Assembly (NCBI GenBank): GCA_018813765.1
Contig: JAHJBC010000004.1
Location: forward strand, 1 to 64,000
DNA: 64,000 nucleotides
DNA from: Gammaproteobacteria bacterium
GTDB lineage: Bacteria; Pseudomonadota; Gammaproteobacteria; Burkholderiales; Gallionellaceae
Reading direction: 5' to 3'
The translations under genes were made by a program, and so were the position numbers. Below, piece after piece: positions 1-64,000 of the stretch. The notes under the pieces are model-generated. The model searched no databases. It was given only the letters and a program-made list of their open reading frames with translations, and was not told where the DNA came from. Numbering within the stretch: position 1 is the stretch's first letter; every line of letters begins with the position of its first letter.

Positions 1-121
1 CAACAGCCCAACATGACCGTTTGTAGTTTAGCAGTCCTTCACCTTCTCGCACGATGCACGCAGCGCGACAGAAAACGAAACGGAGAATGGCAATGAACTA
101 GAAAATCAAAACCGGTTGTGA

Positions 122-271
122 ATTTGGGGAAGCCCTTGTAGGGAAGCTAATGCGTTCTGTGCCAAGCAGAAAAAACAGTTCGAGAAGATCAGTGTCACAG
201 AGCAGGACAACAAACCGTTTGTCAGATTGGCGAACGCCAAACTGGAGTTTCGTTGCGTAACAGTTCCGTAG
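122..271 (+). pseudogene. Remnant of a small unidentified protein gene
   Basis: One plus-strand frame reads a plausible protein C-terminus (...EANAFCAKQKKQFEKI... to ...AKLEFRC, stop TAG at 269-271). The same frame has a stop at about 119-121 and no start codon. The ANA-x-C-A-K-Q start and the LEFRC end resemble short secreted or lipoprotein-like proteins of proteobacteria, but this is only an impression. I see nothing else in positions 1-121. Confidence 0.3.
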
Positions 272-349
272 GTCGGTTAGCGCAGCGTAACCCGACTTTT
301 CCTCTTGCTTTGTCGGGTTACGGCCTGCGGCCTAACCCGACCTACGGGA
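266..349. repeat. Pair of REP-like palindromes (BIME)
   Basis: Two imperfect palindromes lie back to back, each with GTCGGGTTA or its complement TAACCCGAC and flanked by CCGTAGG/CCTACGG. They lie directly upstream of the REP-associated transposase remnant. A third copy lies just after it (924-957), the arrangement usual for RAYT genes. Confidence 0.75.
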
Positions 350-381
350 GATATTGGCGGTATACGAGGGCAGGGCATGCG

Positions 382-917
382 ATGAGATACCGGCGTGCAT
401 TCGTTGAGGGCGGCTCATTCTTCTTCACGTTGGTGACGGAGATACGGCGGCCGATATTTGCCTCGACGGAGGCGGTGGATGTGTTGCGGTCCGCATTTCG
501 TTCCGTGCGCGCCTCGCGTCCGTTTGCGCTGGATGCGATAGTGGTTTTCCGGATCACTTGCATTGCATCTGGACGTTGCCGCCGGACGATGCGGATTTTG
601 CCATCCGTTGGCGGCTGGTTAAGACGTGGTTCACCAAGCATTGCGATCCCGCGCTGCGTTCCATGCCAAATGCCAGCCAGGCGAGGCGGCGAGAGCAGAC
701 GCTGTGGCAGCATCGTTATTGGGAACACATGCTGCGGGACGAGCGGGATTTCGAGAGACATGTGGAGTATGTTCATTACAATCCGGTGAAGCACGGATAT
801 GCGAGTTCCCCGATGGCGTGGCCGCATTCCAGTTTTCGGCGTTATGTCGAGGCCGGAATATATGAGGCGGATTGGGGACGGTGTCAGATGGATTTTGAGG
901 GGGTTGGGTTTGAATGA
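382..917 (+). pseudogene. REP-associated tyrosine transposase (RAYT), frameshifted
   Basis: RAYTs are single-domain HUH/Y1 (IS200-like) nucleases that act on REP sequences. The N-terminal part runs from ATG 382 (MRYRRAFVEGGSFFFTLVTE) to about position 546. The rest continues in another frame from about 549 with PDHLHCIW, which carries the HxH metal motif, and ends with HVEYVHYNPVKHGY, which carries the catalytic tyrosine. Between VV and PDHLH there are two bases where one codon (usually Met) is expected, so a single-base deletion best explains the break. With the frames joined the gene has normal length, about 178 codons, and both active-site motifs are intact. REP palindromes flank it on both sides. 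Identification is strong; loss of function depends on the frameshift being real and not a read error. Confidence 0.8.
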
Positions 918-923
918 GGTGGG

Positions 924-957
924 TGTCGGGTTACGCTGCGCTAACCCGACCTACGGG
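924..957. repeat. REP-like palindrome downstream of RAYT
   Basis: GTCGGGTTACGC-TGCG-CTAACCCGAC followed by CTACGGGG, the same family as the pair at 266-349. Confidence 0.75.
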
Positions 958-1119
958 GGGGCCCCTGCTTCGATGAACTGCTCGATATATGCTATTTGCA
1001 TACAGCATATATTGGAGCCAATGCTCTCTGTGGTTTGTTGCAAACGTACTGAATAAACTGGACTTTCGCATTTCGCGAATTGCGAATTAAATAGATGTGT
1101 ATCGAGTTTTCTTCGGCTC

Positions 1120-1143
1120 ATTCTCAATTCTTGAATTGAGAAT
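1120..1143. promoter_or_regulatory. 11-bp inverted repeat upstream of thiolase, possible operator
   Basis: ATTCTCAATTC and GAATTGAGAAT are perfect complements separated by two bases, 30 nt before the thiolase start. Two weaker palindromes sit further upstream: ATATATGCT/AGCATATAT at 985-1012 and TTCGCA/TGCGAA around 1066-1087. The gap is too AT-rich to look like a terminator, so a regulator-binding site is plausible. No cognate regulator gene is adjacent. Confidence 0.4.
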
Positions 1144-1172
1144 CGCGAACAATAGTTAATTGGGAGGAAATC

Positions 1173-2369
1173 ATGACCAAACAAGTCCAGGAAGCCTACA
1201 TCGTTGCCGCTACGCGCACACCGGTCGGCAAGGCGCCGCGCGGCATGTTCCGCAACGTCCGGCCCGACGACATGCTGGCGCATGTGCTGAAGAGTGTGCT
1301 GGCGCAGGCGCCGTCGCTCGATCCGGCCAGTGTGGGCGATGTGATCGTGGGTTGTGCGATGCCGGAGGCGGAGCAGGGCATGAACGTGGCGCGCATCGCG
1401 CTGCTGCTGGCCGGGCTGCCGAATACGGTGCCGGGCATGACCATCAACCGTTTCTGTTCCTCCGGCGTGCAGGCGGTGGCGCTGGCGGCGGACCGCATCC
1501 GCCTCGGCGACGCGGACGTGATGATCGCGGCGGGCACCGAGAGCATGAGCATGGTGCCGATGATGGGCAACAAGATCGCGTTCAATCCGGCCATCTTTGA
1601 GAACGAGCATGTCGGCATCGCCTACGGCATGGGGCTGACGGCGGAGAAGGTGGCGGAGCGCTGGAAGGTGTCGCGCGAGGCGCAGGATGCCTTCGCCTTG
1701 CAAAGCCACCTGCGCGCCATCGCGGCGATCAACAACGGCGAGTTCGACGACGAGATCACGCCTTACACCATCACCGAACACATCGGCGACATGCACAGCC
1801 GCGAGGTGACGACGAAGACGCGCGAAGTGAAACAGGACGAAGGCCCGCGCGCGGATTCTTCGCTCGAAGCGCTGGCGAAACTCAAGACGGTGTTTGCTCA
1901 GAAAGGCTCGGTGACGGCGGGCAACAGTTCGCAGATGTCAGACGGGGCGGGTGCGGTGCTGCTGTGCAGTGAAGCGGCGCTGAAGCGCTACAACCTCACG
2001 CCCATCGGCAAGTTCCTCGGCTTCAGCGTGGCGGGCGTGCCGCCGGAGATCATGGGCATCGGGCCGAAAGAGGCGATCCCGAAGGTGCTGAAGCAGGTGG
2101 GCTTAACGCTGAACTACATGGGCTGGATCGAACTGAACGAGGCGTTCGCTGCGCAGTCGCTGGCGGTGATCAACGATGTGGGGCTGAATCCGGAGATCGT
2201 GAATCCGCTCGGCGGCGCCATAGCGCTGGGCCATCCGCTGGGGGCGACTGGGGCGATACGTACGGCGACGCTGATGCATGGCTTGCGGCGCAGGAAGCAG
2301 AAGTACGGCATGGTGACGATGTGCATCGGGACGGGGATGGGGGCGGCTGGGGTGTTTGAGGCTTTGTAA
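1173..2369 (+). CDS. Acetyl-CoA C-acyltransferase (thiolase)
   Basis: A thiolase of 398 residues, the usual length. It either cleaves 3-ketoacyl-CoA with CoA or condenses two acetyl-CoA. All catalytic motifs are present: the nucleophile C95 in [18 protein letters not shown]354 in [16 protein letters not shown], and the acid/base C384 in CIGTGMG. A good ribosome site (GGGAGGAAA) precedes ATG 1173. The nearest relatives by pattern are FadA/FadI-type degradative thiolases, but no other beta-oxidation gene is adjacent, so a degradative or biosynthetic role cannot be decided. It appears to be transcribed alone from a promoter region rich in palindromes. Confidence 0.92.
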
Positions 2370-2396
2370 TTCGATTAATCAGTTTCAACGAGACCT

Positions 2397-2475
2397 CCCT
2401 CATCCCCACCCTTCTCCCAGAGGGAGAAGGGCTTTGCATCCCTCTCCCTCCGGGAGAGGGACTGAGGGTGAGGGA
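2397..2475. repeat. Intergenic repeat of CCCTCTCCC/GGGAGAGGG type
   Basis: Two short hairpins in tandem: CTTCTCCC-AGA-GGGAGAAG, then CCCTCTCCC-TCC-GGGAGAGGG. The outer ends CCCTCATCCCC and GGGTGAGGG are imperfect inverted repeats. A related copy lies inside the ATP-grasp gene at 3386-3424. Confidence 0.7.
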
Positions 2476-2538
2476 AATGCAGTGATGCGAAATTGCTGTC
2501 ATGTATTTTGGGAAGCACAATATAGGGAGGAGAGGTGG

Positions 2539-3102
2539 ATGAAAAAATCAATGATGATGGTTTGCGTGTTGCTGTTGAGCTGGAACGCCTGTGCACTGGA
2601 AGTCGCCGGCGTAAAACTGTCCGATACCGCTCAGGTTGGTTCTGCAAACCTGCAACTGAACGGCGCGGGCATCCGTAGCAGGCTGTTCTTCAAGATCTAT
2701 GTCGGTGCGCTGTACCTGCCGCAGAAGCAGGCTTCGGCAGAGGTGATCATTGCGGACGAGCGCGAGCATCGCGTGGCTTTGCATATCGTGCGCGAGTTGA
2801 GCAGCGAGAAGTTGCTCAATGCCTTTAACGAGGCCATTGCGGCGAACCATACGAAAGAAGAGCTGGCCGCGCTGGACGGGCAGCTCAAGCAGATGGCGCA
2901 GATTTTCAATGAGGTGAAGGAAGTGAAGCCGGGCGATGTGGTCGCACTCGACTATATGCCTGCCAGTGGCACACAGATCAGCGTGAATGGAATAGCGCGC
3001 GGTACGATAGCCGGAACCGAGTTCAATCGCGCCTTGCTCAGGATATGGCTGGGCGGCAAGCCGGTGCAGGACGACCTCAAGAAAGCGATGCTGGGTGGTT
3101 GA
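2539..3102 (+). CDS. Chalcone isomerase-like periplasmic protein
   Basis: A protein of 187 residues with a signal peptide (MKKSMMMVCVLLLSWNACA, cleavage expected before LEVAG). It has the bacterial chalcone-isomerase-like pattern: GVKLSDTAQVG, then NGAGIRSRLFFKIYVGALYLP, and the C-terminal ALLRIWLGGKPVQDDLK. These proteins share the chalcone isomerase fold, but their function in bacteria is not established. The frame is open further upstream, but ATG 2539 is preferred because a GGAGG-rich stretch precedes it and the signal peptide begins there. Its end overlaps the next gene by 8 nt, so the two are probably co-transcribed. Confidence 0.8.
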   Translation: MKKSMMMVCVLLLSWNACALEVAGVKLSDTAQVGSANLQLNGAGIRSRLFFKIYVGALYLPQKQASAEVIIADEREHRVALHIVRELSSEKLLNAFNEAIAANHTKEELAALDGQLKQMAQIFNEVKEVKPGDVVALDYMPASGTQISVNGIARGTIAGTEFNRALLRIWLGGKPVQDDLKKAMLGG

Positions 3103-4387
3103 TTTGACGGATCAGTTTGAACAAAAAGATCACTTCGATGTTGATCATGATTTCATTGCGCACCTGAACGGCGAATGCCTGGAATGGGCGGGGATGGACG
3201 GTGAGGCGCTGCATGAGGCTTTGCAGGAACAGGGCGAGGAGTGGTACGACCTGGTGAACGAGCGCTGCCCGCATCTGTTCGCTTCGGCGCCGGTGTTCAT
3301 CACCGAGTTGCAGTTGCAGCAGATGCAGGCGGTGATTGCGGCGGTGGAGGAGGTGGTTGGAGTGCCGGGGCGGGAGCAAGGCGCTTTCCCTCACCCCCAG
3401 CCCCTCTCCCAGGGGGAGAGGGGAGTTGAGTTGGGCGTGTTCTACGGCTACGACTTCCACCTGAACGAGCAGGGCACGCACCTGATCGAGGTCAATACCA
3501 ACGCGGGCGGCGGTTTTCTCAATGCCTTGCTGATCGACAGCCAGCGCGATGCGGGGCTGTATGGCTCAGGTGTCGCCTGTGAGGATATCGAGCAGGTCTT
3601 TATCGAGATGTTTCGCAACGAATGGCGTCTGCTGCGCGGCGATGCACCGTTGCAGACCGTCGCCATCGTGGACGAGCAGCCCGGGTCGCAATATCTCTAT
3701 CCCGAGTTCCTGCTGGCGCAGAAGTTGTTCGAGCGCGGCGGGATCGCGGCATTCATCGCCGATCCTTCCGAGCTGCATGTGCGCGAGGACTCTCTGTACA
3801 TCGGCGATACGCGCGTCGATCTGGTCTACAACCGCCTGACCGATTTTGCCCTGCACGGGCATGCACATATCCGCACTGCCTGGGAGATGGGACGCGTCGT
3901 GCTGACACCGAATCCTGACCATCATGCGCGCTATGCCGACAAGCGCAAGCTGGCGTTTTTCTCCGATCCCGATGGCCTGCGCGCAAAAGATATTTCGCAA
4001 GACAGCATCGATGCGCTGTCCAGGGGCGTTCCGCAAACCCGTATCGTGCATGTAGATGAATCCGCGCAATGGTGGGACGAGCGCAAGCAGTGGTTCTTCA
4101 AGCCGGTAAGCGGTTATGGCAGCAAGGGGGCTTACCGCGGCGACAAGCTGACCAAACGCGTGTTCGAGGAGATCATGCAGGCGGAGTACATCGCGCAGCG
4201 CCTGGCCATGCCGGGCGAGCGCAAGGTGTGCGTTGAGGGCATGGCGCCGCAGATGCTCAAGTACGATGTGCGCTGCTATGTCTACGATGGACGTATACAG
4301 CTCATTGCTGCGCGACTTTATCAGGGCCAGACCACCAATTTCCGCACGCCGGGCGGCGGCTTTGCACTGGTGCGTGTGGTCGAGTGA
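3095..4387 (+). CDS. ATP-grasp superfamily protein with an in-frame repeat insertion
   Basis: A protein of 430 residues that starts at GTG 3095 inside the last codons of the previous gene. The region HLIEVNTNAGGG and the C-terminal half (WWDERKQWFFKPVSGYGSKG, then MLKYDVRCYVYDGRI) have the lysine- and glycine-rich nucleotide-binding and acidic metal-binding pattern of ATP-grasp ligases. The substrate is unknown; a peptide or small-molecule carboxylate-amine ligation is typical of the superfamily. Residues about 97-110 (AFPHPQPLSQGERG) are encoded by a short dispersed repeat (3386-3424). This looks like a late in-frame insertion into a surface loop, because the protein reads normally on both sides. 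Confidence 0.75.
   Translation: MVDLTDQFEQKDHFDVDHDFIAHLNGECLEWAGMDGEALHEALQEQGEEWYDLVNERCPHLFASAPVFITELQLQQMQAVIAAVEEVVGVPGREQGAFPHPQPLSQGERGVELGVFYGYDFHLNEQGTHLIEVNTNAGGGFLNALLIDSQRDAGLYGSGVACEDIEQVFIEMFRNEWRLLRGDAPLQTVAIVDEQPGSQYLYPEFLLAQKLFERGGIAAFIADPSELHVREDSLYIGDTRVDLVYNRLTDFALHGHAHIRTAWEMGRVVLTPNPDHHARYADKRKLAFFSDPDGLRAKDISQDSIDALSRGVPQTRIVHVDESAQWWDERKQWFFKPVSGYGSKGAYRGDKLTKRVFEEIMQAEYIAQRLAMPGERKVCVEGMAPQMLKYDVRCYVYDGRIQLIAARLYQGQTTNFRTPGGGFALVRVVE
3386..3424. repeat. Dispersed repeat inserted inside a coding region
   Basis: CCCTCACCCCCAGCCCCTC followed by CCC-AGG-GGGAGAGGGG, a hairpin closely related to the first unit at 2397. It is read through in frame in the ATP-grasp gene. Confidence 0.7.
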
Positions 4388-4507
4388 GTCGCCTGATCGG
4401 GTATATAGTCCGATATATAGGCCGTTTGGCATATTGCTTTAGTAGGGTTTGAGTCGCAGTATCCATTGCTCGATGTGACGAACCCCTGGTTCGGTGCGGA
4501 GTAATCG

Positions 4508-6016
4508 ATGGAAACTGCCTTCATCAATCGCAAATTGCTTCAATTCCATATGTCCGATCTCTCCTTTCGGATAGACAGTGACAATCTCGCAATACGGCTG
4601 GAGCAATTGCGCACCCGTATGGCGGCATATCCCACCCTCATCATCAGCCAGGTATTGTTGCAGCCGCTGTTCGTATGGCTGTTCTGGGAGCAAGCTTCGC
4701 ATACGCAGTTGCTGTTCTGGCTGGCCTGCTCCTACGCGCTGCATACCGCCGAAGTCGTGAACCTGATGCTGCGCCGGGACAAGTTGGGTACGGTGCAGGA
4801 GTGTCATGACTGGCATGTGCATTTCACCTTCTTCGCGCTGGCCTCGGGAGCATTGTGGGGCGCGGCGGCGATATTGTTCTTCCCGCCGGATCTGTTCTAT
4901 CAGGGGCTGTTGATCTGCATCATGCTCGGCCTTGTCGCCGGTGCGGTGACGATGAACCCGGTGCATCCTCCCGCTTCGTTTACCTACCTGTTCGGCATCA
5001 TGCTGCCGCTGATCGCCAGGGTGCTGGCGGAGGGCGATACCACTCACTTCATTCTTGCGCTGATGCTGGTGTTGTTCATGATCGTGGTGTTGATGGCGGG
5101 ACGGGTGTTGACCAGGACCTTCATGCTGTCGCTGCAACAGCGCTTCGAGAATCTGGAACTGTTGCAGCAACTGACGGCGAAGGAGGCCGAGACGCAGCAG
5201 GCCAGAAAGGAACTGGAGATCGCCAACTTCGAATTGCTGGCGCATGAGTCGAATCTGGCGAAGATGGTCGAGGAGCGCACGGTAGAACTCCTGCAGCGAA
5301 CCACGGAGAACGAGCAGATCAAGGATACGACCATTCTGGCCTTGTCCTCGCTGGCCGAGACGCGCGACAACGAGACCGGGAACCATATCCGCCGCACGCA
5401 GCATTATGTCCGCACGCTGGCGAACCAGTTGCGTTACCACCCGCGCTTCCGCGATTATTTGACGAATGACAATATCGAGATGCTGTTCAAGATCGCGCCG
5501 TTGCACGACATCGGCAAGGTCGGCATCCCGGACAGGATATTGCACAAGCCGGGGAAACTGACCGAGGAAGAGTTCGAGATCATGAAGACGCATACCCTGC
5601 TCGGCGGGAACGCGATCTCGGGTGCCGGTCAGATGTCGAACATGCGCAACAGCCCGTTCCTGATCGCGGCACGACAGATCGCGATCGGGCATCATGAGAA
5701 ATGGGATGGCAGCGGGTATCCATTCGCCCTGAGTGAAGAGCACATCCCCATTCCCGCGCGGCTGATGGCGCTGGCGGATGTCTACGACGCCCTGTCCAGC
5801 CGCCGCGTATACAAATCCGCGATGCAACACGACGACGTCATGGACATCATCGTCGATGGCAAGGGGAAGCATTTCGATCCCGATGTCGTCGATGCCTTCC
5901 TGGCCAGCATCGAGGTATTCCGGGAGATATCCAACAAGTACCGCGACGACGATTTTCTGCCGCTGAGTGAAGAGTGGCGGCGCAGGGCAGGTGTGCCTGA
6001 ACAGCGGATTGCCTGA
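4508..6016 (+). CDS. Membrane-anchored HD-GYP cyclic-di-GMP phosphodiesterase
   Basis: A protein of 502 residues. An N-terminal membrane region (about residues 35-205) has several hydrophobic segments, for example TLIISQVLLQPLFVWLFW and FILALMLVLFMIVVLMAG. A coiled-coil linker rich in Glu/Gln follows (about 210-270), then an HD-GYP domain with LHDIGKVGIPDRIL and HHEKWDGSGYP. Both signatures are intact, so hydrolysis of c-di-GMP is expected. The membrane part probably senses an unknown signal. ATG 4550 (MSDLSFRIDSDN) is an alternative start. It stands alone, with no operon partner. Confidence 0.88.
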   Translation: METAFINRKLLQFHMSDLSFRIDSDNLAIRLEQLRTRMAAYPTLIISQVLLQPLFVWLFWEQASHTQLLFWLACSYALHTAEVVNLMLRRDKLGTVQECHDWHVHFTFFALASGALWGAAAILFFPPDLFYQGLLICIMLGLVAGAVTMNPVHPPASFTYLFGIMLPLIARVLAEGDTTHFILALMLVLFMIVVLMAGRVLTRTFMLSLQQRFENLELLQQLTAKEAETQQARKELEIANFELLAHESNLAKMVEERTVELLQRTTENEQIKDTTILALSSLAETRDNETGNHIRRTQHYVRTLANQLRYHPRFRDYLTNDNIEMLFKIAPLHDIGKVGIPDRILHKPGKLTEEEFEIMKTHTLLGGNAISGAGQMSNMRNSPFLIAARQIAIGHHEKWDGSGYPFALSEEHIPIPARLMALADVYDALSSRRVYKSAMQHDDVMDIIVDGKGKHFDPDVVDAFLASIEVFREISNKYRDDDFLPLSEEWRRRAGVPEQRIA

Positions 6017-6079
6017 ACCTTCGTCAGGCATGTGCCAGTTGCGTGTCAGCGCTCTTCGCTGCCGAAGGTCTCGTCCGTG

Positions 6080-6631
6080 TCACTCCACTTCGCTGAATTT
6101 CTGCACGGTATAGCGCGAGAGTCTGATGTCGTCCGACCAGAAGTCTTCCGGCAATCCCGCTTTCACTTTCAGTTCTTCGACAAAGGTTTGCGGGTCGGGC
6201 AGTTGCGCCCACACCTGCGGCAGGTAGGTGGCGCGGTGGGGGCCGTATTCCAGTATCACGCCGTCGCTGCCGCGATGCAGTTGCGCCAGCGCGTCGGCCT
6301 CGCTGGTGAAGCGGATCGGTTCGGGCGTGCCAAGCACGGAGACTTCGATGGCGGTGTCGGCGAACTCCAGCTCGTTGAGCGGCATGAAGCGCGGATCGCG
6401 GAATGCGGCGGCGACCGCATTGTGGCGCACGTCATCGACGAGCGGTCGGTGCGCTTCCAGGCTGCCGATGCAACCGCGCAGGCGCCCGTCCAGCATCAGC
6501 GTGACGAAGGTCGCGCCGGGTTCTTCCAGCCATGCGGTCTTCGGATAATCGTGCGAGTCGAAACCGAGTTCCCTGCCGATGGCCGCACGTGCCAGATGCA
6601 GCAGCACTTTTCCCTTTTCAGTGTCGAGCAT
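6080..6631 (-). CDS. AMMECR1-domain protein (AmmeMemoRadiSam system A)
   Basis: A protein of 183 residues from ATG 6631, which has GGGGAG seven bases upstream. A start at 6664 is open but lacks this. The AMMECR1 core is clear: GATFVTLMLDGRLRGCIGSL, then DPRFMPL and the C-terminal YLPQVWAQLPDPQTFVEELK. The start overlaps the end of the MEMO-family gene by 14 nt, so the two are translationally coupled. In many bacteria and archaea these two genes travel with a radical-SAM protein; no radical-SAM gene lies next to them here. The biochemical role is not established, but a redox or modification function is suspected for the set. Confidence 0.88.
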   Translation of the reverse strand: MLDTEKGKVLLHLARAAIGRELGFDSHDYPKTAWLEEPGATFVTLMLDGRLRGCIGSLEAHRPLVDDVRHNAVAAAFRDPRFMPLNELEFADTAIEVSVLGTPEPIRFTSEADALAQLHRGSDGVILEYGPHRATYLPQVWAQLPDPQTFVEELKVKAGLPEDFWSDDIRLSRYTVQKFSEVE

Positions 6632-7424
6632 GGTCATTCTCCCCGGTAAAAGCGAACGCGGCATATCCCACTACCTGATCATGAGACCCGGCCGTGTCGC
6701 CGGAGTTGCGCAGGTCGAGCAGGTGCGGGGTGAGATGGTGTTTGTGGGCCAGCAGGATCAGGCCGCTGATCGGTGTGCCGCCGCAGGCTTGGTCGTGGGC
6801 GACGGGCTGGCGCAGCATGATGATGTCGTCGGCGGTCTTGCCGTCGATGAGTTGCGCGGTCCTGTAGGGCAGGTAATGCGACAGGTCGGAGCTGACGACG
6901 ATCAGCGTCTCCGGGCCGCCCCAGACCGTCTCCAGCACTTCCGCGACCTCTTGCGGCGTCGCCATGCCGACGGCCAGCGGCAGCAGGGTAAAGTCGCCCA
7001 ATACGCTTTGCAGGAAGGGTAGTTGTACCTCCAGCGAGTGTTCTTGCGCGTGTGCGGCGGAACTGACGACGACCTGCGGCAGGTTTGCGATGGATTCCAT
7101 CGCTTCCCTGTCCAGCGGTACGCGTCCGAGCGGGGTTTCGAAGGCGTCGCAGTCCGGCAGGGCCAGACCCTCTATGGCGACACGGTGGGTGGGGCCGAGC
7201 AGTACCACGCGGCGGATGTGCGGCGCGATTTCTTTCAGGGAGGCATAGGCGCTCGCGGCGATGGGGCCGGAATAGACGTAGCCCGCATGCGGCACGATCA
7301 ATGCCTTGGGCGTCAGTTTGTGCGGGTGCGCCGCAGACAGGAAGTCCCGGATCTCGTGTTCAAGCAGCCGGGGTTCTTCCGGGTAGAACATGCCTGCGAC
7401 GGCGGCTGGGCGGACTGTGAGCAT
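6618..7424 (-). CDS. MEMO1-family protein (AmmeMemoRadiSam system B)
   Basis: A protein of 268 residues. The family's putative metal-site residues are visible: H in VPHAGYVYSG, H in LLGPTHRVAIEG, H in AQEHSLEVQLPFLQ, D and H in SSDLSHYLPY, and the C-terminal ACGGTPISGLI. MEMO proteins resemble class III extradiol dioxygenases; in bacteria they occur beside AMMECR1, as here. The catalytic activity is unproven. It is the first gene of a two-gene unit on the minus strand. Confidence 0.88.
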   Translation of the reverse strand: MLTVRPAAVAGMFYPEEPRLLEHEIRDFLSAAHPHKLTPKALIVPHAGYVYSGPIAASAYASLKEIAPHIRRVVLLGPTHRVAIEGLALPDCDAFETPLGRVPLDREAMESIANLPQVVVSSAAHAQEHSLEVQLPFLQSVLGDFTLLPLAVGMATPQEVAEVLETVWGGPETLIVVSSDLSHYLPYRTAQLIDGKTADDIIMLRQPVAHDQACGGTPISGLILLAHKHHLTPHLLDLRNSGDTAGSHDQVVGYAAFAFTGENDHARH

Positions 7425-7494
7425 GACAGACTCCCTTCCTGACTATACGAAACCAAGATTGGGGTGCGTCCGCCGGAATCAATCGGGCGGGGTG

Positions 7495-8481
7495 CTACCC
7501 CAGCAGATGTTTCACCATCTCGCGCTCGCCGCTCAGTTCAGTGTAATTGGCCATCATGTGTTTGCGGCCCAGTTCGCTGATCTCCAGCCCTTGCACGATC
7601 TGGTATTGCCCGTTGCGACAAGTGACCGGGAAGCCGTAGATGACGCCTTCCGGGATGCCGTAGCTGCCGTCCGACGGCACGCTCATGGTGACCCAGTCGT
7701 TCGCGGGCGAACCCAGCACCCATTCGCGTACATGGCCGATGGCGGCATTGGCGGCGCTGGCCGCGCTCGACAGGCCGCGTGTCTCGATCACTGCGGTACC
7801 GCGCTTCTGCACGGTGGGGATGAAGTAGCTCTCTATCCAGTCGTGGTCCTTCAGCATGTCCAATGCCTTGCGCCCGCCTATCAGGGCATGGTTGAGGTCG
7901 GGATACTGCGTGCCGGAGTGGTTGCCCCACACTACCATGCGGGTGATTTCGCTGATCGGCTGCGCCAGTTTGCTTGCGACCTGTGCGATGGCGCGGTTGT
8001 GGTCCAGGCGCATCATGGAGGTGAAATTGCGCGGATCGAGATCGGGCGCGTTCTTCATGGTGATCAGCGCATTGGTGTTGGCCGGGTTGCCGACCACCAG
8101 CACTTTCACATGGCGTGCAGCGACCTCGTTGAGGATGCGCCCCTGTTCGGAGAAGATCGCCCCGTTCGCCTCCATCAGGTCCTTGCGCTCCATCCCCTTG
8201 CTGCGCGGACGCGCACCAACCATCATCACCACCTCGGCATCGCGGAAGGCGACCCGGGCGTCGTCGGTGATGATGACCTGGTGCAGATTGGGGAAAGCGC
8301 AGTCTTCCAGTTCCATCGCCACGCCGCGCAATGTCTGTTGCGACGGAGTGATGTCCAGCAGTTGCAGGATGACGGGCTGATCGCGGCCAAGCATGTCGCC
8401 GCTGGCTATGCGGAACAGCAGTGCATAACCGATCTGTCCGGCAGCGCCGGTCACTGCGACGCGAATGGGGGATTTACTCAT
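7495..8481 (-). CDS. mdh: Malate dehydrogenase (NAD)
   Basis: A protein of 328 residues that reversibly reduces oxaloacetate to malate. It has the NAD-binding loop [20 protein letters not shown], the mobile loop [18 protein letters not shown], the substrate-binding LDHNRA, and the catalytic H in [13 protein letters not shown]. This is the 'MDH type 2' (cytosolic-like) subgroup usual in betaproteobacteria. The frame is open to 8808, but ATG 8481 is chosen because GAGGA precedes it and family members start there. A sigma-70-like promoter lies about 60 nt upstream (8550-8579). A nested GC-rich hairpin (about 7461-7501) overlaps the stop and may be its terminator. It would serve both directions of the TCA cycle. 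Confidence 0.96.
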
Positions 8482-8807
8482 AACGTCCTCTGAATAGTAA
8501 TTATGTTTTCGACGTCCGGCACGTTGGGTCGCACCGAAATGGAGCGGGGATGATAGTCGGTAATATGGTCGGGTGTAAACCTGTCGGCAGGATGGACATG
8601 CAGCCTGAAACAGGTTAATCGCGGCGAATACCGATGGAGCTTGAAGCGGTGCGGACAGGTCGCGTAGAATACCCGCGATGTTGTTGGGCGGATTGGCTAT
8701 ATCGCCGAATCGAAGCGCATCCCGGCGCTGGTGTTCCATAACTAAAGTACAGGGGTGGCAGTATTTTCTGAAGTTTCTTGTAAGCAGGCTCAATAAGGGG
8801 AGGCGCA
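8482..8807. other. Divergent promoter region mdh / ppdK
   Basis: 326 nt with no credible gene. It carries the minus-strand promoter for mdh (8550-8579) and the ribosome site GGGGAGGCG just before ppdK. No clear sigma-70 promoter for ppdK was recognised. Confidence 0.6.
8550..8579 (-). promoter_or_regulatory. Sigma-70-like promoter of mdh
   Basis: Read on the minus strand: TTTACA, 18 nt, TATCAT. The predicted start is near 8543, about 60 nt before the mdh start. The element and its spacer end (TACCGAC) recur upstream of the CitE-like gene at 24944-24973 with the same spacing. Confidence 0.55.
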
Positions 8808-11603
8808 ATGACCGGCAGCAAGCAGTTCATATTCGAATTCGAAAAGGGTGATGGCAAGAACAAGATGCTGCTGGGCGGAAAGGGCGCCAACCTGTGCGAG
8901 ATGACACAGATCGGCCTGAACGTCCCGCCCGGTTTCACCATCACCACCGATGCCTGCAATGCCTATCTGGAAAAGAACCAGTTGCCCGATGGCTTGATGG
9001 ACGACATCAAGGCGCACATGAAGTCGCTGGAGAAGAAGACCGGCAAGGGCTTCGGCAGCAAGGACAATCCGCTGCTCGTGTCGGTGCGTTCCGGTTCTTC
9101 CATGTCCATGCCGGGCATGATGGACACCATCCTCAACCTCGGCCTCAACGAGACTTCGCTCAAGGGGCTGATCAAGCAGACATCCAACGAGCGTTTCGCC
9201 TACGATGCCTATCGCCGCTTCATCCAGCTGTTCGGCAAGATCGCGCTCAACATCAGCGACGAGCATTTCGACGAACACATGGCCGCGATCAAGCGCAAGT
9301 ACGGCGCGCCGCAGGACGTCGACCTCAAGACGGAGCATCTCAAGGAATTGGCAGAAGAATTCCTGAAGATCGTGCAGAACCACAGCGGCAAGCCGTTCCC
9401 GCAGGACCCCTATGAACAACTGGAGATCGCGGTGGGCGCGGTGTTCCGCTCATGGATGGGCAAGCGCGCGGTGGATTACCGCAGGCAGTTCCGGATCACC
9501 AAAGACCAGGCCAGCGGAACAGCGGTCAACATCTGCACCATGGTGTTCGGCAACATGGGCAATGACTCCGGCACCGGCGTGGGTTTCACGCGCAACCCCG
9601 GCACCGGCGAGAACCTGATCTACGGCGAATACCTGACCAACGCGCAGGGCGAGGATGTGGTGGCGGGTATCCGCACCCCCAAGGCCATCGCCGAGATGGA
9701 AAAGGAGATGCCCGAGATCTATCGCCAGCTCATCACGCTGCACAACCGTCTGGAGTCGCATTACCACGAGGTGCAGGACTTCGAATTCACCATCGAGAAG
9801 GGCACCCTGTATTGCCTGCAAACGCGCAACGGCAAGATGAATGCGCGCGGCATGGTGCGTACTTCGGTGGAGATGTTCCACGAGGGATTGATCTCCAAGG
9901 AACGTGCACTGATGCGTGTCGAGCCCGCGATCCTGGAACAACTGCTGGTGCCGCAACTGGCGCCCAACTTCCACGGCAAGTCGCTGGCGCAGGGCCTGCC
10001 TGCCTCTCCCGGCGCCGCTTCCGGCAAGATCGTGTTCGATGCGGACACCGCCGAAGCACGCGGCCGTGCCGGCGAGAAGATCATCCTGGTGCGCGAAGAG
10101 ACCAAGCCGGAGGATATCCACGGCTTCTTCCAGGCACAGGGCATCCTGACCAGTCGCGGCGGCAAGACCTCGCACGCCGCCGTGGTGGCGCGCGGCATGG
10201 GCAAGCCCTGCGTCTCCGGTTGCGAAGCCATTGTCATCAACGACGTGCTGCGCAGCGCGCAGATCGGCGATACCACGCTGCATGAAGGCGACATCGTCAC
10301 CATCGACGGCGGCACCGGCCATGTTTATGCGGGCGAAGTGCCGACGGTGGAGCCGGAATTCTCAGAAGAATTGGTCACGCTGCTGGCCTGGGCGGACGAA
10401 ATCTCCCGTCTCAAGGTGATGGCGAATGCCGATACTCCCAACGACGCTCTGCGCGCGCGCGAATTCGGCGCCATGGGTATTGGCCTGTGCCGCACCGAGC
10501 GCATGTTCAATAGCACCGACCGCCTGCCCATCGTGCAGGAAATGATCCTGGCCGAGACTGTGGAAGAACGCCAGTCCGCACTGGATCGCCTGTTGCCGAT
10601 ACAGCGCGCCGACTTCAAGGGCATCTTCAAGGCCATGAAGGGCCTGCCCGTCACCGTGCGCCTGCTCGACCCGCCGATGCACGAGTTCCTGCCTACGGCC
10701 GCGCAACTCGAGCTGGAGATCGCCCACCTGCACCAGTTGAGCGACACCATCAAGGGCCTGGAAGAATTGCCGGATACGCTCAAGATGCTCAACCCCAAGC
10801 TGTATCAGCAATATGCCGACGGCCTGACTAAGCTCATGGGCGGACTGGGCGACTTCAAGGAATCGCATCTGGAAGACGACGTGATACACAAGAAGGAGAT
10901 CGTGCTGAAGAAGGTGCGCGCCCTGTCCGAAGTCAACCCGATGCTGGGTCACCGCGGCGTGCGCTTGGGTATCACCTATCCCGAGATCTATTCCATGCAG
11001 ATCCGTGCCGTGCTCGAAGCCGCAGCACTGTGCGCCAAGGAGGGGATCGAGATATACCCCGAGATCATGGTGCCGCAGGTGGCGACCGTTGAGGAGCTCA
11101 AGCGCATCCACAGTTATGTGGAACGCATCCATGCGGAAGTGAATGCGACGCACGGCATCGACGTGCAGTTCAAGTTCGGCTCCATGCTGGAAGTCGTGCG
11201 TGCCTGCATGCGCGCCCACCGCATGGCGGAGACCGCACAGTTCTTCTCGTTCGGCACCAACGACCTTACCCAAGCCACGTTCTCGTTCAGCCGCGAGGAT
11301 GCGGAAAACAAATTCCTGCCTGCCTATAACGAAACGGGCATCCTGGAAGACAATCCGTTCGAAGTGCTGGACATCAAGGGCGTGGGGCAACTGATGAAGC
11401 TGGCGGTCGGCAAGGGTCGCGCCACCAACCCGGACCTGAAAGTCGGCATCTGCGGCGAACATGGCGGCCACCCCGGCTCCATCCACTTCTGCCACCATAT
11501 CGGCCTCAACTACGTCTCCTGCTCCGGTCCGCGCGTGCCTATCGCACGCCTGGCGGCGGCACAGGCCAAATTGACGGAAGCCAACTACCAGGAACCGGTC
11601 TGA
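8808..11603 (+). CDS. ppdK: Pyruvate, phosphate dikinase
   Basis: A protein of 931 residues that interconverts pyruvate + ATP + Pi with PEP + AMP + PPi. The N-terminal ATP-binding domain contains [23 protein letters not shown]. The phosphohistidine domain has H456 in [15 protein letters not shown], and the C-terminal TIM barrel carries CGEHGGHP and the proton donor C905 in [15 protein letters not shown]. With pyruvate carboxylase nearby, it supplies PEP from pyruvate, the usual gluconeogenic step of reductive-TCA organisms. The ribosome site is GGGGAGG. A hairpin terminator follows at 11649. Confidence 0.97.
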
Positions 11604-11646
11604 TCTGGTTATGCATGCGAAATAACGCTGTATCCAGAGTCAACTG

Positions 11647-14600
11647 ATGAAACACGCTCCGTTTGGGAGCGTGTTTCATTTTGGAGAACTGAATGAAACG
11701 TCGAATTTTCTGACTGTGCCTGATCGCTTGCACGCAACAACCAATACGCTTTATATCGACGCCGGGGTCGGAACCGTTCACGCATGCCTTTACGAAGGCG
11801 ACGGTAACCTGGTGCGGGAACTTGCTTTCAGCGCCAGCGGCGATTTACAGCAGACACTCGCCGCTCATGGCATAAACGCACTGTGCCGCGATGCTGCGGT
11901 CTACATCACCGGCAAGCTGCGCGATGTGATCCACACGACCCTGGGGAGAGGAGAGCGTATCCTGCCCTCCGCTGCATTGTGGTCGGCGGCGCAGGGCCTG
12001 GCGCAACTATCCGCCAGCGATGAGAACCTGGCTGTAGTGGAGCTTTCCGCCTCAGGCTATATGGTGATCGGGGTCAAGCCCGACGGAACGCTGCGCGACG
12101 ATACGCTGCACGTCAATCCGCGTTGCGGCGCCGGCTCCGGGATCAATCTTGACCGGGTGTTGCAGAAGCTGGGCATCGCGCGCGAATCGGTGGACGGCCT
12201 GCTGGCTGCTTATCTGGGCGAAGAGAACGCCGCTCGCCGCGCCGCAGTCAACGTGCGCGCCGACCGCTGCGGCGTGTTTGCTTCTTCCGCCACCATCTCC
12301 GACAAGAATCAGGGCATCCCGCTCGACTTCGCCCTTGCTGTCACGCTCAAGTCGGAAGTGCTGAAAGCATGCAAGAAGCTGCCTTCCGGCTTCGATACGG
12401 TGTGGCTCACCGGTCGCATCTTCGCCTGGCAGTTTGCGCGAGACTGCGCCGCCGACCACTTCCGCACCTTGGAGGTGAGGCAGCTTCATTTCGACGATGC
12501 GCAGCGCCTGTCTATTGACGGCATGCGCCGCCTGGTCGGCAGCATAGGCGCAGGGCGCTTCAGTCAGGCCGAGGAACGCGTGCGTCGCAGCGAAAAGCTG
12601 GTGGAGCATCCGGGCTTTGCGGCGCTGCATGAAAGTCTTGTCGCGCGTCAGTTGTATCACCGCTTGCCCGCCGCCCCCGTATCCATCCCCGGAACCGCCA
12701 TGCCGCTGCTGCTCGGGCTCGACGTGGGTTCCACCATGGCCAAGCTGATCGTCAGCGATGCGAAAGGCGAGCAAGTGGTATTCCGTGGTGCCTATAGCAA
12801 CGCGGGCGACACCATCTCCACCATCAAGGCCATCTTCAGCGACCTGGAGGCAAGACTGGGCCCGGAACTCAGCGTGGTGCAGATCGGCATCACCGGTAGT
12901 GCCCGTTATCAGGTACAGCAATCGCTCAGTCGAATCTATCCGCAACTGGCCGACCGGGTGGTCGTGCTGGTGGAGAATTACGCCCACGCTCGCGGCTCGG
13001 TGGGATACGCGCGCGAGCACATAGAACGGCTCAAGGCGGCGGGGGTCACCGGCATCAATGAGGAATTGTGCGTGCTGGTGGATATCGGTGGCGAGGACAC
13101 CAAGGTCTCCACCATCGCGCTCGGCAAGGCAGAATTGTTCGACAATGCCATGAACGTCAAATGCTCCGCCGGAACCGGCAGCCTGATGGATACGCTGGCC
13201 GCGCTGTTCGGTTTGCCGAGTATCGCGGACGCCTGCGCCGAGGGCTATGCGGCTCCGCGCGGCTATGCCATCAACGCCACCTGTGCCGTGTTCCTGATGG
13301 AGAATGCACGCAAGCTGCAGGCGGAAGGTTGTCCGCGCGACGAGATCATCGCCTCGGCCAACTGGGCCATCGTCGACAACATGGCGCACAGTCTGTGGAA
13401 GCAATTGCAGTTGCCGCCCAATACGGTCGTGCTGCTGCACGGGCAGACCATGCTGAGCGAACCGTTGCCGCTGGCAGTGACCGAACGGCTGCAACAGTTC
13501 GTCGGCGGGCCGGTGTACGCTCTGGTGCCTCCCGATCCCGGTCACCGCGCCTGCTTCGGTCTGATCCGCACTCTGGCCGAACAGCGGCTGTCCGGCGGCA
13601 TCAGCATCCGGCTGCACGACTTCATCGACCGCCGCTACGAAAAACGCATCATTCAGTGTAAGGGAGCCGCCTGCGGCGACAAGGATGCGCGCTGCAACCG
13701 CAGCCACCTCTCCGGCCATGGCGAAGACACGCGCCGCTTCAGCTTCACGCTGGGTGGCTGCACCGCCATCAACGAGATGCTGGCCAGGAAAGGGCCGAAA
13801 CAGGCGGCGGTCGAAGACAGCTACAAGGCGGTCTGGGAGTTCATCGACCGGCATCACCCGCACTCGGATGCCCCCAACCGACTGGTGATCCCGCGCAGCT
13901 TCACGGTCTCGGAGTGGGCTTATCTGTTCGCCCATCTGTTCGAAGGGCTGGGCGTGCCGGTGCACGTGGACAATGTGCGCGAGAGCGATGTGATCGAAGC
14001 GCAACCGCATTTCCACATTGACACCTGCGCGCCGCACATCGGCGCGGTGGGCCAGTACCGCCGCCTTGCCGCTGCGCCTCACGGCATGATCCTGGCGCCG
14101 CAGCTCAAATTCCTGCCGGTCAAGGGTGGCAGCCTGGGGCGCACCTGCACCATCAACCAGGGCGGCGTGGCGGTGGCCAAGACGCTGGCGGAATCCGCTT
14201 TCCCGGATGCACGCATCCATCTTTTTTTCGTCGACCTGAAGAAACTGGAAGCGAATCACCTCGCCGCCCAGCTCTTTCCGCGTCTGGCGCCGGTCTTCGC
14301 CCACTACGCCATCGACCTCACGGAACCAGAACTGCGCAAGCGGCTGCGCGACGCGATCAAAGCGCAGGCCAAGCTGCGCCGCGACGCCGGGGACTATGCC
14401 GCCGAAATGGCGGAAAAGGCCCTGGCCGAGGGACGCCAGGTGGCGCTAGTGATCGGCCGCGAATACATTCTCACCCCTGGCATCTACGACAGCCACGTTG
14501 GCCGCCTGCTGCGCGACCAGGGGATGGCGGCGATCCCCGGATACCTGCTCGATGCCGAACTGGCTCCCCAGTTCGACCACCTGTACTGGCGCAACCCGCA

Positions 14601-16401
14601 CCTGATCGCCACCCTGGCCGATGCGGCCGCGCGCCGCACCCTGCATACCATCGTCGGCCATCCGCGCCTGCGCGAACTGTTCCGGCGTATCGAATGCGAC
14701 AGCGAAGCGCTGCTGCCGGTGGTGCAGGTCTCCACTTTCCTGTGCGGACCGGACAGCGTCACCACTCCGCTGGTCGCAGAACTGACCCGGCAGCGACCCT
14801 ATCTGCTGATCCAATCCGACGCGGCAATCAAGGAACTGGCGCATCTGGAGAATCGCATGAACACCTATGTGCGCCAGTTGGGCAGCGGACTGCATCAGGA
14901 ACTGCTTGCCGGTCAAGACGCCGCCTTCGATATCAAGGTGCTGAATGAACTGGTCAACGGCGAGGCCATAGATCCGGCGCGCGATGTGATCTATTTCCCC
15001 ACCATGGGCGACAACCGCCCGGTCACCGCCGTGATGCGCGCCGCCGGCTATACCTGCATCGACAATTACGACGATGCCAGTTACGACTTGCAGGCGCTGA
15101 TCGTCGCGGGGCGCGAGTTCGCCGGAGACTCGGTATGCGCGCCGTTGGCCGCCGTCTATGGCGACGTGCTTGGTGCAGTAGCGGATTTCAAACGCCGCCG
15201 TGCCACTGCCGATCCGCTGGTGGCGGGCAAACAGCGGGTGCTGATCTTCAACAACAAGGGGCTGGGCCCCTGTCGGCAGGGACAGTACGTGGAGACGCAC
15301 AAGATCTTCGTCGACCGGATGCAGCGTCAGGGCGGACTGGGCGAGGAGGCGATGCTGCGCTTCCTGGTGGGCCACGAGACCAAGGCCTTCGACTTCGGCC
15401 TGCCGCGCTGGGCTTTGCTGCGCGGCATTCAGGGTGTGGTGTTGCAGGGGGTGCTGTACCAGTTGCTGTTCGACCTCGGCGCCACTTGCCGCGACTACGA
15501 CGAATACCAGCGTTTCCTCGCAGAATTCCGCGAACTGAAAGCGGAGCTATACGCCATCATCGAACAGAAGCTGAAACCGACGGCGCGCGGGAAATGGCTG
15601 GCAAAACGCTTTGGCAGCATCCCGCTGCTGGGCATGGCGGTGAACTATTTTGCCTACCGCTTCCATGCCCGCGACCTGCAACTGCCGCTGCGCCGCTTCG
15701 CAGCCCGCTGGCGCCGTCCGGCAACAGGCGGGGAGATCGCCGTTTACGTCGAAGGCGAGGTCTACATGCGCGTCAGCCAGGTCGAGGAGTTGTTCCGCAC
15801 TTTGATCGCGACGCTCGGCTTCAGCAAGTTTCGCCTCGCCCACAGCCCGGCCTGGTGCTTCCTCGATTACAAGCTGGCGGGCATGATGATGCGCGCTGCC
15901 GAAGCGATAGACGAGGCAAAACGCCAGTTGGCCAGCACCAATCCGGCACAACCGCGCCCGGCATTGCGCCGTCATTTGTGGAAGAAGAGGCGTCGCCTCG
16001 CGGCACTTACCGCCGTCCAATGGTCGTTGCGTCACCTGCTGGCTGCACCTCTCTACCGCGCCGCCGGAGTCAAATTACCCGCCTCCATGCCGCAGGTGTT
16101 GAAGGTTGCCAAGGAAGTGATTCCCACGCAACGTCCCGGCGGCGAACTGGTTCCCTATGTGGGCGAAGCGCTGCTCAAACTGCGCGAAGGCTATGATCTG
16201 GTGCTCAATGTCGCGCCGGAAGGATGCATGGTGTCTTCTCTGGGCGAGGTGATTACCCCAGGCATCACCCGCGTTGCACCTGAAACTGGAGGCCGCATCC
16301 AGCACCTTTTCTCACAGCAGGGCGATGTGGATGCCGAACTGCTCGCCTTGGCGCTGCTCAAGACGGTCGGTCCGGAGCGTTATTACCGCACCGCCTGCTA
16401 A
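11647..16401 (+). CDS. Large CoA-dehydratase activase-like fusion (BadF/BadG/HgdC + DUF2229 + HgdB-like)
   Basis: About 1584 residues. Two ASKHA-type ATPase domains of the BadF/BadG/BcrA/HgdC family come first (about 30-320 and 355-645). The second has the clear motifs LLLGLDVGSTMAKL, VDIGGEDTKV and NVKCSAGTGSLMD. A Cys-rich segment follows (CKGAACGDKDARC, about 670), then a DUF2229-like region and a long C-terminal part resembling the 2-hydroxyacyl-CoA dehydratase beta subunit. Known single-domain activators use ATP to push an electron into a dehydratase or reductase. The role of these giant fusions is unknown. The start is uncertain: ATG 11647 lies in the ppdK terminator hairpin, and in-frame GTG 11671, GTG 11716 or TTG 11728 would still keep both ATPases. 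No dehydratase partner gene is adjacent. Confidence 0.8.
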   Translation: MKHAPFGSVFHFGELNETSNFLTVPDRLHATTNTLYIDAGVGTVHACLYEGDGNLVRELAFSASGDLQQTLAAHGINALCRDAAVYITGKLRDVIHTTLGRGERILPSAALWSAAQGLAQLSASDENLAVVELSASGYMVIGVKPDGTLRDDTLHVNPRCGAGSGINLDRVLQKLGIARESVDGLLAAYLGEENAARRAAVNVRADRCGVFASSATISDKNQGIPLDFALAVTLKSEVLKACKKLPSGFDTVWLTGRIFAWQFARDCAADHFRTLEVRQLHFDDAQRLSIDGMRRLVGSIGAGRFSQAEERVRRSEKLVEHPGFAALHESLVARQLYHRLPAAPVSIPGTAMPLLLGLDVGSTMAKLIVSDAKGEQVVFRGAYSNAGDTISTIKAIFSDLEARLGPELSVVQIGITGSARYQVQQSLSRIYPQLADRVVVLVENYAHARGSVGYAREHIERLKAAGVTGINEELCVLVDIGGEDTKVSTIALGKAELFDNAMNVKCSAGTGSLMDTLAALFGLPSIADACAEGYAAPRGYAINATCAVFLMENARKLQAEGCPRDEIIASANWAIVDNMAHSLWKQLQLPPNTVVLLHGQTMLSEPLPLAVTERLQQFVGGPVYALVPPDPGHRACFGLIRTLAEQRLSGGISIRLHDFIDRRYEKRIIQCKGAACGDKDARCNRSHLSGHGEDTRRFSFTLGGCTAINEMLARKGPKQAAVEDSYKAVWEFIDRHHPHSDAPNRLVIPRSFTVSEWAYLFAHLFEGLGVPVHVDNVRESDVIEAQPHFHIDTCAPHIGAVGQYRRLAAAPHGMILAPQLKFLPVKGGSLGRTCTINQGGVAVAKTLAESAFPDARIHLFFVDLKKLEANHLAAQLFPRLAPVFAHYAIDLTEPELRKRLRDAIKAQAKLRRDAGDYAAEMAEKALAEGRQVALVIGREYILTPGIYDSHVGRLLRDQGMAAIPGYLLDAELAPQFDHLYWRNPHLIATLADAAARRTLHTIVGHPRLRELFRRIECDSEALLPVVQVSTFLCGPDSVTTPLVAELTRQRPYLLIQSDAAIKELAHLENRMNTYVRQLGSGLHQELLAGQDAAFDIKVLNELVNGEAIDPARDVIYFPTMGDNRPVTAVMRAAGYTCIDNYDDASYDLQALIVAGREFAGDSVCAPLAAVYGDVLGAVADFKRRRATADPLVAGKQRVLIFNNKGLGPCRQGQYVETHKIFVDRMQRQGGLGEEAMLRFLVGHETKAFDFGLPRWALLRGIQGVVLQGVLYQLLFDLGATCRDYDEYQRFLAEFRELKAELYAIIEQKLKPTARGKWLAKRFGSIPLLGMAVNYFAYRFHARDLQLPLRRFAARWRRPATGGEIAVYVEGEVYMRVSQVEELFRTLIATLGFSKFRLAHSPAWCFLDYKLAGMMMRAAEAIDEAKRQLASTNPAQPRPALRRHLWKKRRRLAALTAVQWSLRHLLAAPLYRAAGVKLPASMPQVLKVAKEVIPTQRPGGELVPYVGEALLKLREGYDLVLNVAPEGCMVSSLGEVITPGITRVAPETGGRIQHLFSQQGDVDAELLALALLKTVGPERYYRTAC
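11648..11676 (+). terminator. Hairpin after ppdK
   Basis: GAAACACGCTCC-GTTTG-GGAGCGTGTTTC, a 12-bp perfect stem, followed by ATTTT. It is most simply the ppdK terminator. It also covers the first ATG (11647) of the next reading frame, which makes that ATG an unlikely start. Confidence 0.75.
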
Positions 16402-16442
16402 CCGGAAACAACGAGTTCAGTAGCAGAATGTCGAAAAATGCA

Positions 16443-16470
16443 AAGAGGGGTGCGGAAACGCACCCCTCTT
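16443..16470. terminator. Bidirectional terminator between convergent genes
   Basis: AAGAGGGGTGCG-GAAA-CGCACCCCTCTT, a 12-bp perfect stem with a GAAA tetraloop, followed by CGTTT on the plus strand. On the minus strand the stem is followed by TTTGC. It separates the activase fusion from the convergent pycB. Confidence 0.85.
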
Positions 16471-16493
16471 CGTTTGATGCTTCGTTGCGGGCT

Positions 16494-18338
16494 TTACTCG
16501 GTGCCCTGGATCTCGACCAGCGTCTCGTCCGGAGCCACACTGTCGCCTTTTTTGACGTGGACGCCGATTACCACGCCGCTGATGGGCGCCTGGATCTCGT
16601 TCTCCATCTTCATCGCTTCGATGACCAGCACGCCGTCGCCTGCCTCGACCTCGTCACCGACCTCGACTTTGACGTCGACGATTGTGCCGGGCATGGCGGT
16701 GACCACGCAGCCTTCGTGCGAAGGTTGCGGGCGACCGACGCCGCTGGCAGAGGCTGCTGGCTTCTTCCTGCCGGTGCCGCTGCCGCCGGTGACCTCGATC
16801 TCGTTCAGCGTCTCGACCATGACTTCTTCCGAGATGCCGTCTATGGAAACGTAGAAGGGACGCTTCGCCTCGCCGTGGTGGCCGCTACCGGTGAGGTTGA
16901 TGTGGTAGGTTTCACCATGCAGGGTCACCTTGAACTCGTTGGGCGCATAACGTTCGGTGGAGGTCGTCACGGCATCCTTCGACAGCAGCGGCTCGGGTTG
17001 CAGGGTGTTGGCATTGCGTTCCTGCAGGAAGGTCTTGGCAATCTCCGGGAACATGGCGAAGGTCAGCACATCCTCCTCGCTCTTGGCGAAGGTCTCGCAC
17101 TGGATGGCGAGTTTGTTCATCTCGGGTTCTAGCAGGTCGGCCGGGCGGCAGGTCACGACCTCGGCATCGCCGACCGCCATCTTCCTGACCTGCTCGTTGA
17201 CCTTACCCGGCGCCTTGCCGTAGTGGCCGAGCAGGTAGTTCTTGACCTCGTTGGTGACTGACTTGTAGCGCGCGCCGGTCAGCACGTTCATCACGGCCTG
17301 GGTGCCGACGATCTGCGAAGTCGGCGTCACCAGCGGCGGGTAGCCCAGATCCTCGCGCACGCGCGGGATCTCGGCCAGCACTTCGTTCATGCGGTTGAGC
17401 GCGCCGGACTCCTTGAGCTGGCTGGACAGGTTGGAGATCATGCCGCCGGGCACCTGGTTGACCAGCACGCGCGTGTCCACGCCGGTAAAGGCGCTCTCGT
17501 ACTGCCAGTATTTCTGCCGCACCTCGTAGAAATAGGCGGTGACTTCCTGGATCGCGGCCAGATCGAGTTCGGTGTCGTACGGTGTGCCCCGTAAAGCGGC
17601 GACGATGCTCTCGGTCGAAGAATGGCTGGCGCCTTCGCCGAACGAGGAATTGCAAGTGTCGAGAATGGTGGCGCCGGCTTCCACCGCCTTCAGGAAGGTC
17701 ATGGCCGACAGGCCTGAGGTCGCATGGCTGTGCAGGTGGATGGGCAGGCCGACGGCGGCGCGCATCGCCTTGACCAGTTCGAACGCAGAGTAGGGGGTGA
17801 GCAGGCCGGCCATGTCCTTGATGCAGATGGTGTCGCAGCCCATGGCTTCCAGCTCGCGTGCCTGCGCGACGAATTGCGGGATGTCATGCACCGGGCTGGT
17901 GGTGTAGCTGATGCAACCCTCGGCATGTTTGCCGGATTTCTTGACCGCCTCAACGGAGACCTTGATGTTGCGCAGATCGTTCATCGCGTCGAACACGCGG
18001 AACACGTCGATGCCGTTGTCGGCCGACTTCTGCACGAAGGCGCGCACCACGTCGTCTGAATAATGGCGGTAGCCGAGCAGGTTCTGTCCGCGCAACAGCA
18101 TCTGGATGCGTGTGTTCGGCAGGGCTTTACGCAGCTTCTTGAGGCGCTCCCACGGGTCTTCCTTGAGGAAACGCACGCAGGAATCGAAGGTGGCGCCGCC
18201 CCAGGCTTCCAGCGACCAGAAGCCGATGCTGTCCAGCTTGTGACAGATGGGAAGCATGTCGTCGGTGCGCATGCGGGTAGCGATCAGGGATTGATGACCG
18301 TCGCGCAGGACCAGTTCGGAGATGAGGGTTTTTGCCAT
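16494..18338 (-). CDS. pycB: Pyruvate carboxylase subunit B (carboxyltransferase + biotin carrier)
   Basis: A protein of 614 residues. The N-terminal carboxyltransferase domain (LVLRDGHQSLIATRMRTDDM, RGQNLLGYRHY, HLHSHATSGLS) is followed by a conserved carboxylase domain and a C-terminal biotinyl domain with EAMKMENE, where K577 carries biotin. Start ATG 18338 is the family start, although the frame is open to 18548. The same architecture is found in the oxaloacetate decarboxylase alpha chain and in 2-oxoglutarate carboxylase. Pairing with a biotin carboxylase subunit 25 nt upstream, and no membrane decarboxylase subunits, argues for a carboxylase. Pyruvate to oxaloacetate is the most likely reaction. 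Confidence 0.88.
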   Translation of the reverse strand: MAKTLISELVLRDGHQSLIATRMRTDDMLPICHKLDSIGFWSLEAWGGATFDSCVRFLKEDPWERLKKLRKALPNTRIQMLLRGQNLLGYRHYSDDVVRAFVQKSADNGIDVFRVFDAMNDLRNIKVSVEAVKKSGKHAEGCISYTTSPVHDIPQFVAQARELEAMGCDTICIKDMAGLLTPYSAFELVKAMRAAVGLPIHLHSHATSGLSAMTFLKAVEAGATILDTCNSSFGEGASHSSTESIVAALRGTPYDTELDLAAIQEVTAYFYEVRQKYWQYESAFTGVDTRVLVNQVPGGMISNLSSQLKESGALNRMNEVLAEIPRVREDLGYPPLVTPTSQIVGTQAVMNVLTGARYKSVTNEVKNYLLGHYGKAPGKVNEQVRKMAVGDAEVVTCRPADLLEPEMNKLAIQCETFAKSEEDVLTFAMFPEIAKTFLQERNANTLQPEPLLSKDAVTTSTERYAPNEFKVTLHGETYHINLTGSGHHGEAKRPFYVSIDGISEEVMVETLNEIEVTGGSGTGRKKPAASASGVGRPQPSHEGCVVTAMPGTIVDVKVEVGDEVEAGDGVLVIEAMKMENEIQAPISGVVIGVHVKKGDSVAPDETLVEIQGTE

Positions 18339-18363
18339 GGTATCGACTTGAAAAAGATTGAGA

Positions 18364-19782
18364 TTAGATTCCTTCGTGCGCCGCGATAGCTGCCGCGATG
18401 GCCGCTGCCCGCAGTTCCGGCGGTGTCTTGGTGGTGTATTCGAGCAGTTCCGGATGGGCTTCCACGAAACCGGTGTTGAAGTCCGCATTCCTGAAATCGG
18501 GATGCTTGAGGATCTCCTGATAGTAGGGGATGGTCGTCTTGACGCCATAGATCGCCATGTCGTCGAGCGCGCGGCGGCCGCGTTCGATGACGCTTTCCCA
18601 ATTCAGCGCCCACACCGTGAGCTTGGCGCACATGGAATCGAAGTAGGGCGGGATGGTGTAACCGCTGAACATGGCCGCGTCGATGCGCACGCCAGGGCCG
18701 CCAGGTGCGTAATAACGCGTGATCTTGCCGTAGCTGGGCAGGAAGTTGTTCTTGGGGTCCTCGGCATTGATGCGGAATTCCATGGCATAGCCGCGGAACG
18801 CAACATCCTCCTGCTTGTACTGGAGTTCCAGTCCTGCGGCGATACGGATCTGCTCCTGCACGATGTCGATGCCGGTGATGGTCTCGGTCACGGTATGCTC
18901 GACCTGTACGCGCGTGTTCATCTCCATGAAGTAGAAGCTGTCGTCATGGTCTAGCAGGAACTCCACCGTGCCGGCATTCTCGTAGTCCACGGCCTTGGCC
19001 GCCTTGACGGCGAGGTTGCCGATGTATTCGCGCTGCGACTGGGTGAGCTGGGGCGAAGGGGCGATCTCGATCAGTTTCTGGTTGCGGCGTTGGATGGAGC
19101 AATCGCGCTCGAACAGGTGGATCACGTTGCCATGGCTGTCGCCCAGGATCTGCACCTCGATGTGGCGCGGGTTGACCACGCATTTTTCCAGGAACACTTC
19201 GGGTTTGCCGAAGGCCTTGCTGGCTTCGGAGATCACGCGCTCGTAGTTGCCGAGCAGGTCTTTCTCGTTGTCGCAACGGCGGATGCCGCGCCCGCCGCCG
19301 CCGTTGGTGGCCTTGAGCATGACGGGGTAGCCGATCTTGCCGGCCACCACGCATGCTTCCTTGACATCGGCGAGATTGCCTTCGCTGCCGGGGACGCAGG
19401 GGATGCCAGCCGCGATCATGGCGTGGCGCGCCTGCACCTTGTCGCCCATCTGCTGGATCACATCCGTGCTCGGGCCGATGAACTTGATACCGCGGCGCGC
19501 GCAGATATCGGGCAGTTCCGCATTCTCGGAAAGGAAGCCGTAACCGGGATGCAGCGCGTCGCAGCCGGACAGGGCGGCGATATTGACGATGTTGTGCGCG
19601 TTCAGGTAACCGGCGACCGGTTCGGACCCAACGTGGTAGGCCTCGTCTGCTTTCTTGACGTGCAGGGCGTGGCGATCGGCATCTGTATAGATGGCGACCG
19701 ACTTGATGCCCATCTCGGAACAGGCACGCACGATGCGGACGGCTATCTCACCACGGTTGGCGACAAGTATTTTCTTTATCAC
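18364..19782 (-). CDS. pycA: Pyruvate carboxylase subunit A (biotin carboxylase)
   Basis: A protein of 472 residues that carboxylates biotin on PycB using ATP and bicarbonate. The biotin carboxylase motifs are intact: KILVANRGEIAVRIVRAC, HPGYGFLSENAE, the glycine-rich KATNGGGGRGIR, EKCVVNPRHIEVQILGD, and FYFMEMNTRVQVEHTVTE. It is transcribed before pycB. Acetyl-CoA carboxylase AccC has the same fold, but the adjacent carboxyltransferase-biotin gene assigns this copy to a two-subunit pyruvate carboxylase (or, less likely, 2-oxoglutarate carboxylase). Confidence 0.88.
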   Translation of the reverse strand: MIKKILVANRGEIAVRIVRACSEMGIKSVAIYTDADRHALHVKKADEAYHVGSEPVAGYLNAHNIVNIAALSGCDALHPGYGFLSENAELPDICARRGIKFIGPSTDVIQQMGDKVQARHAMIAAGIPCVPGSEGNLADVKEACVVAGKIGYPVMLKATNGGGGRGIRRCDNEKDLLGNYERVISEASKAFGKPEVFLEKCVVNPRHIEVQILGDSHGNVIHLFERDCSIQRRNQKLIEIAPSPQLTQSQREYIGNLAVKAAKAVDYENAGTVEFLLDHDDSFYFMEMNTRVQVEHTVTETITGIDIVQEQIRIAAGLELQYKQEDVAFRGYAMEFRINAEDPKNNFLPSYGKITRYYAPGGPGVRIDAAMFSGYTIPPYFDSMCAKLTVWALNWESVIERGRRALDDMAIYGVKTTIPYYQEILKHPDFRNADFNTGFVEAHPELLEYTTKTPPELRAAAIAAAIAAHEGI

Positions 19783-19886
19783 GAATTTTCCTAAATCCGG
19801 CTGAGTAATATCTGGCTTACATGTTCTGCGACATGTTTGGCGGCATTATAAGCGGTATCGCCCTGCCGCGATTGGGGTATGTTGCC

Positions 19887-19913
19887 GGCAGACGTGTTTT
19901 TCACACGTCTGCC
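19887..19913. terminator. Hairpin between pntB and pycA
   Basis: GGCAGACGTG and CACGTCTGCC form a 10-bp perfect stem around a TTTTTCA loop. It lies downstream of pntB on the minus strand. No T-run follows on that strand, so termination strength is uncertain. Confidence 0.45.
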
Positions 19914-19943
19914 TTGATTTGCAGCCCTGATAATGCCCGGGAG

Positions 19944-21359
19944 CTACGCTTTCAACGCCACAAAGACCTCTTCCAGCATCTTCTTGGCGTCGCCGAACAG
20001 CATGCGGTTGTTTTCCTTGTAGAACAGCGGATTGTCCACACCCGCATAACCGGAGGCCATGCTGCGCTTCATCACGATGGACGTCCTGGCCTTCCACACT
20101 TCCAGCACCGGCATACCGGCGATGGGGCTGCCCGGATCATCCTGCGCTGCGGGGTTCACGATGTCGTTGGCGCCGATCACCATGGAAACATCGGTATCCG
20201 GGAAGTCCTCGTTGAGCTCGTCCATCTCCATCACGATGTCGTAAGGCACCTTGGCCTCGGCCAGCAGCACGTTCATGTGGCCGGGCATGCGGCCGGCAAC
20301 CGGGTGGATGCCGAAGCGCACGTTGACGCCTTTCTCGCGCAATAGCTGGGTGATCTCGTACACCGTATGTTGTGCCTGTGCCACTGCCATGCCGTAGCCG
20401 GGAACAATGATCACGTTCTTGGCCTCGCGCAGCAGCTCGGCCGTCTCCGCCGCACTGATGGACACCACTTCGCCCGCCGGTTGCGCATCGCCGCTGGCAG
20501 CAGCAGGCGTGCCGCCGCCGGTGCCGAAGCCGCCCGCGATGACGCTGATGAAGTTGCGGTTCATCGCGCGGCACATGATGTAGGACAGGATCGCACCGCT
20601 GGAACCCACCAGCGCGCCGGTGACGATCAGCAGGTCGTTGTTGAGCATGAAGCCGGTCGCCGCGGCCGCCCAGCCGGAATAGCTGTTGAGCATGGACACC
20701 ACCACCGGCATATCGGCGCCGCCGATGGCCATCACCATGTGGATGCCGAACAGCAGGGCGATCACGGTCATCACGATCAGCGGAAGCATGCCGTCGTTGA
20801 TCGACTCTGCATGCAGGAAGGACCCGGCGAACCAGATGACGATCAGCAGGCCAGCCAGATTCAACAGATGGCGTCCAGGCAACAGCAAGGGTTTTCCGCC
20901 GATCTTGCCGGACAGCTTGCCGAAAGCGATGACGGAACCGGAGAAGGTCACCGCACCGATCAGGATGCCGATGTAGATCTCCATCTCGTGGATCGCCTTC
21001 TCGGCACCTTCCAGTTGGATCGATGTGTCGATGTAGTTGGCGTAGCCGACCAGGCAGGCGGCCAGGCCGACCAGGCTGTGCATCAGTGCGACCAGTTCAG
21101 GCATCTGGGTCATCTGCACCTTTTTCGCGGCGTACAGGCCGACGGCGGCACCGACCACCATCGCCCCGATGATCCAGGGGATGCCGGCCATGGTGACGCG
21201 CGGGCCAAATACCGTAGCCAGCACGGCGATGGTCATGCCGATCATGCCGTAGAGGTTGCCGCGGCGCGAAGACTCGGGATGCGAGAGTCCGCCCAGGCTG
21301 AGGATAAAGAGGATGGTTGCACCAATGTACGAAACAGTTGCGAGGCTTGCAGTCATCAT
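19944..21359 (-). CDS. pntB: NAD(P) transhydrogenase subunit beta
   Basis: A protein of 471 residues with an N-terminal membrane domain of many hydrophobic helices ([25 protein letters not shown] near the start). The C-terminal NADP-binding domain III follows, with [51 protein letters not shown] and [15 protein letters not shown]. Together with PntA it couples the proton gradient to hydride transfer from NADH to NADP+. That would supply NADPH for the NADP-dependent isocitrate dehydrogenase running reductively (inference). It is separated from pntA by only 9 nt. Confidence 0.95.
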
Positions 21360-21368
21360 GATCTATCC

Positions 21369-22952
21369 TTATTTGCGGAACATCGACAGCATGCGTCGAG
21401 TGACGGCGAAACCGCCGAACATATTCACCGTGGTGAGCGCGATGGCGGCCACAGCCAGCCAGCGTATCCAGCCGTCGGGACGGTCGAAACCTTCCGTCAG
21501 CGGCGGCGCGATCTGCACCAGCGCGCCGATGGCGATGATGCTGGAGATCGCGTTGGTCACGCTCATCAGCGGCGTGTGCAGGGCGGGGGTGACGTTCCAC
21601 ACCACCATGTAGCCGACGAAGCAGGCGAGCACGAACACGGTGAAGTGGCCGAGGAAGGCCGCCGGGGCATAGGCGCCGAGGAGCAGGAACAGCAGCGCGG
21701 CGATGCCGAATATCGCCGCCGTCTTGCCGGCGGAAGCCGGAGCTCCGCCGCCGCCATGACCGTGCGCGGGTGCGGCAGCCGGTTTCGCAGCGGCAGGTTT
21801 TGCCGCAGCCGCCGGCAATTTCGGTGCAGGTGCAGGCCAGGTGATCGCGCCATCCTTGATTACCGTCAGGCCGCGAATGGCGTCGTCTTCCATGTTGACG
21901 TTGATGTTGCCGTCCTTGGTCTTGCACAACTCTTCGGTCAGACGGAACAGGTTGGTTCCATACAGGGTGGAAGATTGCTTGGCCAGACGACTGTTCAGAT
22001 CGGTGTAACCGACGATGGTCACGCCATGTTTCACCACGGCTTTACCTGGCTCGGTCAACTCGCAGTTGCCGCCGCGCTCGGCCGCCATGTCGACGATGAC
22101 GCTGCCCGGCTTCATGCTTTGCACCATCTCGGCGGTGATCAGTCTTGGCGCGGGCTTGCCCGGGATCAATGCGGTGGTGATGATGATGTCCACTTCCTTC
22201 GCCTGCTTCGCATACATCTCGCGCTGTGCCTGCTGGAAGCCTTCGCTCATCACCTTGGCATAACCGCCGCCGCCGCCGCCTTCTTCCTCGTAATCAACTT
22301 TGACAAATTCGCCGCCGAGCGACTTGACCTGGTCGGCCACTTCGGCACGCGTGTCGTTGGCGCGCACGATGGCGCCCAGACCTGCCGCCGTACCGATGGC
22401 AGCCAGACCGGCCACGCCGGCACCGGCGATAAAGACCTTGGCCGGGGGAACCTTGCCCGCAGCCGTGATCTGACCGTTGAAGAAGCGGCCGAAAGCGTTG
22501 GCAGCCTCGATGACGGCACGGTAACCGGCGACGCCGGCCTGCGAGGTCAGCGCATCCATCTTCTGGGCGCGGCTCAGCATGCGTGGCAGACAGTCGATGG
22601 CCAACACGGTCGCCTTCTTCGCCGCCAGTTGTTGCATCAATTCCGGATTCTGCGCGGGCCAGATGAAGCCGATCAAATGGCCGCCTTCGCGCAGCAGGAC
22701 GACTTCTTCCATCGTCGGTACGCTGACCTTGAAAACGATGTCGGATGCAGACCACAACTTGGCCGCTCCGTTAATGATCTCCGCCCCCGCAGCGCGGTAG
22801 GCATCGTCACTGCAATTCGCCGCATCCCCGGCGCCGGATTCGACTGCTACCTTGAAGCCCAGTTTGACGAGCTTCTCGACGACTTCCGGCACAGTCGCAA
22901 CGCGCTTTTCCCCAGCGGCTATTTCCCGCGGAACTCCTATCATTAATGACAT
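21369..22952 (-). CDS. pntA: NAD(P) transhydrogenase subunit alpha
   Basis: A protein of 527 residues. Domain I at the N-terminus binds NAD(H) and has the alanine-dehydrogenase-like pattern ([20 protein letters not shown], then [19 protein letters not shown]). A Pro/Ala/Lys/Gly/His-rich linker (about 380-420) joins it to the first membrane helices of domain II. This is the single-chain alpha form and not the split PntAA/PntAB form. Start ATG 22952 (MSLMIGVP) matches the family; the frame is open 60 nt further. It is the first gene of pntAB. Confidence 0.94.
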
Positions 22953-23095
22953 GTAGTTTTCCGTTTCTATTAAATTGTTCTTGATCGAATCACCCGGTTT
23001 TACGCGCCGCAAAACTGCCTCTCCCGACGCGCCGGGGCGAGATGGTACTTCAAAAAACTTAAGGCTATCAACCTTCTTTATCGGCGCATCCGGAC

Positions 23096-23131
23096 GCTTC
23101 CGTCAGGCCCGCCGAGACGGGCTGCGGAAGC
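23096..23131. other. GC-rich hairpin after the cyclic-nucleotide-binding gene
   Basis: GCTTCCG/CGGAAGC outer stem and GCCCG/CGGGC inner stem, just beyond the stop of the minus-strand gene. There is no T-run, so it may be a weak terminator or an mRNA end-stabilising structure. Confidence 0.35.
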
Positions 23132-23142
23132 AGCCGGGGCCT

Positions 23143-23631
23143 TCAGAATCCGCCGTTGTTGCGGTAGATATAGCTGTTCAGATCGGACGACTTGGCGTTC
23201 ATGTGGCGCACGATGCCATGCACGTAGCGCACGATGCCGCGCATGACCTTGTTCGCCGTCATCGGGCGGGAACACACCAGTTCGTCGAACTTGGCGCTGG
23301 GCATGCTCAGCACCTTGGTCTCCCCGACCGCATAGAGCGCTGCGCTGTGCTGCGAGGGGGCGCCGCCGACGAAGGTGATGATGCCGGCCAGTTCGCCCGG
23401 CTTGAGCACGTGGATCGTGGATTCGCCGTCGTTGCCCTGGATCTTCACCTGCACTTCTCCCTGCGCAAGGATGTAAAGATTGTCCGGCTGCTTGTTGTCA
23501 CCCGGACGAACGATCGGTTCGCCGGCCTTGTAGCTGCTGACCGTGAACAGGGTCTCAAAGATCTCGATCTCGGCATCGGTCAGTTCCTCGGTGATGGTTG
23601 AGATGCGCAGCGTATCGATTACTAACGACAT
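23143..23631 (-). CDS. Cyclic-nucleotide-binding domain protein without DNA-binding domain
   Basis: A protein of 162 residues from ATG 23631, which has AGGAGAAGG just upstream. A single cNMP-binding beta-barrel is seen (SYKAGEPIVRPGDNKQPDNLYILAQGEVQVK, then LKPGELAGIITFVGGAPSQHSA). The arginine normally binding the cyclic phosphate in PxRSAT is not obvious: here the loop reads GGAPSQHSAAL, so ligand binding may be lost or altered. No helix-turn-helix follows, only a short helix. It lies upstream of pntA on the same strand, separated by 190 nt. It may be a small regulatory protein; the target is unknown. Confidence 0.75.
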   Translation of the reverse strand: MSLVIDTLRISTITEELTDAEIEIFETLFTVSSYKAGEPIVRPGDNKQPDNLYILAQGEVQVKIQGNDGESTIHVLKPGELAGIITFVGGAPSQHSAALYAVGETKVLSMPSAKFDELVCSRPMTANKVMRGIVRYVHGIVRHMNAKSSDLNSYIYRNNGGF

Positions 23632-23777
23632 TTCCTTCTCCTTTTTTGCGTGTTGATCCAATTATTGTATGGTGCTGCTTGCTGTACTACCCGAACTTCC
23701 CGATGCCATGCTGCGGCATCATAACCCGACATGGCAGAAATGGTTCAAGCCGCGTTCACATTTTTCGGACCGGCAAT

Positions 23778-24782
23778 TCAGGCAAAGAAGCGCAGCCTGG
23801 CATCGTCCGGGACATCCATTCCGGTCGCATGTGCGCGCTGCAGCAGTTCCCAGTAGTAACGGTATGAAGCGCGGTCGTGCAGCTTGCCCTCGTGCTGTAT
23901 GGGACCCCAGGCTGCATCCTGCGCCGCGATCAGCAGGACTGCGGCCTCGCTGACTTCGGCAAAGTCGGGGCGCATGGATTCCACGATGGGCAGGATCTGG
24001 TTGGGGTGGATGCTCCACATGCGCAGGAAGCCGAATTCCTGCCGCGCGCGGCGGGCATCCTCTCGCACTACGCCGGTATCGCGTATCTCGGTGGTGACGT
24101 TGTGGCTGGGTATGCTGCCGTTGCTGAGCGCGGCGGTGGCGATCTCGCACTTGGCGCGTGCGACCAGCGCATGCTCGAACTGTCCGGGCGAACGCATGGC
24201 CGATGCGGGAATGGCGCCGTGATGGGCGGAGACGAAATCCATCAGGCCGAAATCCAGCGTCTCGACATGGGGCAGGGCGGCGATCTGCCAGGCTTCGTGC
24301 AAGGCGCCGGGCGTCTCGATCAGCACATGCACGGGAATCTCGCGGGTGATGCCGTAGCGGTAGCGCATTTCGTCGAGTGCCGCGATCTGCGTCTGCACAT
24401 CGCCGGCACATTCCGGCTTGGGCAGCACGATATAGGCCACGCGCTGACCGGCGCCACTGATGACGATGTCGAGCTCCTCGCGCCAGACGGGGTGCCTGAC
24501 ATCATGGATGCGTACACCGATACGGTCGAAGCGATTCTCCGCAGAGCAAAGAAACCCGGCGATCATCCCCGCATGCTCCACTTCCCTGCCGGCGGGGGCG
24601 CCGTCCTCGCAGTCGGCAGTAATGTCGAAGATGGCCTTGCCATTGACCGCCATGTCGGACTGGATCTGCAGCGCCTTGCCCAGCAATTTCTCGCTGCCGG
24701 CAAAATGCTCGCAGGCTGCCAGTTGCGGGAAGGGGCGGTTGCCGGCATAGAGGACTTCGGCGGGATGGATGAGGGAGGTCAT
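23778..24782 (-). CDS. CitE-like HpcH/HpaI aldolase/citrate lyase family protein
   Basis: A protein of 334 residues. It has a TIM-barrel lyase pattern: DITADCEDGAPAG (metal/phosphate loop region), VAYIVLPKPECA, HVLIETPGALHEAWQIA, LDFGLMDFVSAHHG and the C-terminal MWSIHPNQILPIVE. Family members cleave malyl-CoA, citramalyl-CoA or citryl-CoA. No CitF or CitD gene is nearby, so it is not a classical citrate lyase subunit. It has its own promoter-like sequence (24944-24973), nearly identical in layout to that of mdh. It lies directly upstream of, and divergent from, the reductive-TCA operon. Substrate unknown; a malyl-CoA-type lyase is the best guess. Confidence 0.75.
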   Translation of the reverse strand: MTSLIHPAEVLYAGNRPFPQLAACEHFAGSEKLLGKALQIQSDMAVNGKAIFDITADCEDGAPAGREVEHAGMIAGFLCSAENRFDRIGVRIHDVRHPVWREELDIVISGAGQRVAYIVLPKPECAGDVQTQIAALDEMRYRYGITREIPVHVLIETPGALHEAWQIAALPHVETLDFGLMDFVSAHHGAIPASAMRSPGQFEHALVARAKCEIATAALSNGSIPSHNVTTEIRDTGVVREDARRARQEFGFLRMWSIHPNQILPIVESMRPDFAEVSEAAVLLIAAQDAAWGPIQHEGKLHDRASYRYYWELLQRAHATGMDVPDDARLRFFA

Positions 24783-24943
24783 GTGATTGTGTGGTGCAGT
24801 TTCGGGCTGGGCTGGTCGGAGTTGTCAAAAGCGGGGAAGTTCATTGCACTATATATATGTATGCGGTCTTGCCGTTTCGGTCCGATCCCAGCGATTCGTC
24901 GATCCGGGTTTTGCGACAAAGCTGCAGGCAACGCGTTGACGGG

Positions 24944-24973
24944 ATAATAGTCGGTATTGCCGTGGGGTGTAAA
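24944..24973 (-). promoter_or_regulatory. Sigma-70-like promoter of the CitE-like gene
   Basis: Minus strand: TTTACA, 18 nt, TATTAT. The spacer ends in TACCGAC exactly as in the mdh promoter (8550-8579). The leader would be about 155 nt. Confidence 0.5.
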
Positions 24974-25091
24974 TGCTCCATTCATGCGGTGTGTTATCCC
25001 CGCAATGGCCGTATTTGTCATCGGTTTGCGCGAGTCTGGCCGGGTGAAAATAATTCCAGAATAAAATCCACGGGCATTAGGGTTTTGGCAC

Positions 25092-25119
25092 TTGTTAATC
25101 TCCCAAACTTCTCTATAAT
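25092..25119 (+). promoter_or_regulatory. Sigma-70-like promoter of the FRD/KOR/HDR operon
   Basis: TTGTTA (25092-25097), 16 nt, TATAAT (25114-25119). A second TATAAT at 25159-25164 has no good -35. The -10 is part of the first of three direct repeats. Confidence 0.5.
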
Positions 25120-25180
25120 CGGCCGCTGCAAAAATTCATAATCGGTCGTGCGAAAATTTATAATTGAACGCACACATTAT
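25115..25180. repeat. Three tandem copies of a 22-23 bp promoter repeat
   Basis: ATAATCGG begins at 25115 and again at 25138, and ATAATTG at 25160. Each is followed by a GC-rich core (CCGCTGC, TCGTGCG, AACGCAC), and the first two by an A-rich stretch. The 23 and 22 nt spacing is about two helical turns, as expected for cooperative regulator sites. Confidence 0.5.
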
Positions 25181-25276
25181 TTAGAGGGTTACGACCGGTT
25201 GGTCCCAATCACACTACATACGTAGACTCTGGGCCGAGTGCCGCAACAGAGTCGAGTACGGGGGAGATAGCAAATT

Positions 25277-26020
25277 ATGGTGAAAACACCGACAGCGGCG
25301 ACTGGTGTTTCTGCGTCCGCGCAGAAAGAAGTTCGTCAAGACGATGCCGCCGGCAACATGATCACGGTCTACATCATGGGCAAAGCCTATGAAGTGCCCG
25401 CCGAAGCGACCATTATGGGAGCCATCGAATACGCCGGCCACCAGATCATTCGCGGGGCCGGATGCCGCGAAGGCTACTGCGGCGCCTGCGCCACCATCTA
25501 CCGCCTGCCTGGCGACTACAAGATCCGCACCGGACTGGCCTGCATGACCATGGCCGAAGATGGCATGACGCTGGCCCAGATCCCCTCGGTTCCCGCCGAG
25601 AAGGCCATCTACGATATCGAAAAACTCAAGCCCGACGTCACCGCCATCCAGCAGATGTACCCGACGGTGTTCCGTTGCGTCGCCTGCGGCACCTGTACCA
25701 AGTCCTGTCCGCAGGGTCTGCAGGTCATGGATTACATCCAGGCCGCCAAGCGCGGCGACATCGCCGAAGTGATGGACCTGTCCTTCGACTGCGTGGTGTG
25801 CGGGCTGTGCATGCTGCGTTGCCCGGCCGAGATCACCCAGCCCCTGATGGGCATCATGGCAAAACGCCTGTATGGCCGTTATCTGCGCAAGGACAGCCCG
25901 GAGCTGGCAGAGCGCGTCAAGGCGGTGGAAGACGGTGTCTATGAGGCGGAATACGCCGAGATGATGAAGATGAGCCGCGAAGATCTGTCGAAGCGCTATT
26001 ACGCGCGCGACTCTGAATAA
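25277..26020 (+). CDS. frdB: Fumarate reductase iron-sulfur subunit (TfrB/FrdB-like, soluble type)
   Basis: A protein of 247 residues. The N-terminal plant-type ferredoxin domain binds a [2Fe-2S] cluster through C63, C68, C71 and C89 (GCREGYCGAC). Two [4Fe-4S] motifs follow, at C134/C137/C140/C144 and C172/C175/C178/C182 (CVACGTC, CVVCGLC). This differs from the sdhB in this window, which keeps the usual SdhB spacing. It resembles the N-terminal part of thiol:fumarate reductase TfrB and the FeS subunit of the soluble NADH-linked fumarate reductase of Hydrogenobacter (family knowledge). It is the first gene of the long operon and would carry electrons from HdrBC to the flavoprotein. Confidence 0.82.
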   Translation: MVKTPTAATGVSASAQKEVRQDDAAGNMITVYIMGKAYEVPAEATIMGAIEYAGHQIIRGAGCREGYCGACATIYRLPGDYKIRTGLACMTMAEDGMTLAQIPSVPAEKAIYDIEKLKPDVTAIQQMYPTVFRCVACGTCTKSCPQGLQVMDYIQAAKRGDIAEVMDLSFDCVVCGLCMLRCPAEITQPLMGIMAKRLYGRYLRKDSPELAERVKAVEDGVYEAEYAEMMKMSREDLSKRYYARDSE

Positions 26021-26032
26021 AAGGGGAAAGCA

Positions 26033-27760
26033 ATGTATCCAGATTACATGAACGAGTCGTTGCGCAAGGTCGAGCAGACTCGTCCCAAGCGCCTGATATT
26101 GGCAAGGAAGACCGAGCCGGTCTATCCGCCGATGAACGCGGAAGAGCGCCAGAAGGTGCTGGAAGGTTTCCACCCCGACTATGAGCCCAGCGCGCGTCGC
26201 GCGGTTTGTGTCGGTCCCAACAAGGGAGAGAAGCTGACCACCGAGGTATCCGACCTGCTGGAATCCCATTCCTGGTTGACCAGCGCACAGGTCGATCTCT
26301 CCAAGCCCGATATCGAGACCGATGTGCTGATCATCGGTGGCGGCGGAGCCGGTTGCAATGCCGCGCTGATTGCGATGCGCGAACACGGCGTGAAATCGGT
26401 GATCGCCACCAAGCTGCGCATGGGCGACGCCAACACCATGATGTCGCAGGGCGGCATGCAGGCCGCGGTCTCGCGCACCGACTCCCCGACCCGTCACTAT
26501 CTGGACGCCATCGGCGGCGGTCACTTCGAGAACAAGCCGGAACTGGTCAAGGCGCTCACCGAGGACGGTCCGGCCGTGGTCAAGTGGCTGGAAGATCTCG
26601 GCGTGTGCTGGGACAAGGAAGAAGACGGTTCGATGAAGGTCATGCACGGCGGCGGCACTTCGCGCAAGCGCATGATGTCCTGCCGCGACTACACCGGCGC
26701 GATGATCATGCGCACCCTGATGGACGAGGTGCGTAACCATCCCGACATGATCACCGTCAAGGAATTCATGCCGGCCGTGGAATTGATCATGGACGACAAA
26801 GGTCAATGCGCCGGGGCCGTCCTGTATAACATGGACAGCGAGGAGTTCTTCACCGTCAAGGCCAAGTCCACCATCATCGCCACCGGCGGCTACGGTCGCC
26901 TGCACATCCGCGGTTACGACACCACCAACCACTACGGCGCCACCGGCGACGGGCTGGTGATGGCCTACCGCGCCGGCGCCAAGTTGATGTACATGGACTC
27001 CGTGCAGTATCACCCCACCGGCGTCTCCTTCCCCGAGCAGATCGCAGGCTTCCTGGTTACCGAGGCGATCCGCGGTGCCGGCGGCCAGCCGCTGAACAAG
27101 GACGGCGAGCTGTTCGTGTTTCCGCGCGAGCCGCGCGACATCGAGGCATCGGCCATCATCCGCGAGTGCGTCGAGAACGGCGGCGGCGTCCCGACCCCGT
27201 CCGGCCGCGAAGGCGTGTGGCTGGATTCGCCGCTGATCGATATGCTGCACGGCGAGGGTTACACCGAAAGACACTTCCCCGCGATGTATCGCCAGTTCAT
27301 CCGCTACGGCATCGACATCACCAAGTTGCCGATGCTGATTTACCCGTCGCTGCATTACCAGAACGGCGGCATCGAGATCAACGAAAAGTGCGAGACCGAC
27401 ATCCCCGGCCTGTATGTGGCAGGCGAGGCGTCCGGCGGCCTGCACGGCCGCAACCGCCTGATGGGCAATTCGGTGCTCGACTACAACGTGTTCGGACTGC
27501 GCGCCGGCAGGTATGCGAGCGAGTACGCCAAGAAGGTCAAGCTGGGCAAGCTTTCCGTGGCCCACCTCGATGCTTACGAGAAACAGTTGAAGGATGCCAA
27601 CGTCAAGACCGATTTGGTCACGCCCATCCTGCTGCCGTCCTACGCGCCCAAGGATGTGAAGAAACGCCAGTTGGTTCGCGGCGGCAATACGCTGCCCGGT
27701 GCGTCGGTGTTGCAAAATCGTTTGCACGACGATGCGTTCAGTCCGGCAGGAGCGAAATAA
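26033..27760 (+). CDS. frdA: Fumarate reductase flavoprotein subunit, soluble, with non-covalent FAD
   Basis: A protein of 575 residues. An unusual N-terminal extension of about 95 residues precedes the FAD motif VLIIGGGGAGCNAALIA. Family hallmarks are MSQGGMQAA, YHPTGVSFPEQIAGFLVTEA and HGRNRLMGNSVLDYNVFG. The histidine that links FAD covalently in SdhA/FrdA (H45 of the sdhA in this window, [10 protein letters not shown]) is N134 here (ANTMMSQGG), so FAD should be bound non-covalently. In E. coli FrdA, loss of this His keeps fumarate reduction and abolishes succinate oxidation. The residue therefore fits a reductive role. It follows frdB by 12 nt. Confidence 0.88.
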   Translation: MYPDYMNESLRKVEQTRPKRLILARKTEPVYPPMNAEERQKVLEGFHPDYEPSARRAVCVGPNKGEKLTTEVSDLLESHSWLTSAQVDLSKPDIETDVLIIGGGGAGCNAALIAMREHGVKSVIATKLRMGDANTMMSQGGMQAAVSRTDSPTRHYLDAIGGGHFENKPELVKALTEDGPAVVKWLEDLGVCWDKEEDGSMKVMHGGGTSRKRMMSCRDYTGAMIMRTLMDEVRNHPDMITVKEFMPAVELIMDDKGQCAGAVLYNMDSEEFFTVKAKSTIIATGGYGRLHIRGYDTTNHYGATGDGLVMAYRAGAKLMYMDSVQYHPTGVSFPEQIAGFLVTEAIRGAGGQPLNKDGELFVFPREPRDIEASAIIRECVENGGGVPTPSGREGVWLDSPLIDMLHGEGYTERHFPAMYRQFIRYGIDITKLPMLIYPSLHYQNGGIEINEKCETDIPGLYVAGEASGGLHGRNRLMGNSVLDYNVFGLRAGRYASEYAKKVKLGKLSVAHLDAYEKQLKDANVKTDLVTPILLPSYAPKDVKKRQLVRGGNTLPGASVLQNRLHDDAFSPAGAK

Positions 27761-27764
27761 GCCC

Positions 27765-28298
27765 ATGAGCCACGTAGACGACAAAGTGATCGAACTGGCG
27801 CGTAATGCGCTCAGCTTCGAGTTCAGTACGGAGCCATTCTTTCGTCACGCAGCTTCGTTGACCCGCAACGAGAGCGGCAAGAAGATGTTCATGCGTCTGG
27901 CGAAGAAGGACGACGAGCGCATGGCCGACCTGACCAGCCTGTTCGGCAAGATCGTGGGCGGGGAATTGTGGCAGAAGCTGGTCGCCGAGGCGGCTGCGCG
28001 CACCACTCCTTCCGCCGTCACGGCGTCGATGGAGGTCGATTTCACCCGACGCGGACACGGTGCCGTCGCCGACGACACCCAGGCACTGCGGCTGGCCATG
28101 GAGCTGGAACGGCGCTTCATCCACGTGTTCAAGGATCTGGCCGTGCTTACCCGCGATGCAGACATCATCGAGTTGGCGGACAAGATCCTCGAAGGCGCGT
28201 TCTTCCGTTACGACAACATGCAGGCGCAACTGGACAGCGTGCTCAATTCCGGCATGTGGCTGGACAGTCCCGAGTTCCGCATGGACGGGAAGTTCTGA
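27765..28298 (+). CDS. Ferritin-like/rubrerythrin-like helical protein within the FRD cluster
   Basis: A protein of 177 residues starting 4 nt after frdA. It reads as a four-helix bundle with acidic/His pairs: FSTEPFFRHAASLTRNESGK, MRLAKKDDERMADLTSLF, AMELERRFIHVFKDLA and GAFFRYDNMQAQLDSV. These resemble the helices of rubrerythrin-type ferritin-like domains, but the full ExxH set is not complete. There is no C-terminal rubredoxin cysteine pair. It could be a diiron oxygen/peroxide scavenger guarding the oxygen-sensitive clusters, or a structural subunit of the fumarate reductase. It has no close named relative that I recognise. Confidence 0.6.
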   Translation: MSHVDDKVIELARNALSFEFSTEPFFRHAASLTRNESGKKMFMRLAKKDDERMADLTSLFGKIVGGELWQKLVAEAAARTTPSAVTASMEVDFTRRGHGAVADDTQALRLAMELERRFIHVFKDLAVLTRDADIIELADKILEGAFFRYDNMQAQLDSVLNSGMWLDSPEFRMDGKF

Positions 28299-28308
28299 GA
28301 GGACAGCC

Positions 28309-28731
28309 ATGAGCACAACGACCCTGCGCATCAATCCGACCGGCCCGTCCGGCACCTTTGTGGCCAAGATCGAAAAGATCAGCGGCCAGAAACTGCTGGC
28401 CTGCTACCAGTGCGGCAAATGCTCCGCCGGTTGCCCGATGGCCGCCTATATGGACATTCTGCCGAACCAGATCATCCGCATGGCGCAGCTCGGCATGCAG
28501 AAGCAGTTGCTGGCCTCGCGCACCATCTGGACCTGCGTGTCCTGCCTGACCTGCAACTCGCGCTGCCCGAAGGACATCCGCATCGCCGAAGTCATCGAAT
28601 CGCTGCGCGAGACCGCATTGCGCAACGGACTGCGCGATGACCGCCTGAACATCTGGGAGATATCCCCGGAGGCGCGCGCCGACCTGCCGCCGATCGCCAC
28701 GATCAGCGCCATGCGCAAACTGACATCCTGA
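28309..28731 (+). CDS. hdrC: HdrC-like 4Fe-4S subunit
   Basis: A protein of 140 residues with two [4Fe-4S] motifs, C32/C35/C38/C42 (CYQCGKCSAGC) and C76/C79/C82/C86 (CVSCLTCNSRC). This is the standard HdrC pattern and length. HdrC passes electrons between HdrA and HdrB in heterodisulfide reductases. Here its neighbours are fumarate reductase and HdrB-like genes, so it probably wires HdrA to the FrdAB module. It lies 10 nt after the ferritin-like gene and 17 nt before hdrB. Confidence 0.85.
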   Translation: MSTTTLRINPTGPSGTFVAKIEKISGQKLLACYQCGKCSAGCPMAAYMDILPNQIIRMAQLGMQKQLLASRTIWTCVSCLTCNSRCPKDIRIAEVIESLRETALRNGLRDDRLNIWEISPEARADLPPIATISAMRKLTS

Positions 28732-28748
28732 TTGGGAAACGAAACGGA

Positions 28749-29648
28749 ATGACGAAACTTATCTACTATCCCGGATGCACGCTGAAGAACGCCGCCAGAA
28801 ACTTCGACGTCTCCACCGTCTCTTCCATGGCGAAACTGGACGTTGAGGTCGAGGAACTCGACCGCTGGAACTGCTGCGGCACGGTGCATGCGCTGGGCTC
28901 GGAGAACATCATGAACCGCGTGGCGCCGGTGACCAACCTGATACGTGTCAAGGAGACGGCGGCAAAGACCGAAGGCATGGCCAACGAATTCATGACCTCC
29001 TGCGCCATGTGCTACAACACGCTCAAGCGCGCCAACATCGACGTGCAGAACCGTCCGGACAAGCTGGAAGTCATCAACGATTTCCTGAATCTGGAAACCA
29101 CCAAGTACGAGGGCGATGTTGAAGTGCGGCACCTGCTCGAATACCTGCGCGACCGCGTCGGCTTCGACCGGCTGGCCGAGAAAGTGACGAAACCGCTCAA
29201 GGGACTGCGCGTGGCCTGTTATTACGGCTGCCTGCTGGTGCGTCCGAAAGAGGTCGCGTTCGACGATGTCGAGAATCCCATGATCATGGAGAACCTGATC
29301 GAGGCACTCGGTGCCACCCCGGTGAACTTCCCGCTCAAGACCGAGTGCTGCGGCGCCTATCACGCGGTGGGCAAGCCCGAGATCATCGCCGACCGTACCG
29401 ACAAGATCCTGGGTTCGGCGAACGACGAAAACATCGATCTGGTGGTGGTGAGCTGCCCGATGTGCGCCTACAACCTGGACTTCCGCCAGGACGATGCCAA
29501 GCAGCTCAATCCGGACCTGAAGAACACGCCGGTGCTGTATTTCACGCAGTTAATGGCGATGGCGCTCGAATGCGGCGATGAGGCCTTGCGTTTCGACCTT
29601 CATCATATCGATCCGCTGCCGGCCCTATCGGCGCGCGGGCTTGCCTGA
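28749..29648 (+). CDS. hdrB: HdrB-like CCG-domain subunit
   Basis: A protein of 299 residues with two cysteine-rich CCG domains: C10 and NCCGTVHALG (C42, C43) with SCAMC, then ACYYGC, ECCGAYH and SCPMC. In methanogen HdrB these bind two non-cubane [4Fe-4S] clusters that split the CoM-S-S-CoB disulfide. In thiol:fumarate reductase the same domain is fused to the FeS subunit. In this operon it is a separate gene five genes into the FRD module. The natural electron partner here (disulfide, or directly FrdB) is not known. Confidence 0.85.
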   Translation: MTKLIYYPGCTLKNAARNFDVSTVSSMAKLDVEVEELDRWNCCGTVHALGSENIMNRVAPVTNLIRVKETAAKTEGMANEFMTSCAMCYNTLKRANIDVQNRPDKLEVINDFLNLETTKYEGDVEVRHLLEYLRDRVGFDRLAEKVTKPLKGLRVACYYGCLLVRPKEVAFDDVENPMIMENLIEALGATPVNFPLKTECCGAYHAVGKPEIIADRTDKILGSANDENIDLVVVSCPMCAYNLDFRQDDAKQLNPDLKNTPVLYFTQLMAMALECGDEALRFDLHHIDPLPALSARGLA

Positions 29649-29659
29649 GGGAGGATGAC

Positions 29660-29923
29660 ATGGCCACTTATTTCAACGATCTCAAACCGCTGCACGGCAA
29701 TGTCTTCGTCAACGAGACCTGGTGCAAGGGATGCGGTTTCTGCGTTCAGTTCTGTCCGACCAATGTGCTGGACACCTCTCCGGAATTCAACGCCAAGGGT
29801 TATCACCCGCCCATCGCCAAGAATCCCGAGAACTGCCGCGATTGCAATTATTGCCAGCTGATCTGTCCCGAGTTTGCCATCTATGTGGAACGGGACGATG
29901 ACCAAAAGAAAGGAAAAGTATGA
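29660..29923 (+). CDS. korD: 2-oxoglutarate:ferredoxin oxidoreductase delta subunit (2x4Fe-4S ferredoxin)
   Basis: A protein of 87 residues with two [4Fe-4S] motifs, C22/C25/C28/C32 (CKGCGFCVQFC) and C59/C62/C65/C69 (CRDCNYCQLIC). It overlaps the korA start by 4 nt, the usual korDABC order. It delivers low-potential electrons to the TPP site of KorAB for reductive carboxylation of succinyl-CoA. Confidence 0.9.
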   Translation: MATYFNDLKPLHGNVFVNETWCKGCGFCVQFCPTNVLDTSPEFNAKGYHPPIAKNPENCRDCNYCQLICPEFAIYVERDDDQKKGKV

Positions 29924-31092
29924 ACGTCAAGACAATGCCCGCCGATCCCAAGGGGGTTGATTCCGGTCCCCACTTCATGGACGGCGACCACGCCCTGGCC
30001 GAGGGTGCGCTGGCAGCAGGTTGCCGCTTCTTCGCGGGTTATCCGATCACGCCCTCGACCGAGACGTTCGAGCGTTTCGCCGAGCGTGCGCCCGAAGTCG
30101 GTGCGATGTTCATCCAGATGGAAGACGAACTGTCCGCCATCGCCGCCAACATTGGCGCGGTGTGGGGCGGTCAGAAGGTGATGACCGTGACCTGTGGCCC
30201 CGGCTTCTCGCTGATGGTGGAAAACATCGGCCTGGCTGCCATGACCGAGACCCCCATGGTCATCTGCAACGTGCAGCGTGCGGGTCCCTCGACCGGCGCG
30301 CCGACGCTGACCGCGCAGCAGGACATGATGCAGGCCAAGTACGGCCCGCACGGCGACAACGCCATGATCGCGCTGTCGCCCGACAGCCCGCAGGAATGTT
30401 TCGACCTCGCCATCGAGGCGTTCAACCTGTCCGAATACTATCGCGTGCCGGTCATCATCCTGACCGACGAGACCGTCGGCCACATGCACGAGAAAGTGGT
30501 GATCCCGCCCGCCGACCAGATCAAGGTCGTGCCGCGCAACCTCTTCACCGGCCCGAAGGAAGATTTCCGTCCCTACAAGTTCAACAGCAAGGGCGGCAAC
30601 CCGATGACGCGCGCGGGCGACGGCTACCGTTTCCATATCACCGGCCTGACACACAATGAAAAAGGCTATCCGGTAGTGACGGCAGAGCAGAACAAGATCG
30701 TCGTCACGCACCTGATGGAAAAGATCAACGGCAATGCCGACGACATCGTGCGTCTCGAAGAAGACCAGATCGAGGGCGCCGATGTGGTGGTGGTGTCCTA
30801 CGGCATCACCTCGCGCATCGCGGTGAAGGCGATCCAGGACGCGCGCAAGGAAGGCATCAAGGTCGGCTCGCTGCGCATGATCACGATCTGGCCGTTCTGC
30901 GAGAAGCGCATCCGCGAACTGGCAGGCAAGGTCAAGACCTTCGTCGTGCCCGAGCTCAACTACGGCCAGATGGTCAACGAGGTCGAGCGTTGCGCCGGCG
31001 GCAAGAGCAAGGTGATCAGCGTCAATCACTGCGGCGGCGCGGTGCATGATCCCGAGGTCATACTGGAAGCAATCAGAAAGGGAAGCAAATGA
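29920..31092 (+). CDS. korA: 2-oxoglutarate:ferredoxin oxidoreductase alpha subunit
   Basis: A protein of 390 residues. It has the pyrimidine-binding motif AGYPITPSTETFERFAE, the acidic QMEDELSAI that activates TPP, and TVTCGPGFSLMVENIGLA. The C-terminal transketolase-like domain includes VVVVSYGITSRIAVKAI. Lengths and motifs match KorA of two-oxoacid:ferredoxin oxidoreductases. The short N-terminal region without a gamma domain shows that gamma is separate (korC). The sequence cannot fully separate 2-oxoglutarate from other 2-oxoacid substrates, but the four-gene order and TCA context favour 2-oxoglutarate. It overlaps korD and korB by 4 nt each. Confidence 0.9.
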   Translation: MNVKTMPADPKGVDSGPHFMDGDHALAEGALAAGCRFFAGYPITPSTETFERFAERAPEVGAMFIQMEDELSAIAANIGAVWGGQKVMTVTCGPGFSLMVENIGLAAMTETPMVICNVQRAGPSTGAPTLTAQQDMMQAKYGPHGDNAMIALSPDSPQECFDLAIEAFNLSEYYRVPVIILTDETVGHMHEKVVIPPADQIKVVPRNLFTGPKEDFRPYKFNSKGGNPMTRAGDGYRFHITGLTHNEKGYPVVTAEQNKIVVTHLMEKINGNADDIVRLEEDQIEGADVVVVSYGITSRIAVKAIQDARKEGIKVGSLRMITIWPFCEKRIRELAGKVKTFVVPELNYGQMVNEVERCAGGKSKVISVNHCGGAVHDPEVILEAIRKGSK

Positions 31093-32342
31093 GTCAGGAT
31101 ATCGCTCAATTCAAGAAGGACAGCCCCATGTCGGGCACCCTGCGCATGGACCGGATGTCGCACATCTGGTGTCCGGGGTGCGGTATCGGCTCCGAAGTGA
31201 ACGCATTTGCCGAAGCAGTCAAGCGCAGCGGCATCGACCCCGACAAACTGGCGGTTGTTTCCGGCATCGGCTGTACCGGCCGCGTTGCGGGCTATGTCGA
31301 TTTCGATTCCATCCATACCACACACGGACGCGCCATCCCGGTGGCGACCGGCCTCAAACTGGCCCGTCCCGACATGAAGGTCGTGGTGTTCAGCGGCGAG
31401 GGCGACCTCACCGGCATCGGCGGTAACCACTTCATCCATGCGGCGCGCCGCAACATGGACATCGTGGTCATCTGCAACAACAACTTCACCTACGGCATGA
31501 CCGGGGGGCAGGTGACGCCGACGACTCCGCATTCGGCGGTTTCCTCGACCACGCCGTTCGGCAACCACGAGTATCCGTTCAATCTGCCGTTCCTGGCGGA
31601 CGCGGCTGGCGCCACCTATATCGCGCGCTGGACCTCGATGCACTCGCGCAACCTGATCCAGTCCATGGAAGAAGCGCTGTCGCGCAAGGGTTTCTCCTTC
31701 ATCGAGATCATCTCGCCATGCACCACGCTTTACCTGCGCCGCAACCGCCTGGGCGACGGCGTCGATGCGCTCCAGTTCTACCAGGAGAACGCGCTGCTCA
31801 AACACGGGGCCGATACCCGCACGCTGGATCTCGACTTCCAGGGCAAGATCACCATCGGCAAATTCGTCGAGAAGGACAAGCCGACCTATATCGAGGCGCT
31901 CGATAATCAATGCGTGAAAGTGGTCGGCGACGACTACGAGCTCTATGGCAAGACCATCCCCGAGCGCGAAGCCGAGGAAAAGGCCGAGAAGGCGCGCGTT
32001 GCCGAACGTCGTGCAGCCGTGCTGGCCGAAGAAGAGAAGGCGAGGGCCAAGGCAGGCGTGGTCAAGGTTTCGGCGAAGATCCCGGTCAAGGCGGGCGCGA
32101 AGAAGGCGGTAGCCAAGACAACGAAAAAGGCGGCTGCCGCGACGACCAAAAAAGTCGCCGCCAAGACCGTGACTGCGAAGAAGACCACCGCGAAAAGCAC
32201 GACGGCCAAGAAAGCGGTCGTGAAGACCGCGAAGAAGGCGGCTCCGAAGGCGAAAGCCAAGGCCGCCGTCAAGAAAGTAGCAGCGAAGCCCGCAACCAAG
32301 AAGGTCGCCGCCAAGCCCGCAGCCAAGAAGACACGCAAGTAG
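31089..32342 (+). CDS. korB: 2-oxoglutarate:ferredoxin oxidoreductase beta subunit with Lys/Ala-rich tail
   Basis: A protein of 417 residues. The first ~285 form a complete KorB: IWCPGCGIGSEV with C28 and C31 for the cluster, the TPP/Mg motif SGEGDLTGIGGNHFIHAARR, and NNNFTYGMTGGQVTPTT. A tail of about 125 residues follows, starting near EREAEEKAEKARVAERRA. It becomes almost pure Lys/Ala/Thr/Val, like histone H1 C-termini and bacterial AlgP/HctB-like proteins, with repeated KKVAAKP units. Normal KorB ends before this tail. The reading frame is continuous with good codon use and korC follows 9 nt later, so the tail is part of the gene. It could bind nucleic acid, membranes or acidic partners. 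Confidence 0.9.
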   Translation: MSQDIAQFKKDSPMSGTLRMDRMSHIWCPGCGIGSEVNAFAEAVKRSGIDPDKLAVVSGIGCTGRVAGYVDFDSIHTTHGRAIPVATGLKLARPDMKVVVFSGEGDLTGIGGNHFIHAARRNMDIVVICNNNFTYGMTGGQVTPTTPHSAVSSTTPFGNHEYPFNLPFLADAAGATYIARWTSMHSRNLIQSMEEALSRKGFSFIEIISPCTTLYLRRNRLGDGVDALQFYQENALLKHGADTRTLDLDFQGKITIGKFVEKDKPTYIEALDNQCVKVVGDDYELYGKTIPEREAEEKAEKARVAERRAAVLAEEEKARAKAGVVKVSAKIPVKAGAKKAVAKTTKKAAAATTKKVAAKTVTAKKTTAKSTTAKKAVVKTAKKAAPKAKAKAAVKKVAAKPATKKVAAKPAAKKTRK

Positions 32343-32351
32343 GAAGAGAAT

Positions 32352-32912
32352 ATGAGCAGCCAGGAAATCAGGTTTTCGGGATTCGGCGGACAGGGCATCA
32401 TCCGCTGCGCCCTCATCACGGGCAAAGCCCTGTCGTTGTACGACGACAAGTTCGCCACCATGACCCAGAGCTTCGGCCCGGAGGCGCGCGGTAGCGCCTG
32501 CGCCGCCCAGCTCGTGGTCTCCGACGACCGCGTGCTCTATCCCTATATCACCCAGCCCGGCATCCTCATGGCGCTGTCGCAGGAAGCTTACGACCTGTAT
32601 TACCCGGAGTTGCCCAAGAACGGCGTGCTCATCGTCGAAGAGGATCTGGTCAAGCTGAAATCCGATCATTCGGACATCCAGTTGCGCCGCGTACCGGCGA
32701 CCCGATTTGCGGAAGAGCTGGGCAACCGTCTGTTCACCAATCTGGTGGCGCTGGGCTTCCTCACTGCCGTGACCAATGTCGTCACCGCGGACGCGATGAA
32801 GCAGGCTTTGCCCGGCCTGGTGCCGGACCGCTTCCTCAAGATCAACATCAAGGCCTTCGAGAAGGGCTACGAATACGGCGTCGAGGCCATGAAAGCCAAC
32901 GGAGGTAAATGA
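32352..32912 (+). CDS. korC: 2-oxoglutarate:ferredoxin oxidoreductase gamma subunit
   Basis: A protein of 186 residues of the POR/KOR gamma family (pyruvate/ketoisovalerate oxidoreductase catalytic domain): IRFSGFGGQGIIRCALITGKA near the start, TQSFGPEARGSACAAQLVVSD, and TRFAEELGNRLFTNLVALGF. The length is typical. It completes a KorABCD complex and overlaps or abuts hdrA. Confidence 0.92.
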   Translation: MSSQEIRFSGFGGQGIIRCALITGKALSLYDDKFATMTQSFGPEARGSACAAQLVVSDDRVLYPYITQPGILMALSQEAYDLYYPELPKNGVLIVEEDLVKLKSDHSDIQLRRVPATRFAEELGNRLFTNLVALGFLTAVTNVVTADAMKQALPGLVPDRFLKINIKAFEKGYEYGVEAMKANGGK

Positions 32913-34864
32913 TCATGACGAAAAAGCGCACAGGCGTATTTGTCTGCCACTGCGGCAACAACATCGCCGCGACCGTCGATGTCAAGAAAGTGGCTGAAGC
33001 GATGTCCACCGAGGAAAATGTCGTTGCCTCGGAGGACTATGTTTACATGTGCTCGGATCCCGGCCAGAACGCGGTGATCCAGTCCATCAAGGAAAACAAC
33101 CTGGACAGCGTCGTCATCTCCTGCTGTTCGCCGAACCTGCACGAGAAGACCTTTCGCGACAATGCCAAGCGGGCAGGACTCAACAGCTTCACCTGCGAGA
33201 TCGCCAACATCCGCGAACAGTGCGCCTGGGTGCACAAGGACAAGGAAGTGGCCACCGAGAAGGCGATCAAGATCTCGCGCAGCGCGGTGCGCCGCGCCGG
33301 TCGCGACCAGGCGCTGGAACCCATCGCCGTTCCCGTCACGCGCAAGGTGCTGGTGATCGGCGGCGGCATCGCCGGCATCCAGGCCGCGCTCGACATCGCC
33401 AATGCGGGCATCAAGGTAATCCTGGTGGAGAAGCTGGCCACCATCGGCGGCCACATGCTGCAACTGTCCGAGACCTTCCCGACGCTGGACTGCTCGCAGT
33501 GTATTCTGTCGCCCAAGATGGTGGACGTATCGCGCCACGAGAACATCGAACTGATGACCTACAGCGAAGTGCAGGAAGTCAGCGGCTCGGTGGGCAACTT
33601 CCAGGTCAAGATCAAGCAGAAGCCGACCTATATCGACCCCGAACTGTGCAAGATCTGCGACGACTGCGCACAAGTCTGCCCGGTGGTGGTGCCGAACGAG
33701 CACGACCTCGGCCTGACCGCGCGCCGCGCCATCCATATCCCGTTCGCACAAGCCATCCCCGCCAGCTACACACTGGACGAGAACGCCTGCCTGGGCCTGA
33801 ACCCCGTGCGCTGCGGCAAGTGCAAGGACGCCTGCGACGTGGGCGCCATCAATTACGACATGCGTCCCAAGATCGTTACCGAGGACGTGGGCGCCATCGT
33901 GGTGGCGACCGGCTACGACCTTTACGCTCAGGAACACATGAACGAACTGGGCGGCGGCAAGATCGACGACGTGCTCGACGGACTCCAGTTCGAGCGTCTG
34001 TGCTCGGCTTCGGGCGCAACCAAGGGCCACGTGCTGCGTCCTTCCGACCGCACCGTGCCCAAGGATGTGGTGTTCATCCAGTGCGTCGGCTCGCGCGATC
34101 CGGCCAACCACTGTGCCTACTGCTCCAAGATCTGCTGCATGTACACCGCCAAGCACGCCAGCCTGTACAAGCACCACGTGCCGGATGGCCGTGCCTATGT
34201 GTTCTATATCGACATCCGCTCCGGCGGCAAGGGCTACGAAGAATTCGTGCAGCGCATCATGGAAGACGACGGCGCCATCTATCTGCGCGGCCGCGTGTCC
34301 AAGCTGTACCGCAAGAACGGCAAGGTCAGGGTGATGGGTACCGACACGCTGACCGGACAGAACGTGGAGATCGACGCCGACATGGTGGTGCTGGCACTGG
34401 CCATGGAGCCGTCGCAGGGCACGGCCGACATCGCCAAGACGCTGAAGATCGGTCGCGACAAGGACGGCTTCCTGGCCGAAGCACACCCCAAGCTGAAGCC
34501 GGTGGAGAGCGTTACCGCCGGTATCTTCCTGGCCGGTTGCGCGCAGGGGCCCAAGGACATCCCGGAAACGGTATCCCAGGCCAGCGCCGCCGCATCCAAG
34601 GTGATCGGCCTGCTGTCGCAACCCACACTGAGTCACGCGCCCACCGTCGCCAAGGTGCGCAACTCGCACTGCACCGGCTGCGAGATGTGCGTGACGGCCT
34701 GCCCGTACAACGCGATCACGCTCGAGAACGGCAAGGCGCTGGTGAACGAAGTGCTGTGCGAAGGCTGCGGCAGCTGCTCCGCCACCTGCGTGCGCGCCGC
34801 CATCGAGGTCAAGAACGCCACGGCGCTGCAGATCAACGAGATGATCGAGGCCTGTCTGGCCTGA
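32909..34864 (+). CDS. hdrA: HdrA-like electron-bifurcating flavoprotein
   Basis: A protein of 651 residues (649 if it starts at ATG 32915, which has better spacing from GGAGG). It begins with the CHCGNN Cys segment, then the FAD motif VLVIGGGIAGIQAALDIANAG. The Cys-rich HdrA core follows (LDCSQCILSPKM, CKICDDCAQVCP, CGKCKDACDVGAI, CAYCSKICC), and two C-terminal [4Fe-4S] ferredoxin motifs (CTGCEMCVTACP, CEGCGSCSATC). HdrA is the bifurcating subunit of heterodisulfide reductases. The MvhD and Flx-like genes just downstream, and HdrC/HdrB upstream, give a complete HdrABC-Flx set interleaved with FRD and KOR. Confidence 0.9.
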   Translation: MIMTKKRTGVFVCHCGNNIAATVDVKKVAEAMSTEENVVASEDYVYMCSDPGQNAVIQSIKENNLDSVVISCCSPNLHEKTFRDNAKRAGLNSFTCEIANIREQCAWVHKDKEVATEKAIKISRSAVRRAGRDQALEPIAVPVTRKVLVIGGGIAGIQAALDIANAGIKVILVEKLATIGGHMLQLSETFPTLDCSQCILSPKMVDVSRHENIELMTYSEVQEVSGSVGNFQVKIKQKPTYIDPELCKICDDCAQVCPVVVPNEHDLGLTARRAIHIPFAQAIPASYTLDENACLGLNPVRCGKCKDACDVGAINYDMRPKIVTEDVGAIVVATGYDLYAQEHMNELGGGKIDDVLDGLQFERLCSASGATKGHVLRPSDRTVPKDVVFIQCVGSRDPANHCAYCSKICCMYTAKHASLYKHHVPDGRAYVFYIDIRSGGKGYEEFVQRIMEDDGAIYLRGRVSKLYRKNGKVRVMGTDTLTGQNVEIDADMVVLALAMEPSQGTADIAKTLKIGRDKDGFLAEAHPKLKPVESVTAGIFLAGCAQGPKDIPETVSQASAAASKVIGLLSQPTLSHAPTVAKVRNSHCTGCEMCVTACPYNAITLENGKALVNEVLCEGCGSCSATCVRAAIEVKNATALQINEMIEACLA

Positions 34865-34889
34865 GAATTTGGAAAATTGAGGAATACAG

Positions 34890-35354
34890 ATGTCCAACGC
34901 ACAAGCTGAAGAAACAAGCAAAGCCGCCCCCGGCGGAGAATTCGAGCCCAGGATAGTCGCCTTGCTGTGCAAGTGGTGCTCGTCCGCCGGCAGCGACCTC
35001 GCCGGTGTCTCGCGCATCCAGTATCCGGCCAACGCGACGCCCATCACCGTGCCATGCTCGGGCAGCGTCTCGCCCATGTACATCCTGTCCGCTTTCAAGA
35101 AGGGAGCAGACGGCGTGCTGGTGTCCGGTTGTCACATCGGCGACTGCCACTACATCGAGGGCAACTTCCTCGCGCGGCGCAAGATCCACCTGGTCAAGGA
35201 ACTGCTCGGCCTGGTCGGGCTGGAGCAGGACCGCTTCCGCATGTCCTGGGTGTCCGCCGCCGAAGGCGCCAAGTACTCACAGGTCATCAAGGACTTCGTC
35301 GCCGACCTGAAGCCGCTCGGCCCGCAAACCAAGTTCAAGGCGGACCGCTCATGA
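34890..35354 (+). CDS. MvhD/FlxD-like [2Fe-2S] electron-transfer subunit
   Basis: A protein of 154 residues of the MvhD family. Conserved cysteines are seen in ALLCKWCSSAGSDLAG (C27, C30), VPCSGSVSP and VSGCHIGDCHYIEGN. MvhD bridges the electron-input module (hydrogenase or Flx) to HdrA. No hydrogenase genes are near; the Flx-like genes that follow give the input. It overlaps the next gene by 4 nt. Confidence 0.9.
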   Translation: MSNAQAEETSKAAPGGEFEPRIVALLCKWCSSAGSDLAGVSRIQYPANATPITVPCSGSVSPMYILSAFKKGADGVLVSGCHIGDCHYIEGNFLARRKIHLVKELLGLVGLEQDRFRMSWVSAAEGAKYSQVIKDFVADLKPLGPQTKFKADRS

Positions 35355-36376
35355 TCAACATCCAGGACATCCGCGATACCGCGCGCGACATGCTCGCGAA
35401 GAACGAGGTGCGTGCCGTCGTCGGCTACCGCCGAGGCACCAACGGCATGCTGGCCGAGCCCGTGGTCATCACCAAGCCGGAGGAGGCAGACCAGCTGGTG
35501 TGGGACCCGACCTGCTTCCACAACCTGTCGCTGTATCTGGTCGAGGACCGCAAGTTCCTCGCCCATGTGCGCGAGAACCCGGGCCAGCCCATCGCCATCG
35601 TGGCCAAGGGCTGCGACTCGCGCGCCTGCGTGGTGCTGATGCAGGAGCACTATTTCAAGCGCGAAGACGTGTACATCATCGGCGTGTCCTGCGAAGGCAG
35701 CGGCGTGCTGAACGAGAACAAGATCTCGGCGCAGAACATCCGCGCGACCGATGTCAAGTTCGACGGCGACGACTACGTGTTCACGACACGCGCCGGCGAG
35801 AAGCGCGTGCCGGCCAAGGAACTGATGGCAGACCGCTGCATGGAATGCCGCCAGCCTTATCCCAAGGAGCACAACAAGGTGTTCGGCGAGGACAAGAGCG
35901 GACGCAACTATGCCGAGCCGTTCGCCGCGCTGAAGAAGTTCGAGGAGCGGGACCCGGTCGCGCGCTGGGAATACTGGGAACGCCAGTTCGACCGCTGCAT
36001 CCGCTGCTACGCCTGCCGCTCGGTGTGCCCGATGTGCTACTGCGACGAGTGCGTGGTGGACAGCACCAGTTTCCCGGTGACCGGGCAGACCACCGCCGAG
36101 GAGAAGGCCAACCGCGTACGCTGGATCGAGCGTTCCGCCGAGCGTGCCGAGAACATCACCTATCACATGACGCGCGCGCTGCATCTGGCCGGACGCTGCA
36201 TCGATTGCAACGAATGCGAGCGTGTGTGTCCGGTCAACATCCCGCTGCGCCTGCTCAACAACAAGATGGAACGGGAAGCGCGCGAACAGTTCGGCTACGA
36301 GCCGGGGGCAAGCATAGGCGCACCGGCGCTGGTCGCTTCCTTCCTCGACAACGATCCAGGCAAATTCATCAGGTAA
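35351..36376 (+). CDS. FrhB-like/4Fe-4S protein of the Flx module
   Basis: A protein of 341 residues. The N-terminal half is like the F420-hydrogenase beta (FrhB) family (VAKGCDSRACVVLMQEHYF, DRCMECRQPYP). The C-terminal half has two ferredoxin-type Cys groups (CIRCYACRSVCPMCYCDEC and CIDCNECERVCP). Similar proteins occur as FeS subunits of FlxABCD-HdrABC NADH-linked complexes in sulfate reducers (family knowledge). Start ATG 35351 overlaps the MvhD-like stop; the longer open frame upstream is a shadow. Confidence 0.82.
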   Translation: MINIQDIRDTARDMLAKNEVRAVVGYRRGTNGMLAEPVVITKPEEADQLVWDPTCFHNLSLYLVEDRKFLAHVRENPGQPIAIVAKGCDSRACVVLMQEHYFKREDVYIIGVSCEGSGVLNENKISAQNIRATDVKFDGDDYVFTTRAGEKRVPAKELMADRCMECRQPYPKEHNKVFGEDKSGRNYAEPFAALKKFEERDPVARWEYWERQFDRCIRCYACRSVCPMCYCDECVVDSTSFPVTGQTTAEEKANRVRWIERSAERAENITYHMTRALHLAGRCIDCNECERVCPVNIPLRLLNNKMEREAREQFGYEPGASIGAPALVASFLDNDPGKFIR

Positions 36377-36380
36377 CGCC

Positions 36381-37415
36381 ATGCAAAAGATCTTAGGTAA
36401 AAAACAGCTGGGCGAGTGGATCGCCGCATTGGGCGACCACAAGGCCTTCGCACCCGCCGTGGAAGACGGCATCTGGGGCTACCACCCGGTCAAGGGCGAG
36501 GTCAGCCTCGACTATCCCAACACCATTCAGCCGCCCAAGGACTTCTCCTTCCCGCAGCGCGAAGTGTTCTTCTCGTTCGAGCAGATCAAGGGCCAGCCGC
36601 CGAAGCTGACGCAAAAAATCCCGCAGACCCAGCAGGTCGCGGTGTTCGGCGTGCGTCCCTGCGACGGCGCGGGCAAGGTGCGCATGGACACGGTGTTCAA
36701 CGATGAGTTCGTGGACAACTACTACAACGCACGCCGCAGCGGCGTTGCCTATGTGGGACTGGCCTGCAACGAGGCGCCGGGCAACAACTGCTTCTGCAAG
36801 TCGGTGGGCGGATCGCCGGTCGGTACCGAGGGCATGGACGTGCTGATGACCGACCTCGGCGACCGCTACTACGTCAGCGCCGTGACCGAGGCCGGCAAGG
36901 CACTGATGAACGCCGCCGCCAAGCTGTTCACCGAGCCTTCCGCCGATGACCGCAAGCTGGTGGAAAAGACGCACAAGGAAGCCGTCGCGCAGCCGCAGCG
37001 CGAGGTGAAGGATGTGGCCGGTGCGCCCGACAAGCTCAGGGCCAGCTTCGACTCCCCGCTGTGGGAAGAACTGGCCAGGCCCTGCATCGGCTGCGGCGCC
37101 TGCACCTTCCTGTGCCCGACCTGCCACTGCTTCGACATCAACGACGAGATGACCGGATCGTCGCCGATCAAGGGCAACCGCGTGCGCACCTGGGACAACT
37201 GCCAGTTCCCGGACTTCACGATGCACACGTCCGGCCATAACCCGCGCGAGACGCTGGGCACGCGCCTGCGCCAGCGCGTGAGCCACAAATTCCAGTATTT
37301 CCACGACAACTTCGGCATGCCGCAATGCACCGGTTGCGGCCGCTGCATCACCGAATGTTCGGTGGGGATCGATATCATCAATGTCGTCAACAAGGTAACC
37401 GAACATGTCGGATAA
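36381..37415 (+). CDS. 4Fe-4S dicluster protein of the Flx module (AsrA/hydrogenase-beta-like)
   Basis: A protein of 344 residues. It contains VFGVRPCDGAGKV and VGLACNEAPGNNCFCKSVGG in the first half, and two C-terminal [4Fe-4S] motifs (CIGCGACTFLCPTCHC and CTGCGRCITEC). This layout matches the anaerobic sulfite reductase A / hydrogenase beta-like subunits that pair with an FAD/NAD subunit encoded downstream. It overlaps that gene by 11 nt, so the two proteins probably form a tight complex. Confidence 0.82.
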   Translation: MQKILGKKQLGEWIAALGDHKAFAPAVEDGIWGYHPVKGEVSLDYPNTIQPPKDFSFPQREVFFSFEQIKGQPPKLTQKIPQTQQVAVFGVRPCDGAGKVRMDTVFNDEFVDNYYNARRSGVAYVGLACNEAPGNNCFCKSVGGSPVGTEGMDVLMTDLGDRYYVSAVTEAGKALMNAAAKLFTEPSADDRKLVEKTHKEAVAQPQREVKDVAGAPDKLRASFDSPLWEELARPCIGCGACTFLCPTCHCFDINDEMTGSSPIKGNRVRTWDNCQFPDFTMHTSGHNPRETLGTRLRQRVSHKFQYFHDNFGMPQCTGCGRCITECSVGIDIINVVNKVTEHVG

Positions 37416-38229
37416 CATCTACCTGCCGGAACTGGCCAGGATCACCCATATCAAGGAAGAGATCGGCGGCGAACGCGCGATCAAGACCTACCGCATCGAG
37501 CCGGTCGAGGGCAAGGCTTTCGAGCACACCTGCGGCCAGTGCGCCATGCTGTCGCTGTTCGGCCGCGGCGAGATGATGATCTCCATCGCCTCCTCGCCGC
37601 TGATCAAGGAATACAAGCAGTTCAGCATCATGCGCGTGGGCCGCGTCAGCGCGGCTTTCCACGAACTGGTGGTCGGCGACATCGTCGGCATCCGCGGTCC
37701 CTACGGCAACAGCTTCCCGGTCGACGACTGGAAGGGCAAGAACCTGGTGTTCATCGGCGGCGGCGTGGGTCTGGCCCCGATCTGGCCGGTGATCCAGACG
37801 GCATTGGCGCAGCGCGACGACTTCAAGGACATCACCGTGTTCTACGGCGCACGTTCGCCAACCGACCTCATGTACAAGGCGGAACTGGAGCACATGCGCA
37901 GCCAGGCAGACATCAAGCTTTCGGTCGACAAGGCCGACGACTCGTGGAAGGAGTACCGCGGTTTCGTGCCCGCCAACGTGCTGGACAAGAAACCATCGCC
38001 CAACAACACCATCGCCATCACCTGCGGCCCTCCGATCATGATCAAGTTCGTGATCCAGAACCTGCAACAACTCGGCTTCAAGGACGAGCAGATCTACACC
38101 ACCATCGAGAACAAGATGAAGTGTGGTCTGGGCAAGTGCGGGCGCTGCAACGTGGGCAAGGACTACGTGTGTACCAAGGGGCCGGTATACTCGTGGGCCG
38201 AGTTGAAGCAACTGCCGGAAGAATATTAA
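37405..38229 (+). CDS. FAD/NAD(P)-binding oxidoreductase (FlxA/AsrB-like)
   Basis: A protein of 274 residues of the ferredoxin-NADP reductase superfamily. The FAD motif region is seen around YKQFSIMRVGRVSAAFHEL, the pyridine-nucleotide loop is VFIGGGVGLAPIWPVIQTAL, and the C-terminal [2Fe-2S] motif is MKCGLGKCGRCNVG followed by YVC. It is the expected entry point for NADH or NADPH electrons into the Hdr complex. It is the last gene of the 14-gene run that begins at frdB. Confidence 0.88.
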   Translation: MSDNIYLPELARITHIKEEIGGERAIKTYRIEPVEGKAFEHTCGQCAMLSLFGRGEMMISIASSPLIKEYKQFSIMRVGRVSAAFHELVVGDIVGIRGPYGNSFPVDDWKGKNLVFIGGGVGLAPIWPVIQTALAQRDDFKDITVFYGARSPTDLMYKAELEHMRSQADIKLSVDKADDSWKEYRGFVPANVLDKKPSPNNTIAITCGPPIMIKFVIQNLQQLGFKDEQIYTTIENKMKCGLGKCGRCNVGKDYVCTKGPVYSWAELKQLPEEY

Positions 38230-38447
38230 TCAGCCAATACTAAAAAGAACCTGCGCGCAAGTTTCGAATCCGGAACCGACCGCAAGGGTTCTATAAACAC
38301 GCGTATTTTACCCTAGTAAATCTGTGGGTTTTTCGGTGGTGGCAGAGGTTGCGGTGCGGAAGTTGAAATTGCAGTGACAGTCTTAAAGGTTTGCGGCTGG
38401 TGCGGTTGCAAGCGAACAGAATTTGAATAACAAGAGGAAAGTGGACT

Positions 38448-39728
38448 ATGAATATCAGTGGAATGCTACACGGCGCGCCGTTACTCAAGATCGTTGATTT
38501 TCCGGTTTCCGAGGTACTCGGACCGGAAGCCAGCGATCATGAGATACACAGCCTGATCGAGAAATGCGGTTCGGTCTTCGTCAAACCCATCTTCAAGGGC
38601 GGCGTGGGCAAGAAGGGCAAGTCCGGCCTGCTGGGCCGTGCCAAGGACCTGAAGACCGCGCTGGCCGAGAAGGAGCGCCTGTATTTCGCCGAGCACAAGT
38701 CCGGCAATGCCGTGTACAAATCGCGCGGCGTCACGTTCGAAGGCGCCGTCCCCGCCGAATTTGAAATCTACTTCTCGCTTACCGATTCCACCCGTTATCG
38801 CGCTCCGGTCATGACGCTCACGCACCACGGCGGCATGGACATCGAAGAACTGGACAAGACCCAGATCATCGAAGTGCCGTTCGATCCGCTGACCGGTCTC
38901 AAGTCCTTCGTCATCTCCAACGCGCTGACCGACCTGGGTGCGCCCAAGGAGATCATCTCCCCGCTGGTGCAACATCTGCCGAAGTTGTGGGAGTTGTTCC
39001 ACCACTACGGCATGTCCACGCTGGAACTCAACCCGATCCGCATGATGGAAGGCCGCAACGGCTCGCTGATCCCGGTGGCCTGCGACTTCAAGTGCGGCTT
39101 CGACCGCGACGATCCGCGCGTGAGCCGCCTGAACCTGCCGGTCGACCTGTTCGTCACCGAAGCCAACGATTTCGAGCAGGAGATCAACGAACTGCGCACC
39201 TACCAGGGCCAGAGCGACGTTTACGTGATCAACGAGAAGGGCACCATCCTCGCCCCGACCTTCGGCGGCGGCGCCAACTCGCTGGTCACCGAAGTGCTGG
39301 GCAATGACGCCATCATCTCTTCCGACTTCGGCGGCAATCCGCCGTACGAGAAGATGTACGACGTGATGCGCATATGCCTCAAGTATTACCTCAAGCAATC
39401 GAACGTGCTGTTCGTGATCGGCGGCAAGGCCAACAACACCGACATCTTCGTGACCTTCCGCGCCATGGCAGATGCGCTGCGCGATTACTACAGCGAACAC
39501 GGCCCGACGCCGCTGTATGTGGTGATCGGCCGCGGCGGCCCGCAGGTGATCCGCGGCATGGGCGTGTTCAAGGACGTGCTCGATTCCTTGCGCATCCCTT
39601 ACCGCATCTTCGGCTTCGATTCCGCGATGACCGACGTGGTGAACTACGCGCAGGAAGCGAACCGCTGGATGAAAGAGGGCGGCCGCGCCGAAGTGGCGAA
39701 AGTGCTGGGACTGCCTCCGGACGCATAA
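38448..39728 (+). CDS. aclB: ATP-citrate lyase subunit B (ATP-grasp / succinyl-CoA synthetase beta-like)
   Basis: A protein of 426 residues. An ATP-grasp fold like the SucC/AclB family is seen: FVKPIFKGGVGKKGKSGLLG, the metal-binding STLELNPIRMMEG, and the CoA-ligase flavodoxin-like region (FGGGANSLVTEVLG, VVIGRGGPQVIRGMG). It pairs with the large subunit 109 nt downstream. Order aclB-aclA is the same as in Chlorobium. The gene begins a new transcription unit after 218 nt of untranslated DNA, with AGAGGAAA before ATG 38448. SucC is an alternative by fold, but the citrate-synthase domain in the next gene decides for ATP-citrate lyase. Confidence 0.88.
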   Translation: MNISGMLHGAPLLKIVDFPVSEVLGPEASDHEIHSLIEKCGSVFVKPIFKGGVGKKGKSGLLGRAKDLKTALAEKERLYFAEHKSGNAVYKSRGVTFEGAVPAEFEIYFSLTDSTRYRAPVMTLTHHGGMDIEELDKTQIIEVPFDPLTGLKSFVISNALTDLGAPKEIISPLVQHLPKLWELFHHYGMSTLELNPIRMMEGRNGSLIPVACDFKCGFDRDDPRVSRLNLPVDLFVTEANDFEQEINELRTYQGQSDVYVINEKGTILAPTFGGGANSLVTEVLGNDAIISSDFGGNPPYEKMYDVMRICLKYYLKQSNVLFVIGGKANNTDIFVTFRAMADALRDYYSEHGPTPLYVVIGRGGPQVIRGMGVFKDVLDSLRIPYRIFGFDSAMTDVVNYAQEANRWMKEGGRAEVAKVLGLPPDA

Positions 39729-39740
39729 CAACAGCTGGTG

Positions 39741-39808
39741 GCTTGTAGCCGGTAGCTTGTAGCCAACCCGGTTTTGCTACCCGCTACAAGCTACCCGCTA
39801 CAAGCTAT
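39741..39808. repeat. Long inverted repeat with GCTTGTAGC units between aclB and aclA
   Basis: The left arm has GCTTGTAGC twice (39741, 39755) and the right arm has GCTACAAGC twice (39783 and 39797), with GCTACCC between. The same kind of element lies between sdhA and sdhB at 51047-51120. Confidence 0.75.
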
Positions 39809-39837
39809 CTAAATGAATTAAGTAAAGGTGACAAGCT

Positions 39838-42540
39838 ATGAGAAAGCCTGGTATCGACAAATTTAAATACTACGTGGGCGTCAAGTCGTTGGCTGATATC
39901 GCCACCAAGGACGACCGCATCTGCGTGCTGAACATCACCGGTAACGAGTCGCGTTCCGTAACCCCGGTCAGCCACGCCTATTCCGGCGGCAACATCGTGT
40001 TCGGCACCTCGCCGGGCCGCAAAGGCCAGTTCGTCGAAACGCCCGCCGGCAACATTCCCGTGTACAACAACGTGCGCGAAGGTATGGAAGCAGGGCACAA
40101 GTTCAACGTCGGTGTCGTGTATCTGCCGCCTTCCGCCGTGCGCGACGGTGTGGCCGAGCTGATCCGCATCAATCCCGATGTCGAGAAAGTCATCATCCTC
40201 ACCGAGAAGACCTCGGTGCACGATGCGCGCGAGATCCGCGCGCTCGGCCAGCAGCGCGGTGTCGACATCTTCGGCGCCAACTGTCTTGGCGTGGCCGACT
40301 CGTGGAACCATGTCCGTATCGGCGGCGCGCTGGGCGGCGACAAACCGGAAGAGACCCTGCGCAAAGGCTCGGTCGCGGTGTTTTCCAACTCCGGCAACTT
40401 CACCACCACCATCGCAAACTACCTGTCCATCGGCGGCTGGGGCACAACCACGCTGATCTCCAGCGGCAAGGACGTGTACATCAATTTCGCGATCCCTGAG
40501 TTCGCCTATGCCATGTCCAACGATCCGCGCACCAAGGCGGCGGTGCTGTACTCCGAGCCGGGCGGCTACTACGAGCAGCATGTGGAATTCGACAAGCCCG
40601 TGGTGGCCTGTGTGGTCGGACGCTGGAAAGCCAACCTGACCCGTGCCGTGGGCCACGCCGGTGCGATCGCCGGATCCGGCGACGACGCGCGCGCCAAGGA
40701 AAAGTGGTTCATGGACAAGTTCGGCGTGAAGGATATCTTCACCCCGGAAAACCCCGTGTGCTCGAAGAAGGGTGCGGTGGTCACCAACATCGCCCATATC
40801 CCGCTGGCACTGACCGAAGTGATGAAACTGAACGGCGTGGACAAGGACTTCCCGCCGGAAGGCAACCTGGAATTGAAGCCGTGGTTCGGCGACAACCAGG
40901 GCATCAAGCTGCCGGCTGCGCTGGAGATCCCGGTGGTCAAGGCGCTGTCGCCCTACGACGTGCAGATCGCCGAACTGATGAAGAACGTCGGCGCGATCTT
41001 CCCGCGCCAGTCCATGAAGGACTGCTCCGGCAGCTCGGTCATGGACCCCAAGACCCAGGTCACCAAGGTCAACGGCATCTCCATCCTCGATTGCTCCAAG
41101 CAGCCGCTGGAATCCAACCTGTGCCTGTCGGTGACGCGCGAACTCAACGACGAGAACGACAACGCGCTGTTCAACCTCGCCGTCGCCGCGAATGTCAACC
41201 TGCACAACGATGCAGCGCTGGCCGCCGCCGAAGCCTCGCGCGAAGCGGGCAATGCCCCCAACACCGCAATCACCGCAGCGGTCGCGCTGATCGGTCCGAA
41301 ACGCGTGGATGCCGCGCGCAACGCGGCTGATTCGCTGACCGAGATCTTCGCTCACTCCGGATTGCTGGTTGGCGATGACGAGGCAGCCAAGGTCAATCCT
41401 GCTACAGCTACTGCCGAGCAACTCGCCACACTGGTCGGGGACAAGGCCGATGCGAAAGCCGAAGCCATGCTCAAGGCCTTCGACAAACGCGGTGCCAAGT
41501 CGGTGTTCGTCAAGTATCTGCGCGCGCTCAAGGGCCACCCCACGGCCGACGCCGTGCTGGCCGCGCTGACCACCACCGTTGCGTGGGAGCCGCTGATGCG
41601 CAAGCGCATCTCCAAACTGACCGTGCGCAACTTCCCGTGGTACGCCAAGCTGTTCGGCGTCATCATCGGCGCATCCACCGAAGGCAAGCATCACACGGCA
41701 GACAGTTTCTGCGGCGTGGGCAATCAGGAGATCCTGGATTCCTGGACCGTCACGCAACTGGCTTACATCTCGCTGCTGGGCGAACGTCCGACCGCAGCCA
41801 GCCTGTTCCCGCTGCAGGTCATCCTCGGCCTTATCATCTCGAACGGCGTCGGCACCATTTCGGCGCAAGGCTGCAAGGGCGCGGTATCCGCCGACGGCCC
41901 CGAGTCGCCGGAACGCGTGCAGATCAACAAGGGCATGATCGGTTTCCTCACCCACACCGGTTTCGCCCACGGCGGCAACGGTTACGAAGGCATCCAGTTC
42001 CTGATCGAGAACTTCAAGGACACCAAGCTGGCCGATGCGGGCGACGCCAAGCACGGCATCGACCTGAAGAAGATCACCACCGACTTCGCCATTGCCTTCA
42101 ACAAGGAAAAGAAGACCAGCAAGGCGCTGGGCACCGGCGTGCGCAACATTCCGGGTGTGAACCACCCCGTGTTCAAGGGGCACCCGGTCAACACCGACCC
42201 GCGCGAAGTCTATATTACCGAGCTGTTTGCCGAGCGCGGCGAGAAGAACGTGTTCCACGACTTCTACAAGACACTGGTGCAGTCGCTGTACGACAACGGC
42301 GTGACCGCGAACGTGTTCTGCGTGAACATCGATGCCGTGATCGCCGCGTCGCTGCTCAAGCTGCTGTGGCCGCGCTACCGCAACGGCCAGTTCAGCGAGA
42401 ACCTGATGGAGATGGCCGCCTTCACCGCCTTCCTGTTCGGCCGCATGGCCGGCTGCGCGGGCGAGATCGACGACCACATCAATCGCGGCCGCAACATGGA
42501 TACGCGTACGCCTGCTTCGCAGTGCAGCCACGTTTCGTAA
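39838..42540 (+). CDS. aclA: ATP-citrate lyase subunit A, long form (CoA-ligase + citrate-synthase domains)
   Basis: A protein of 900 residues, clearly longer than the roughly 610-residue AclA of Chlorobium. The N-terminal CoA-binding/ligase part carries the phosphohistidine H273 in RAVGHAGAIAGSG. The C-terminal part is citrate-synthase-like: GFLTHTGFAHGGNG, H776 in GVNHPVFKGHPVNTDPRE and D832 in VNIDAVIAASL line up with catalytic His and Asp of citryl-CoA lyase domains. A middle stretch (about 430-560) is Ala-rich and unlike classical AclA. Long forms of this kind are known from Magnetococcus and the Riftia symbiont ('type II' ACL). With AclB it cleaves citrate with ATP and CoA into acetyl-CoA and oxaloacetate, closing the reductive TCA cycle. 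Confidence 0.88.
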   Translation: MRKPGIDKFKYYVGVKSLADIATKDDRICVLNITGNESRSVTPVSHAYSGGNIVFGTSPGRKGQFVETPAGNIPVYNNVREGMEAGHKFNVGVVYLPPSAVRDGVAELIRINPDVEKVIILTEKTSVHDAREIRALGQQRGVDIFGANCLGVADSWNHVRIGGALGGDKPEETLRKGSVAVFSNSGNFTTTIANYLSIGGWGTTTLISSGKDVYINFAIPEFAYAMSNDPRTKAAVLYSEPGGYYEQHVEFDKPVVACVVGRWKANLTRAVGHAGAIAGSGDDARAKEKWFMDKFGVKDIFTPENPVCSKKGAVVTNIAHIPLALTEVMKLNGVDKDFPPEGNLELKPWFGDNQGIKLPAALEIPVVKALSPYDVQIAELMKNVGAIFPRQSMKDCSGSSVMDPKTQVTKVNGISILDCSKQPLESNLCLSVTRELNDENDNALFNLAVAANVNLHNDAALAAAEASREAGNAPNTAITAAVALIGPKRVDAARNAADSLTEIFAHSGLLVGDDEAAKVNPATATAEQLATLVGDKADAKAEAMLKAFDKRGAKSVFVKYLRALKGHPTADAVLAALTTTVAWEPLMRKRISKLTVRNFPWYAKLFGVIIGASTEGKHHTADSFCGVGNQEILDSWTVTQLAYISLLGERPTAASLFPLQVILGLIISNGVGTISAQGCKGAVSADGPESPERVQINKGMIGFLTHTGFAHGGNGYEGIQFLIENFKDTKLADAGDAKHGIDLKKITTDFAIAFNKEKKTSKALGTGVRNIPGVNHPVFKGHPVNTDPREVYITELFAERGEKNVFHDFYKTLVQSLYDNGVTANVFCVNIDAVIAASLLKLLWPRYRNGQFSENLMEMAAFTAFLFGRMAGCAGEIDDHINRGRNMDTRTPASQCSHVS

Positions 42541-42552
42541 TGGCAACAGTTT

Positions 42553-42589
42553 CGCAGGATGGGTATCGCGATGCTCAACCCATCCTGCG
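42553..42589. repeat. REP-like palindrome (GGATGGGT...ACCCATCC)
   Basis: CGCAGGATGGGT and ACCCATCCTGCG form a 12-bp perfect stem around ATCGCGATGCTCA. The same core occurs at 58613-58679 next to the tRNA gene. Confidence 0.7.
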
Positions 42590-42704
42590 GATGACAGTTT
42601 GGTAAAGGCAGTAAAGGAATTCTTGCGATGACATGAGAACCGCATCCGGCAAGCCAGAGGCACGAACGGATAGCAGGTAAGCTCATGGAATGGCAAATAC
42701 CGGG

Positions 42705-42759
42705 GAAGGCAGATTCGGGCGACCATGAAAGTCGCCCCGGGTCTGGCTTCTTTATAATT
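42705..42759 (+). terminator. Probable terminator after aclBA
   Basis: GAAGGCAGA...GGGCGAC pairs with GTCGCCC...TCTGGCTTC around CATGAAA with few mismatches. TTTATAATT follows immediately. It would end the aclBA transcript; the embedded TATAAT could also be a -10 element for acn. Confidence 0.55.
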
Positions 42760-42846
42760 GCGTCGGTTGCGTGATGCTTCACGATACTCTGGCGCACTAT
42801 GGGTTTTATGATTTGAATCTGTAATCAAAATTTTATCGAGGAAATT

Positions 42847-44793
42847 ATGACCGCTCTCAACGTCGCACAAAAAATCCTGCTGGCCAACGCGGCCGGAGGC
42901 CTGAAGCAACTCCCCGAAGCCGGGCAACCGCTGGAGATCCAGTTCACCCACACCCTGTACCAGGACGCCACCGGCACCGCTGCCGCGCTCGCCTTCGAGA
43001 AGATGGGCGTGGATCGCGTGAAGACGACTTCGGTGATCGTCGTTGACCACAAGACGCTGCAGGTCGGCTATATCGACAGCGACGACCACCACTATCTCGA
43101 AAGCTTCAGCAAGAAATACGGCTGCTACTTCTCGCGCTGCGGCAACGGCATCTGCCACAGCGTGTTCCTGCAGGACTTCGCGGCACCGGGCAAATCGGTG
43201 ATCGGCTCCGACTCGCACACCACCAACGCCGGCGGCATGGGCATGCTGGCGATGGGCGCGGGCGGCACCGACGTCTCCTTCGCCATGGCGGGCACCTCGT
43301 ACAAGATCGAGATGCCGCAGGTGGTGCAGGTCAACCTCACCGGCGCATTGCATCCCGGCGTGCTGGCCAAGGACGTGATCCTCAACGTGCTCAAGGTCAT
43401 CGGCATCAAGGGCAACAAGGGCATCTGCCTGGAATACACCGGCCCCGGCCTGAAGAGCCTCAACGTCTCCGACCGCGCCACCATCTGCAACATGGGCACC
43501 GAAGGCGGCGTCGCGTTCTCCATCTTCCCGTCGGATGACATCACCAAGGCTTACCTTGATGGTCGCCAGCGCAGCAAGGACTACCAGCCGCTGTCCGCCG
43601 ACGCGGGTGCCACCTATTCGCGCACCGTCGAGATCAACCTGTCCGACCTGCAACCGACCATCGCGCTGTATCCGCGCCTGAAGTCCATGGACCCGATCAA
43701 GGCACACGCGGGCGAGCCCATCGATGCCGTGTTCATCGGCAGTTGCACCAACGCCAACTACGAGAACCTGGCACGCGTCGGCGAGATCCTGCGCGGCAAG
43801 AAGGTCAAGGTCGACACCGCTATTGCTCCCGGCTCGCAAGCCATCGCGCGTCAACTGGCGCAAGCCGGCTATCTGGAGATCTTCTACGCCGCCGGTGTGC
43901 GCGTGATGGAAAACGCCTGCTCCGCCTGTATCGGCCAGGGTTTCAGCCCGGCCAGCAAAGGCGTGATGCTGTCCACCGCCAACCGCAACTTCGAAGGCCG
44001 TTCCGGCACCGAGACCGCTTCCGTGCACTTGGTCAGCCCGGCAACCGCCGCCGCCAGCGCCGTGATGGGTTGCATCACCGACCCGCGCGACATGCTGGGC
44101 AGCAATACCGAACTGGCGATCAAGCTGGTGCCGCCGGTCGTCGACATGGATTCCTACGTAGCGCCGCTGCCTCCCGCAGAGGCTGCCAAGGTCAAGATGG
44201 TTTACGGCCCGGACATCGCGCCGCTGCCCACGCTGGATCCGCTGCCGGCCAAGCTGTCCGGCGAAGTCCTGCTCAAGCTGGGCAACGAGATCACCACCGA
44301 CCACATTCAGCCCGCCGGCAAATACCTGTCGCTGCGTTCCAACGCCGACGAGTACGCGAAGCAGGCGACCTTTGTGCAGGTGGACAAGACCTTCAGCAGC
44401 CGCGCTGCGGCAGTGCGCGACGCGGGCAAGCACGGCTTCATCGTGGCCGGTGACGGCTACGGCATGGGCAGCTCGCGCGAACACGCAGGTCTGTGCCCGC
44501 GCATCCTCGGCGTGCGCGCCATCGTGGCCAAGGGCTTCGAGCGCATCCACCTGGCCAACCTCGCCAACTTTGGCATTCTGGGTCTGACCTTCGAAAATCC
44601 CGCCGATGCCGATCGCATCCAGCAGGGTGCCGAGGTATCGCTGGACATGGGCACGCTGGACACCGGCGCATTCAAGCTGGTGGTCAAGGGCGACGGAGAG
44701 ATCCCGCTCAAGCTCGCACAGGGCAAGGAAGATATTCCGATGATCCGTGCCGGCGGCGCGCTGTCCCTGTTCGCCAGCCAGCAGGCGGCCTGA
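42847..44793 (+). CDS. acn: Aconitate hydratase, Aquifex-type
   Basis: A protein of 648 residues, shorter than AcnA (about 890) and AcnB (about 860). The cluster ligands are in FIGSCTNANYENL and ENACSACIGQGFSP, with GSDSHTTNAGGMGMLAMGAGG and the C-terminal swivel domain motif GMGSSREHAGLCPR. This is the compact subfamily known from Aquifex and other reductive-TCA bacteria. It isomerises isocitrate and citrate. It is transcribed after aclBA and before icd, in pathway order. Confidence 0.92.
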   Translation: MTALNVAQKILLANAAGGLKQLPEAGQPLEIQFTHTLYQDATGTAAALAFEKMGVDRVKTTSVIVVDHKTLQVGYIDSDDHHYLESFSKKYGCYFSRCGNGICHSVFLQDFAAPGKSVIGSDSHTTNAGGMGMLAMGAGGTDVSFAMAGTSYKIEMPQVVQVNLTGALHPGVLAKDVILNVLKVIGIKGNKGICLEYTGPGLKSLNVSDRATICNMGTEGGVAFSIFPSDDITKAYLDGRQRSKDYQPLSADAGATYSRTVEINLSDLQPTIALYPRLKSMDPIKAHAGEPIDAVFIGSCTNANYENLARVGEILRGKKVKVDTAIAPGSQAIARQLAQAGYLEIFYAAGVRVMENACSACIGQGFSPASKGVMLSTANRNFEGRSGTETASVHLVSPATAAASAVMGCITDPRDMLGSNTELAIKLVPPVVDMDSYVAPLPPAEAAKVKMVYGPDIAPLPTLDPLPAKLSGEVLLKLGNEITTDHIQPAGKYLSLRSNADEYAKQATFVQVDKTFSSRAAAVRDAGKHGFIVAGDGYGMGSSREHAGLCPRILGVRAIVAKGFERIHLANLANFGILGLTFENPADADRIQQGAEVSLDMGTLDTGAFKLVVKGDGEIPLKLAQGKEDIPMIRAGGALSLFASQQAA

Positions 44794-44803
44794 GAAAAAA
44801 GGC

Positions 44804-44891
44804 GTAGGGTGCAATAAGCGAAGCGCATTGCACCATCTTTGCACCCTGCGTATTTGATTCGGCGCAATGCCCGTTGGTTATTGCGCCCTAC
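44804..44891. repeat. Intergenic repeat with GTAGGGTGCAATAA / TTATTGCGCCCTAC ends
   Basis: Imperfect inverted termini flank two smaller palindromes (GCGCATTGCACC region and GGCGCAATGCCC region) in the 117-nt gap between acn and icd. This looks like a small non-coding mobile or structural repeat. Confidence 0.6.
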
Positions 44892-44898
44892 ATTTTGA

Positions 44899-47136
<2,238 letters not shown>

Positions 47137-47167
47137 TCGTTGGCACTGAAGCATCAGCAGTAAAAGC

Positions 47168-47191
47168 AAAAGGCCGGGTAACCGGCCTTTT
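47168..47191 (+). terminator. Rho-independent terminator after icd
   Basis: AAAAGGCCGG-GTAA-CCGGCCTTTT, a 10-bp perfect stem with a T-run. It closes the reductive-TCA block. Confidence 0.88.
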
Positions 47192-47323
47192 GTCATTTGG
47201 AGCAGTAGGGACAAGACGTTTCTTTGCTAAGATAACGATAGACCACGTTTGGGAGCAGTAGGGGACTATCCACGGTTTCGGAAGTAATGGGATGCAATTT
47301 TATTGCGATGCTGACCCCTTTGA

Positions 47324-48047
47324 TTCTCCACCCAGAATCTGCTTGCCAACGCATCTCAAGCACACGTGGTCGAATCCGGCGTGGATTTGCAGCCAGATGC
47401 CCAAGGGCTGCTAGACTACGCCCAAAACCTTACTACAGGAGATGAACTCATGTTCACCATGGATGTGCCCTATGTGCCAGCGCAGCAAACGCCTATTGTG
47501 TTAGCGCAAGCAGCACCCATCACTGCTGCCACACCGCAACCTGATTTCACCTTTAACGCTTGTACTGAAGTTGAACACGTGACCACAGCATTTAGCGGTG
47601 TTAACCCAGCGCTTGGTCTCGCGAGCTATTTAGAGCGCCAGGGCAGGAGCACAATCGACCTTGCTACCATCAAAATCACCCTGCTTCAGCGTACTTCTCA
47701 TGGGGAGCTTACTCTAGGAGCCAGTGACCATGCTCGCTCAATGTCGGCTTATAGCTACGATCCCGAGCCCGAGTACATAGGTAAGGATCGTGCAGTCTTT
47801 ATGGCCGAGTTTGAGGGCAAGCGCTACAAAATCGTGGTGGATATTGTGGTGGTTGAGCAAGTCAACGAAAACGGTCCGAGCGTATGCCCCCCCCCCCGAA
47901 CTCATCAAAGTCAACGGCAAACCTGTGTCGGGCTCATCCAACTACGACCTGAACACTATCCCCTTGACCTTCGCCGACCTCACCGGTAGTGCCCTCGGCC
48001 AAACCAACGCCACCGGCATCACGTTGGATTCGAACGCCGCCGGCTAA
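47324..48047 (+). pseudogene. Fragment of a large repeat/adhesin-like protein, frameshifted at a poly-C tract
   Basis: An open stretch after a stop at 47321-47323 reads FSTQNLLANASQAHVVESG... with no convincing start (GTG 47366 is the first possible one) to ...NENGPSVCPPP. There an 11-C tract (47887-47897) shifts the frame. With 10 Cs the protein would continue ELIKVNGKPVSGSSNYDL... to a stop at 48047. The tail GITLDSNAAG resembles repeats found in very large secreted bacterial proteins, but the family is not certain. GC content is lower than in the neighbouring genes. Its position between two TCA blocks and the missing ends mark it as a decayed insertion. Confidence 0.5.
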
Positions 48048-48186
48048 GGGAAGCTAGGGGTCAGGTCTTGCCTTTTGCCTTTTCCTCCTAACAACAGCGG
48101 ATTTTTTGGCTTAAATTAATTCAGGGTGAGCCGAATAATCGCCAGCCAGAGCAAGGCCAAAGTTAGTTAAGTTAACGTGGAACAGG

Positions 48187-48384
48187 ACAGGCTGGCAGCC
48201 ACGTCACCGTCAGCGACGTACGCCTCTCCGGCTTGCCGCAGTTGCACGACGAAGCCGCCACCATGCTGGAAGACGGCACACTCGCCTTCAATCCGTTCGC
48301 CCAGGTGGACAATCCTGTCCTGAGCAACGTCGAAGGGGCCGCCGTGCTGCAACTCGGCTCTCGAAAACGGGCTAGCACACAATA
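48187..48384 (+). pseudogene. Second remnant of a large secreted repeat protein
   Basis: An open frame without a start reads GQAGSHVTVSDVRLSGLPQL then HDEAATMLEDGTLAFNPFAQ to a stop at 48384. It includes a 24-nt dispersed repeat at 48314-48337 (CCTGTCCTGAGC ... GTCGAAGGG). It is probably part of the same decayed gene as 47324-48047. Positions 48048-48186 show no gene. Confidence 0.35.
48314..48337. repeat. 24-nt dispersed repeat
   Basis: CCTGTCCTGAGC-AAC-GTCGAAGGG. The reverse complement of positions 58310-58333 matches it at 21 of 24 bases. Confidence 0.6.
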
Positions 48385-48540
48385 AATCTTCAAACCGAAA
48401 CGGTCAGGTAAATACATCGGCAACAGGGACTTTTGTGCATATCCATCGCGATTATTGTGCGCACGATTGACGAGTATTAGAAATGTGATCGCCGCACATT
48501 TGCGACTTTGCCGCTCGGGTATTGCGTGTAGAATCTCCGC

Positions 48541-48942
48541 ATGGAAAAAAACATGTGCGCTGCCGACATGACAAAAAAACGTCCAAAACACCTCGCCCTC
48601 CACCAGATCAAACTGCCGCTCCCTGGCATCGTTTCCATCCTGCATCGCCTGAGCGGCGTACTCCTGTTCATCGCCTTGCCGCTGTTGTTGCTGATATTCC
48701 AGTACAGCCTCAATTCCATCGAGACCCACACCCGCCTCGTCGAAATGCTGGACGGAGCGCTGGTCAAGTTGCCGCTGCTCGGTCTGTTGTGGGCGTTCCT
48801 GCACCATTTCTGCGCCGGCATCCGTTATCTGCTGATCGACCTGCACATCGGATCGGATCTCGCGGGTGCGCGCACCAGCAGCAAATGGGTGATGGCGGTC
48901 AGCCTGCTGCTGACCGTGTTGCTGGGAGCAAAGCTATGGTGA
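48541..48942 (+). CDS. sdhC: Succinate dehydrogenase cytochrome b556 subunit
   Basis: A membrane anchor of up to 133 residues with three hydrophobic helices. The SdhC signature RPKHLALHQIKLPLPGIVSI, then LHRLSGVLLF, is present, and the heme-ligand H lies in FLHHFCAGIRYLLID. A TAGAAT -10 element at 48529-48534 would start transcription near 48541, so ATG 48568 (MTKKRPKHL) is an equally good start and fits relatives better. It is the first gene of the oxidative block sdhCDAB-sdhE-gltA-sucAB and overlaps sdhD by 7 nt. Confidence 0.9.
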   Translation: MEKNMCAADMTKKRPKHLALHQIKLPLPGIVSILHRLSGVLLFIALPLLLLIFQYSLNSIETHTRLVEMLDGALVKLPLLGLLWAFLHHFCAGIRYLLIDLHIGSDLAGARTSSKWVMAVSLLLTVLLGAKLW

Positions 48943-49283
48943 ACCGCGTAGTCACCGGTGCGCATTACGGCCTGCGCGACTGGCTGGCGCAACGCATCAC
49001 CGCGGTGGTGATGGCGGCCTATAGTCTGGCTCTGGCGGCATGGCTGCTGCTGCAACCGACCGTCGATTACGACACCTGGTCGGCGCTATTCAGCAGCGAC
49101 GCAGTGCGCTCCTTCACCCTGTTGTTCCTGCTATGCCTGTACTACCACGCCTGGATAGGCGTGCGCGACATCGTGATGGATTACGTGAAACCCGCCGGGA
49201 TCAGGCTGGCCATCCATGTCGCGGTGATACTGGCGCTGGTGATGTACGCCATCTGGGCGGTGCAGATTCTCTGGGGTATGTAA
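48936..49283 (+). CDS. sdhD: Succinate dehydrogenase membrane anchor subunit
   Basis: A protein of 115 residues with three membrane helices. [20 protein letters not shown] and the heme/quinone region [20 protein letters not shown] are typical of SdhD. It overlaps sdhC at its start and sdhA at its stop (TAATG), which shows translational coupling. Confidence 0.9.
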
Positions 49284-51046
49284 TGGCGATAACGAAAAGA
49301 ACATTCGACGTGGTGGTGGTGGGCGCAGGCGGATCGGGCATGCGCGCGGCGCTGCACCTGTCGCAGTCCGGGCTCAAGGTGGCGGTGTTGTCCAAGGTGT
49401 TCCCGACACGTTCGCACACGGTGGCGGCGCAGGGCGGCATCGCGGCCTCGCTGGGTAACGTGACGGAAGACAACTGGCACTGGCACATGTACGACACGGT
49501 GAAGGGCTCGGACTATCTGGGCGACCAGGATGCCATCGAATACATGTGCCGCGCCGCGCCCGAGGTGGTGTACGAACTCGAACACTTCGGCATGCCGTTC
49601 GACCGGCTCGACAATGGCAAGATCTACCAGCGTCCGTTCGGCGGGCACATGCAGGATTACGGCAAGAACCCGGTGCAGCGCGCTTGCGCGGCGGCCGACC
49701 GCACCGGCCACGCGCTGCTGCACACGCTGTACCAGCAGAACGTGAAAGCCAACACCCATTTCTTCATCGAGTGGATGGCGCTGGACCTGATCCGCGACCA
49801 GGACGGCGACGTGCTCGGTGTGGTGGCGATGGAGATAGAGACTTCCGAGGTGATGGTGCTGCACGCGCGCGCAACGCTGTTCGCCACCGGCGGGGCGGGG
49901 CGCATCTTTTCGGCCAGCACCAATGCCTACATCAACACTGGCGACGGCCTGGGCATGGCCGCGCGCGCGGGCATCCCGCTCGAAGACATGGAGTTCTTCC
50001 AGTTCCACCCCACCGGCGTGTACGGCGCGGGTGTGCTGATCTCGGAAGGCGTGCGAGGCGAGGGTGGTTACCTGGTGAACAGCAAGGGCGAACGCTTCAT
50101 GCCCAACTATGCGCCCACAGCAAAAGACCTGGCCAGCCGCGACGTGGTGTCGCGCGCCATCGCCACCGAGATCAGGGAGGGCAGGGGATGCGGTCCGCAC
50201 GGCGACCATATCCTGCTCAAGGTCGATCACATCGGCGACGAGGTCATCCGCCAGCGCCTGCCCGGTATCCGCGACATCTCCATCAAGTTCGCGCATGTCG
50301 ACCCGGCCAAGGCACCCATTCCCGTTGTCCCCACTGCGCACTACATGATGGGTGGCATCCCGACCAATTATCACGGCCAGGTGGTGGTGCCCCAGGAGAC
50401 CGCGCCCGAGGACGTGGTGCAGGGCTTCTATGCGGTGGGCGAATGCGCCTGCGTGTCGGTGCACGGCGCCAACCGCCTCGGCTGCAATTCACTGCTCGAC
50501 CTGCTGGTGTTCGGCCGTGCCGCCGCGCGCCAGATCGTCGACGACCTCGAGCGCAATCCCCATCCCAAGCGCCTGCCGGCCGATTGCGCCGATTATTCGC
50601 TGGCGCGACTGGCGCGGCTGGAGAACCAGAAGGACGGCGAAAGCGTCGCTGAGGTCGGTGATGCCATGCGCCGAAGCATGCAGAAACATTGCGGCGTGTT
50701 CCGTTTCCCCGACCTGCTGGCCGAAGGCGTGCAACAGATTGGACAGATCGCCGAGCGCGCCGGCAACACCGTGATCTGCGACAAGAGCCGCGTGTTCAAC
50801 ACCGCCCGCGTCGAGGCGCTGGAACTGGACAACCTGATCGAGGTGGCGCAGGCGACCATGACGGCCGCCGCCGCGCGCGAGGAAAGCCGCGGCGCGCACG
50901 CGCGCGACGACTTCCCCGAGCGCGACGACAAGAACTGGCTCAAGCATTCGCTGTATTTCAGCGAGGGCCAGCGCCTGGATTACAAGCCGGTGCGCCTGAA
51001 ACCGCTGAGCGTGGAGAGCTTCCCGCTCAAGCCTAGGGTTTATTGA
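49283..51046 (+). CDS. sdhA: Succinate dehydrogenase flavoprotein subunit
   Basis: A protein of 587 residues. Covalent FAD is expected on H45 in [13 protein letters not shown]. Substrate-site motifs [20 protein letters not shown] and [19 protein letters not shown] are intact. It oxidises succinate to fumarate and reduces quinone in the membrane complex. It contrasts with the frdA at 26033, which lacks the FAD-linking His and has soluble HdrBC partners. It is followed by a 74-nt inverted repeat before sdhB. Confidence 0.96.
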
Positions 51047-51120
51047 GCTTGTAGCTCGTAGCTTGTAGCGGGTAGCCACCCCAGGGTTCGCTACAAGCTA
51101 CCGGCCACAGGCTACAAGCT
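51047..51120. repeat. Long inverted repeat with GCTTGTAGC units between sdhA and sdhB
   Basis: The left arm has GCTTGTAGC twice and the right arm has GCTACAAGC (51090) and GCTACAAGC (51111). The same family is found between aclB and aclA (39741-39808). It lies inside an operon. Confidence 0.75.
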
Positions 51121-51132
51121 TGGGAAAACAAC

Positions 51133-51828
51133 ATGAAATTCAAAATCTATCGCTACAACCCCGAGACCGACACCCGGCCCTACATGCAGGACTACGATCT
51201 CGACCTGCAAGCGGGCGATGCCATGCTGCTGGACGCGCTGATGCTGCTGAAGCAGCAGGACGACAGCATCGGTTTCCGCAAATCCTGCCGCGAGGGCGTG
51301 TGCGGCTCAGATGCGATGAACATCAACGGCCGCAACGGGCTGGCCTGCGTCACGCCGCTGTCATCGCTCAAGCAACCCATCGTGATCCGCCCCTTGCCGG
51401 GACTGCCGGTGATACGCGACCTGATCGTGGACATGACGCAGTTCTTCAAACAGTACCACTCGATCAAACCCTATCTGGTGAACAACGATCCGCCGCCCGA
51501 GACCGAGCGCCTGCAATCGCCCGAACAGCGCAAGGAACTCGACGGACTGTACGAATGCATCCTGTGCGCGTGCTGCACCACGTCCTGCCCCTCGTTCTGG
51601 TGGAACCCGGACAAGTTCGTCGGTCCGGCCGGCCTGTTACAGGCCTACCGTTTCATCGCCGACACGCGCGATCAGGACACGGCAGAGCGGCTGGACAATC
51701 TGGAAGACCCGTATCACCTGTTCCGCTGCCACACCATCATGAACTGCGTCGATGTCTGTCCCAAGGAACTGAACCCGACCCAGGCCATCGGCAAGATCAA
51801 GGACATGATGGTGAAGAGGGTGGTATGA
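51133..51828 (+). CDS. sdhB: Succinate dehydrogenase iron-sulfur subunit
   Basis: A protein of 231 residues with the [2Fe-2S] motif CREGVCGSDAM...LAC, the [4Fe-4S] motif CILCACCTTSCPSFWW and the [3Fe-4S] motif CHTIMNCVDVCPKELNP. It links SdhA to the membrane subunits. Its stop overlaps the sdhE start by 4 nt. Confidence 0.95.
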   Translation: MKFKIYRYNPETDTRPYMQDYDLDLQAGDAMLLDALMLLKQQDDSIGFRKSCREGVCGSDAMNINGRNGLACVTPLSSLKQPIVIRPLPGLPVIRDLIVDMTQFFKQYHSIKPYLVNNDPPPETERLQSPEQRKELDGLYECILCACCTTSCPSFWWNPDKFVGPAGLLQAYRFIADTRDQDTAERLDNLEDPYHLFRCHTIMNCVDVCPKELNPTQAIGKIKDMMVKRVV

Positions 51829-52058
51829 AAGAACTGGAGCGCGTGCGCTGGCGTTGCCGGCGCGGCCTGCTGGAGCTGGACATCGTGCTCGGGCGCTTCG
51901 TCGAGCAGCGTTACGCGGGAATGGATCGCGGGCAGTGCGAGGCATTTGATGAGTTGCTGGACTTGCCGGACACGGTGCTGTGGGATCTGGTCACCGGCAA
52001 GAAGGAGCCTGAGCATGAACACCTGCGCCCAGTGCTGGAATGGTTACAGTCAGCCTGA
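51825..52058 (+). CDS. sdhE: FAD assembly factor SdhE
   Basis: A protein of 77 residues of the SdhE/Sdh5 family. It helps attach FAD covalently to SdhA. The signature is near the N-terminus (RVRWRCRRGLLELDIVLGRF) with FDELLDLPDTVLWD later; the usual RGxxE reads RRGLLELD. Its position directly after sdhB is usual. The soluble frdA in this window would not need it. Confidence 0.9.
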   Translation: MKELERVRWRCRRGLLELDIVLGRFVEQRYAGMDRGQCEAFDELLDLPDTVLWDLVTGKKEPEHEHLRPVLEWLQSA

Positions 52059-52076
52059 CTGAAAGGAAGGTGGATC

Positions 52077-53366
52077 ATGGAAGACAAGAAACGCATCGCA
52101 ACTCTCACCCTGGACGACGGCCGCACCCTCGAACTGCCGATTCTCTCCGGCACATTGGGAACGGATGTGATCGACATCCGCGGTCTCAACAAGCTGGGCC
52201 TGTTCACCTACGACCCGGCGTTCTTTTCCACTTCCAGTTGCATGTCGCGCATCACCTACATCGATGGCGATGCGGGGCTGCTGTATTACCGCGGTTATCC
52301 CATCGAACAACTGGCGAAGCATTCCGATTTTCTCGAGGTCAGCTACCTGCTGCTGAACGGGGAACTGCCGAACGTCGAACAGTACGCGGCTTTCGCCAAG
52401 CGCATGACGCGCCACACCATGGTGCACGAGCAACTGGCGCGCTTCTATCAGGGTTTCCGTCGCGACGCGCACCCGATGGCGGTGATGGTGGGCGTGGTGG
52501 GCGCGCTGTCGGCCTTCTATCACGACTCGCTGGATATCGAGGATCCCGCGCACCGCGAGTTGTCGGCGATGCGCATGCTGGCCAAGGTGCCGACCATCGC
52601 GGCGATGGCGCACAAGTACCACATCGGCCAGCCCTTCATGTATCCGAAGAACAAGTTCAGCTATGCCGAGAACTTCATGTACATGATGTTCGGCACGCCC
52701 ACCGAGGATTACGTGCCCAACCCGGTGCTGACGCGCGCGCTGGATCGCATCTTCATCCTGCATGCCGACCACGAGCAGAACGCTTCCACCTCGACGGTGC
52801 GCCTGGCCGGATCGAGCGGCGCCAACCCGTTCGCCTGCATCGCCTCCGGCATCGCGGCGCTGTGGGGTCCCGCGCACGGCGGGGCGAACGAGGCCGCACT
52901 GAAGATGCTGGAAGAGGTTGGCGACATCTCGCGCGTGAAGGAATACGTGCAGGGTGTGAAGGACAAGAAGTACCGCCTGATGGGCTTCGGCCACCGCGTC
53001 TACAAGAACATGGACCCGCGCGCGGCGGTAATGCGCGAGACCTGTTACGAGGTGCTCAAGGAACTGAAGCTGGAAAACCACAAGCTGTTCGAGCTAGCGA
53101 TGGAACTGGAGCGCGTCGCCCTGAGCGACCCCTATTTCATCGACCATAAGCTGTACCCGAACGTGGACTTCTATTCCGGCATCGTGCTGCGCGCGCTGGG
53201 CATCCCGGTCAACATGTTCACGGTGATCTTCGCGGTGGCACGCACCGTGGGCTGGATCTCGCAGTGGAATGAAATGATCGCGGATGCAGACCACAAGATC
53301 GGCCGACCGCGCCAGTTGTACCGCGGCGCAACGCGGCGCGACTACCTTCCGCTCGACCAGCGCTGA
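52077..53366 (+). CDS. gltA: Citrate synthase
   Basis: A protein of 429 residues, the type II (hexameric, proteobacterial) length. Catalytic residues are in [29 protein letters not shown] and [13 protein letters not shown] (D in PNVDFYSG). It forms citrate from oxaloacetate and acetyl-CoA, the opposite net direction to the ATP-citrate lyase at 38448-42540. Having both enzymes in one window means the two need separate regulation to avoid ATP loss. Confidence 0.96.
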
Positions 53367-53383
53367 GCGGGACGGGGCAGATC

Positions 53384-56238
53384 ATGAACTCCCCCGGAAA
53401 TATCAGCTACCTGCAGCTCATGCAGAACACCACGTTGTTGTCCGGCGGCAACAACGCGTTCGTGGAAGCCCTGTACGAGGATTACCTGCGCGATGCCGCC
53501 TCGGTGCCGCAGGAATGGCGCGACTATTTCGACCGGCTGCAATCCGCCGAAACCCACGACGTGGCGCACAGTCCGATACGGCACGGCTTCCTTCAACTGG
53601 GCGCGCGCCATGTCGAGAAGATGCAGAGTCCGGAGGAGACGCGCAAACAGGCCTCGGTGCTGCAACTCATCAACGCCTACCGATTCTTTGGGGCGCGCAT
53701 CGCCGATCTCGATCCGCTCAAGCGCCATATCAAATCCGAGGTGGCGGAACTGACACCGTCGTATTACGGACTGGGCGATGCGGACATGGATACCGCCTTC
53801 TTCACCGGCTCGCTGGTGGGCGGCACGCGCATGACCCTGCGCGAGATCATGCAGCGTCTGCGCCGCATCTACTGCAGCAGCGTCGGTGCGGAATACATGT
53901 ACATCAGCAGCATCCCGCACAAACGCTGGATTCAGGCGCGACTGGAAGGAGCGGAAGGCGAGATGCATTATCCGGTCGAGACCCGGAAACGGCTGCTCGA
54001 ACGCCTGACCGCCGCCGAAGGGCTGGAACGCTACCTGCACACCAAGTATGTCGGGCAGAAACGCTTCTCGCTCGAAGGCGGCGACACGCTGATCCCTTTG
54101 CTCGACCACATGCTGCAACGCGCGGGTGCGCAGGGAGTGAAGGAATCGGTGATCGGCATGGCGCACCGCGGGCGGCTGAACGTGCTGGTCAACACGCTGG
54201 GCAAGCTGCCGAGGGAACTGTTCGCCGAATTCGAGGGCATCCACACGGAACATCTGGCTTCCGGCGACGTGAAGTACCACCAGGGATTCTCTTCCGACAT
54301 TCCCACGCCCGGCGGGCCCATGCATCTCACGCTGGCGTTCAACCCTTCGCACCTCGAGATTGTGAATCCGGTGGTGGAAGGCTCGGTGCGCGCGCGCCAG
54401 CACCGCCGCGGCGATGTCGACGGCAGGCAGGTGCTGCCCATCCTCATCCACGGCGACGCCGCCTTCGCCGGGCAGGGCGTCAATCAGGAGACCTTCAACC
54501 TGTCGCAGACGCGCGGCTACGGCACCGGCGGCACCGTGCACATCGTGGTCAACAACCAGATCGGCTTCACCACCTCCGATCCGCGCGATGCGCGTTCGTC
54601 GCCGCACTGTACCGATGTCGCCAAGATAGTCGAGGCGCCCATCTTCCACGTCAACGCCGACGATCCAGAGGCGGTGCTGCTGGTGACCGAGATCGCGCTC
54701 GATTACCGCATGCAGTTCGGCATCGATGTCGTGATCGACATGGTGTGTTTCCGCAAGCTCGGACACAACGAGCAGGACGAGCCGCTGGTCACCCAGCCGC
54801 TGATGTACCGCAAGGTCAACCAGCATCCCGGTACGCGCGCCTTGTATGCGCGCCGCCTGGTGGAGCAGGGTGTGCTGCAACAGGGCGAACCCGAGGCCAT
54901 GGTCACCGCGTTCCGCCAGGCCATGGACAGCGGGCACAACCCCACCCAGCCCGTGCTGACCGGATTCAAGCAGGAGCACGCGGTGAACTGGACGAGATAT
55001 ACCGGCGGCATTTCGTGGAAGACGCCGGCGGAGACCGGTCTGCCGCTGGAACGCCTGCAGCAGCTGGCGCAACGGCTGGTCGCAGTTCCCGATGGTTTCA
55101 AGCTGCATGCGCGCGTGGAAAAGATACTGGCCGACCGCACTGCGATGGGCAAGGGCGAGCTGCCGTTGGACTGGGGCATGGCAGAAAGCCTGGCCTATGC
55201 CAGCCTGGTCGCGGAAGGTTATCCGGTGCGACTGTCCGGCGAGGACTGCGGCCGCGGCACTTTCTTCCACCGCCATGCGGTGCTGCACGACCTGAAGCGC
55301 GAGCAATGGGACCAGGGCATCCATATCCCGCTGCAGCATATCGCGCCAGACCAGGCTGACTATACGGTGATCGATTCCATCCTGTCGGAAGAAGCGGTGC
55401 TGGGTTTCGAATACGGCTATGCCACGGCCGAGCCCGACACGCTGACGCTGTGGGAAGCGCAGTTCGGCGATTTCGCCAACGGCGCGCAGGTCGTCATCGA
55501 CCAGTTCATCGCCTCGGGCGAGGCCAAGTGGGGCAGGCTGTGCGGGCTGGTGATGCTGCTGCCGCACGGTTACGAGGGGCAGGGACCGGAACATTCTTCC
55601 GCGCGCATCGAGCGTTACCTGCAACTGTGCGCCGACTACAACATCCAGGTGTGCATCCCTTCTACCGCCGCGCAGATATTCCATTTGCTGCGCCGCCAGA
55701 TGCTGCGCCCTTATCGCAAGCCGCTCATCGTGTTCACGCCCAAGAGCCTGCTGCGCAGCAAGGATGCCGCTTCCCCGCTGGAGTCGCTCAGCGAGGGCAA
55801 GTTCCAGACGGTGATCCCCGAAGTCGACGCGATGGATGCGAAGAAGGTCAAGCGCATCATCATGTGCAGCGGCAAGGTGTACTTCGACCTGCTCAAGTAC
55901 CGCCGCGAAAAAGGCATAGCGAATGTCGCCATTGTGCGTCTGGAACAACTCTATCCTTTCCCGCACGAGGATTTTTCCGACCTGATCGTGTCTTATCCCC
56001 AGGCGCGCGAGGTGGTGTGGTGCCAGGAAGAGCCGGGCAACCAGGGCGCGTGGCACCGCATCCAGCATTACCTGCTGCGCCACATGCGCCCCAACATGCG
56101 TCTCGACTACGCATTGCGTCCCTCGTCGGCCTCACCTGCCGCCGGTTATCTTGCAGTACACAACGAACAACAGAAAGATGTGATTGCGGCGGCCTTCCGC
56201 CCGAATCTCAATATCAAGAACACACCGGGAGCACACTC

Positions 56239-56242
<4 letters not shown>
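53384..56242 (+). CDS. sucA: 2-oxoglutarate dehydrogenase E1 component
   Basis: A protein of 952 residues with the N-terminal DYFDRLQ helix region and TPP-domain motifs ([57 protein letters not shown]). It decarboxylates 2-oxoglutarate and hands the succinyl group to SucB. It is the oxidative counterpart of KorABCD. It overlaps sucB by 4 nt. Confidence 0.96.
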
Positions 56243-57440
<1,198 letters not shown>

Positions 57441-57441
<1 letters not shown>

Positions 57442-58460
57442 TGACGACCTTTCGCGCATACCGCATCTTCAAGCAAGACGACAGCTCGGCCGGGCGATTC
57501 ACCGACCTGTCTCTGGACGAACTCGACCCCGGCGAGGTCGTCATCCGGGTGCATTACTCCGGCGTCAATTACAAGGACACGCTCGCCGCGACCGGCGCGG
57601 GCAAGGTGATACGGCGCTTTCCCTGCGTTGGAGGGGTGGATGCATCGGGCATCGTGGAGAGCTCGTTCGACGCGCGCTTCCAGCCGGGCGACAAGGTGCT
57701 GGTCACCGGCTACGAGATGGGCGTGGCGCATGACGGCGGTTTTGCCGAATTCGTGCGCGTCCCTGCGGACTGGGTGGTGCCGTTGCCGCTGAACCTTTCA
57801 CTGTTCGAGGCCATGGCGCTGGGCACGGCCGGATTCACCGCCGCGCTCGCCATACACCGGCTGGAGCAGAACGAACTCACGCCGGACAAGGGCAAGGTGA
57901 TCGTCACCGGCGCGACCGGCGGGGTGAGCAGCATCGCCATCCAGATGCTGTCGCAACTGGGCTACCAGGTCGTCGCGATGACCGGCAAGGACAGCGAACA
58001 CGAATATCTGAAGTCTTTGGGCGCGAGCGAGATATTGCCGCGCAAGAGTGTCGAACTGACCAGCGCGCGACCGCTGGAACGGGCGCAATGGGCGGGCGCG
58101 CTGGATTCGGTGGGCGGCGACACCTTGTCCTGGCTCACGCGCTCAATGCTGCAGAACGGCGCCATCGCCAGTTATGGCAACGCGGGCGGGTTGGAACTGC
58201 ATACCAATGTGTTCCCCTTCATCCTGCGCGGCGTGAAACTGCTGGGCGTGGATTCCGCCGCGACTCAGATGCCGCTGCGCAAGCAGATGTGGCAGCGCCT
58301 GGCCGACGACCCTTCGACTGGGCTCAGGACAGGTCTCAAACCCCGCAACTTCGACCTGTTCGCCCATACCGTCCCGTTTTCCGGACTGGAGGCGGTGTTC
58401 CCGGAGATGTTGAAAGGAGAAACGCGCGGACGCGCGGTGGTGCAAATCGCTGGCGATTGA
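57441..58460 (+). CDS. acuI: AcuI/YhdH-family acrylyl-CoA reductase-like quinone oxidoreductase
   Basis: About 339 residues of the MDR (zinc-free alcohol dehydrogenase-like) superfamily. VHYSGVNYKDTLAATGAGKV, VDASGIVESS, TAGFTAALAIHRLEQN and the NADPH loop VTGATGGVSSIAIQML fit the AcuI/YhdH branch. AcuI reduces acrylyl-CoA to propionyl-CoA with NADPH. Start ATG 57441 overlaps the sucB stop; GTG 57438 is also possible. A 24-nt dispersed repeat (58310-58333) is read in frame as DPSTGLRTG, an insertion between ADDP and KPRNFDLF. The link to the TCA genes is positional only. Confidence 0.82.
58310..58333. repeat. 24-nt dispersed repeat inside acuI-like gene
   Basis: CCCTTCGACTGGG-CTCAGGACAGG, the complement-strand relative of 48314-48337, read in frame as a short peptide insertion. 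Confidence 0.6.
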
Positions 58461-58493
58461 AATTCGCTCGGTTATAATGCGCGCCCCTCACGT

Positions 58494-58578
58494 GCGGAAG
58501 TGGCGGAATTGGTAGACGCACTGGATTTAGGTTCCAGCGCCGCAAGGTGTGCAGGTTCGAGTCCTGTCTTCCGCACCA
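58494..58578 (+). tRNA. tRNA-Leu (anticodon UAG)
   Basis: The acceptor stem GCGGAAG/CTTCCGC is followed by an encoded ACCA end. The anticodon arm is CTGGA-TTTAGGT-TCCAG, giving anticodon TAG. A long variable arm (GCGCCGCAAGGTGTG region) and the T-arm GCAGG-TTCGAGT-CCTGT fit class II tRNA-Leu. A TATAAT at 58473-58478 just upstream is its probable -10. Confidence 0.97.
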
Positions 58579-58612
58579 TCAGTGATCAACCCGGATCGTT
58601 CATTCGAGTGCA

Positions 58613-58679
58613 GTAGGATGGGTTGAGTGTAGCGATACCCATCGTGTTTTGATGGGTTTCCTTCGTCAACCCATCCTAC
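58613..58679. repeat. REP-like long palindrome after tRNA-Leu
   Basis: GTAGGATGGGTTGA and TCAACCCATCCTAC are perfect 14-bp arms. An inner hairpin (ACCCATC/GATGGGT) lies between them. The family is shared with 42553-42589. Confidence 0.75.
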
Positions 58680-58724
58680 CGGCACTGCAACAAGGATCGG
58701 CCTTTGCGAACATGGCGCAGATGA

Positions 58725-61262
58725 TCAGGCTAACTGCTTGCGCAGCGTAGCGCTCAGCTCTTCCACTTCCTGCGGTTTGTCCAGTGCCTCCCCGCTGATC
58801 CAGAACGTGTCTTCCGCGCGCGCGCCCAATGTGTTGATCTTGGCGCTGCGCAGGTCGATGCGGTGGCGCGCGAGGGTGTAGGCGATGCTGGCCAGCAGGC
58901 CGGGGCGGTCACCCGCGACGATATACAGCCGGTGCTGGCCTTTCCTGTCGGCGGAGATGGTGACGCGCGGGGTGATGGGGAAGTGCCTGAGCTGGCGGCT
59001 GACGCGTCCGGCTTGCGGCGCGGGCAGGGCTTCCTTGCTGAGCAGTTGCTGGGCCAGTTCGTATTCGATGAAGTTCATCACGTCGCGGTAGCTGGTCTTG
59101 CTGCCGGTCGAGTCCATCACCAGGAAGCTGTCCAGTGCGTAGCCGTGCTGGGTGGTGTGAATCTTGGCTTCCATGATGTTGTAGCGCATGCGTTCGAAGA
59201 AGCCGCAGATGCGCGCGAACAGGAAGGGCTGGTCGGGGCAGTACACCATGACCTGGATACCTTCGCCCATGCGCGCCAGACGTGTCTTGACCACCGGTTG
59301 TTCGGTGTTGACGCGGTGCGCGAGCAGACGGGTGTGCCAGGCGATCTCGTCCGGTTCGTGGTGCAGGAAGTAATGTGCGTCGAACTGTCCCCACAGCAGT
59401 TCATGGCGTTCGGGCCCGACTGCATACAGATTGAGCACTTCGCGCGCGCGTTCGCGTATCTCGCCGACCTGATCGGCGACCCTGCCGCCGGTCATGATGC
59501 GGCGGGTGGCGCGGAACAGGTCTTCCATCAATTTGCCCTTCCACACGTTCCACACCTTGGGGCTGGTGCCGCGGATGTCGGCCACGGTGAGCAGGTACAG
59601 TGCGACGAGGAAGCGGTCGTTGGGGATCTTGTCGGCGAAGGCGGCGATCACGTCCTGGTCGGACAGGTCCTGCGTCTGTGCGGTGGAGGAAAAATCCAGA
59701 TGGTGCTCGACCAGCCAGATGATCAGTTCGCTGTCTTCGCGCGTCAGCCCGTGCTGCTTGCAGAAGCGCATGGCATCGGCGCGGCCCAGTTTTGAGTGGT
59801 CGCCGCCGCGTCCCTTGGCGATGTCGTGGAACAGACCGGCGATGTAGAGTACTTCGGGCCGCGCGAAGTCCTTCATCAGTTTGTTGCACAGCGGATGCTC
59901 GGGCGCGTGCTTCTCCAGCGTGAAGCAGCGCAGGTTATGCACCACCATCAGGATGTGCTCGTCCACTGTGTAGACATGGAACAGGTCGTGCTGCATCTGG
60001 CCGACGATGCGCCCGAACGCGGGCAGGTAGCGGCCGAGGATGCCGTTGCGGCTCATGCGTCGCAGCACATGGGTGATGCCGTGAGGCTGGCGCAGGATGT
60101 CCATGAACAGCTTGCGGTTGTGCGGGTCGCGCCGGAAAGCCGCGTCGATGCGGTGGCGCGAGCTCCACAGCGCATGCGCGGTCGCGGCGGAGAAGCCGGT
60201 CAGTTCCGGGTGCTGTTCCATGAGCAGGAAACTCTCGAAGATCGCGGAGGGTTCTTTCTCGAACAACTGGTCGTCGCGCAATTCCAGTTTGTCGTCGTGT
60301 GACAGGAAACGCTCGTTGATCGGGGAGATGACCGAGCCTTCCGGGAACAGGTGGTCGCGCAGGTTTTGCAGCAGCACGGCGTTGAGCAGCACCACCGCGC
60401 GCTTGGTGCGGTAGTAGCGCTGCATCATGTGTTCGCTGGCCCGGCGGGTCTCGGTTGCGGCGATGTGCATCTGTTCCGCCAGTTCGGTCTGGAAATCGAA
60501 CAGCACGCGATCTTCGCGCCGGTTCGCCAGGAAGTGCAGGCGGATGCGCAACGTTTGCAGCAGCGTCTCGTGGCGCGCCACGGCGCGCGCTTCCTGTGCC
60601 GTCATCAGCCCTGCTGCGGCAAGTTCCTTCCAGGTGCCGCCGAATCCGCTGGCGCGGCTGATCCACAGCACGTTCTGCAAGTCGCGCAGGCCGCCGGGGC
60701 TTTCCTTGATGTTGGGTTCGAGGTTGAAGTCGGTGTCCAGGTAGCGCGTGTGGCGCTGTTCCTGTTCCTGCACCTTGGCGAGAAAGAACGAGCGGCGGCT
60801 CAGATGGTGGGCGAGCGTCTCGCGCATCTCGCGGAACAACGTGCGGCTGCCGGTGATGTGGCGGGCTTCCAGCAGGTTGGTCTGCACCGTCACATCAGAG
60901 GATTCGGCCATGCAGTCGCCTATGGTGCGCACGCTGTGCCCGACCTCCAGCCCGATATCCCACAGATTGCCGACCAGTTCCTGCAGGCGCTGCTGCAATG
61001 CCTCGTCTGGCGGCTGCGGCAGCAGGATGAGCAGGTCGATGTCTGACTTGGGAAAGAGTTCGGCGCGGCCATAGCCGCCCACCGCGACCAGCGCCAATCC
61101 GGCAGGCATGCCCTGTTCCTGCCAGACCATGCGCAGGTGGCGGTCAACCAGCATGGCGTGGGCGTGCAGGAAACGTGCGGAGTTGGGTTTGGCCAGATAT
61201 TCCTGCTGCAGGGCCTGCCGGGCCGTGCGCAGACTGTCCCGTATCTCCGCGATGGACTTCAT
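58725..61262 (-). CDS. glnD: Bifunctional uridylyltransferase/uridylyl-removing enzyme (PII regulator)
   Basis: A protein of 845 residues. The nucleotidyltransferase domain has VGGYGRAELFPKSDIDLLIL, the HD domain has LFHDIAKGRGGDHSKLG, and two C-terminal ACT domains sense glutamine (VMVYCPDQPFLFARICGFFE and YIVAGDRPGLLASIAYTLAR). It uridylylates or deuridylylates PII proteins to signal nitrogen status. It follows map by 10 nt and is probably co-transcribed with it. Confidence 0.96.
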   Translation of the reverse strand: MKSIAEIRDSLRTARQALQQEYLAKPNSARFLHAHAMLVDRHLRMVWQEQGMPAGLALVAVGGYGRAELFPKSDIDLLILLPQPPDEALQQRLQELVGNLWDIGLEVGHSVRTIGDCMAESSDVTVQTNLLEARHITGSRTLFREMRETLAHHLSRRSFFLAKVQEQEQRHTRYLDTDFNLEPNIKESPGGLRDLQNVLWISRASGFGGTWKELAAAGLMTAQEARAVARHETLLQTLRIRLHFLANRREDRVLFDFQTELAEQMHIAATETRRASEHMMQRYYRTKRAVVLLNAVLLQNLRDHLFPEGSVISPINERFLSHDDKLELRDDQLFEKEPSAIFESFLLMEQHPELTGFSAATAHALWSSRHRIDAAFRRDPHNRKLFMDILRQPHGITHVLRRMSRNGILGRYLPAFGRIVGQMQHDLFHVYTVDEHILMVVHNLRCFTLEKHAPEHPLCNKLMKDFARPEVLYIAGLFHDIAKGRGGDHSKLGRADAMRFCKQHGLTREDSELIIWLVEHHLDFSSTAQTQDLSDQDVIAAFADKIPNDRFLVALYLLTVADIRGTSPKVWNVWKGKLMEDLFRATRRIMTGGRVADQVGEIRERAREVLNLYAVGPERHELLWGQFDAHYFLHHEPDEIAWHTRLLAHRVNTEQPVVKTRLARMGEGIQVMVYCPDQPFLFARICGFFERMRYNIMEAKIHTTQHGYALDSFLVMDSTGSKTSYRDVMNFIEYELAQQLLSKEALPAPQAGRVSRQLRHFPITPRVTISADRKGQHRLYIVAGDRPGLLASIAYTLARHRIDLRSAKINTLGARAEDTFWISGEALDKPQEVEELSATLRKQLA

Positions 61263-61272
61263 GAAGATGTAC

Positions 61273-62064
61273 TCAGGCGGGGACGGGCGGCGATCCGGCG
61301 GAAAGGGTCAGCACTTCATAGCCGGTCGGGGTGACCAGGATGGTGTGCTCGTATTGCGCCGACAGGCTGTGGTCCTTGGTCACCACGGTCCAGCCGTCGC
61401 CGAGCTGTTTGATCTCCTTGCGTCCCGCATTGACCATGGGTTCAATGGTGAAGATCATGCCCGCTTCCAGCTTGGGGCCGGTGCCTGGTTTGCCGTAATG
61501 CAGCACCTGCGGTTCCTCGTGGAATTTGTTGCCGATGCCGTGCCCGCAAAATTCGCGCACCACGCTGTAGCCCATGCCTTCGACGAAGGTCTGGATGGCG
61601 TGGCCGATGTCGCCCAGATTGGCGCCCGCCCTGACGGTGCGGATGCCGCGCCACATCGCTTCATGGGTCGTCTCGCACAGGCGCTTGGCCTGGATGGACG
61701 GTTCGCCGACGTAGTACATGCGGCTGGTGTCGCCGTGCCAGCCGTCCTTGATCGTGGTGATGTCGAGATTGACGATGTCGCCGTTCTTCAGTTTCTTGTC
61801 GCTGGGCACGCCGTGGCATACCTGGTGGTTGATCGAGGTGCAGATGGATTTCGGATATGGGGTGTGGCCGTGCGGCGCGTAGTTGAGCGGGGCGGGCACG
61901 CAGCCCTGCACGTTCACCATGTAATCGTGGCAGAGGCGGTCGAGTTCGTCGGTGGTGACGCCGACCTTGACGAAGGGGCCGATGTAGTCGAGCACTTCTC
62001 CGGCCAGACGACCGGCAATGCGCATCTTTTCGATTTCCTGCGGGGTTTTGATGCTAATGGACAT
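61273..62064 (-). CDS. map: Methionine aminopeptidase, type I
   Basis: A protein of 263 residues. Metal ligands are visible: D in IVNLDITTIKDGWHGDTSR, H in GHGIGNKFHEEPQ, E in IFTIEPMVNAG and the last E in QYEHTILVT. SINHQVCHGVP is the family signature. It removes N-terminal Met from nascent proteins. It is the first gene of a map-glnD unit. Confidence 0.97.
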   Translation of the reverse strand: MSISIKTPQEIEKMRIAGRLAGEVLDYIGPFVKVGVTTDELDRLCHDYMVNVQGCVPAPLNYAPHGHTPYPKSICTSINHQVCHGVPSDKKLKNGDIVNLDITTIKDGWHGDTSRMYYVGEPSIQAKRLCETTHEAMWRGIRTVRAGANLGDIGHAIQTFVEGMGYSVVREFCGHGIGNKFHEEPQVLHYGKPGTGPKLEAGMIFTIEPMVNAGRKEIKQLGDGWTVVTKDHSLSAQYEHTILVTPTGYEVLTLSAGSPPVPA

Positions 62065-62143
62065 TATCTATATGGGGGTTACGTACAGGCGCGAGGATAG
62101 TGGATAGCGCGCATCAGCACAACCTCAAGCGGCGGCGGAAATG

Positions 62144-62170
62144 AAAAGGCACGCCATCGGCGTGCCTTTT
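62144..62170. terminator. Terminator between helicase and map
   Basis: AAAAGGCACGCC-ATC-GGCGTGCCTTTT, a 12-bp perfect stem beginning with A-run and ending in T-run, so it can act in both directions. It lies just downstream of the minus-strand helicase gene. The rest of the map upstream region shows nothing more. Confidence 0.85.
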
Positions 62171-62191
62171 CGATACTACGAACAGCAGGAA

Positions 62192-63766
62192 TTAACGCTT
62201 GTTACCGCTGTTATGTCCGCGGCCCAGCGCGAAGCTGGTGCCTTGCGGACGGCGGGCGGCAGTGTGCGGTGCTGCGGTATGGTGCGACGGAGCCGCACGA
62301 TTGCCGTTCACGTTGCCGTTGGCATTGCTGGCCGCATTGCCGCCGAAAGGGGCACGGGCAGGGCGGGCATCGTTGCTGAAGCGGCTGTGTTTGTGGCCTT
62401 CGCGGCGCTGGTCCTGCGAGTGCTCGTGACGGCTGTCCGGTGCAGCATGACGGTTGAAATTGCCGCCGTTGTTGCTGCGACCAGCGTAGCCGCCGCCATT
62501 ACCGTTGCGACCGGCGTAACCGCCGCCGTTACCGCGAGGAGCGCCGCCGCGAGGTGCGGAGGAAGCGGGACGCGGTTTGAATTTCGGCTCCATGCCTTCG
62601 ACGGTGTGTGCCTTGATCGGCTGGCCGGTGAAGCGCTCGATCTTCTTCAGGTTCATCGCATCGCGGTTGGAGGCGAACGACACAGCGATACCGGACGCGC
62701 CGGCACGACCGGTGCGGCCGATGCGGTGTACGTAGTCTTCGGCAAATTTGGGCAGGTCGAAGTTGATAACGTGAGTGATGCCTGCCACGTCGATGCCGCG
62801 TGCGGCAACGTCGGTGGCGACCAGCACGCGCACATTGCCGCGACGCAGGTTGAGCAGGGTGCGGTTGCGTTCGCGCTGGTTCATGTCGCCGTGCAAAGCG
62901 GCGGCGGCATGGCCGGCGGCGGACAGTTCGTCAGCCAGCATGTCGGCATCGCGCTTGGTGGCAGTGAACACCAGTGCCTGGTTCAGGTCGACATCGCGCA
63001 GCAGATGGTCGAGCAGGCGGTTCTTGTGCGCCATATCGTCCACGTACATCAGGCGTTGTTCGATGTTCTCGTGACGGGCCTGGGCGGCGGCGACGCTGAT
63101 GCGTTTCGGGCTCTTCAGCAGGCGCATGGCCAGGTTGCCGATCGCGCCTTCCAGTGTGGCGGAGAACAGCAGGGTTTGGCGGGTTGCCGGTGTGGCGGCG
63201 GCGATGCGCTCCACGTCGTCGATGAAGCCCATGTCCAGCATGCGGTCGGCTTCGTCCAGCACCAGCATCTCAAGACGCGAGAAGTCGATGCGGCCACGTT
63301 CGATGTGGTCGATCAGACGGCCCGGCGTCGCCACCAGGATGTCGACGAAGCCGGACAGCAGCTTGTTCTGCAGCGGGTAGGGCATGCCGCCGAGGATGCT
63401 CACAACTTTGACGCGCATGTTCTTGCCGTATTTGTTGGCGGCGTCGGACACTTGCTGCGCCAGTTCGCGGGTCGGGGTCAGCACCAGCACGCGCGGGCCT
63501 TTGCTGCGCACGGTCGATTCGACCGACAGCTTATGCAGGGCGGGCAGGATGAAAGCGGCGGTCTTGCCGGTGCCGGTCTGGGCGGAGGCCATCAGGTCAT
63601 GGCCGGCCATCGCCTGGGGGATCGCTTCGGCTTGAATGGGGGAAGGTACGGTATAGCCCGCATCTTCCACAGCCTTCAGGATGGCCGGGGCCAGGCCCAG
63701 AGAGGCAAAAGTGACTGCGTTTTCGGCGGTCGCGGGTACGGCAGTTGCAATGATATTTTCAGACAC
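62192..63766 (-). CDS. rhlE: DEAD-box RNA helicase (RhlE-like)
   Basis: A protein of 524 residues. All helicase motifs are present: the Q motif region PSPIQAEAIP, ASAQTGTGKT, TPTRELA, VLDEADRMLDMGF, SAT, and VHRIGRTGRAG. The C-terminal ~140 residues are Gly/Asn/Arg-rich (GGGYAGRNGNGGGYAGR) and are expected to be disordered and RNA-binding. It is a likely RNA remodelling or cold-adaptation helicase; the exact RhlE/DbpA class is a guess from the tail. Downstream of its start (63767-64000) I see no gene. Confidence 0.9.
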   Translation of the reverse strand: MSENIIATAVPATAENAVTFASLGLAPAILKAVEDAGYTVPSPIQAEAIPQAMAGHDLMASAQTGTGKTAAFILPALHKLSVESTVRSKGPRVLVLTPTRELAQQVSDAANKYGKNMRVKVVSILGGMPYPLQNKLLSGFVDILVATPGRLIDHIERGRIDFSRLEMLVLDEADRMLDMGFIDDVERIAAATPATRQTLLFSATLEGAIGNLAMRLLKSPKRISVAAAQARHENIEQRLMYVDDMAHKNRLLDHLLRDVDLNQALVFTATKRDADMLADELSAAGHAAAALHGDMNQRERNRTLLNLRRGNVRVLVATDVAARGIDVAGITHVINFDLPKFAEDYVHRIGRTGRAGASGIAVSFASNRDAMNLKKIERFTGQPIKAHTVEGMEPKFKPRPASSAPRGGAPRGNGGGYAGRNGNGGGYAGRSNNGGNFNRHAAPDSRHEHSQDQRREGHKHSRFSNDARPARAPFGGNAASNANGNVNGNRAAPSHHTAAPHTAARRPQGTSFALGRGHNSGNKR

Positions 63767-64000
63767 AATGGTTCCTTAAATTTTTCAGACACAGCGCATG
63801 CGCGGCCACAGGCCACACAATGGAATTCAGCAGGGGGGAAATACCCTCTACCGGCGCAAACAAACATCGTCGCTAACCGGTGGAGCTTGGCGCATCCTTG
63901 AAGCGGATGCAGAGGGGTCAGAAAACGATGGACTCGATACCGCCTTGGGAGCGGCAAGGCGCGCATTATACGGATGGATGGAATAAAAGCCAGCGAAATG

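Follow-up and report, generated by a model that had tools for sequence, protein, structure and literature searches.

What does a run of genes that interleaves parts of a fumarate reductase with Hdr, Kor, and Flx subunits do in a Gallionellaceae genome? The window, a 64,000-nucleotide stretch of one contig of that genome, holds such a run at positions 25277 to 38229. We found 14 open reading frames there, all on the + strand, in the 5'-to-3' order tfrB-tfrA-rubrerythrin-like-hdrC-hdrB-korDABC-hdrA-mvhD-flxCBA. The gaps between them range from -11 to +25 bases, and korD/korA, korA/korB, korC/hdrA, and mvhD/flxC overlap by 4 bases, with the start of flxC taken as the ATG at 35351. An earlier note on this DNA had described 14 closely spaced genes, and strand, gaps, overlaps, and profile matches to the names bear this out. 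It had also ended the run at 38229; the 14-gene run stands, but the boundary does not, as aclA, aclB, acn, and idh come next, also on the + strand, separated by wider gaps of 109 to 306 bases. Because the same gene order is seen again in dozens of loci, it is not a product of chance. A promoter scan gave 6 promoter-like sites where 4.4 were expected and placed two of these ahead of tfrB (25092-25164); we do not count it as evidence.

The first two genes encode the part that would act on fumarate. TfrA (26033..27760; 575 amino acids, with an N-terminal extension of about 95), assigned by profile and alignment, is a flavoprotein whose fumarate-site residues are kept in 44, 44, 44, 43, and 43 of 44 aligned rows, which include two paralogues of 43 to 45% identity (L060 and L061). 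Both misses belong to one fragmentary protein, L059. The position of the covalent-FAD histidine is asparagine in all 44 rows, whereas the SdhA encoded 21 kb downstream in the window has histidine there; TfrA thus lacks the residue that marks a succinate dehydrogenase or membrane fumarate reductase. There is also no Sdh_cyt membrane anchor among the genes from 25277 to 38229, and a separate sdhC lies at 48541. The alignment therefore predicts an intact fumarate active site with noncovalent FAD, in keeping with the high-potential branch to fumarate that had been claimed. The family that fits TfrA best is the methanogen thiol:fumarate reductase TfrA, at 350.8 bits, under its curated cutoff of 718. 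TfrA and TfrB fall under every curated cutoff listed, the list for TfrA covering the best 25 of 43 families. The earlier names for the Hdr, Kor, MvhD, and Flx genes were right, but "frdBA" was not: the pair is nearest to methanogen-type TfrBA, yet below all those cutoffs.

TfrB (25277..26020; 247 amino acids) has an N-terminal [2Fe-2S] and two [4Fe-4S] motifs, and its 12 cluster cysteines are present in 45 to 46 of 46 aligned rows. It aligns to positions 19 to 187 of the 488-amino-acid methanogen TfrB model, which spans in a single chain the window's TfrB (19-187), HdrC (125-222), and HdrB (263-486). The window's TfrB has no fused CCG domain; the CCG part here is a separate HdrB.

We found the electron-transferring subunits to be similarly intact. 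HdrC (28309..28731; 140 amino acids) matches profiles for a protein with two [4Fe-4S] clusters and retains its 8 cysteines in 48 to 49 of 49 rows. HdrB (28749..29648; 299 amino acids) has two complete CCG (noncubane [4Fe-4S]) motifs, whose 10 cysteines are present in 52/52 rows. HdrA (32909..34864) is a flavoprotein with an FAD domain and inserted and C-terminal ferredoxin domains, and it matches the HdrA2 profile (E 8e-242) and solved archaeal HdrA (E 1.5e-196). Its E362 and K415 are the equivalents of E356/K409, the two residues named as proposed markers of bifurcation (PMC12054007). Both markers and the equivalents of Cys386/399/403/404 are kept in 57/57 rows, window included, three of which are distant HdrA loci. 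HdrA is thus predicted to be a bifurcating flavoprotein, as the note had said, and the missing flavin environment that would have counted against this did not turn up. These residue counts come from alignments that leave out proteins shorter than 80% of the window's length, identical proteins, matches under 70% coverage, and second copies from the same genome; removing the second copies reduced the rows from 58 to 57 for HdrA, 54 to 52 for HdrB, 58 to 57 for MvhD, and 52 to 51 for KorD.

MvhD (34890..35354), by profile match an Fe-S adaptor between Flx and HdrA, matches FlpD at 4.5e-48 and has its 5 cysteines in 57/57 rows. FlxC (35351..36376) has an FdhB-like domain and two [4Fe-4S] motifs. 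The top fold matches of its AlphaFold model (pLDDT 75.1) are 7bkb_E (E 2.8e-12) and 8rvu_E (E 1.2e-11), and a profile search returned the same two chains, both as formate dehydrogenase beta subunits (E 2e-28 and 1.3e-23). Profile matches identify flxB (36381..37415) as a sulfhydrogenase-beta/AsrA-like Fe-S subunit and flxA (37405..38229) as the FAD/NAD(P)-binding entry subunit with a [2Fe-2S] cluster, which is the NAD(P)H entry site proposed before. The three Flx-like genes noted earlier and MvhD, taken as FlxD, make a full FlxABCD set, and all seven FlxABCD-HdrABC subunit genes are present.

The remaining genes are kor and a rubrerythrin-like gene. KorD (29660..29923) is a two-[4Fe-4S] ferredoxin subunit with 8 cysteines in 51/51 rows; KorA (29920..31092), the 2-oxoacid:acceptor oxidoreductase alpha subunit, scores 533.5 bits against an NCBIfam cutoff of 411; KorB (31089..32342) is the thiamine pyrophosphate (TPP)-binding beta subunit with a Lys/Ala-rich C-terminal tail; and korC (32352..32912) encodes the gamma subunit, its stop overlapping the hdrA start. 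The four subunits carry POR_N, TPP, gamma, and ferredoxin domains and form a putative 2-oxoglutarate:ferredoxin oxidoreductase, the substrate being assigned by sequence. Their placement with the fumarate reductase and Hdr/Flx genes in one run was correctly called, and kor lies between hdrB and hdrA in every locus that shows all of them. The rubrerythrin/ferritin-like protein (27765..28298; 177 amino acids) has partly lost its diiron ligands in the window species, judging by alignment columns, and has no Pfam match at E 1e-6. Its AlphaFold model is helical (pLDDT 82.9) and matches ferritin-like folds, though never at E <= 0.001, and therefore we claim only a ferritin-like tendency.

On balance, we lean toward the interpretation that the product of this operon is an electron-bifurcating fumarate reductase, flavin based and fed by NAD(P)H, that serves the reverse TCA cycle, and that fumarate reduction probably helps drive the reduction of ferredoxin for CO2 fixation. 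We observed the gene content and order, the intact motifs, and the co-occurrence; from these we infer a complex, its electron path and direction, the identity of the acceptor, and the coupling. FlxA would take two electrons from NAD(P)H and pass them via FlxB/FlxC and then MvhD on to the HdrA FAD. One electron would then travel the high-potential branch through HdrC, HdrB, and TfrB to TfrA, so that two HdrA turns would reduce one fumarate to succinate. The other would take the low-potential branch to ferredoxin, either KorD itself or a soluble ferredoxin, which KorABC would use in turning succinyl-CoA into 2-oxoglutarate by carboxylation. In this scheme the stoichiometry would match, since one fumarate per turn of the cycle gives two reduced-ferredoxin equivalents, which is one Kor turnover. 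From standard potentials, we estimate a net -48 to -33 kJ per fumarate for ferredoxin at -0.42 to -0.50 V.

The neighborhood of the run is in keeping with such a use. Downstream on the + strand are the ATP-citrate lyase (ACL) genes aclA (38448..39728) and, for the large subunit, aclB (39838..42540), acn for aconitase (42847..44793), and idh for a monomeric isocitrate dehydrogenase (44911..47136), all assigned by profile. The ACL is provisionally type II by similarity, from the 72 to 73% identity of AclA to tubeworm-symbiont loci. Upstream on the - strand are pntA (21369..23012) and pntB (19944..21359) for the alpha and beta subunits of NAD(P) transhydrogenase, and the biotin carboxylase (18364..19782) and carboxyltransferase/biotin (PYC_OADA; 16494..18548) subunits of pyruvate carboxylase. 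Thus, the 14-gene run sits inside a reverse-TCA cluster, a context missing from the earlier note. With ACL, aconitase, isocitrate dehydrogenase, and pyruvate carboxylase adjoining, carbon fixation through this cycle is the likely use of the operon in this genome, which also encodes RuBisCO.

This arrangement had been taken to be new, but it was described in 2019, when a complex of the proteins was proposed that would supply both OGOR and fumarate reductase with electrons, with the bifurcation idea already in print (PMC6315080, PMC11636981). Expression support for the cluster was published in 2024 (PMC11636981). Among the carriers named there are tubeworm symbionts, Thioflavicoccus mobilis, and the MAG RIFOXYD12_FULL_61_37 (PMC6315080; PMC11636981), the last of which is our locus L009, with 50 to 84% identity per matched protein to the window. 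The window shares with the published cluster tfrAB, rbr, hdrBC, korABCD, hdrA, flx, aclAB, acn, idh, and pntAB, with korABCD between hdrBC and hdrA in both. The window differs in that its cluster is flanked by a citrate-lyase-like gene, pyruvate carboxylase, and an oxidative TCA operon, the rubrerythrin-like protein has lost diiron ligands, the K/A tail of KorB is long, and no rnfABCDGE is integrated. Rnf is named among the integrated complexes in the 2019 paper (PMC6315080), but we do not treat it as defining the cluster. The window's acn has no close match in L009 or the tubeworm loci compared. We found no Gallionellaceae case of the cluster, and no assay of any of its members, in the open-access literature searched. 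The Gallionellaceae bacterium is therefore a new host for a known system whose biochemistry is a proposal.

We then compared relatives. If HDR/Flx were always apart from frd in relatives, this would have spoken against the link, but that is not the case: tfrA or tfrB accompanies module-type HdrA in 57/57 relatives. The tfrA gene is at the same locus in 40, tfrB alone lies at a contig end in 1 (L026), and TfrA is encoded elsewhere in the assembly in all 16 searched relatives without tfr at the HdrA locus. Where the cluster is split, hdrC travels with tfrBA in L020, L022, and L023 (blocks L054, L058, and L059), and the genome of L039, where the start of the module is off the contig, also has a tfrBA-hdrC block (L108). 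The idea that hdrC always moves with tfrBA was ruled out by L008, where hdrC stays with hdrB and tfrBA lies apart, 3' of acl beside acn and pycA (L107), and by the genome of L007, which has the same acn-tfrB-tfrA-pycA block (L104). These two genomes, with tfrBA apart from hdrC, count against the bifurcating fumarate reductase. In the Riftia symbiont, too, tfrAB is reported as an exception to the common expression pattern of the cluster (PMC11636981).

Aminicenantes, Bacteroidales, and Coatesbacteria carry a 13-gene core with no ATP-citrate lyase next to it, and a search for AclB in 9 genomes whose module has no adjacent acl found none. We found no Aminicenantes case in the open-access literature searched. 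Only tentatively, and with considerably less confidence than in the bifurcating fumarate reductase itself, do we suggest that tfrBA-hdrCB-korDABC-hdrA-mvhD-flxCBA encodes a portable supercomplex used in several bacterial phyla, independent of ACL and autotrophy: a 2-oxoglutarate synthase with a built-in source of reduced ferredoxin, in which electrons from NAD(P)H would be bifurcated to fumarate and KorD with no free ferredoxin.

The acceptor of the HdrB electrons may in fact be a disulfide carrier, since HdrB has both CCG motifs in every row, a requirement for a disulfide substrate, and every module genome tested has DsrC over the cutoff. Flx-Hdr would then bifurcate between ferredoxin and a DsrC-type carrier, with reduced DsrC, a thiol, or another donor feeding TfrBA separately and the coupling to fumarate indirect; a DsrC-like route is mentioned as one option in the published work (PMC11636981). 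We had expected DsrC to be absent from ACL-free lineages, and this was ruled out: among the genomes tested, it was over cutoff in 11/11 with the module and in 1 of 14 controls, which were not phylum matched. Therefore, we kept this explanation and raised it, although it still seems unlikely. DsrC-family genes number four in the window's genome: one encodes both C-terminal cysteines, one only the last, and two neither. In Coatesbacteria (L114) and one Aminicenantes genome (L115), DsrC with both cysteines is encoded near a DsrK/HmcF-like CCG protein. However, the Bacteroidales homologue has a single C-terminal cysteine although the module there is complete, and the window's TfrB lacks the CCG domain of its model, so TfrBA alone is unlikely to oxidize thiols.

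It is less probable still, and we consider it quite improbable, that the operon is a plain NAD(P)H:fumarate reductase, with ferredoxin for Kor supplied by Rnf or from elsewhere. A soluble NADH-dependent fumarate reductase exists in Hydrogenobacter, and a transhydrogenase adjoins the operon. The genome has three RnfC over cutoff (all on C2 or C12; contig C10 has none), an alternative ferredoxin source that also counts against bifurcation. However, HdrA is complete with its marker residues and cluster cysteines, and kor keeps its place between hdrB and hdrA. We regard as very unlikely an oxidative module that oxidizes 2-oxoglutarate and succinate and confurcates to NADH. Flavin-based bifurcation is reversible in principle, and the neighboring genes include an oxidative TCA set. 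However, at standard potentials and with ferredoxin at -0.5 V, that direction would have a net cost of about +33 kJ, noncovalent FAD of the kind predicted in TfrA disfavors succinate oxidation, ACL adjoins, and SDH, citrate synthase, and oxoglutarate dehydrogenase are encoded separately. Least credible is that TfrA is another FAD_binding_2 enzyme, such as an aspartate oxidase-like protein placed here for NAD synthesis: NadB is its second-best family and shares the active-site residues in the alignment, but it scores 289.8 bits, below the TfrA model and under its own cutoff of 452.75, tfrB adjoins tfrA in loci showing both sides, the context is that of the reverse TCA cycle, and a further TfrA-like place (34%) lies on contig C11.

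Among known systems, FlxABCD-HdrABC of Desulfovibrio and other anaerobes likewise feeds HdrABC from NADH through FlxABCD (Ramos 2015, as described in PMC6687939). The high-potential acceptor proposed there is DsrC, and the text available from that source does not mention Tfr or Kor (PMC6687939). The archaeal complexes 5ODC, 7BKB, and 8RVU have solved HdrA and HdrB chains homologous to those of the window, and FlxC resembles two of their subunits, FdhB in 7BKB (Fdh-Hdr) and chain E in 8RVU (Elp-Hdr). Both the electron donor and the CoM-S-S-CoB acceptor of the archaeal Hdr complexes differ from those of the window system. If fumarate reduction does pay for ferredoxin, the reverse TCA cycle would be cheaper than its textbook form and possible on NAD(P)H, a point that matters for the way in which bacteria with two CO2-fixation pathways employ each. 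The ACL-free form in other phyla suggests a unit of more general use, and with the conserved residues and the split arrangements found here, the 2019 hypothesis becomes directly testable. Finally, the divergent neighbor of tfrB, an HpcH/HpaI (citrate-lyase-beta-like) gene (23778..24782, - strand), is at the same place in 5 of 20 loci examined (L002, L003, L006, L037, and L040).

Gene calls and family searches agree on a run of 14 genes on the plus strand at 25277-38229, as the earlier note had counted and placed them, with intergenic gaps of -11 to +25 bases. Family searches gave the order tfrB, tfrA (fumarate reductase genes of the frdB/frdA type), a Pfam-negative protein, hdrC, hdrB, korD, korA, korB, korC, hdrA, mvhD, and three Flx-type genes. 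Overlaps of 4 bases occur at korD/korA, korA/korB, korC/hdrA, and mvhD/flxC, with flxC starting at the ATG at 35351. Within FlxABCD, MvhD corresponds to FlxD; the Pfam-negative member is the rubrerythrin-like protein marked rbr in the same cluster type in PMC6315080. In the window this protein (27765-28298) has lost diiron ligands (K/D/R in helix 2 and G/A/R in helix 4); L024, a locus of another genome, keeps them, and the remaining same-genus loci show partial loss.

Contrary to what the earlier note had supposed, the arrangement is not new. PMC6315080, published in 2019, describes this kind of cluster in tubeworm symbionts, Thioflavicoccus mobilis, and MAG RIFOXYD12_FULL_61_37 (our locus L009); these reverse TCA (rTCA) clusters contain type II aclAB, korABCD, tfrAB, flxABCD-hdrABC, acn, idh, mdh, pntAB, and rnf. 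It also puts forward a complex of the interspersed proteins that would pass electrons directly to the KorABCD-type enzyme and fumarate reductase. The mechanism in the earlier note, in which NAD(P)H electrons would be split at HdrA between fumarate and ferredoxin, is plausible and had already been proposed. Expression data appear in passages of PMC11636981, where the genes of the Riftia symbiont are reported to behave like an operon, except that tfrAB depart from the expression pattern, and a DsrC-like protein is mentioned as an alternative route. Our search of open-access papers found no description of the cluster in Gallionellaceae and no assay of any member of this kind of system. What we add is a new host family, the HdrA marker residues, an FdhB-like FlxC, the constant company of tfr, a form without ATP-citrate lyase, and a caveat concerning DsrC.

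On the same strand, the run is followed by genes for ATP-citrate lyase (aclA and aclB), aconitase, and monomeric isocitrate dehydrogenase; its 5' neighbors, a citrate-lyase-like gene, pntA, pntB, and the genes for the two subunits of pyruvate carboxylase, are divergent. Since the genome also encodes one RuBisCO large subunit, an rTCA gene block and a Calvin-cycle carboxylase occur in one organism. Directly after the reductive block lies an oxidative TCA set (48541-57441; sdhC, sdhA, sdhB, citrate synthase, and 2-oxoglutarate dehydrogenase E1 and E2). Such an operon also follows in two same-genus genomes (L093 and L095) and not in stretches L094 or L096. Upstream of the rTCA block, 8808-16401 holds a PEP-synthase/PPDK-type gene and then a 1584-aa BcrAD/BadFG plus DUF2229 protein of the CoA enzyme activase family.

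We scanned genome contigs for HdrA, obtaining 52 loci, and with loci from the window's family classified 62 distinct hdrA loci. Excluding the window and four distant Kor-less loci (L041, L043, L046, and L051) left 57 relatives, some ending at contig ends, with Kor and Flx not visible in all. The tfr genes share the hdrA locus in 41 of the 57: upstream with acl in 26, upstream with no acl in view in 3, and downstream without acl in 12. All but one of the 41 include tfrA; L026, at a contig end, has tfrB only. For the remaining 16 loci, mostly at contig ends, TfrA was found elsewhere in 16 of 16 genomes, at an identity of at least 70% in 15 (in L023 as two pieces, one of them at 64%) and of 52% in L033. 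A loose TfrA match alone means little, because the genomes of the four distant loci also gave TfrA-like matches (35 to 40% in three and 54% in L051). The tie between fumarate reductase and the Hdr/Flx genes drawn in the earlier note held in this survey of gene order in public genomes, with tfrA or tfrB accompanying the module in all 57 relatives.

Within 158 genomes of the host family, HdrA at 78% or above was found in 24, TfrA at 86% or above in 23, and both in 22, these being raw counts over related genomes in which linked genes travel together. At the same thresholds, G093 and G120 have HdrA only and G045 has TfrA only. Close HdrA and TfrA are carried by only 6 of the 34 genomes of the window's genus; the operon is therefore accessory there, and its patchy spread suggests that the block was gained or lost whole. 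Five same-genus genomes have the same hdrA as loci of Sideroxydans sp. (L004 and L040), an uncultured Gallionellaceae (L037), a Nitrosomonadales (L002), and a Gammaproteobacteria genome (L003).

The window's HdrA aligns with the solved archaeal HdrA over its whole length. Passages of PMC12054007 propose K409 and E356 of Methanothermococcus HdrA as marks of bifurcating HdrA. At these positions the window has K415 and E362. All 57 aligned rows, which include the distant loci L041, L046, and L051, share both residues and also the equivalents of cysteines 386, 399, 403, and 404. To judge from these proposed markers, the bifurcating environment would not be missing. With potentials taken as -0.32 V (NADH), +0.03 V (fumarate), and -0.42 to -0.50 V (ferredoxin), the bifurcating reaction comes out as favorable, at about 48 to 33 kJ for each fumarate. 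One fumarate would correspond to two reduced-ferredoxin equivalents, the number used per Kor turnover. A bifurcating mechanism is plausible for this operon on its predicted proteins.

The fumarate branch would run through HdrC, HdrB, TfrB, and TfrA. In TfrA, the first three catalytic residues (His, Glu, and Arg) are kept in 44 of 44 rows and the last two (His and Arg) in 43 each; fragment L059 accounts for both misses. Where a His of SdhA binds FAD covalently, TfrA has Asn in 44 of 44 rows; the window's own SdhA has His. The Asn is shared by two paralogue rows (L060 and L061) and is thus no peculiarity of the operon. In the E. coli enzymes, noncovalent FAD leaves fumarate reduction possible and hampers succinate oxidation, so the predicted noncovalent FAD in TfrA would favor the reductive direction. 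The paralogues represent a second TfrA family in relatives, seen also as 42 to 46% matches in the 158-genome survey; a TfrB-like gene adjoins L060 and L061, and no Hdr-Kor gene lies within the 4.5 kb.

The 12 cluster cysteines of TfrB are kept in 45 to 46 of 46 rows and both CCG motifs of HdrB in 52 of 52. A curated methanogen TfrB model (488 positions, one chain) is matched by TfrB at 19-187, HdrC at 125-222, and HdrB at 263-486. By analogy, this single chain is a fusion precedent for electron transfer from HdrC/HdrB to TfrB; the window's TfrB has no CCG part of its own and would need HdrB to provide one.

Pfam recognizes only Fe-S motifs in FlxC. Its predicted structure (pLDDT 75.1) best matched 7BKB chain E of the Fdh-Hdr-Fmd complex (E 2.8e-12, TM-score 0.61 by query length) and 8RVU chain E of the Elp-Hdr complex (E 1.2e-11, TM-score 0.63 by query length). 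Since a profile search names both chains as formate dehydrogenase beta subunits, FlxC looks like an FdhB-type subunit that would feed MvhD-HdrA.

The real electron acceptor could instead be a disulfide carrier of the DsrC type. All 11 module genomes tested have DsrC above the cut-off, compared with 1 of 14 controls, which were not phylum matched. The window's genome has it in four places, with both C-terminal cysteines in one, the last only in one, and neither in two. Both cysteines are present in Coatesbacteria (L114), two Aminicenantes (L115 and L116), and an Acidobacteriota (L117). In L114 and L115, the two of these in which the neighbors were searched, a CCG protein resembling DsrK/HmcF is encoded close to DsrC. 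Bacteroidales DsrC (L113) has a single C-terminal cysteine. This distribution keeps the disulfide carrier a live rival, which we nonetheless consider rather unlikely. DsrC heads a trio with proteins of about 210 and 444 aa in L114 (1843-4141), L115 (2883-5187), and L116 (3755-6059); in L114 and L115 the former is Pfam negative and the latter DsrK/HmcF/TmcB-like. Rnf is a possible source of ferredoxin, as three RnfC exceed the cut-off in the window's genome. POR_N occurs there in two places besides korA, one within a 1226-aa frame. An open frame of 1641 aa that contains POR_N lies about 4 to 5 kb from an RnfC gene on contig C12 of this genome (5617-6303 and 10542-11831) and may encode an Rnf-linked pyruvate:ferredoxin-type enzyme.

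Split loci bear on the fumarate branch of the bifurcating reading. In L020, L022, and L023 the module begins at hdrB, and tfrB-tfrA-hdrC form a separate block (L054, L058, and L059), on the same contig as acl in the genomes of L020 and L022. That hdrC goes with tfrBA in these splits ties fumarate reductase to Hdr. L008 is a counter-case: hdrC remains with hdrB, and tfrBA lie further downstream on the contig by acn and pycA (L107). In the genome of L007, tfrBA are by acn and pycA as well (L104).

Aminicenantes, an Acidobacteriota MAG, Bacteroidales, and Coatesbacteria have the order hdrCB-korDABC-hdrA-mvhD-flxCBA-tfrBA. Eight frames searched in the flanks of three hdrCB-first loci (L027, L035, and L053) were unrelated or unrecognized. 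AclB was not found in nine of nine genomes searched without acl beside the module (seven of hdrCB-first lineages and the Proteobacteria L005 and L012), several being MAGs that may be incomplete. Eight gave only succinyl-CoA-ligase-like matches within the first 314 residues and one gave none; two acl-bearing genomes gave full-length matches. From this absence, the module core appears not to be tied to ATP-citrate lyase. KorB (korB, 31089-32342) ends in a long Lys/Ala-rich, histone-H1-like tail, which is absent from the tubeworm-symbiont KorB listed (327 to 328 aa) and present in several Gallionellaceae and related loci.
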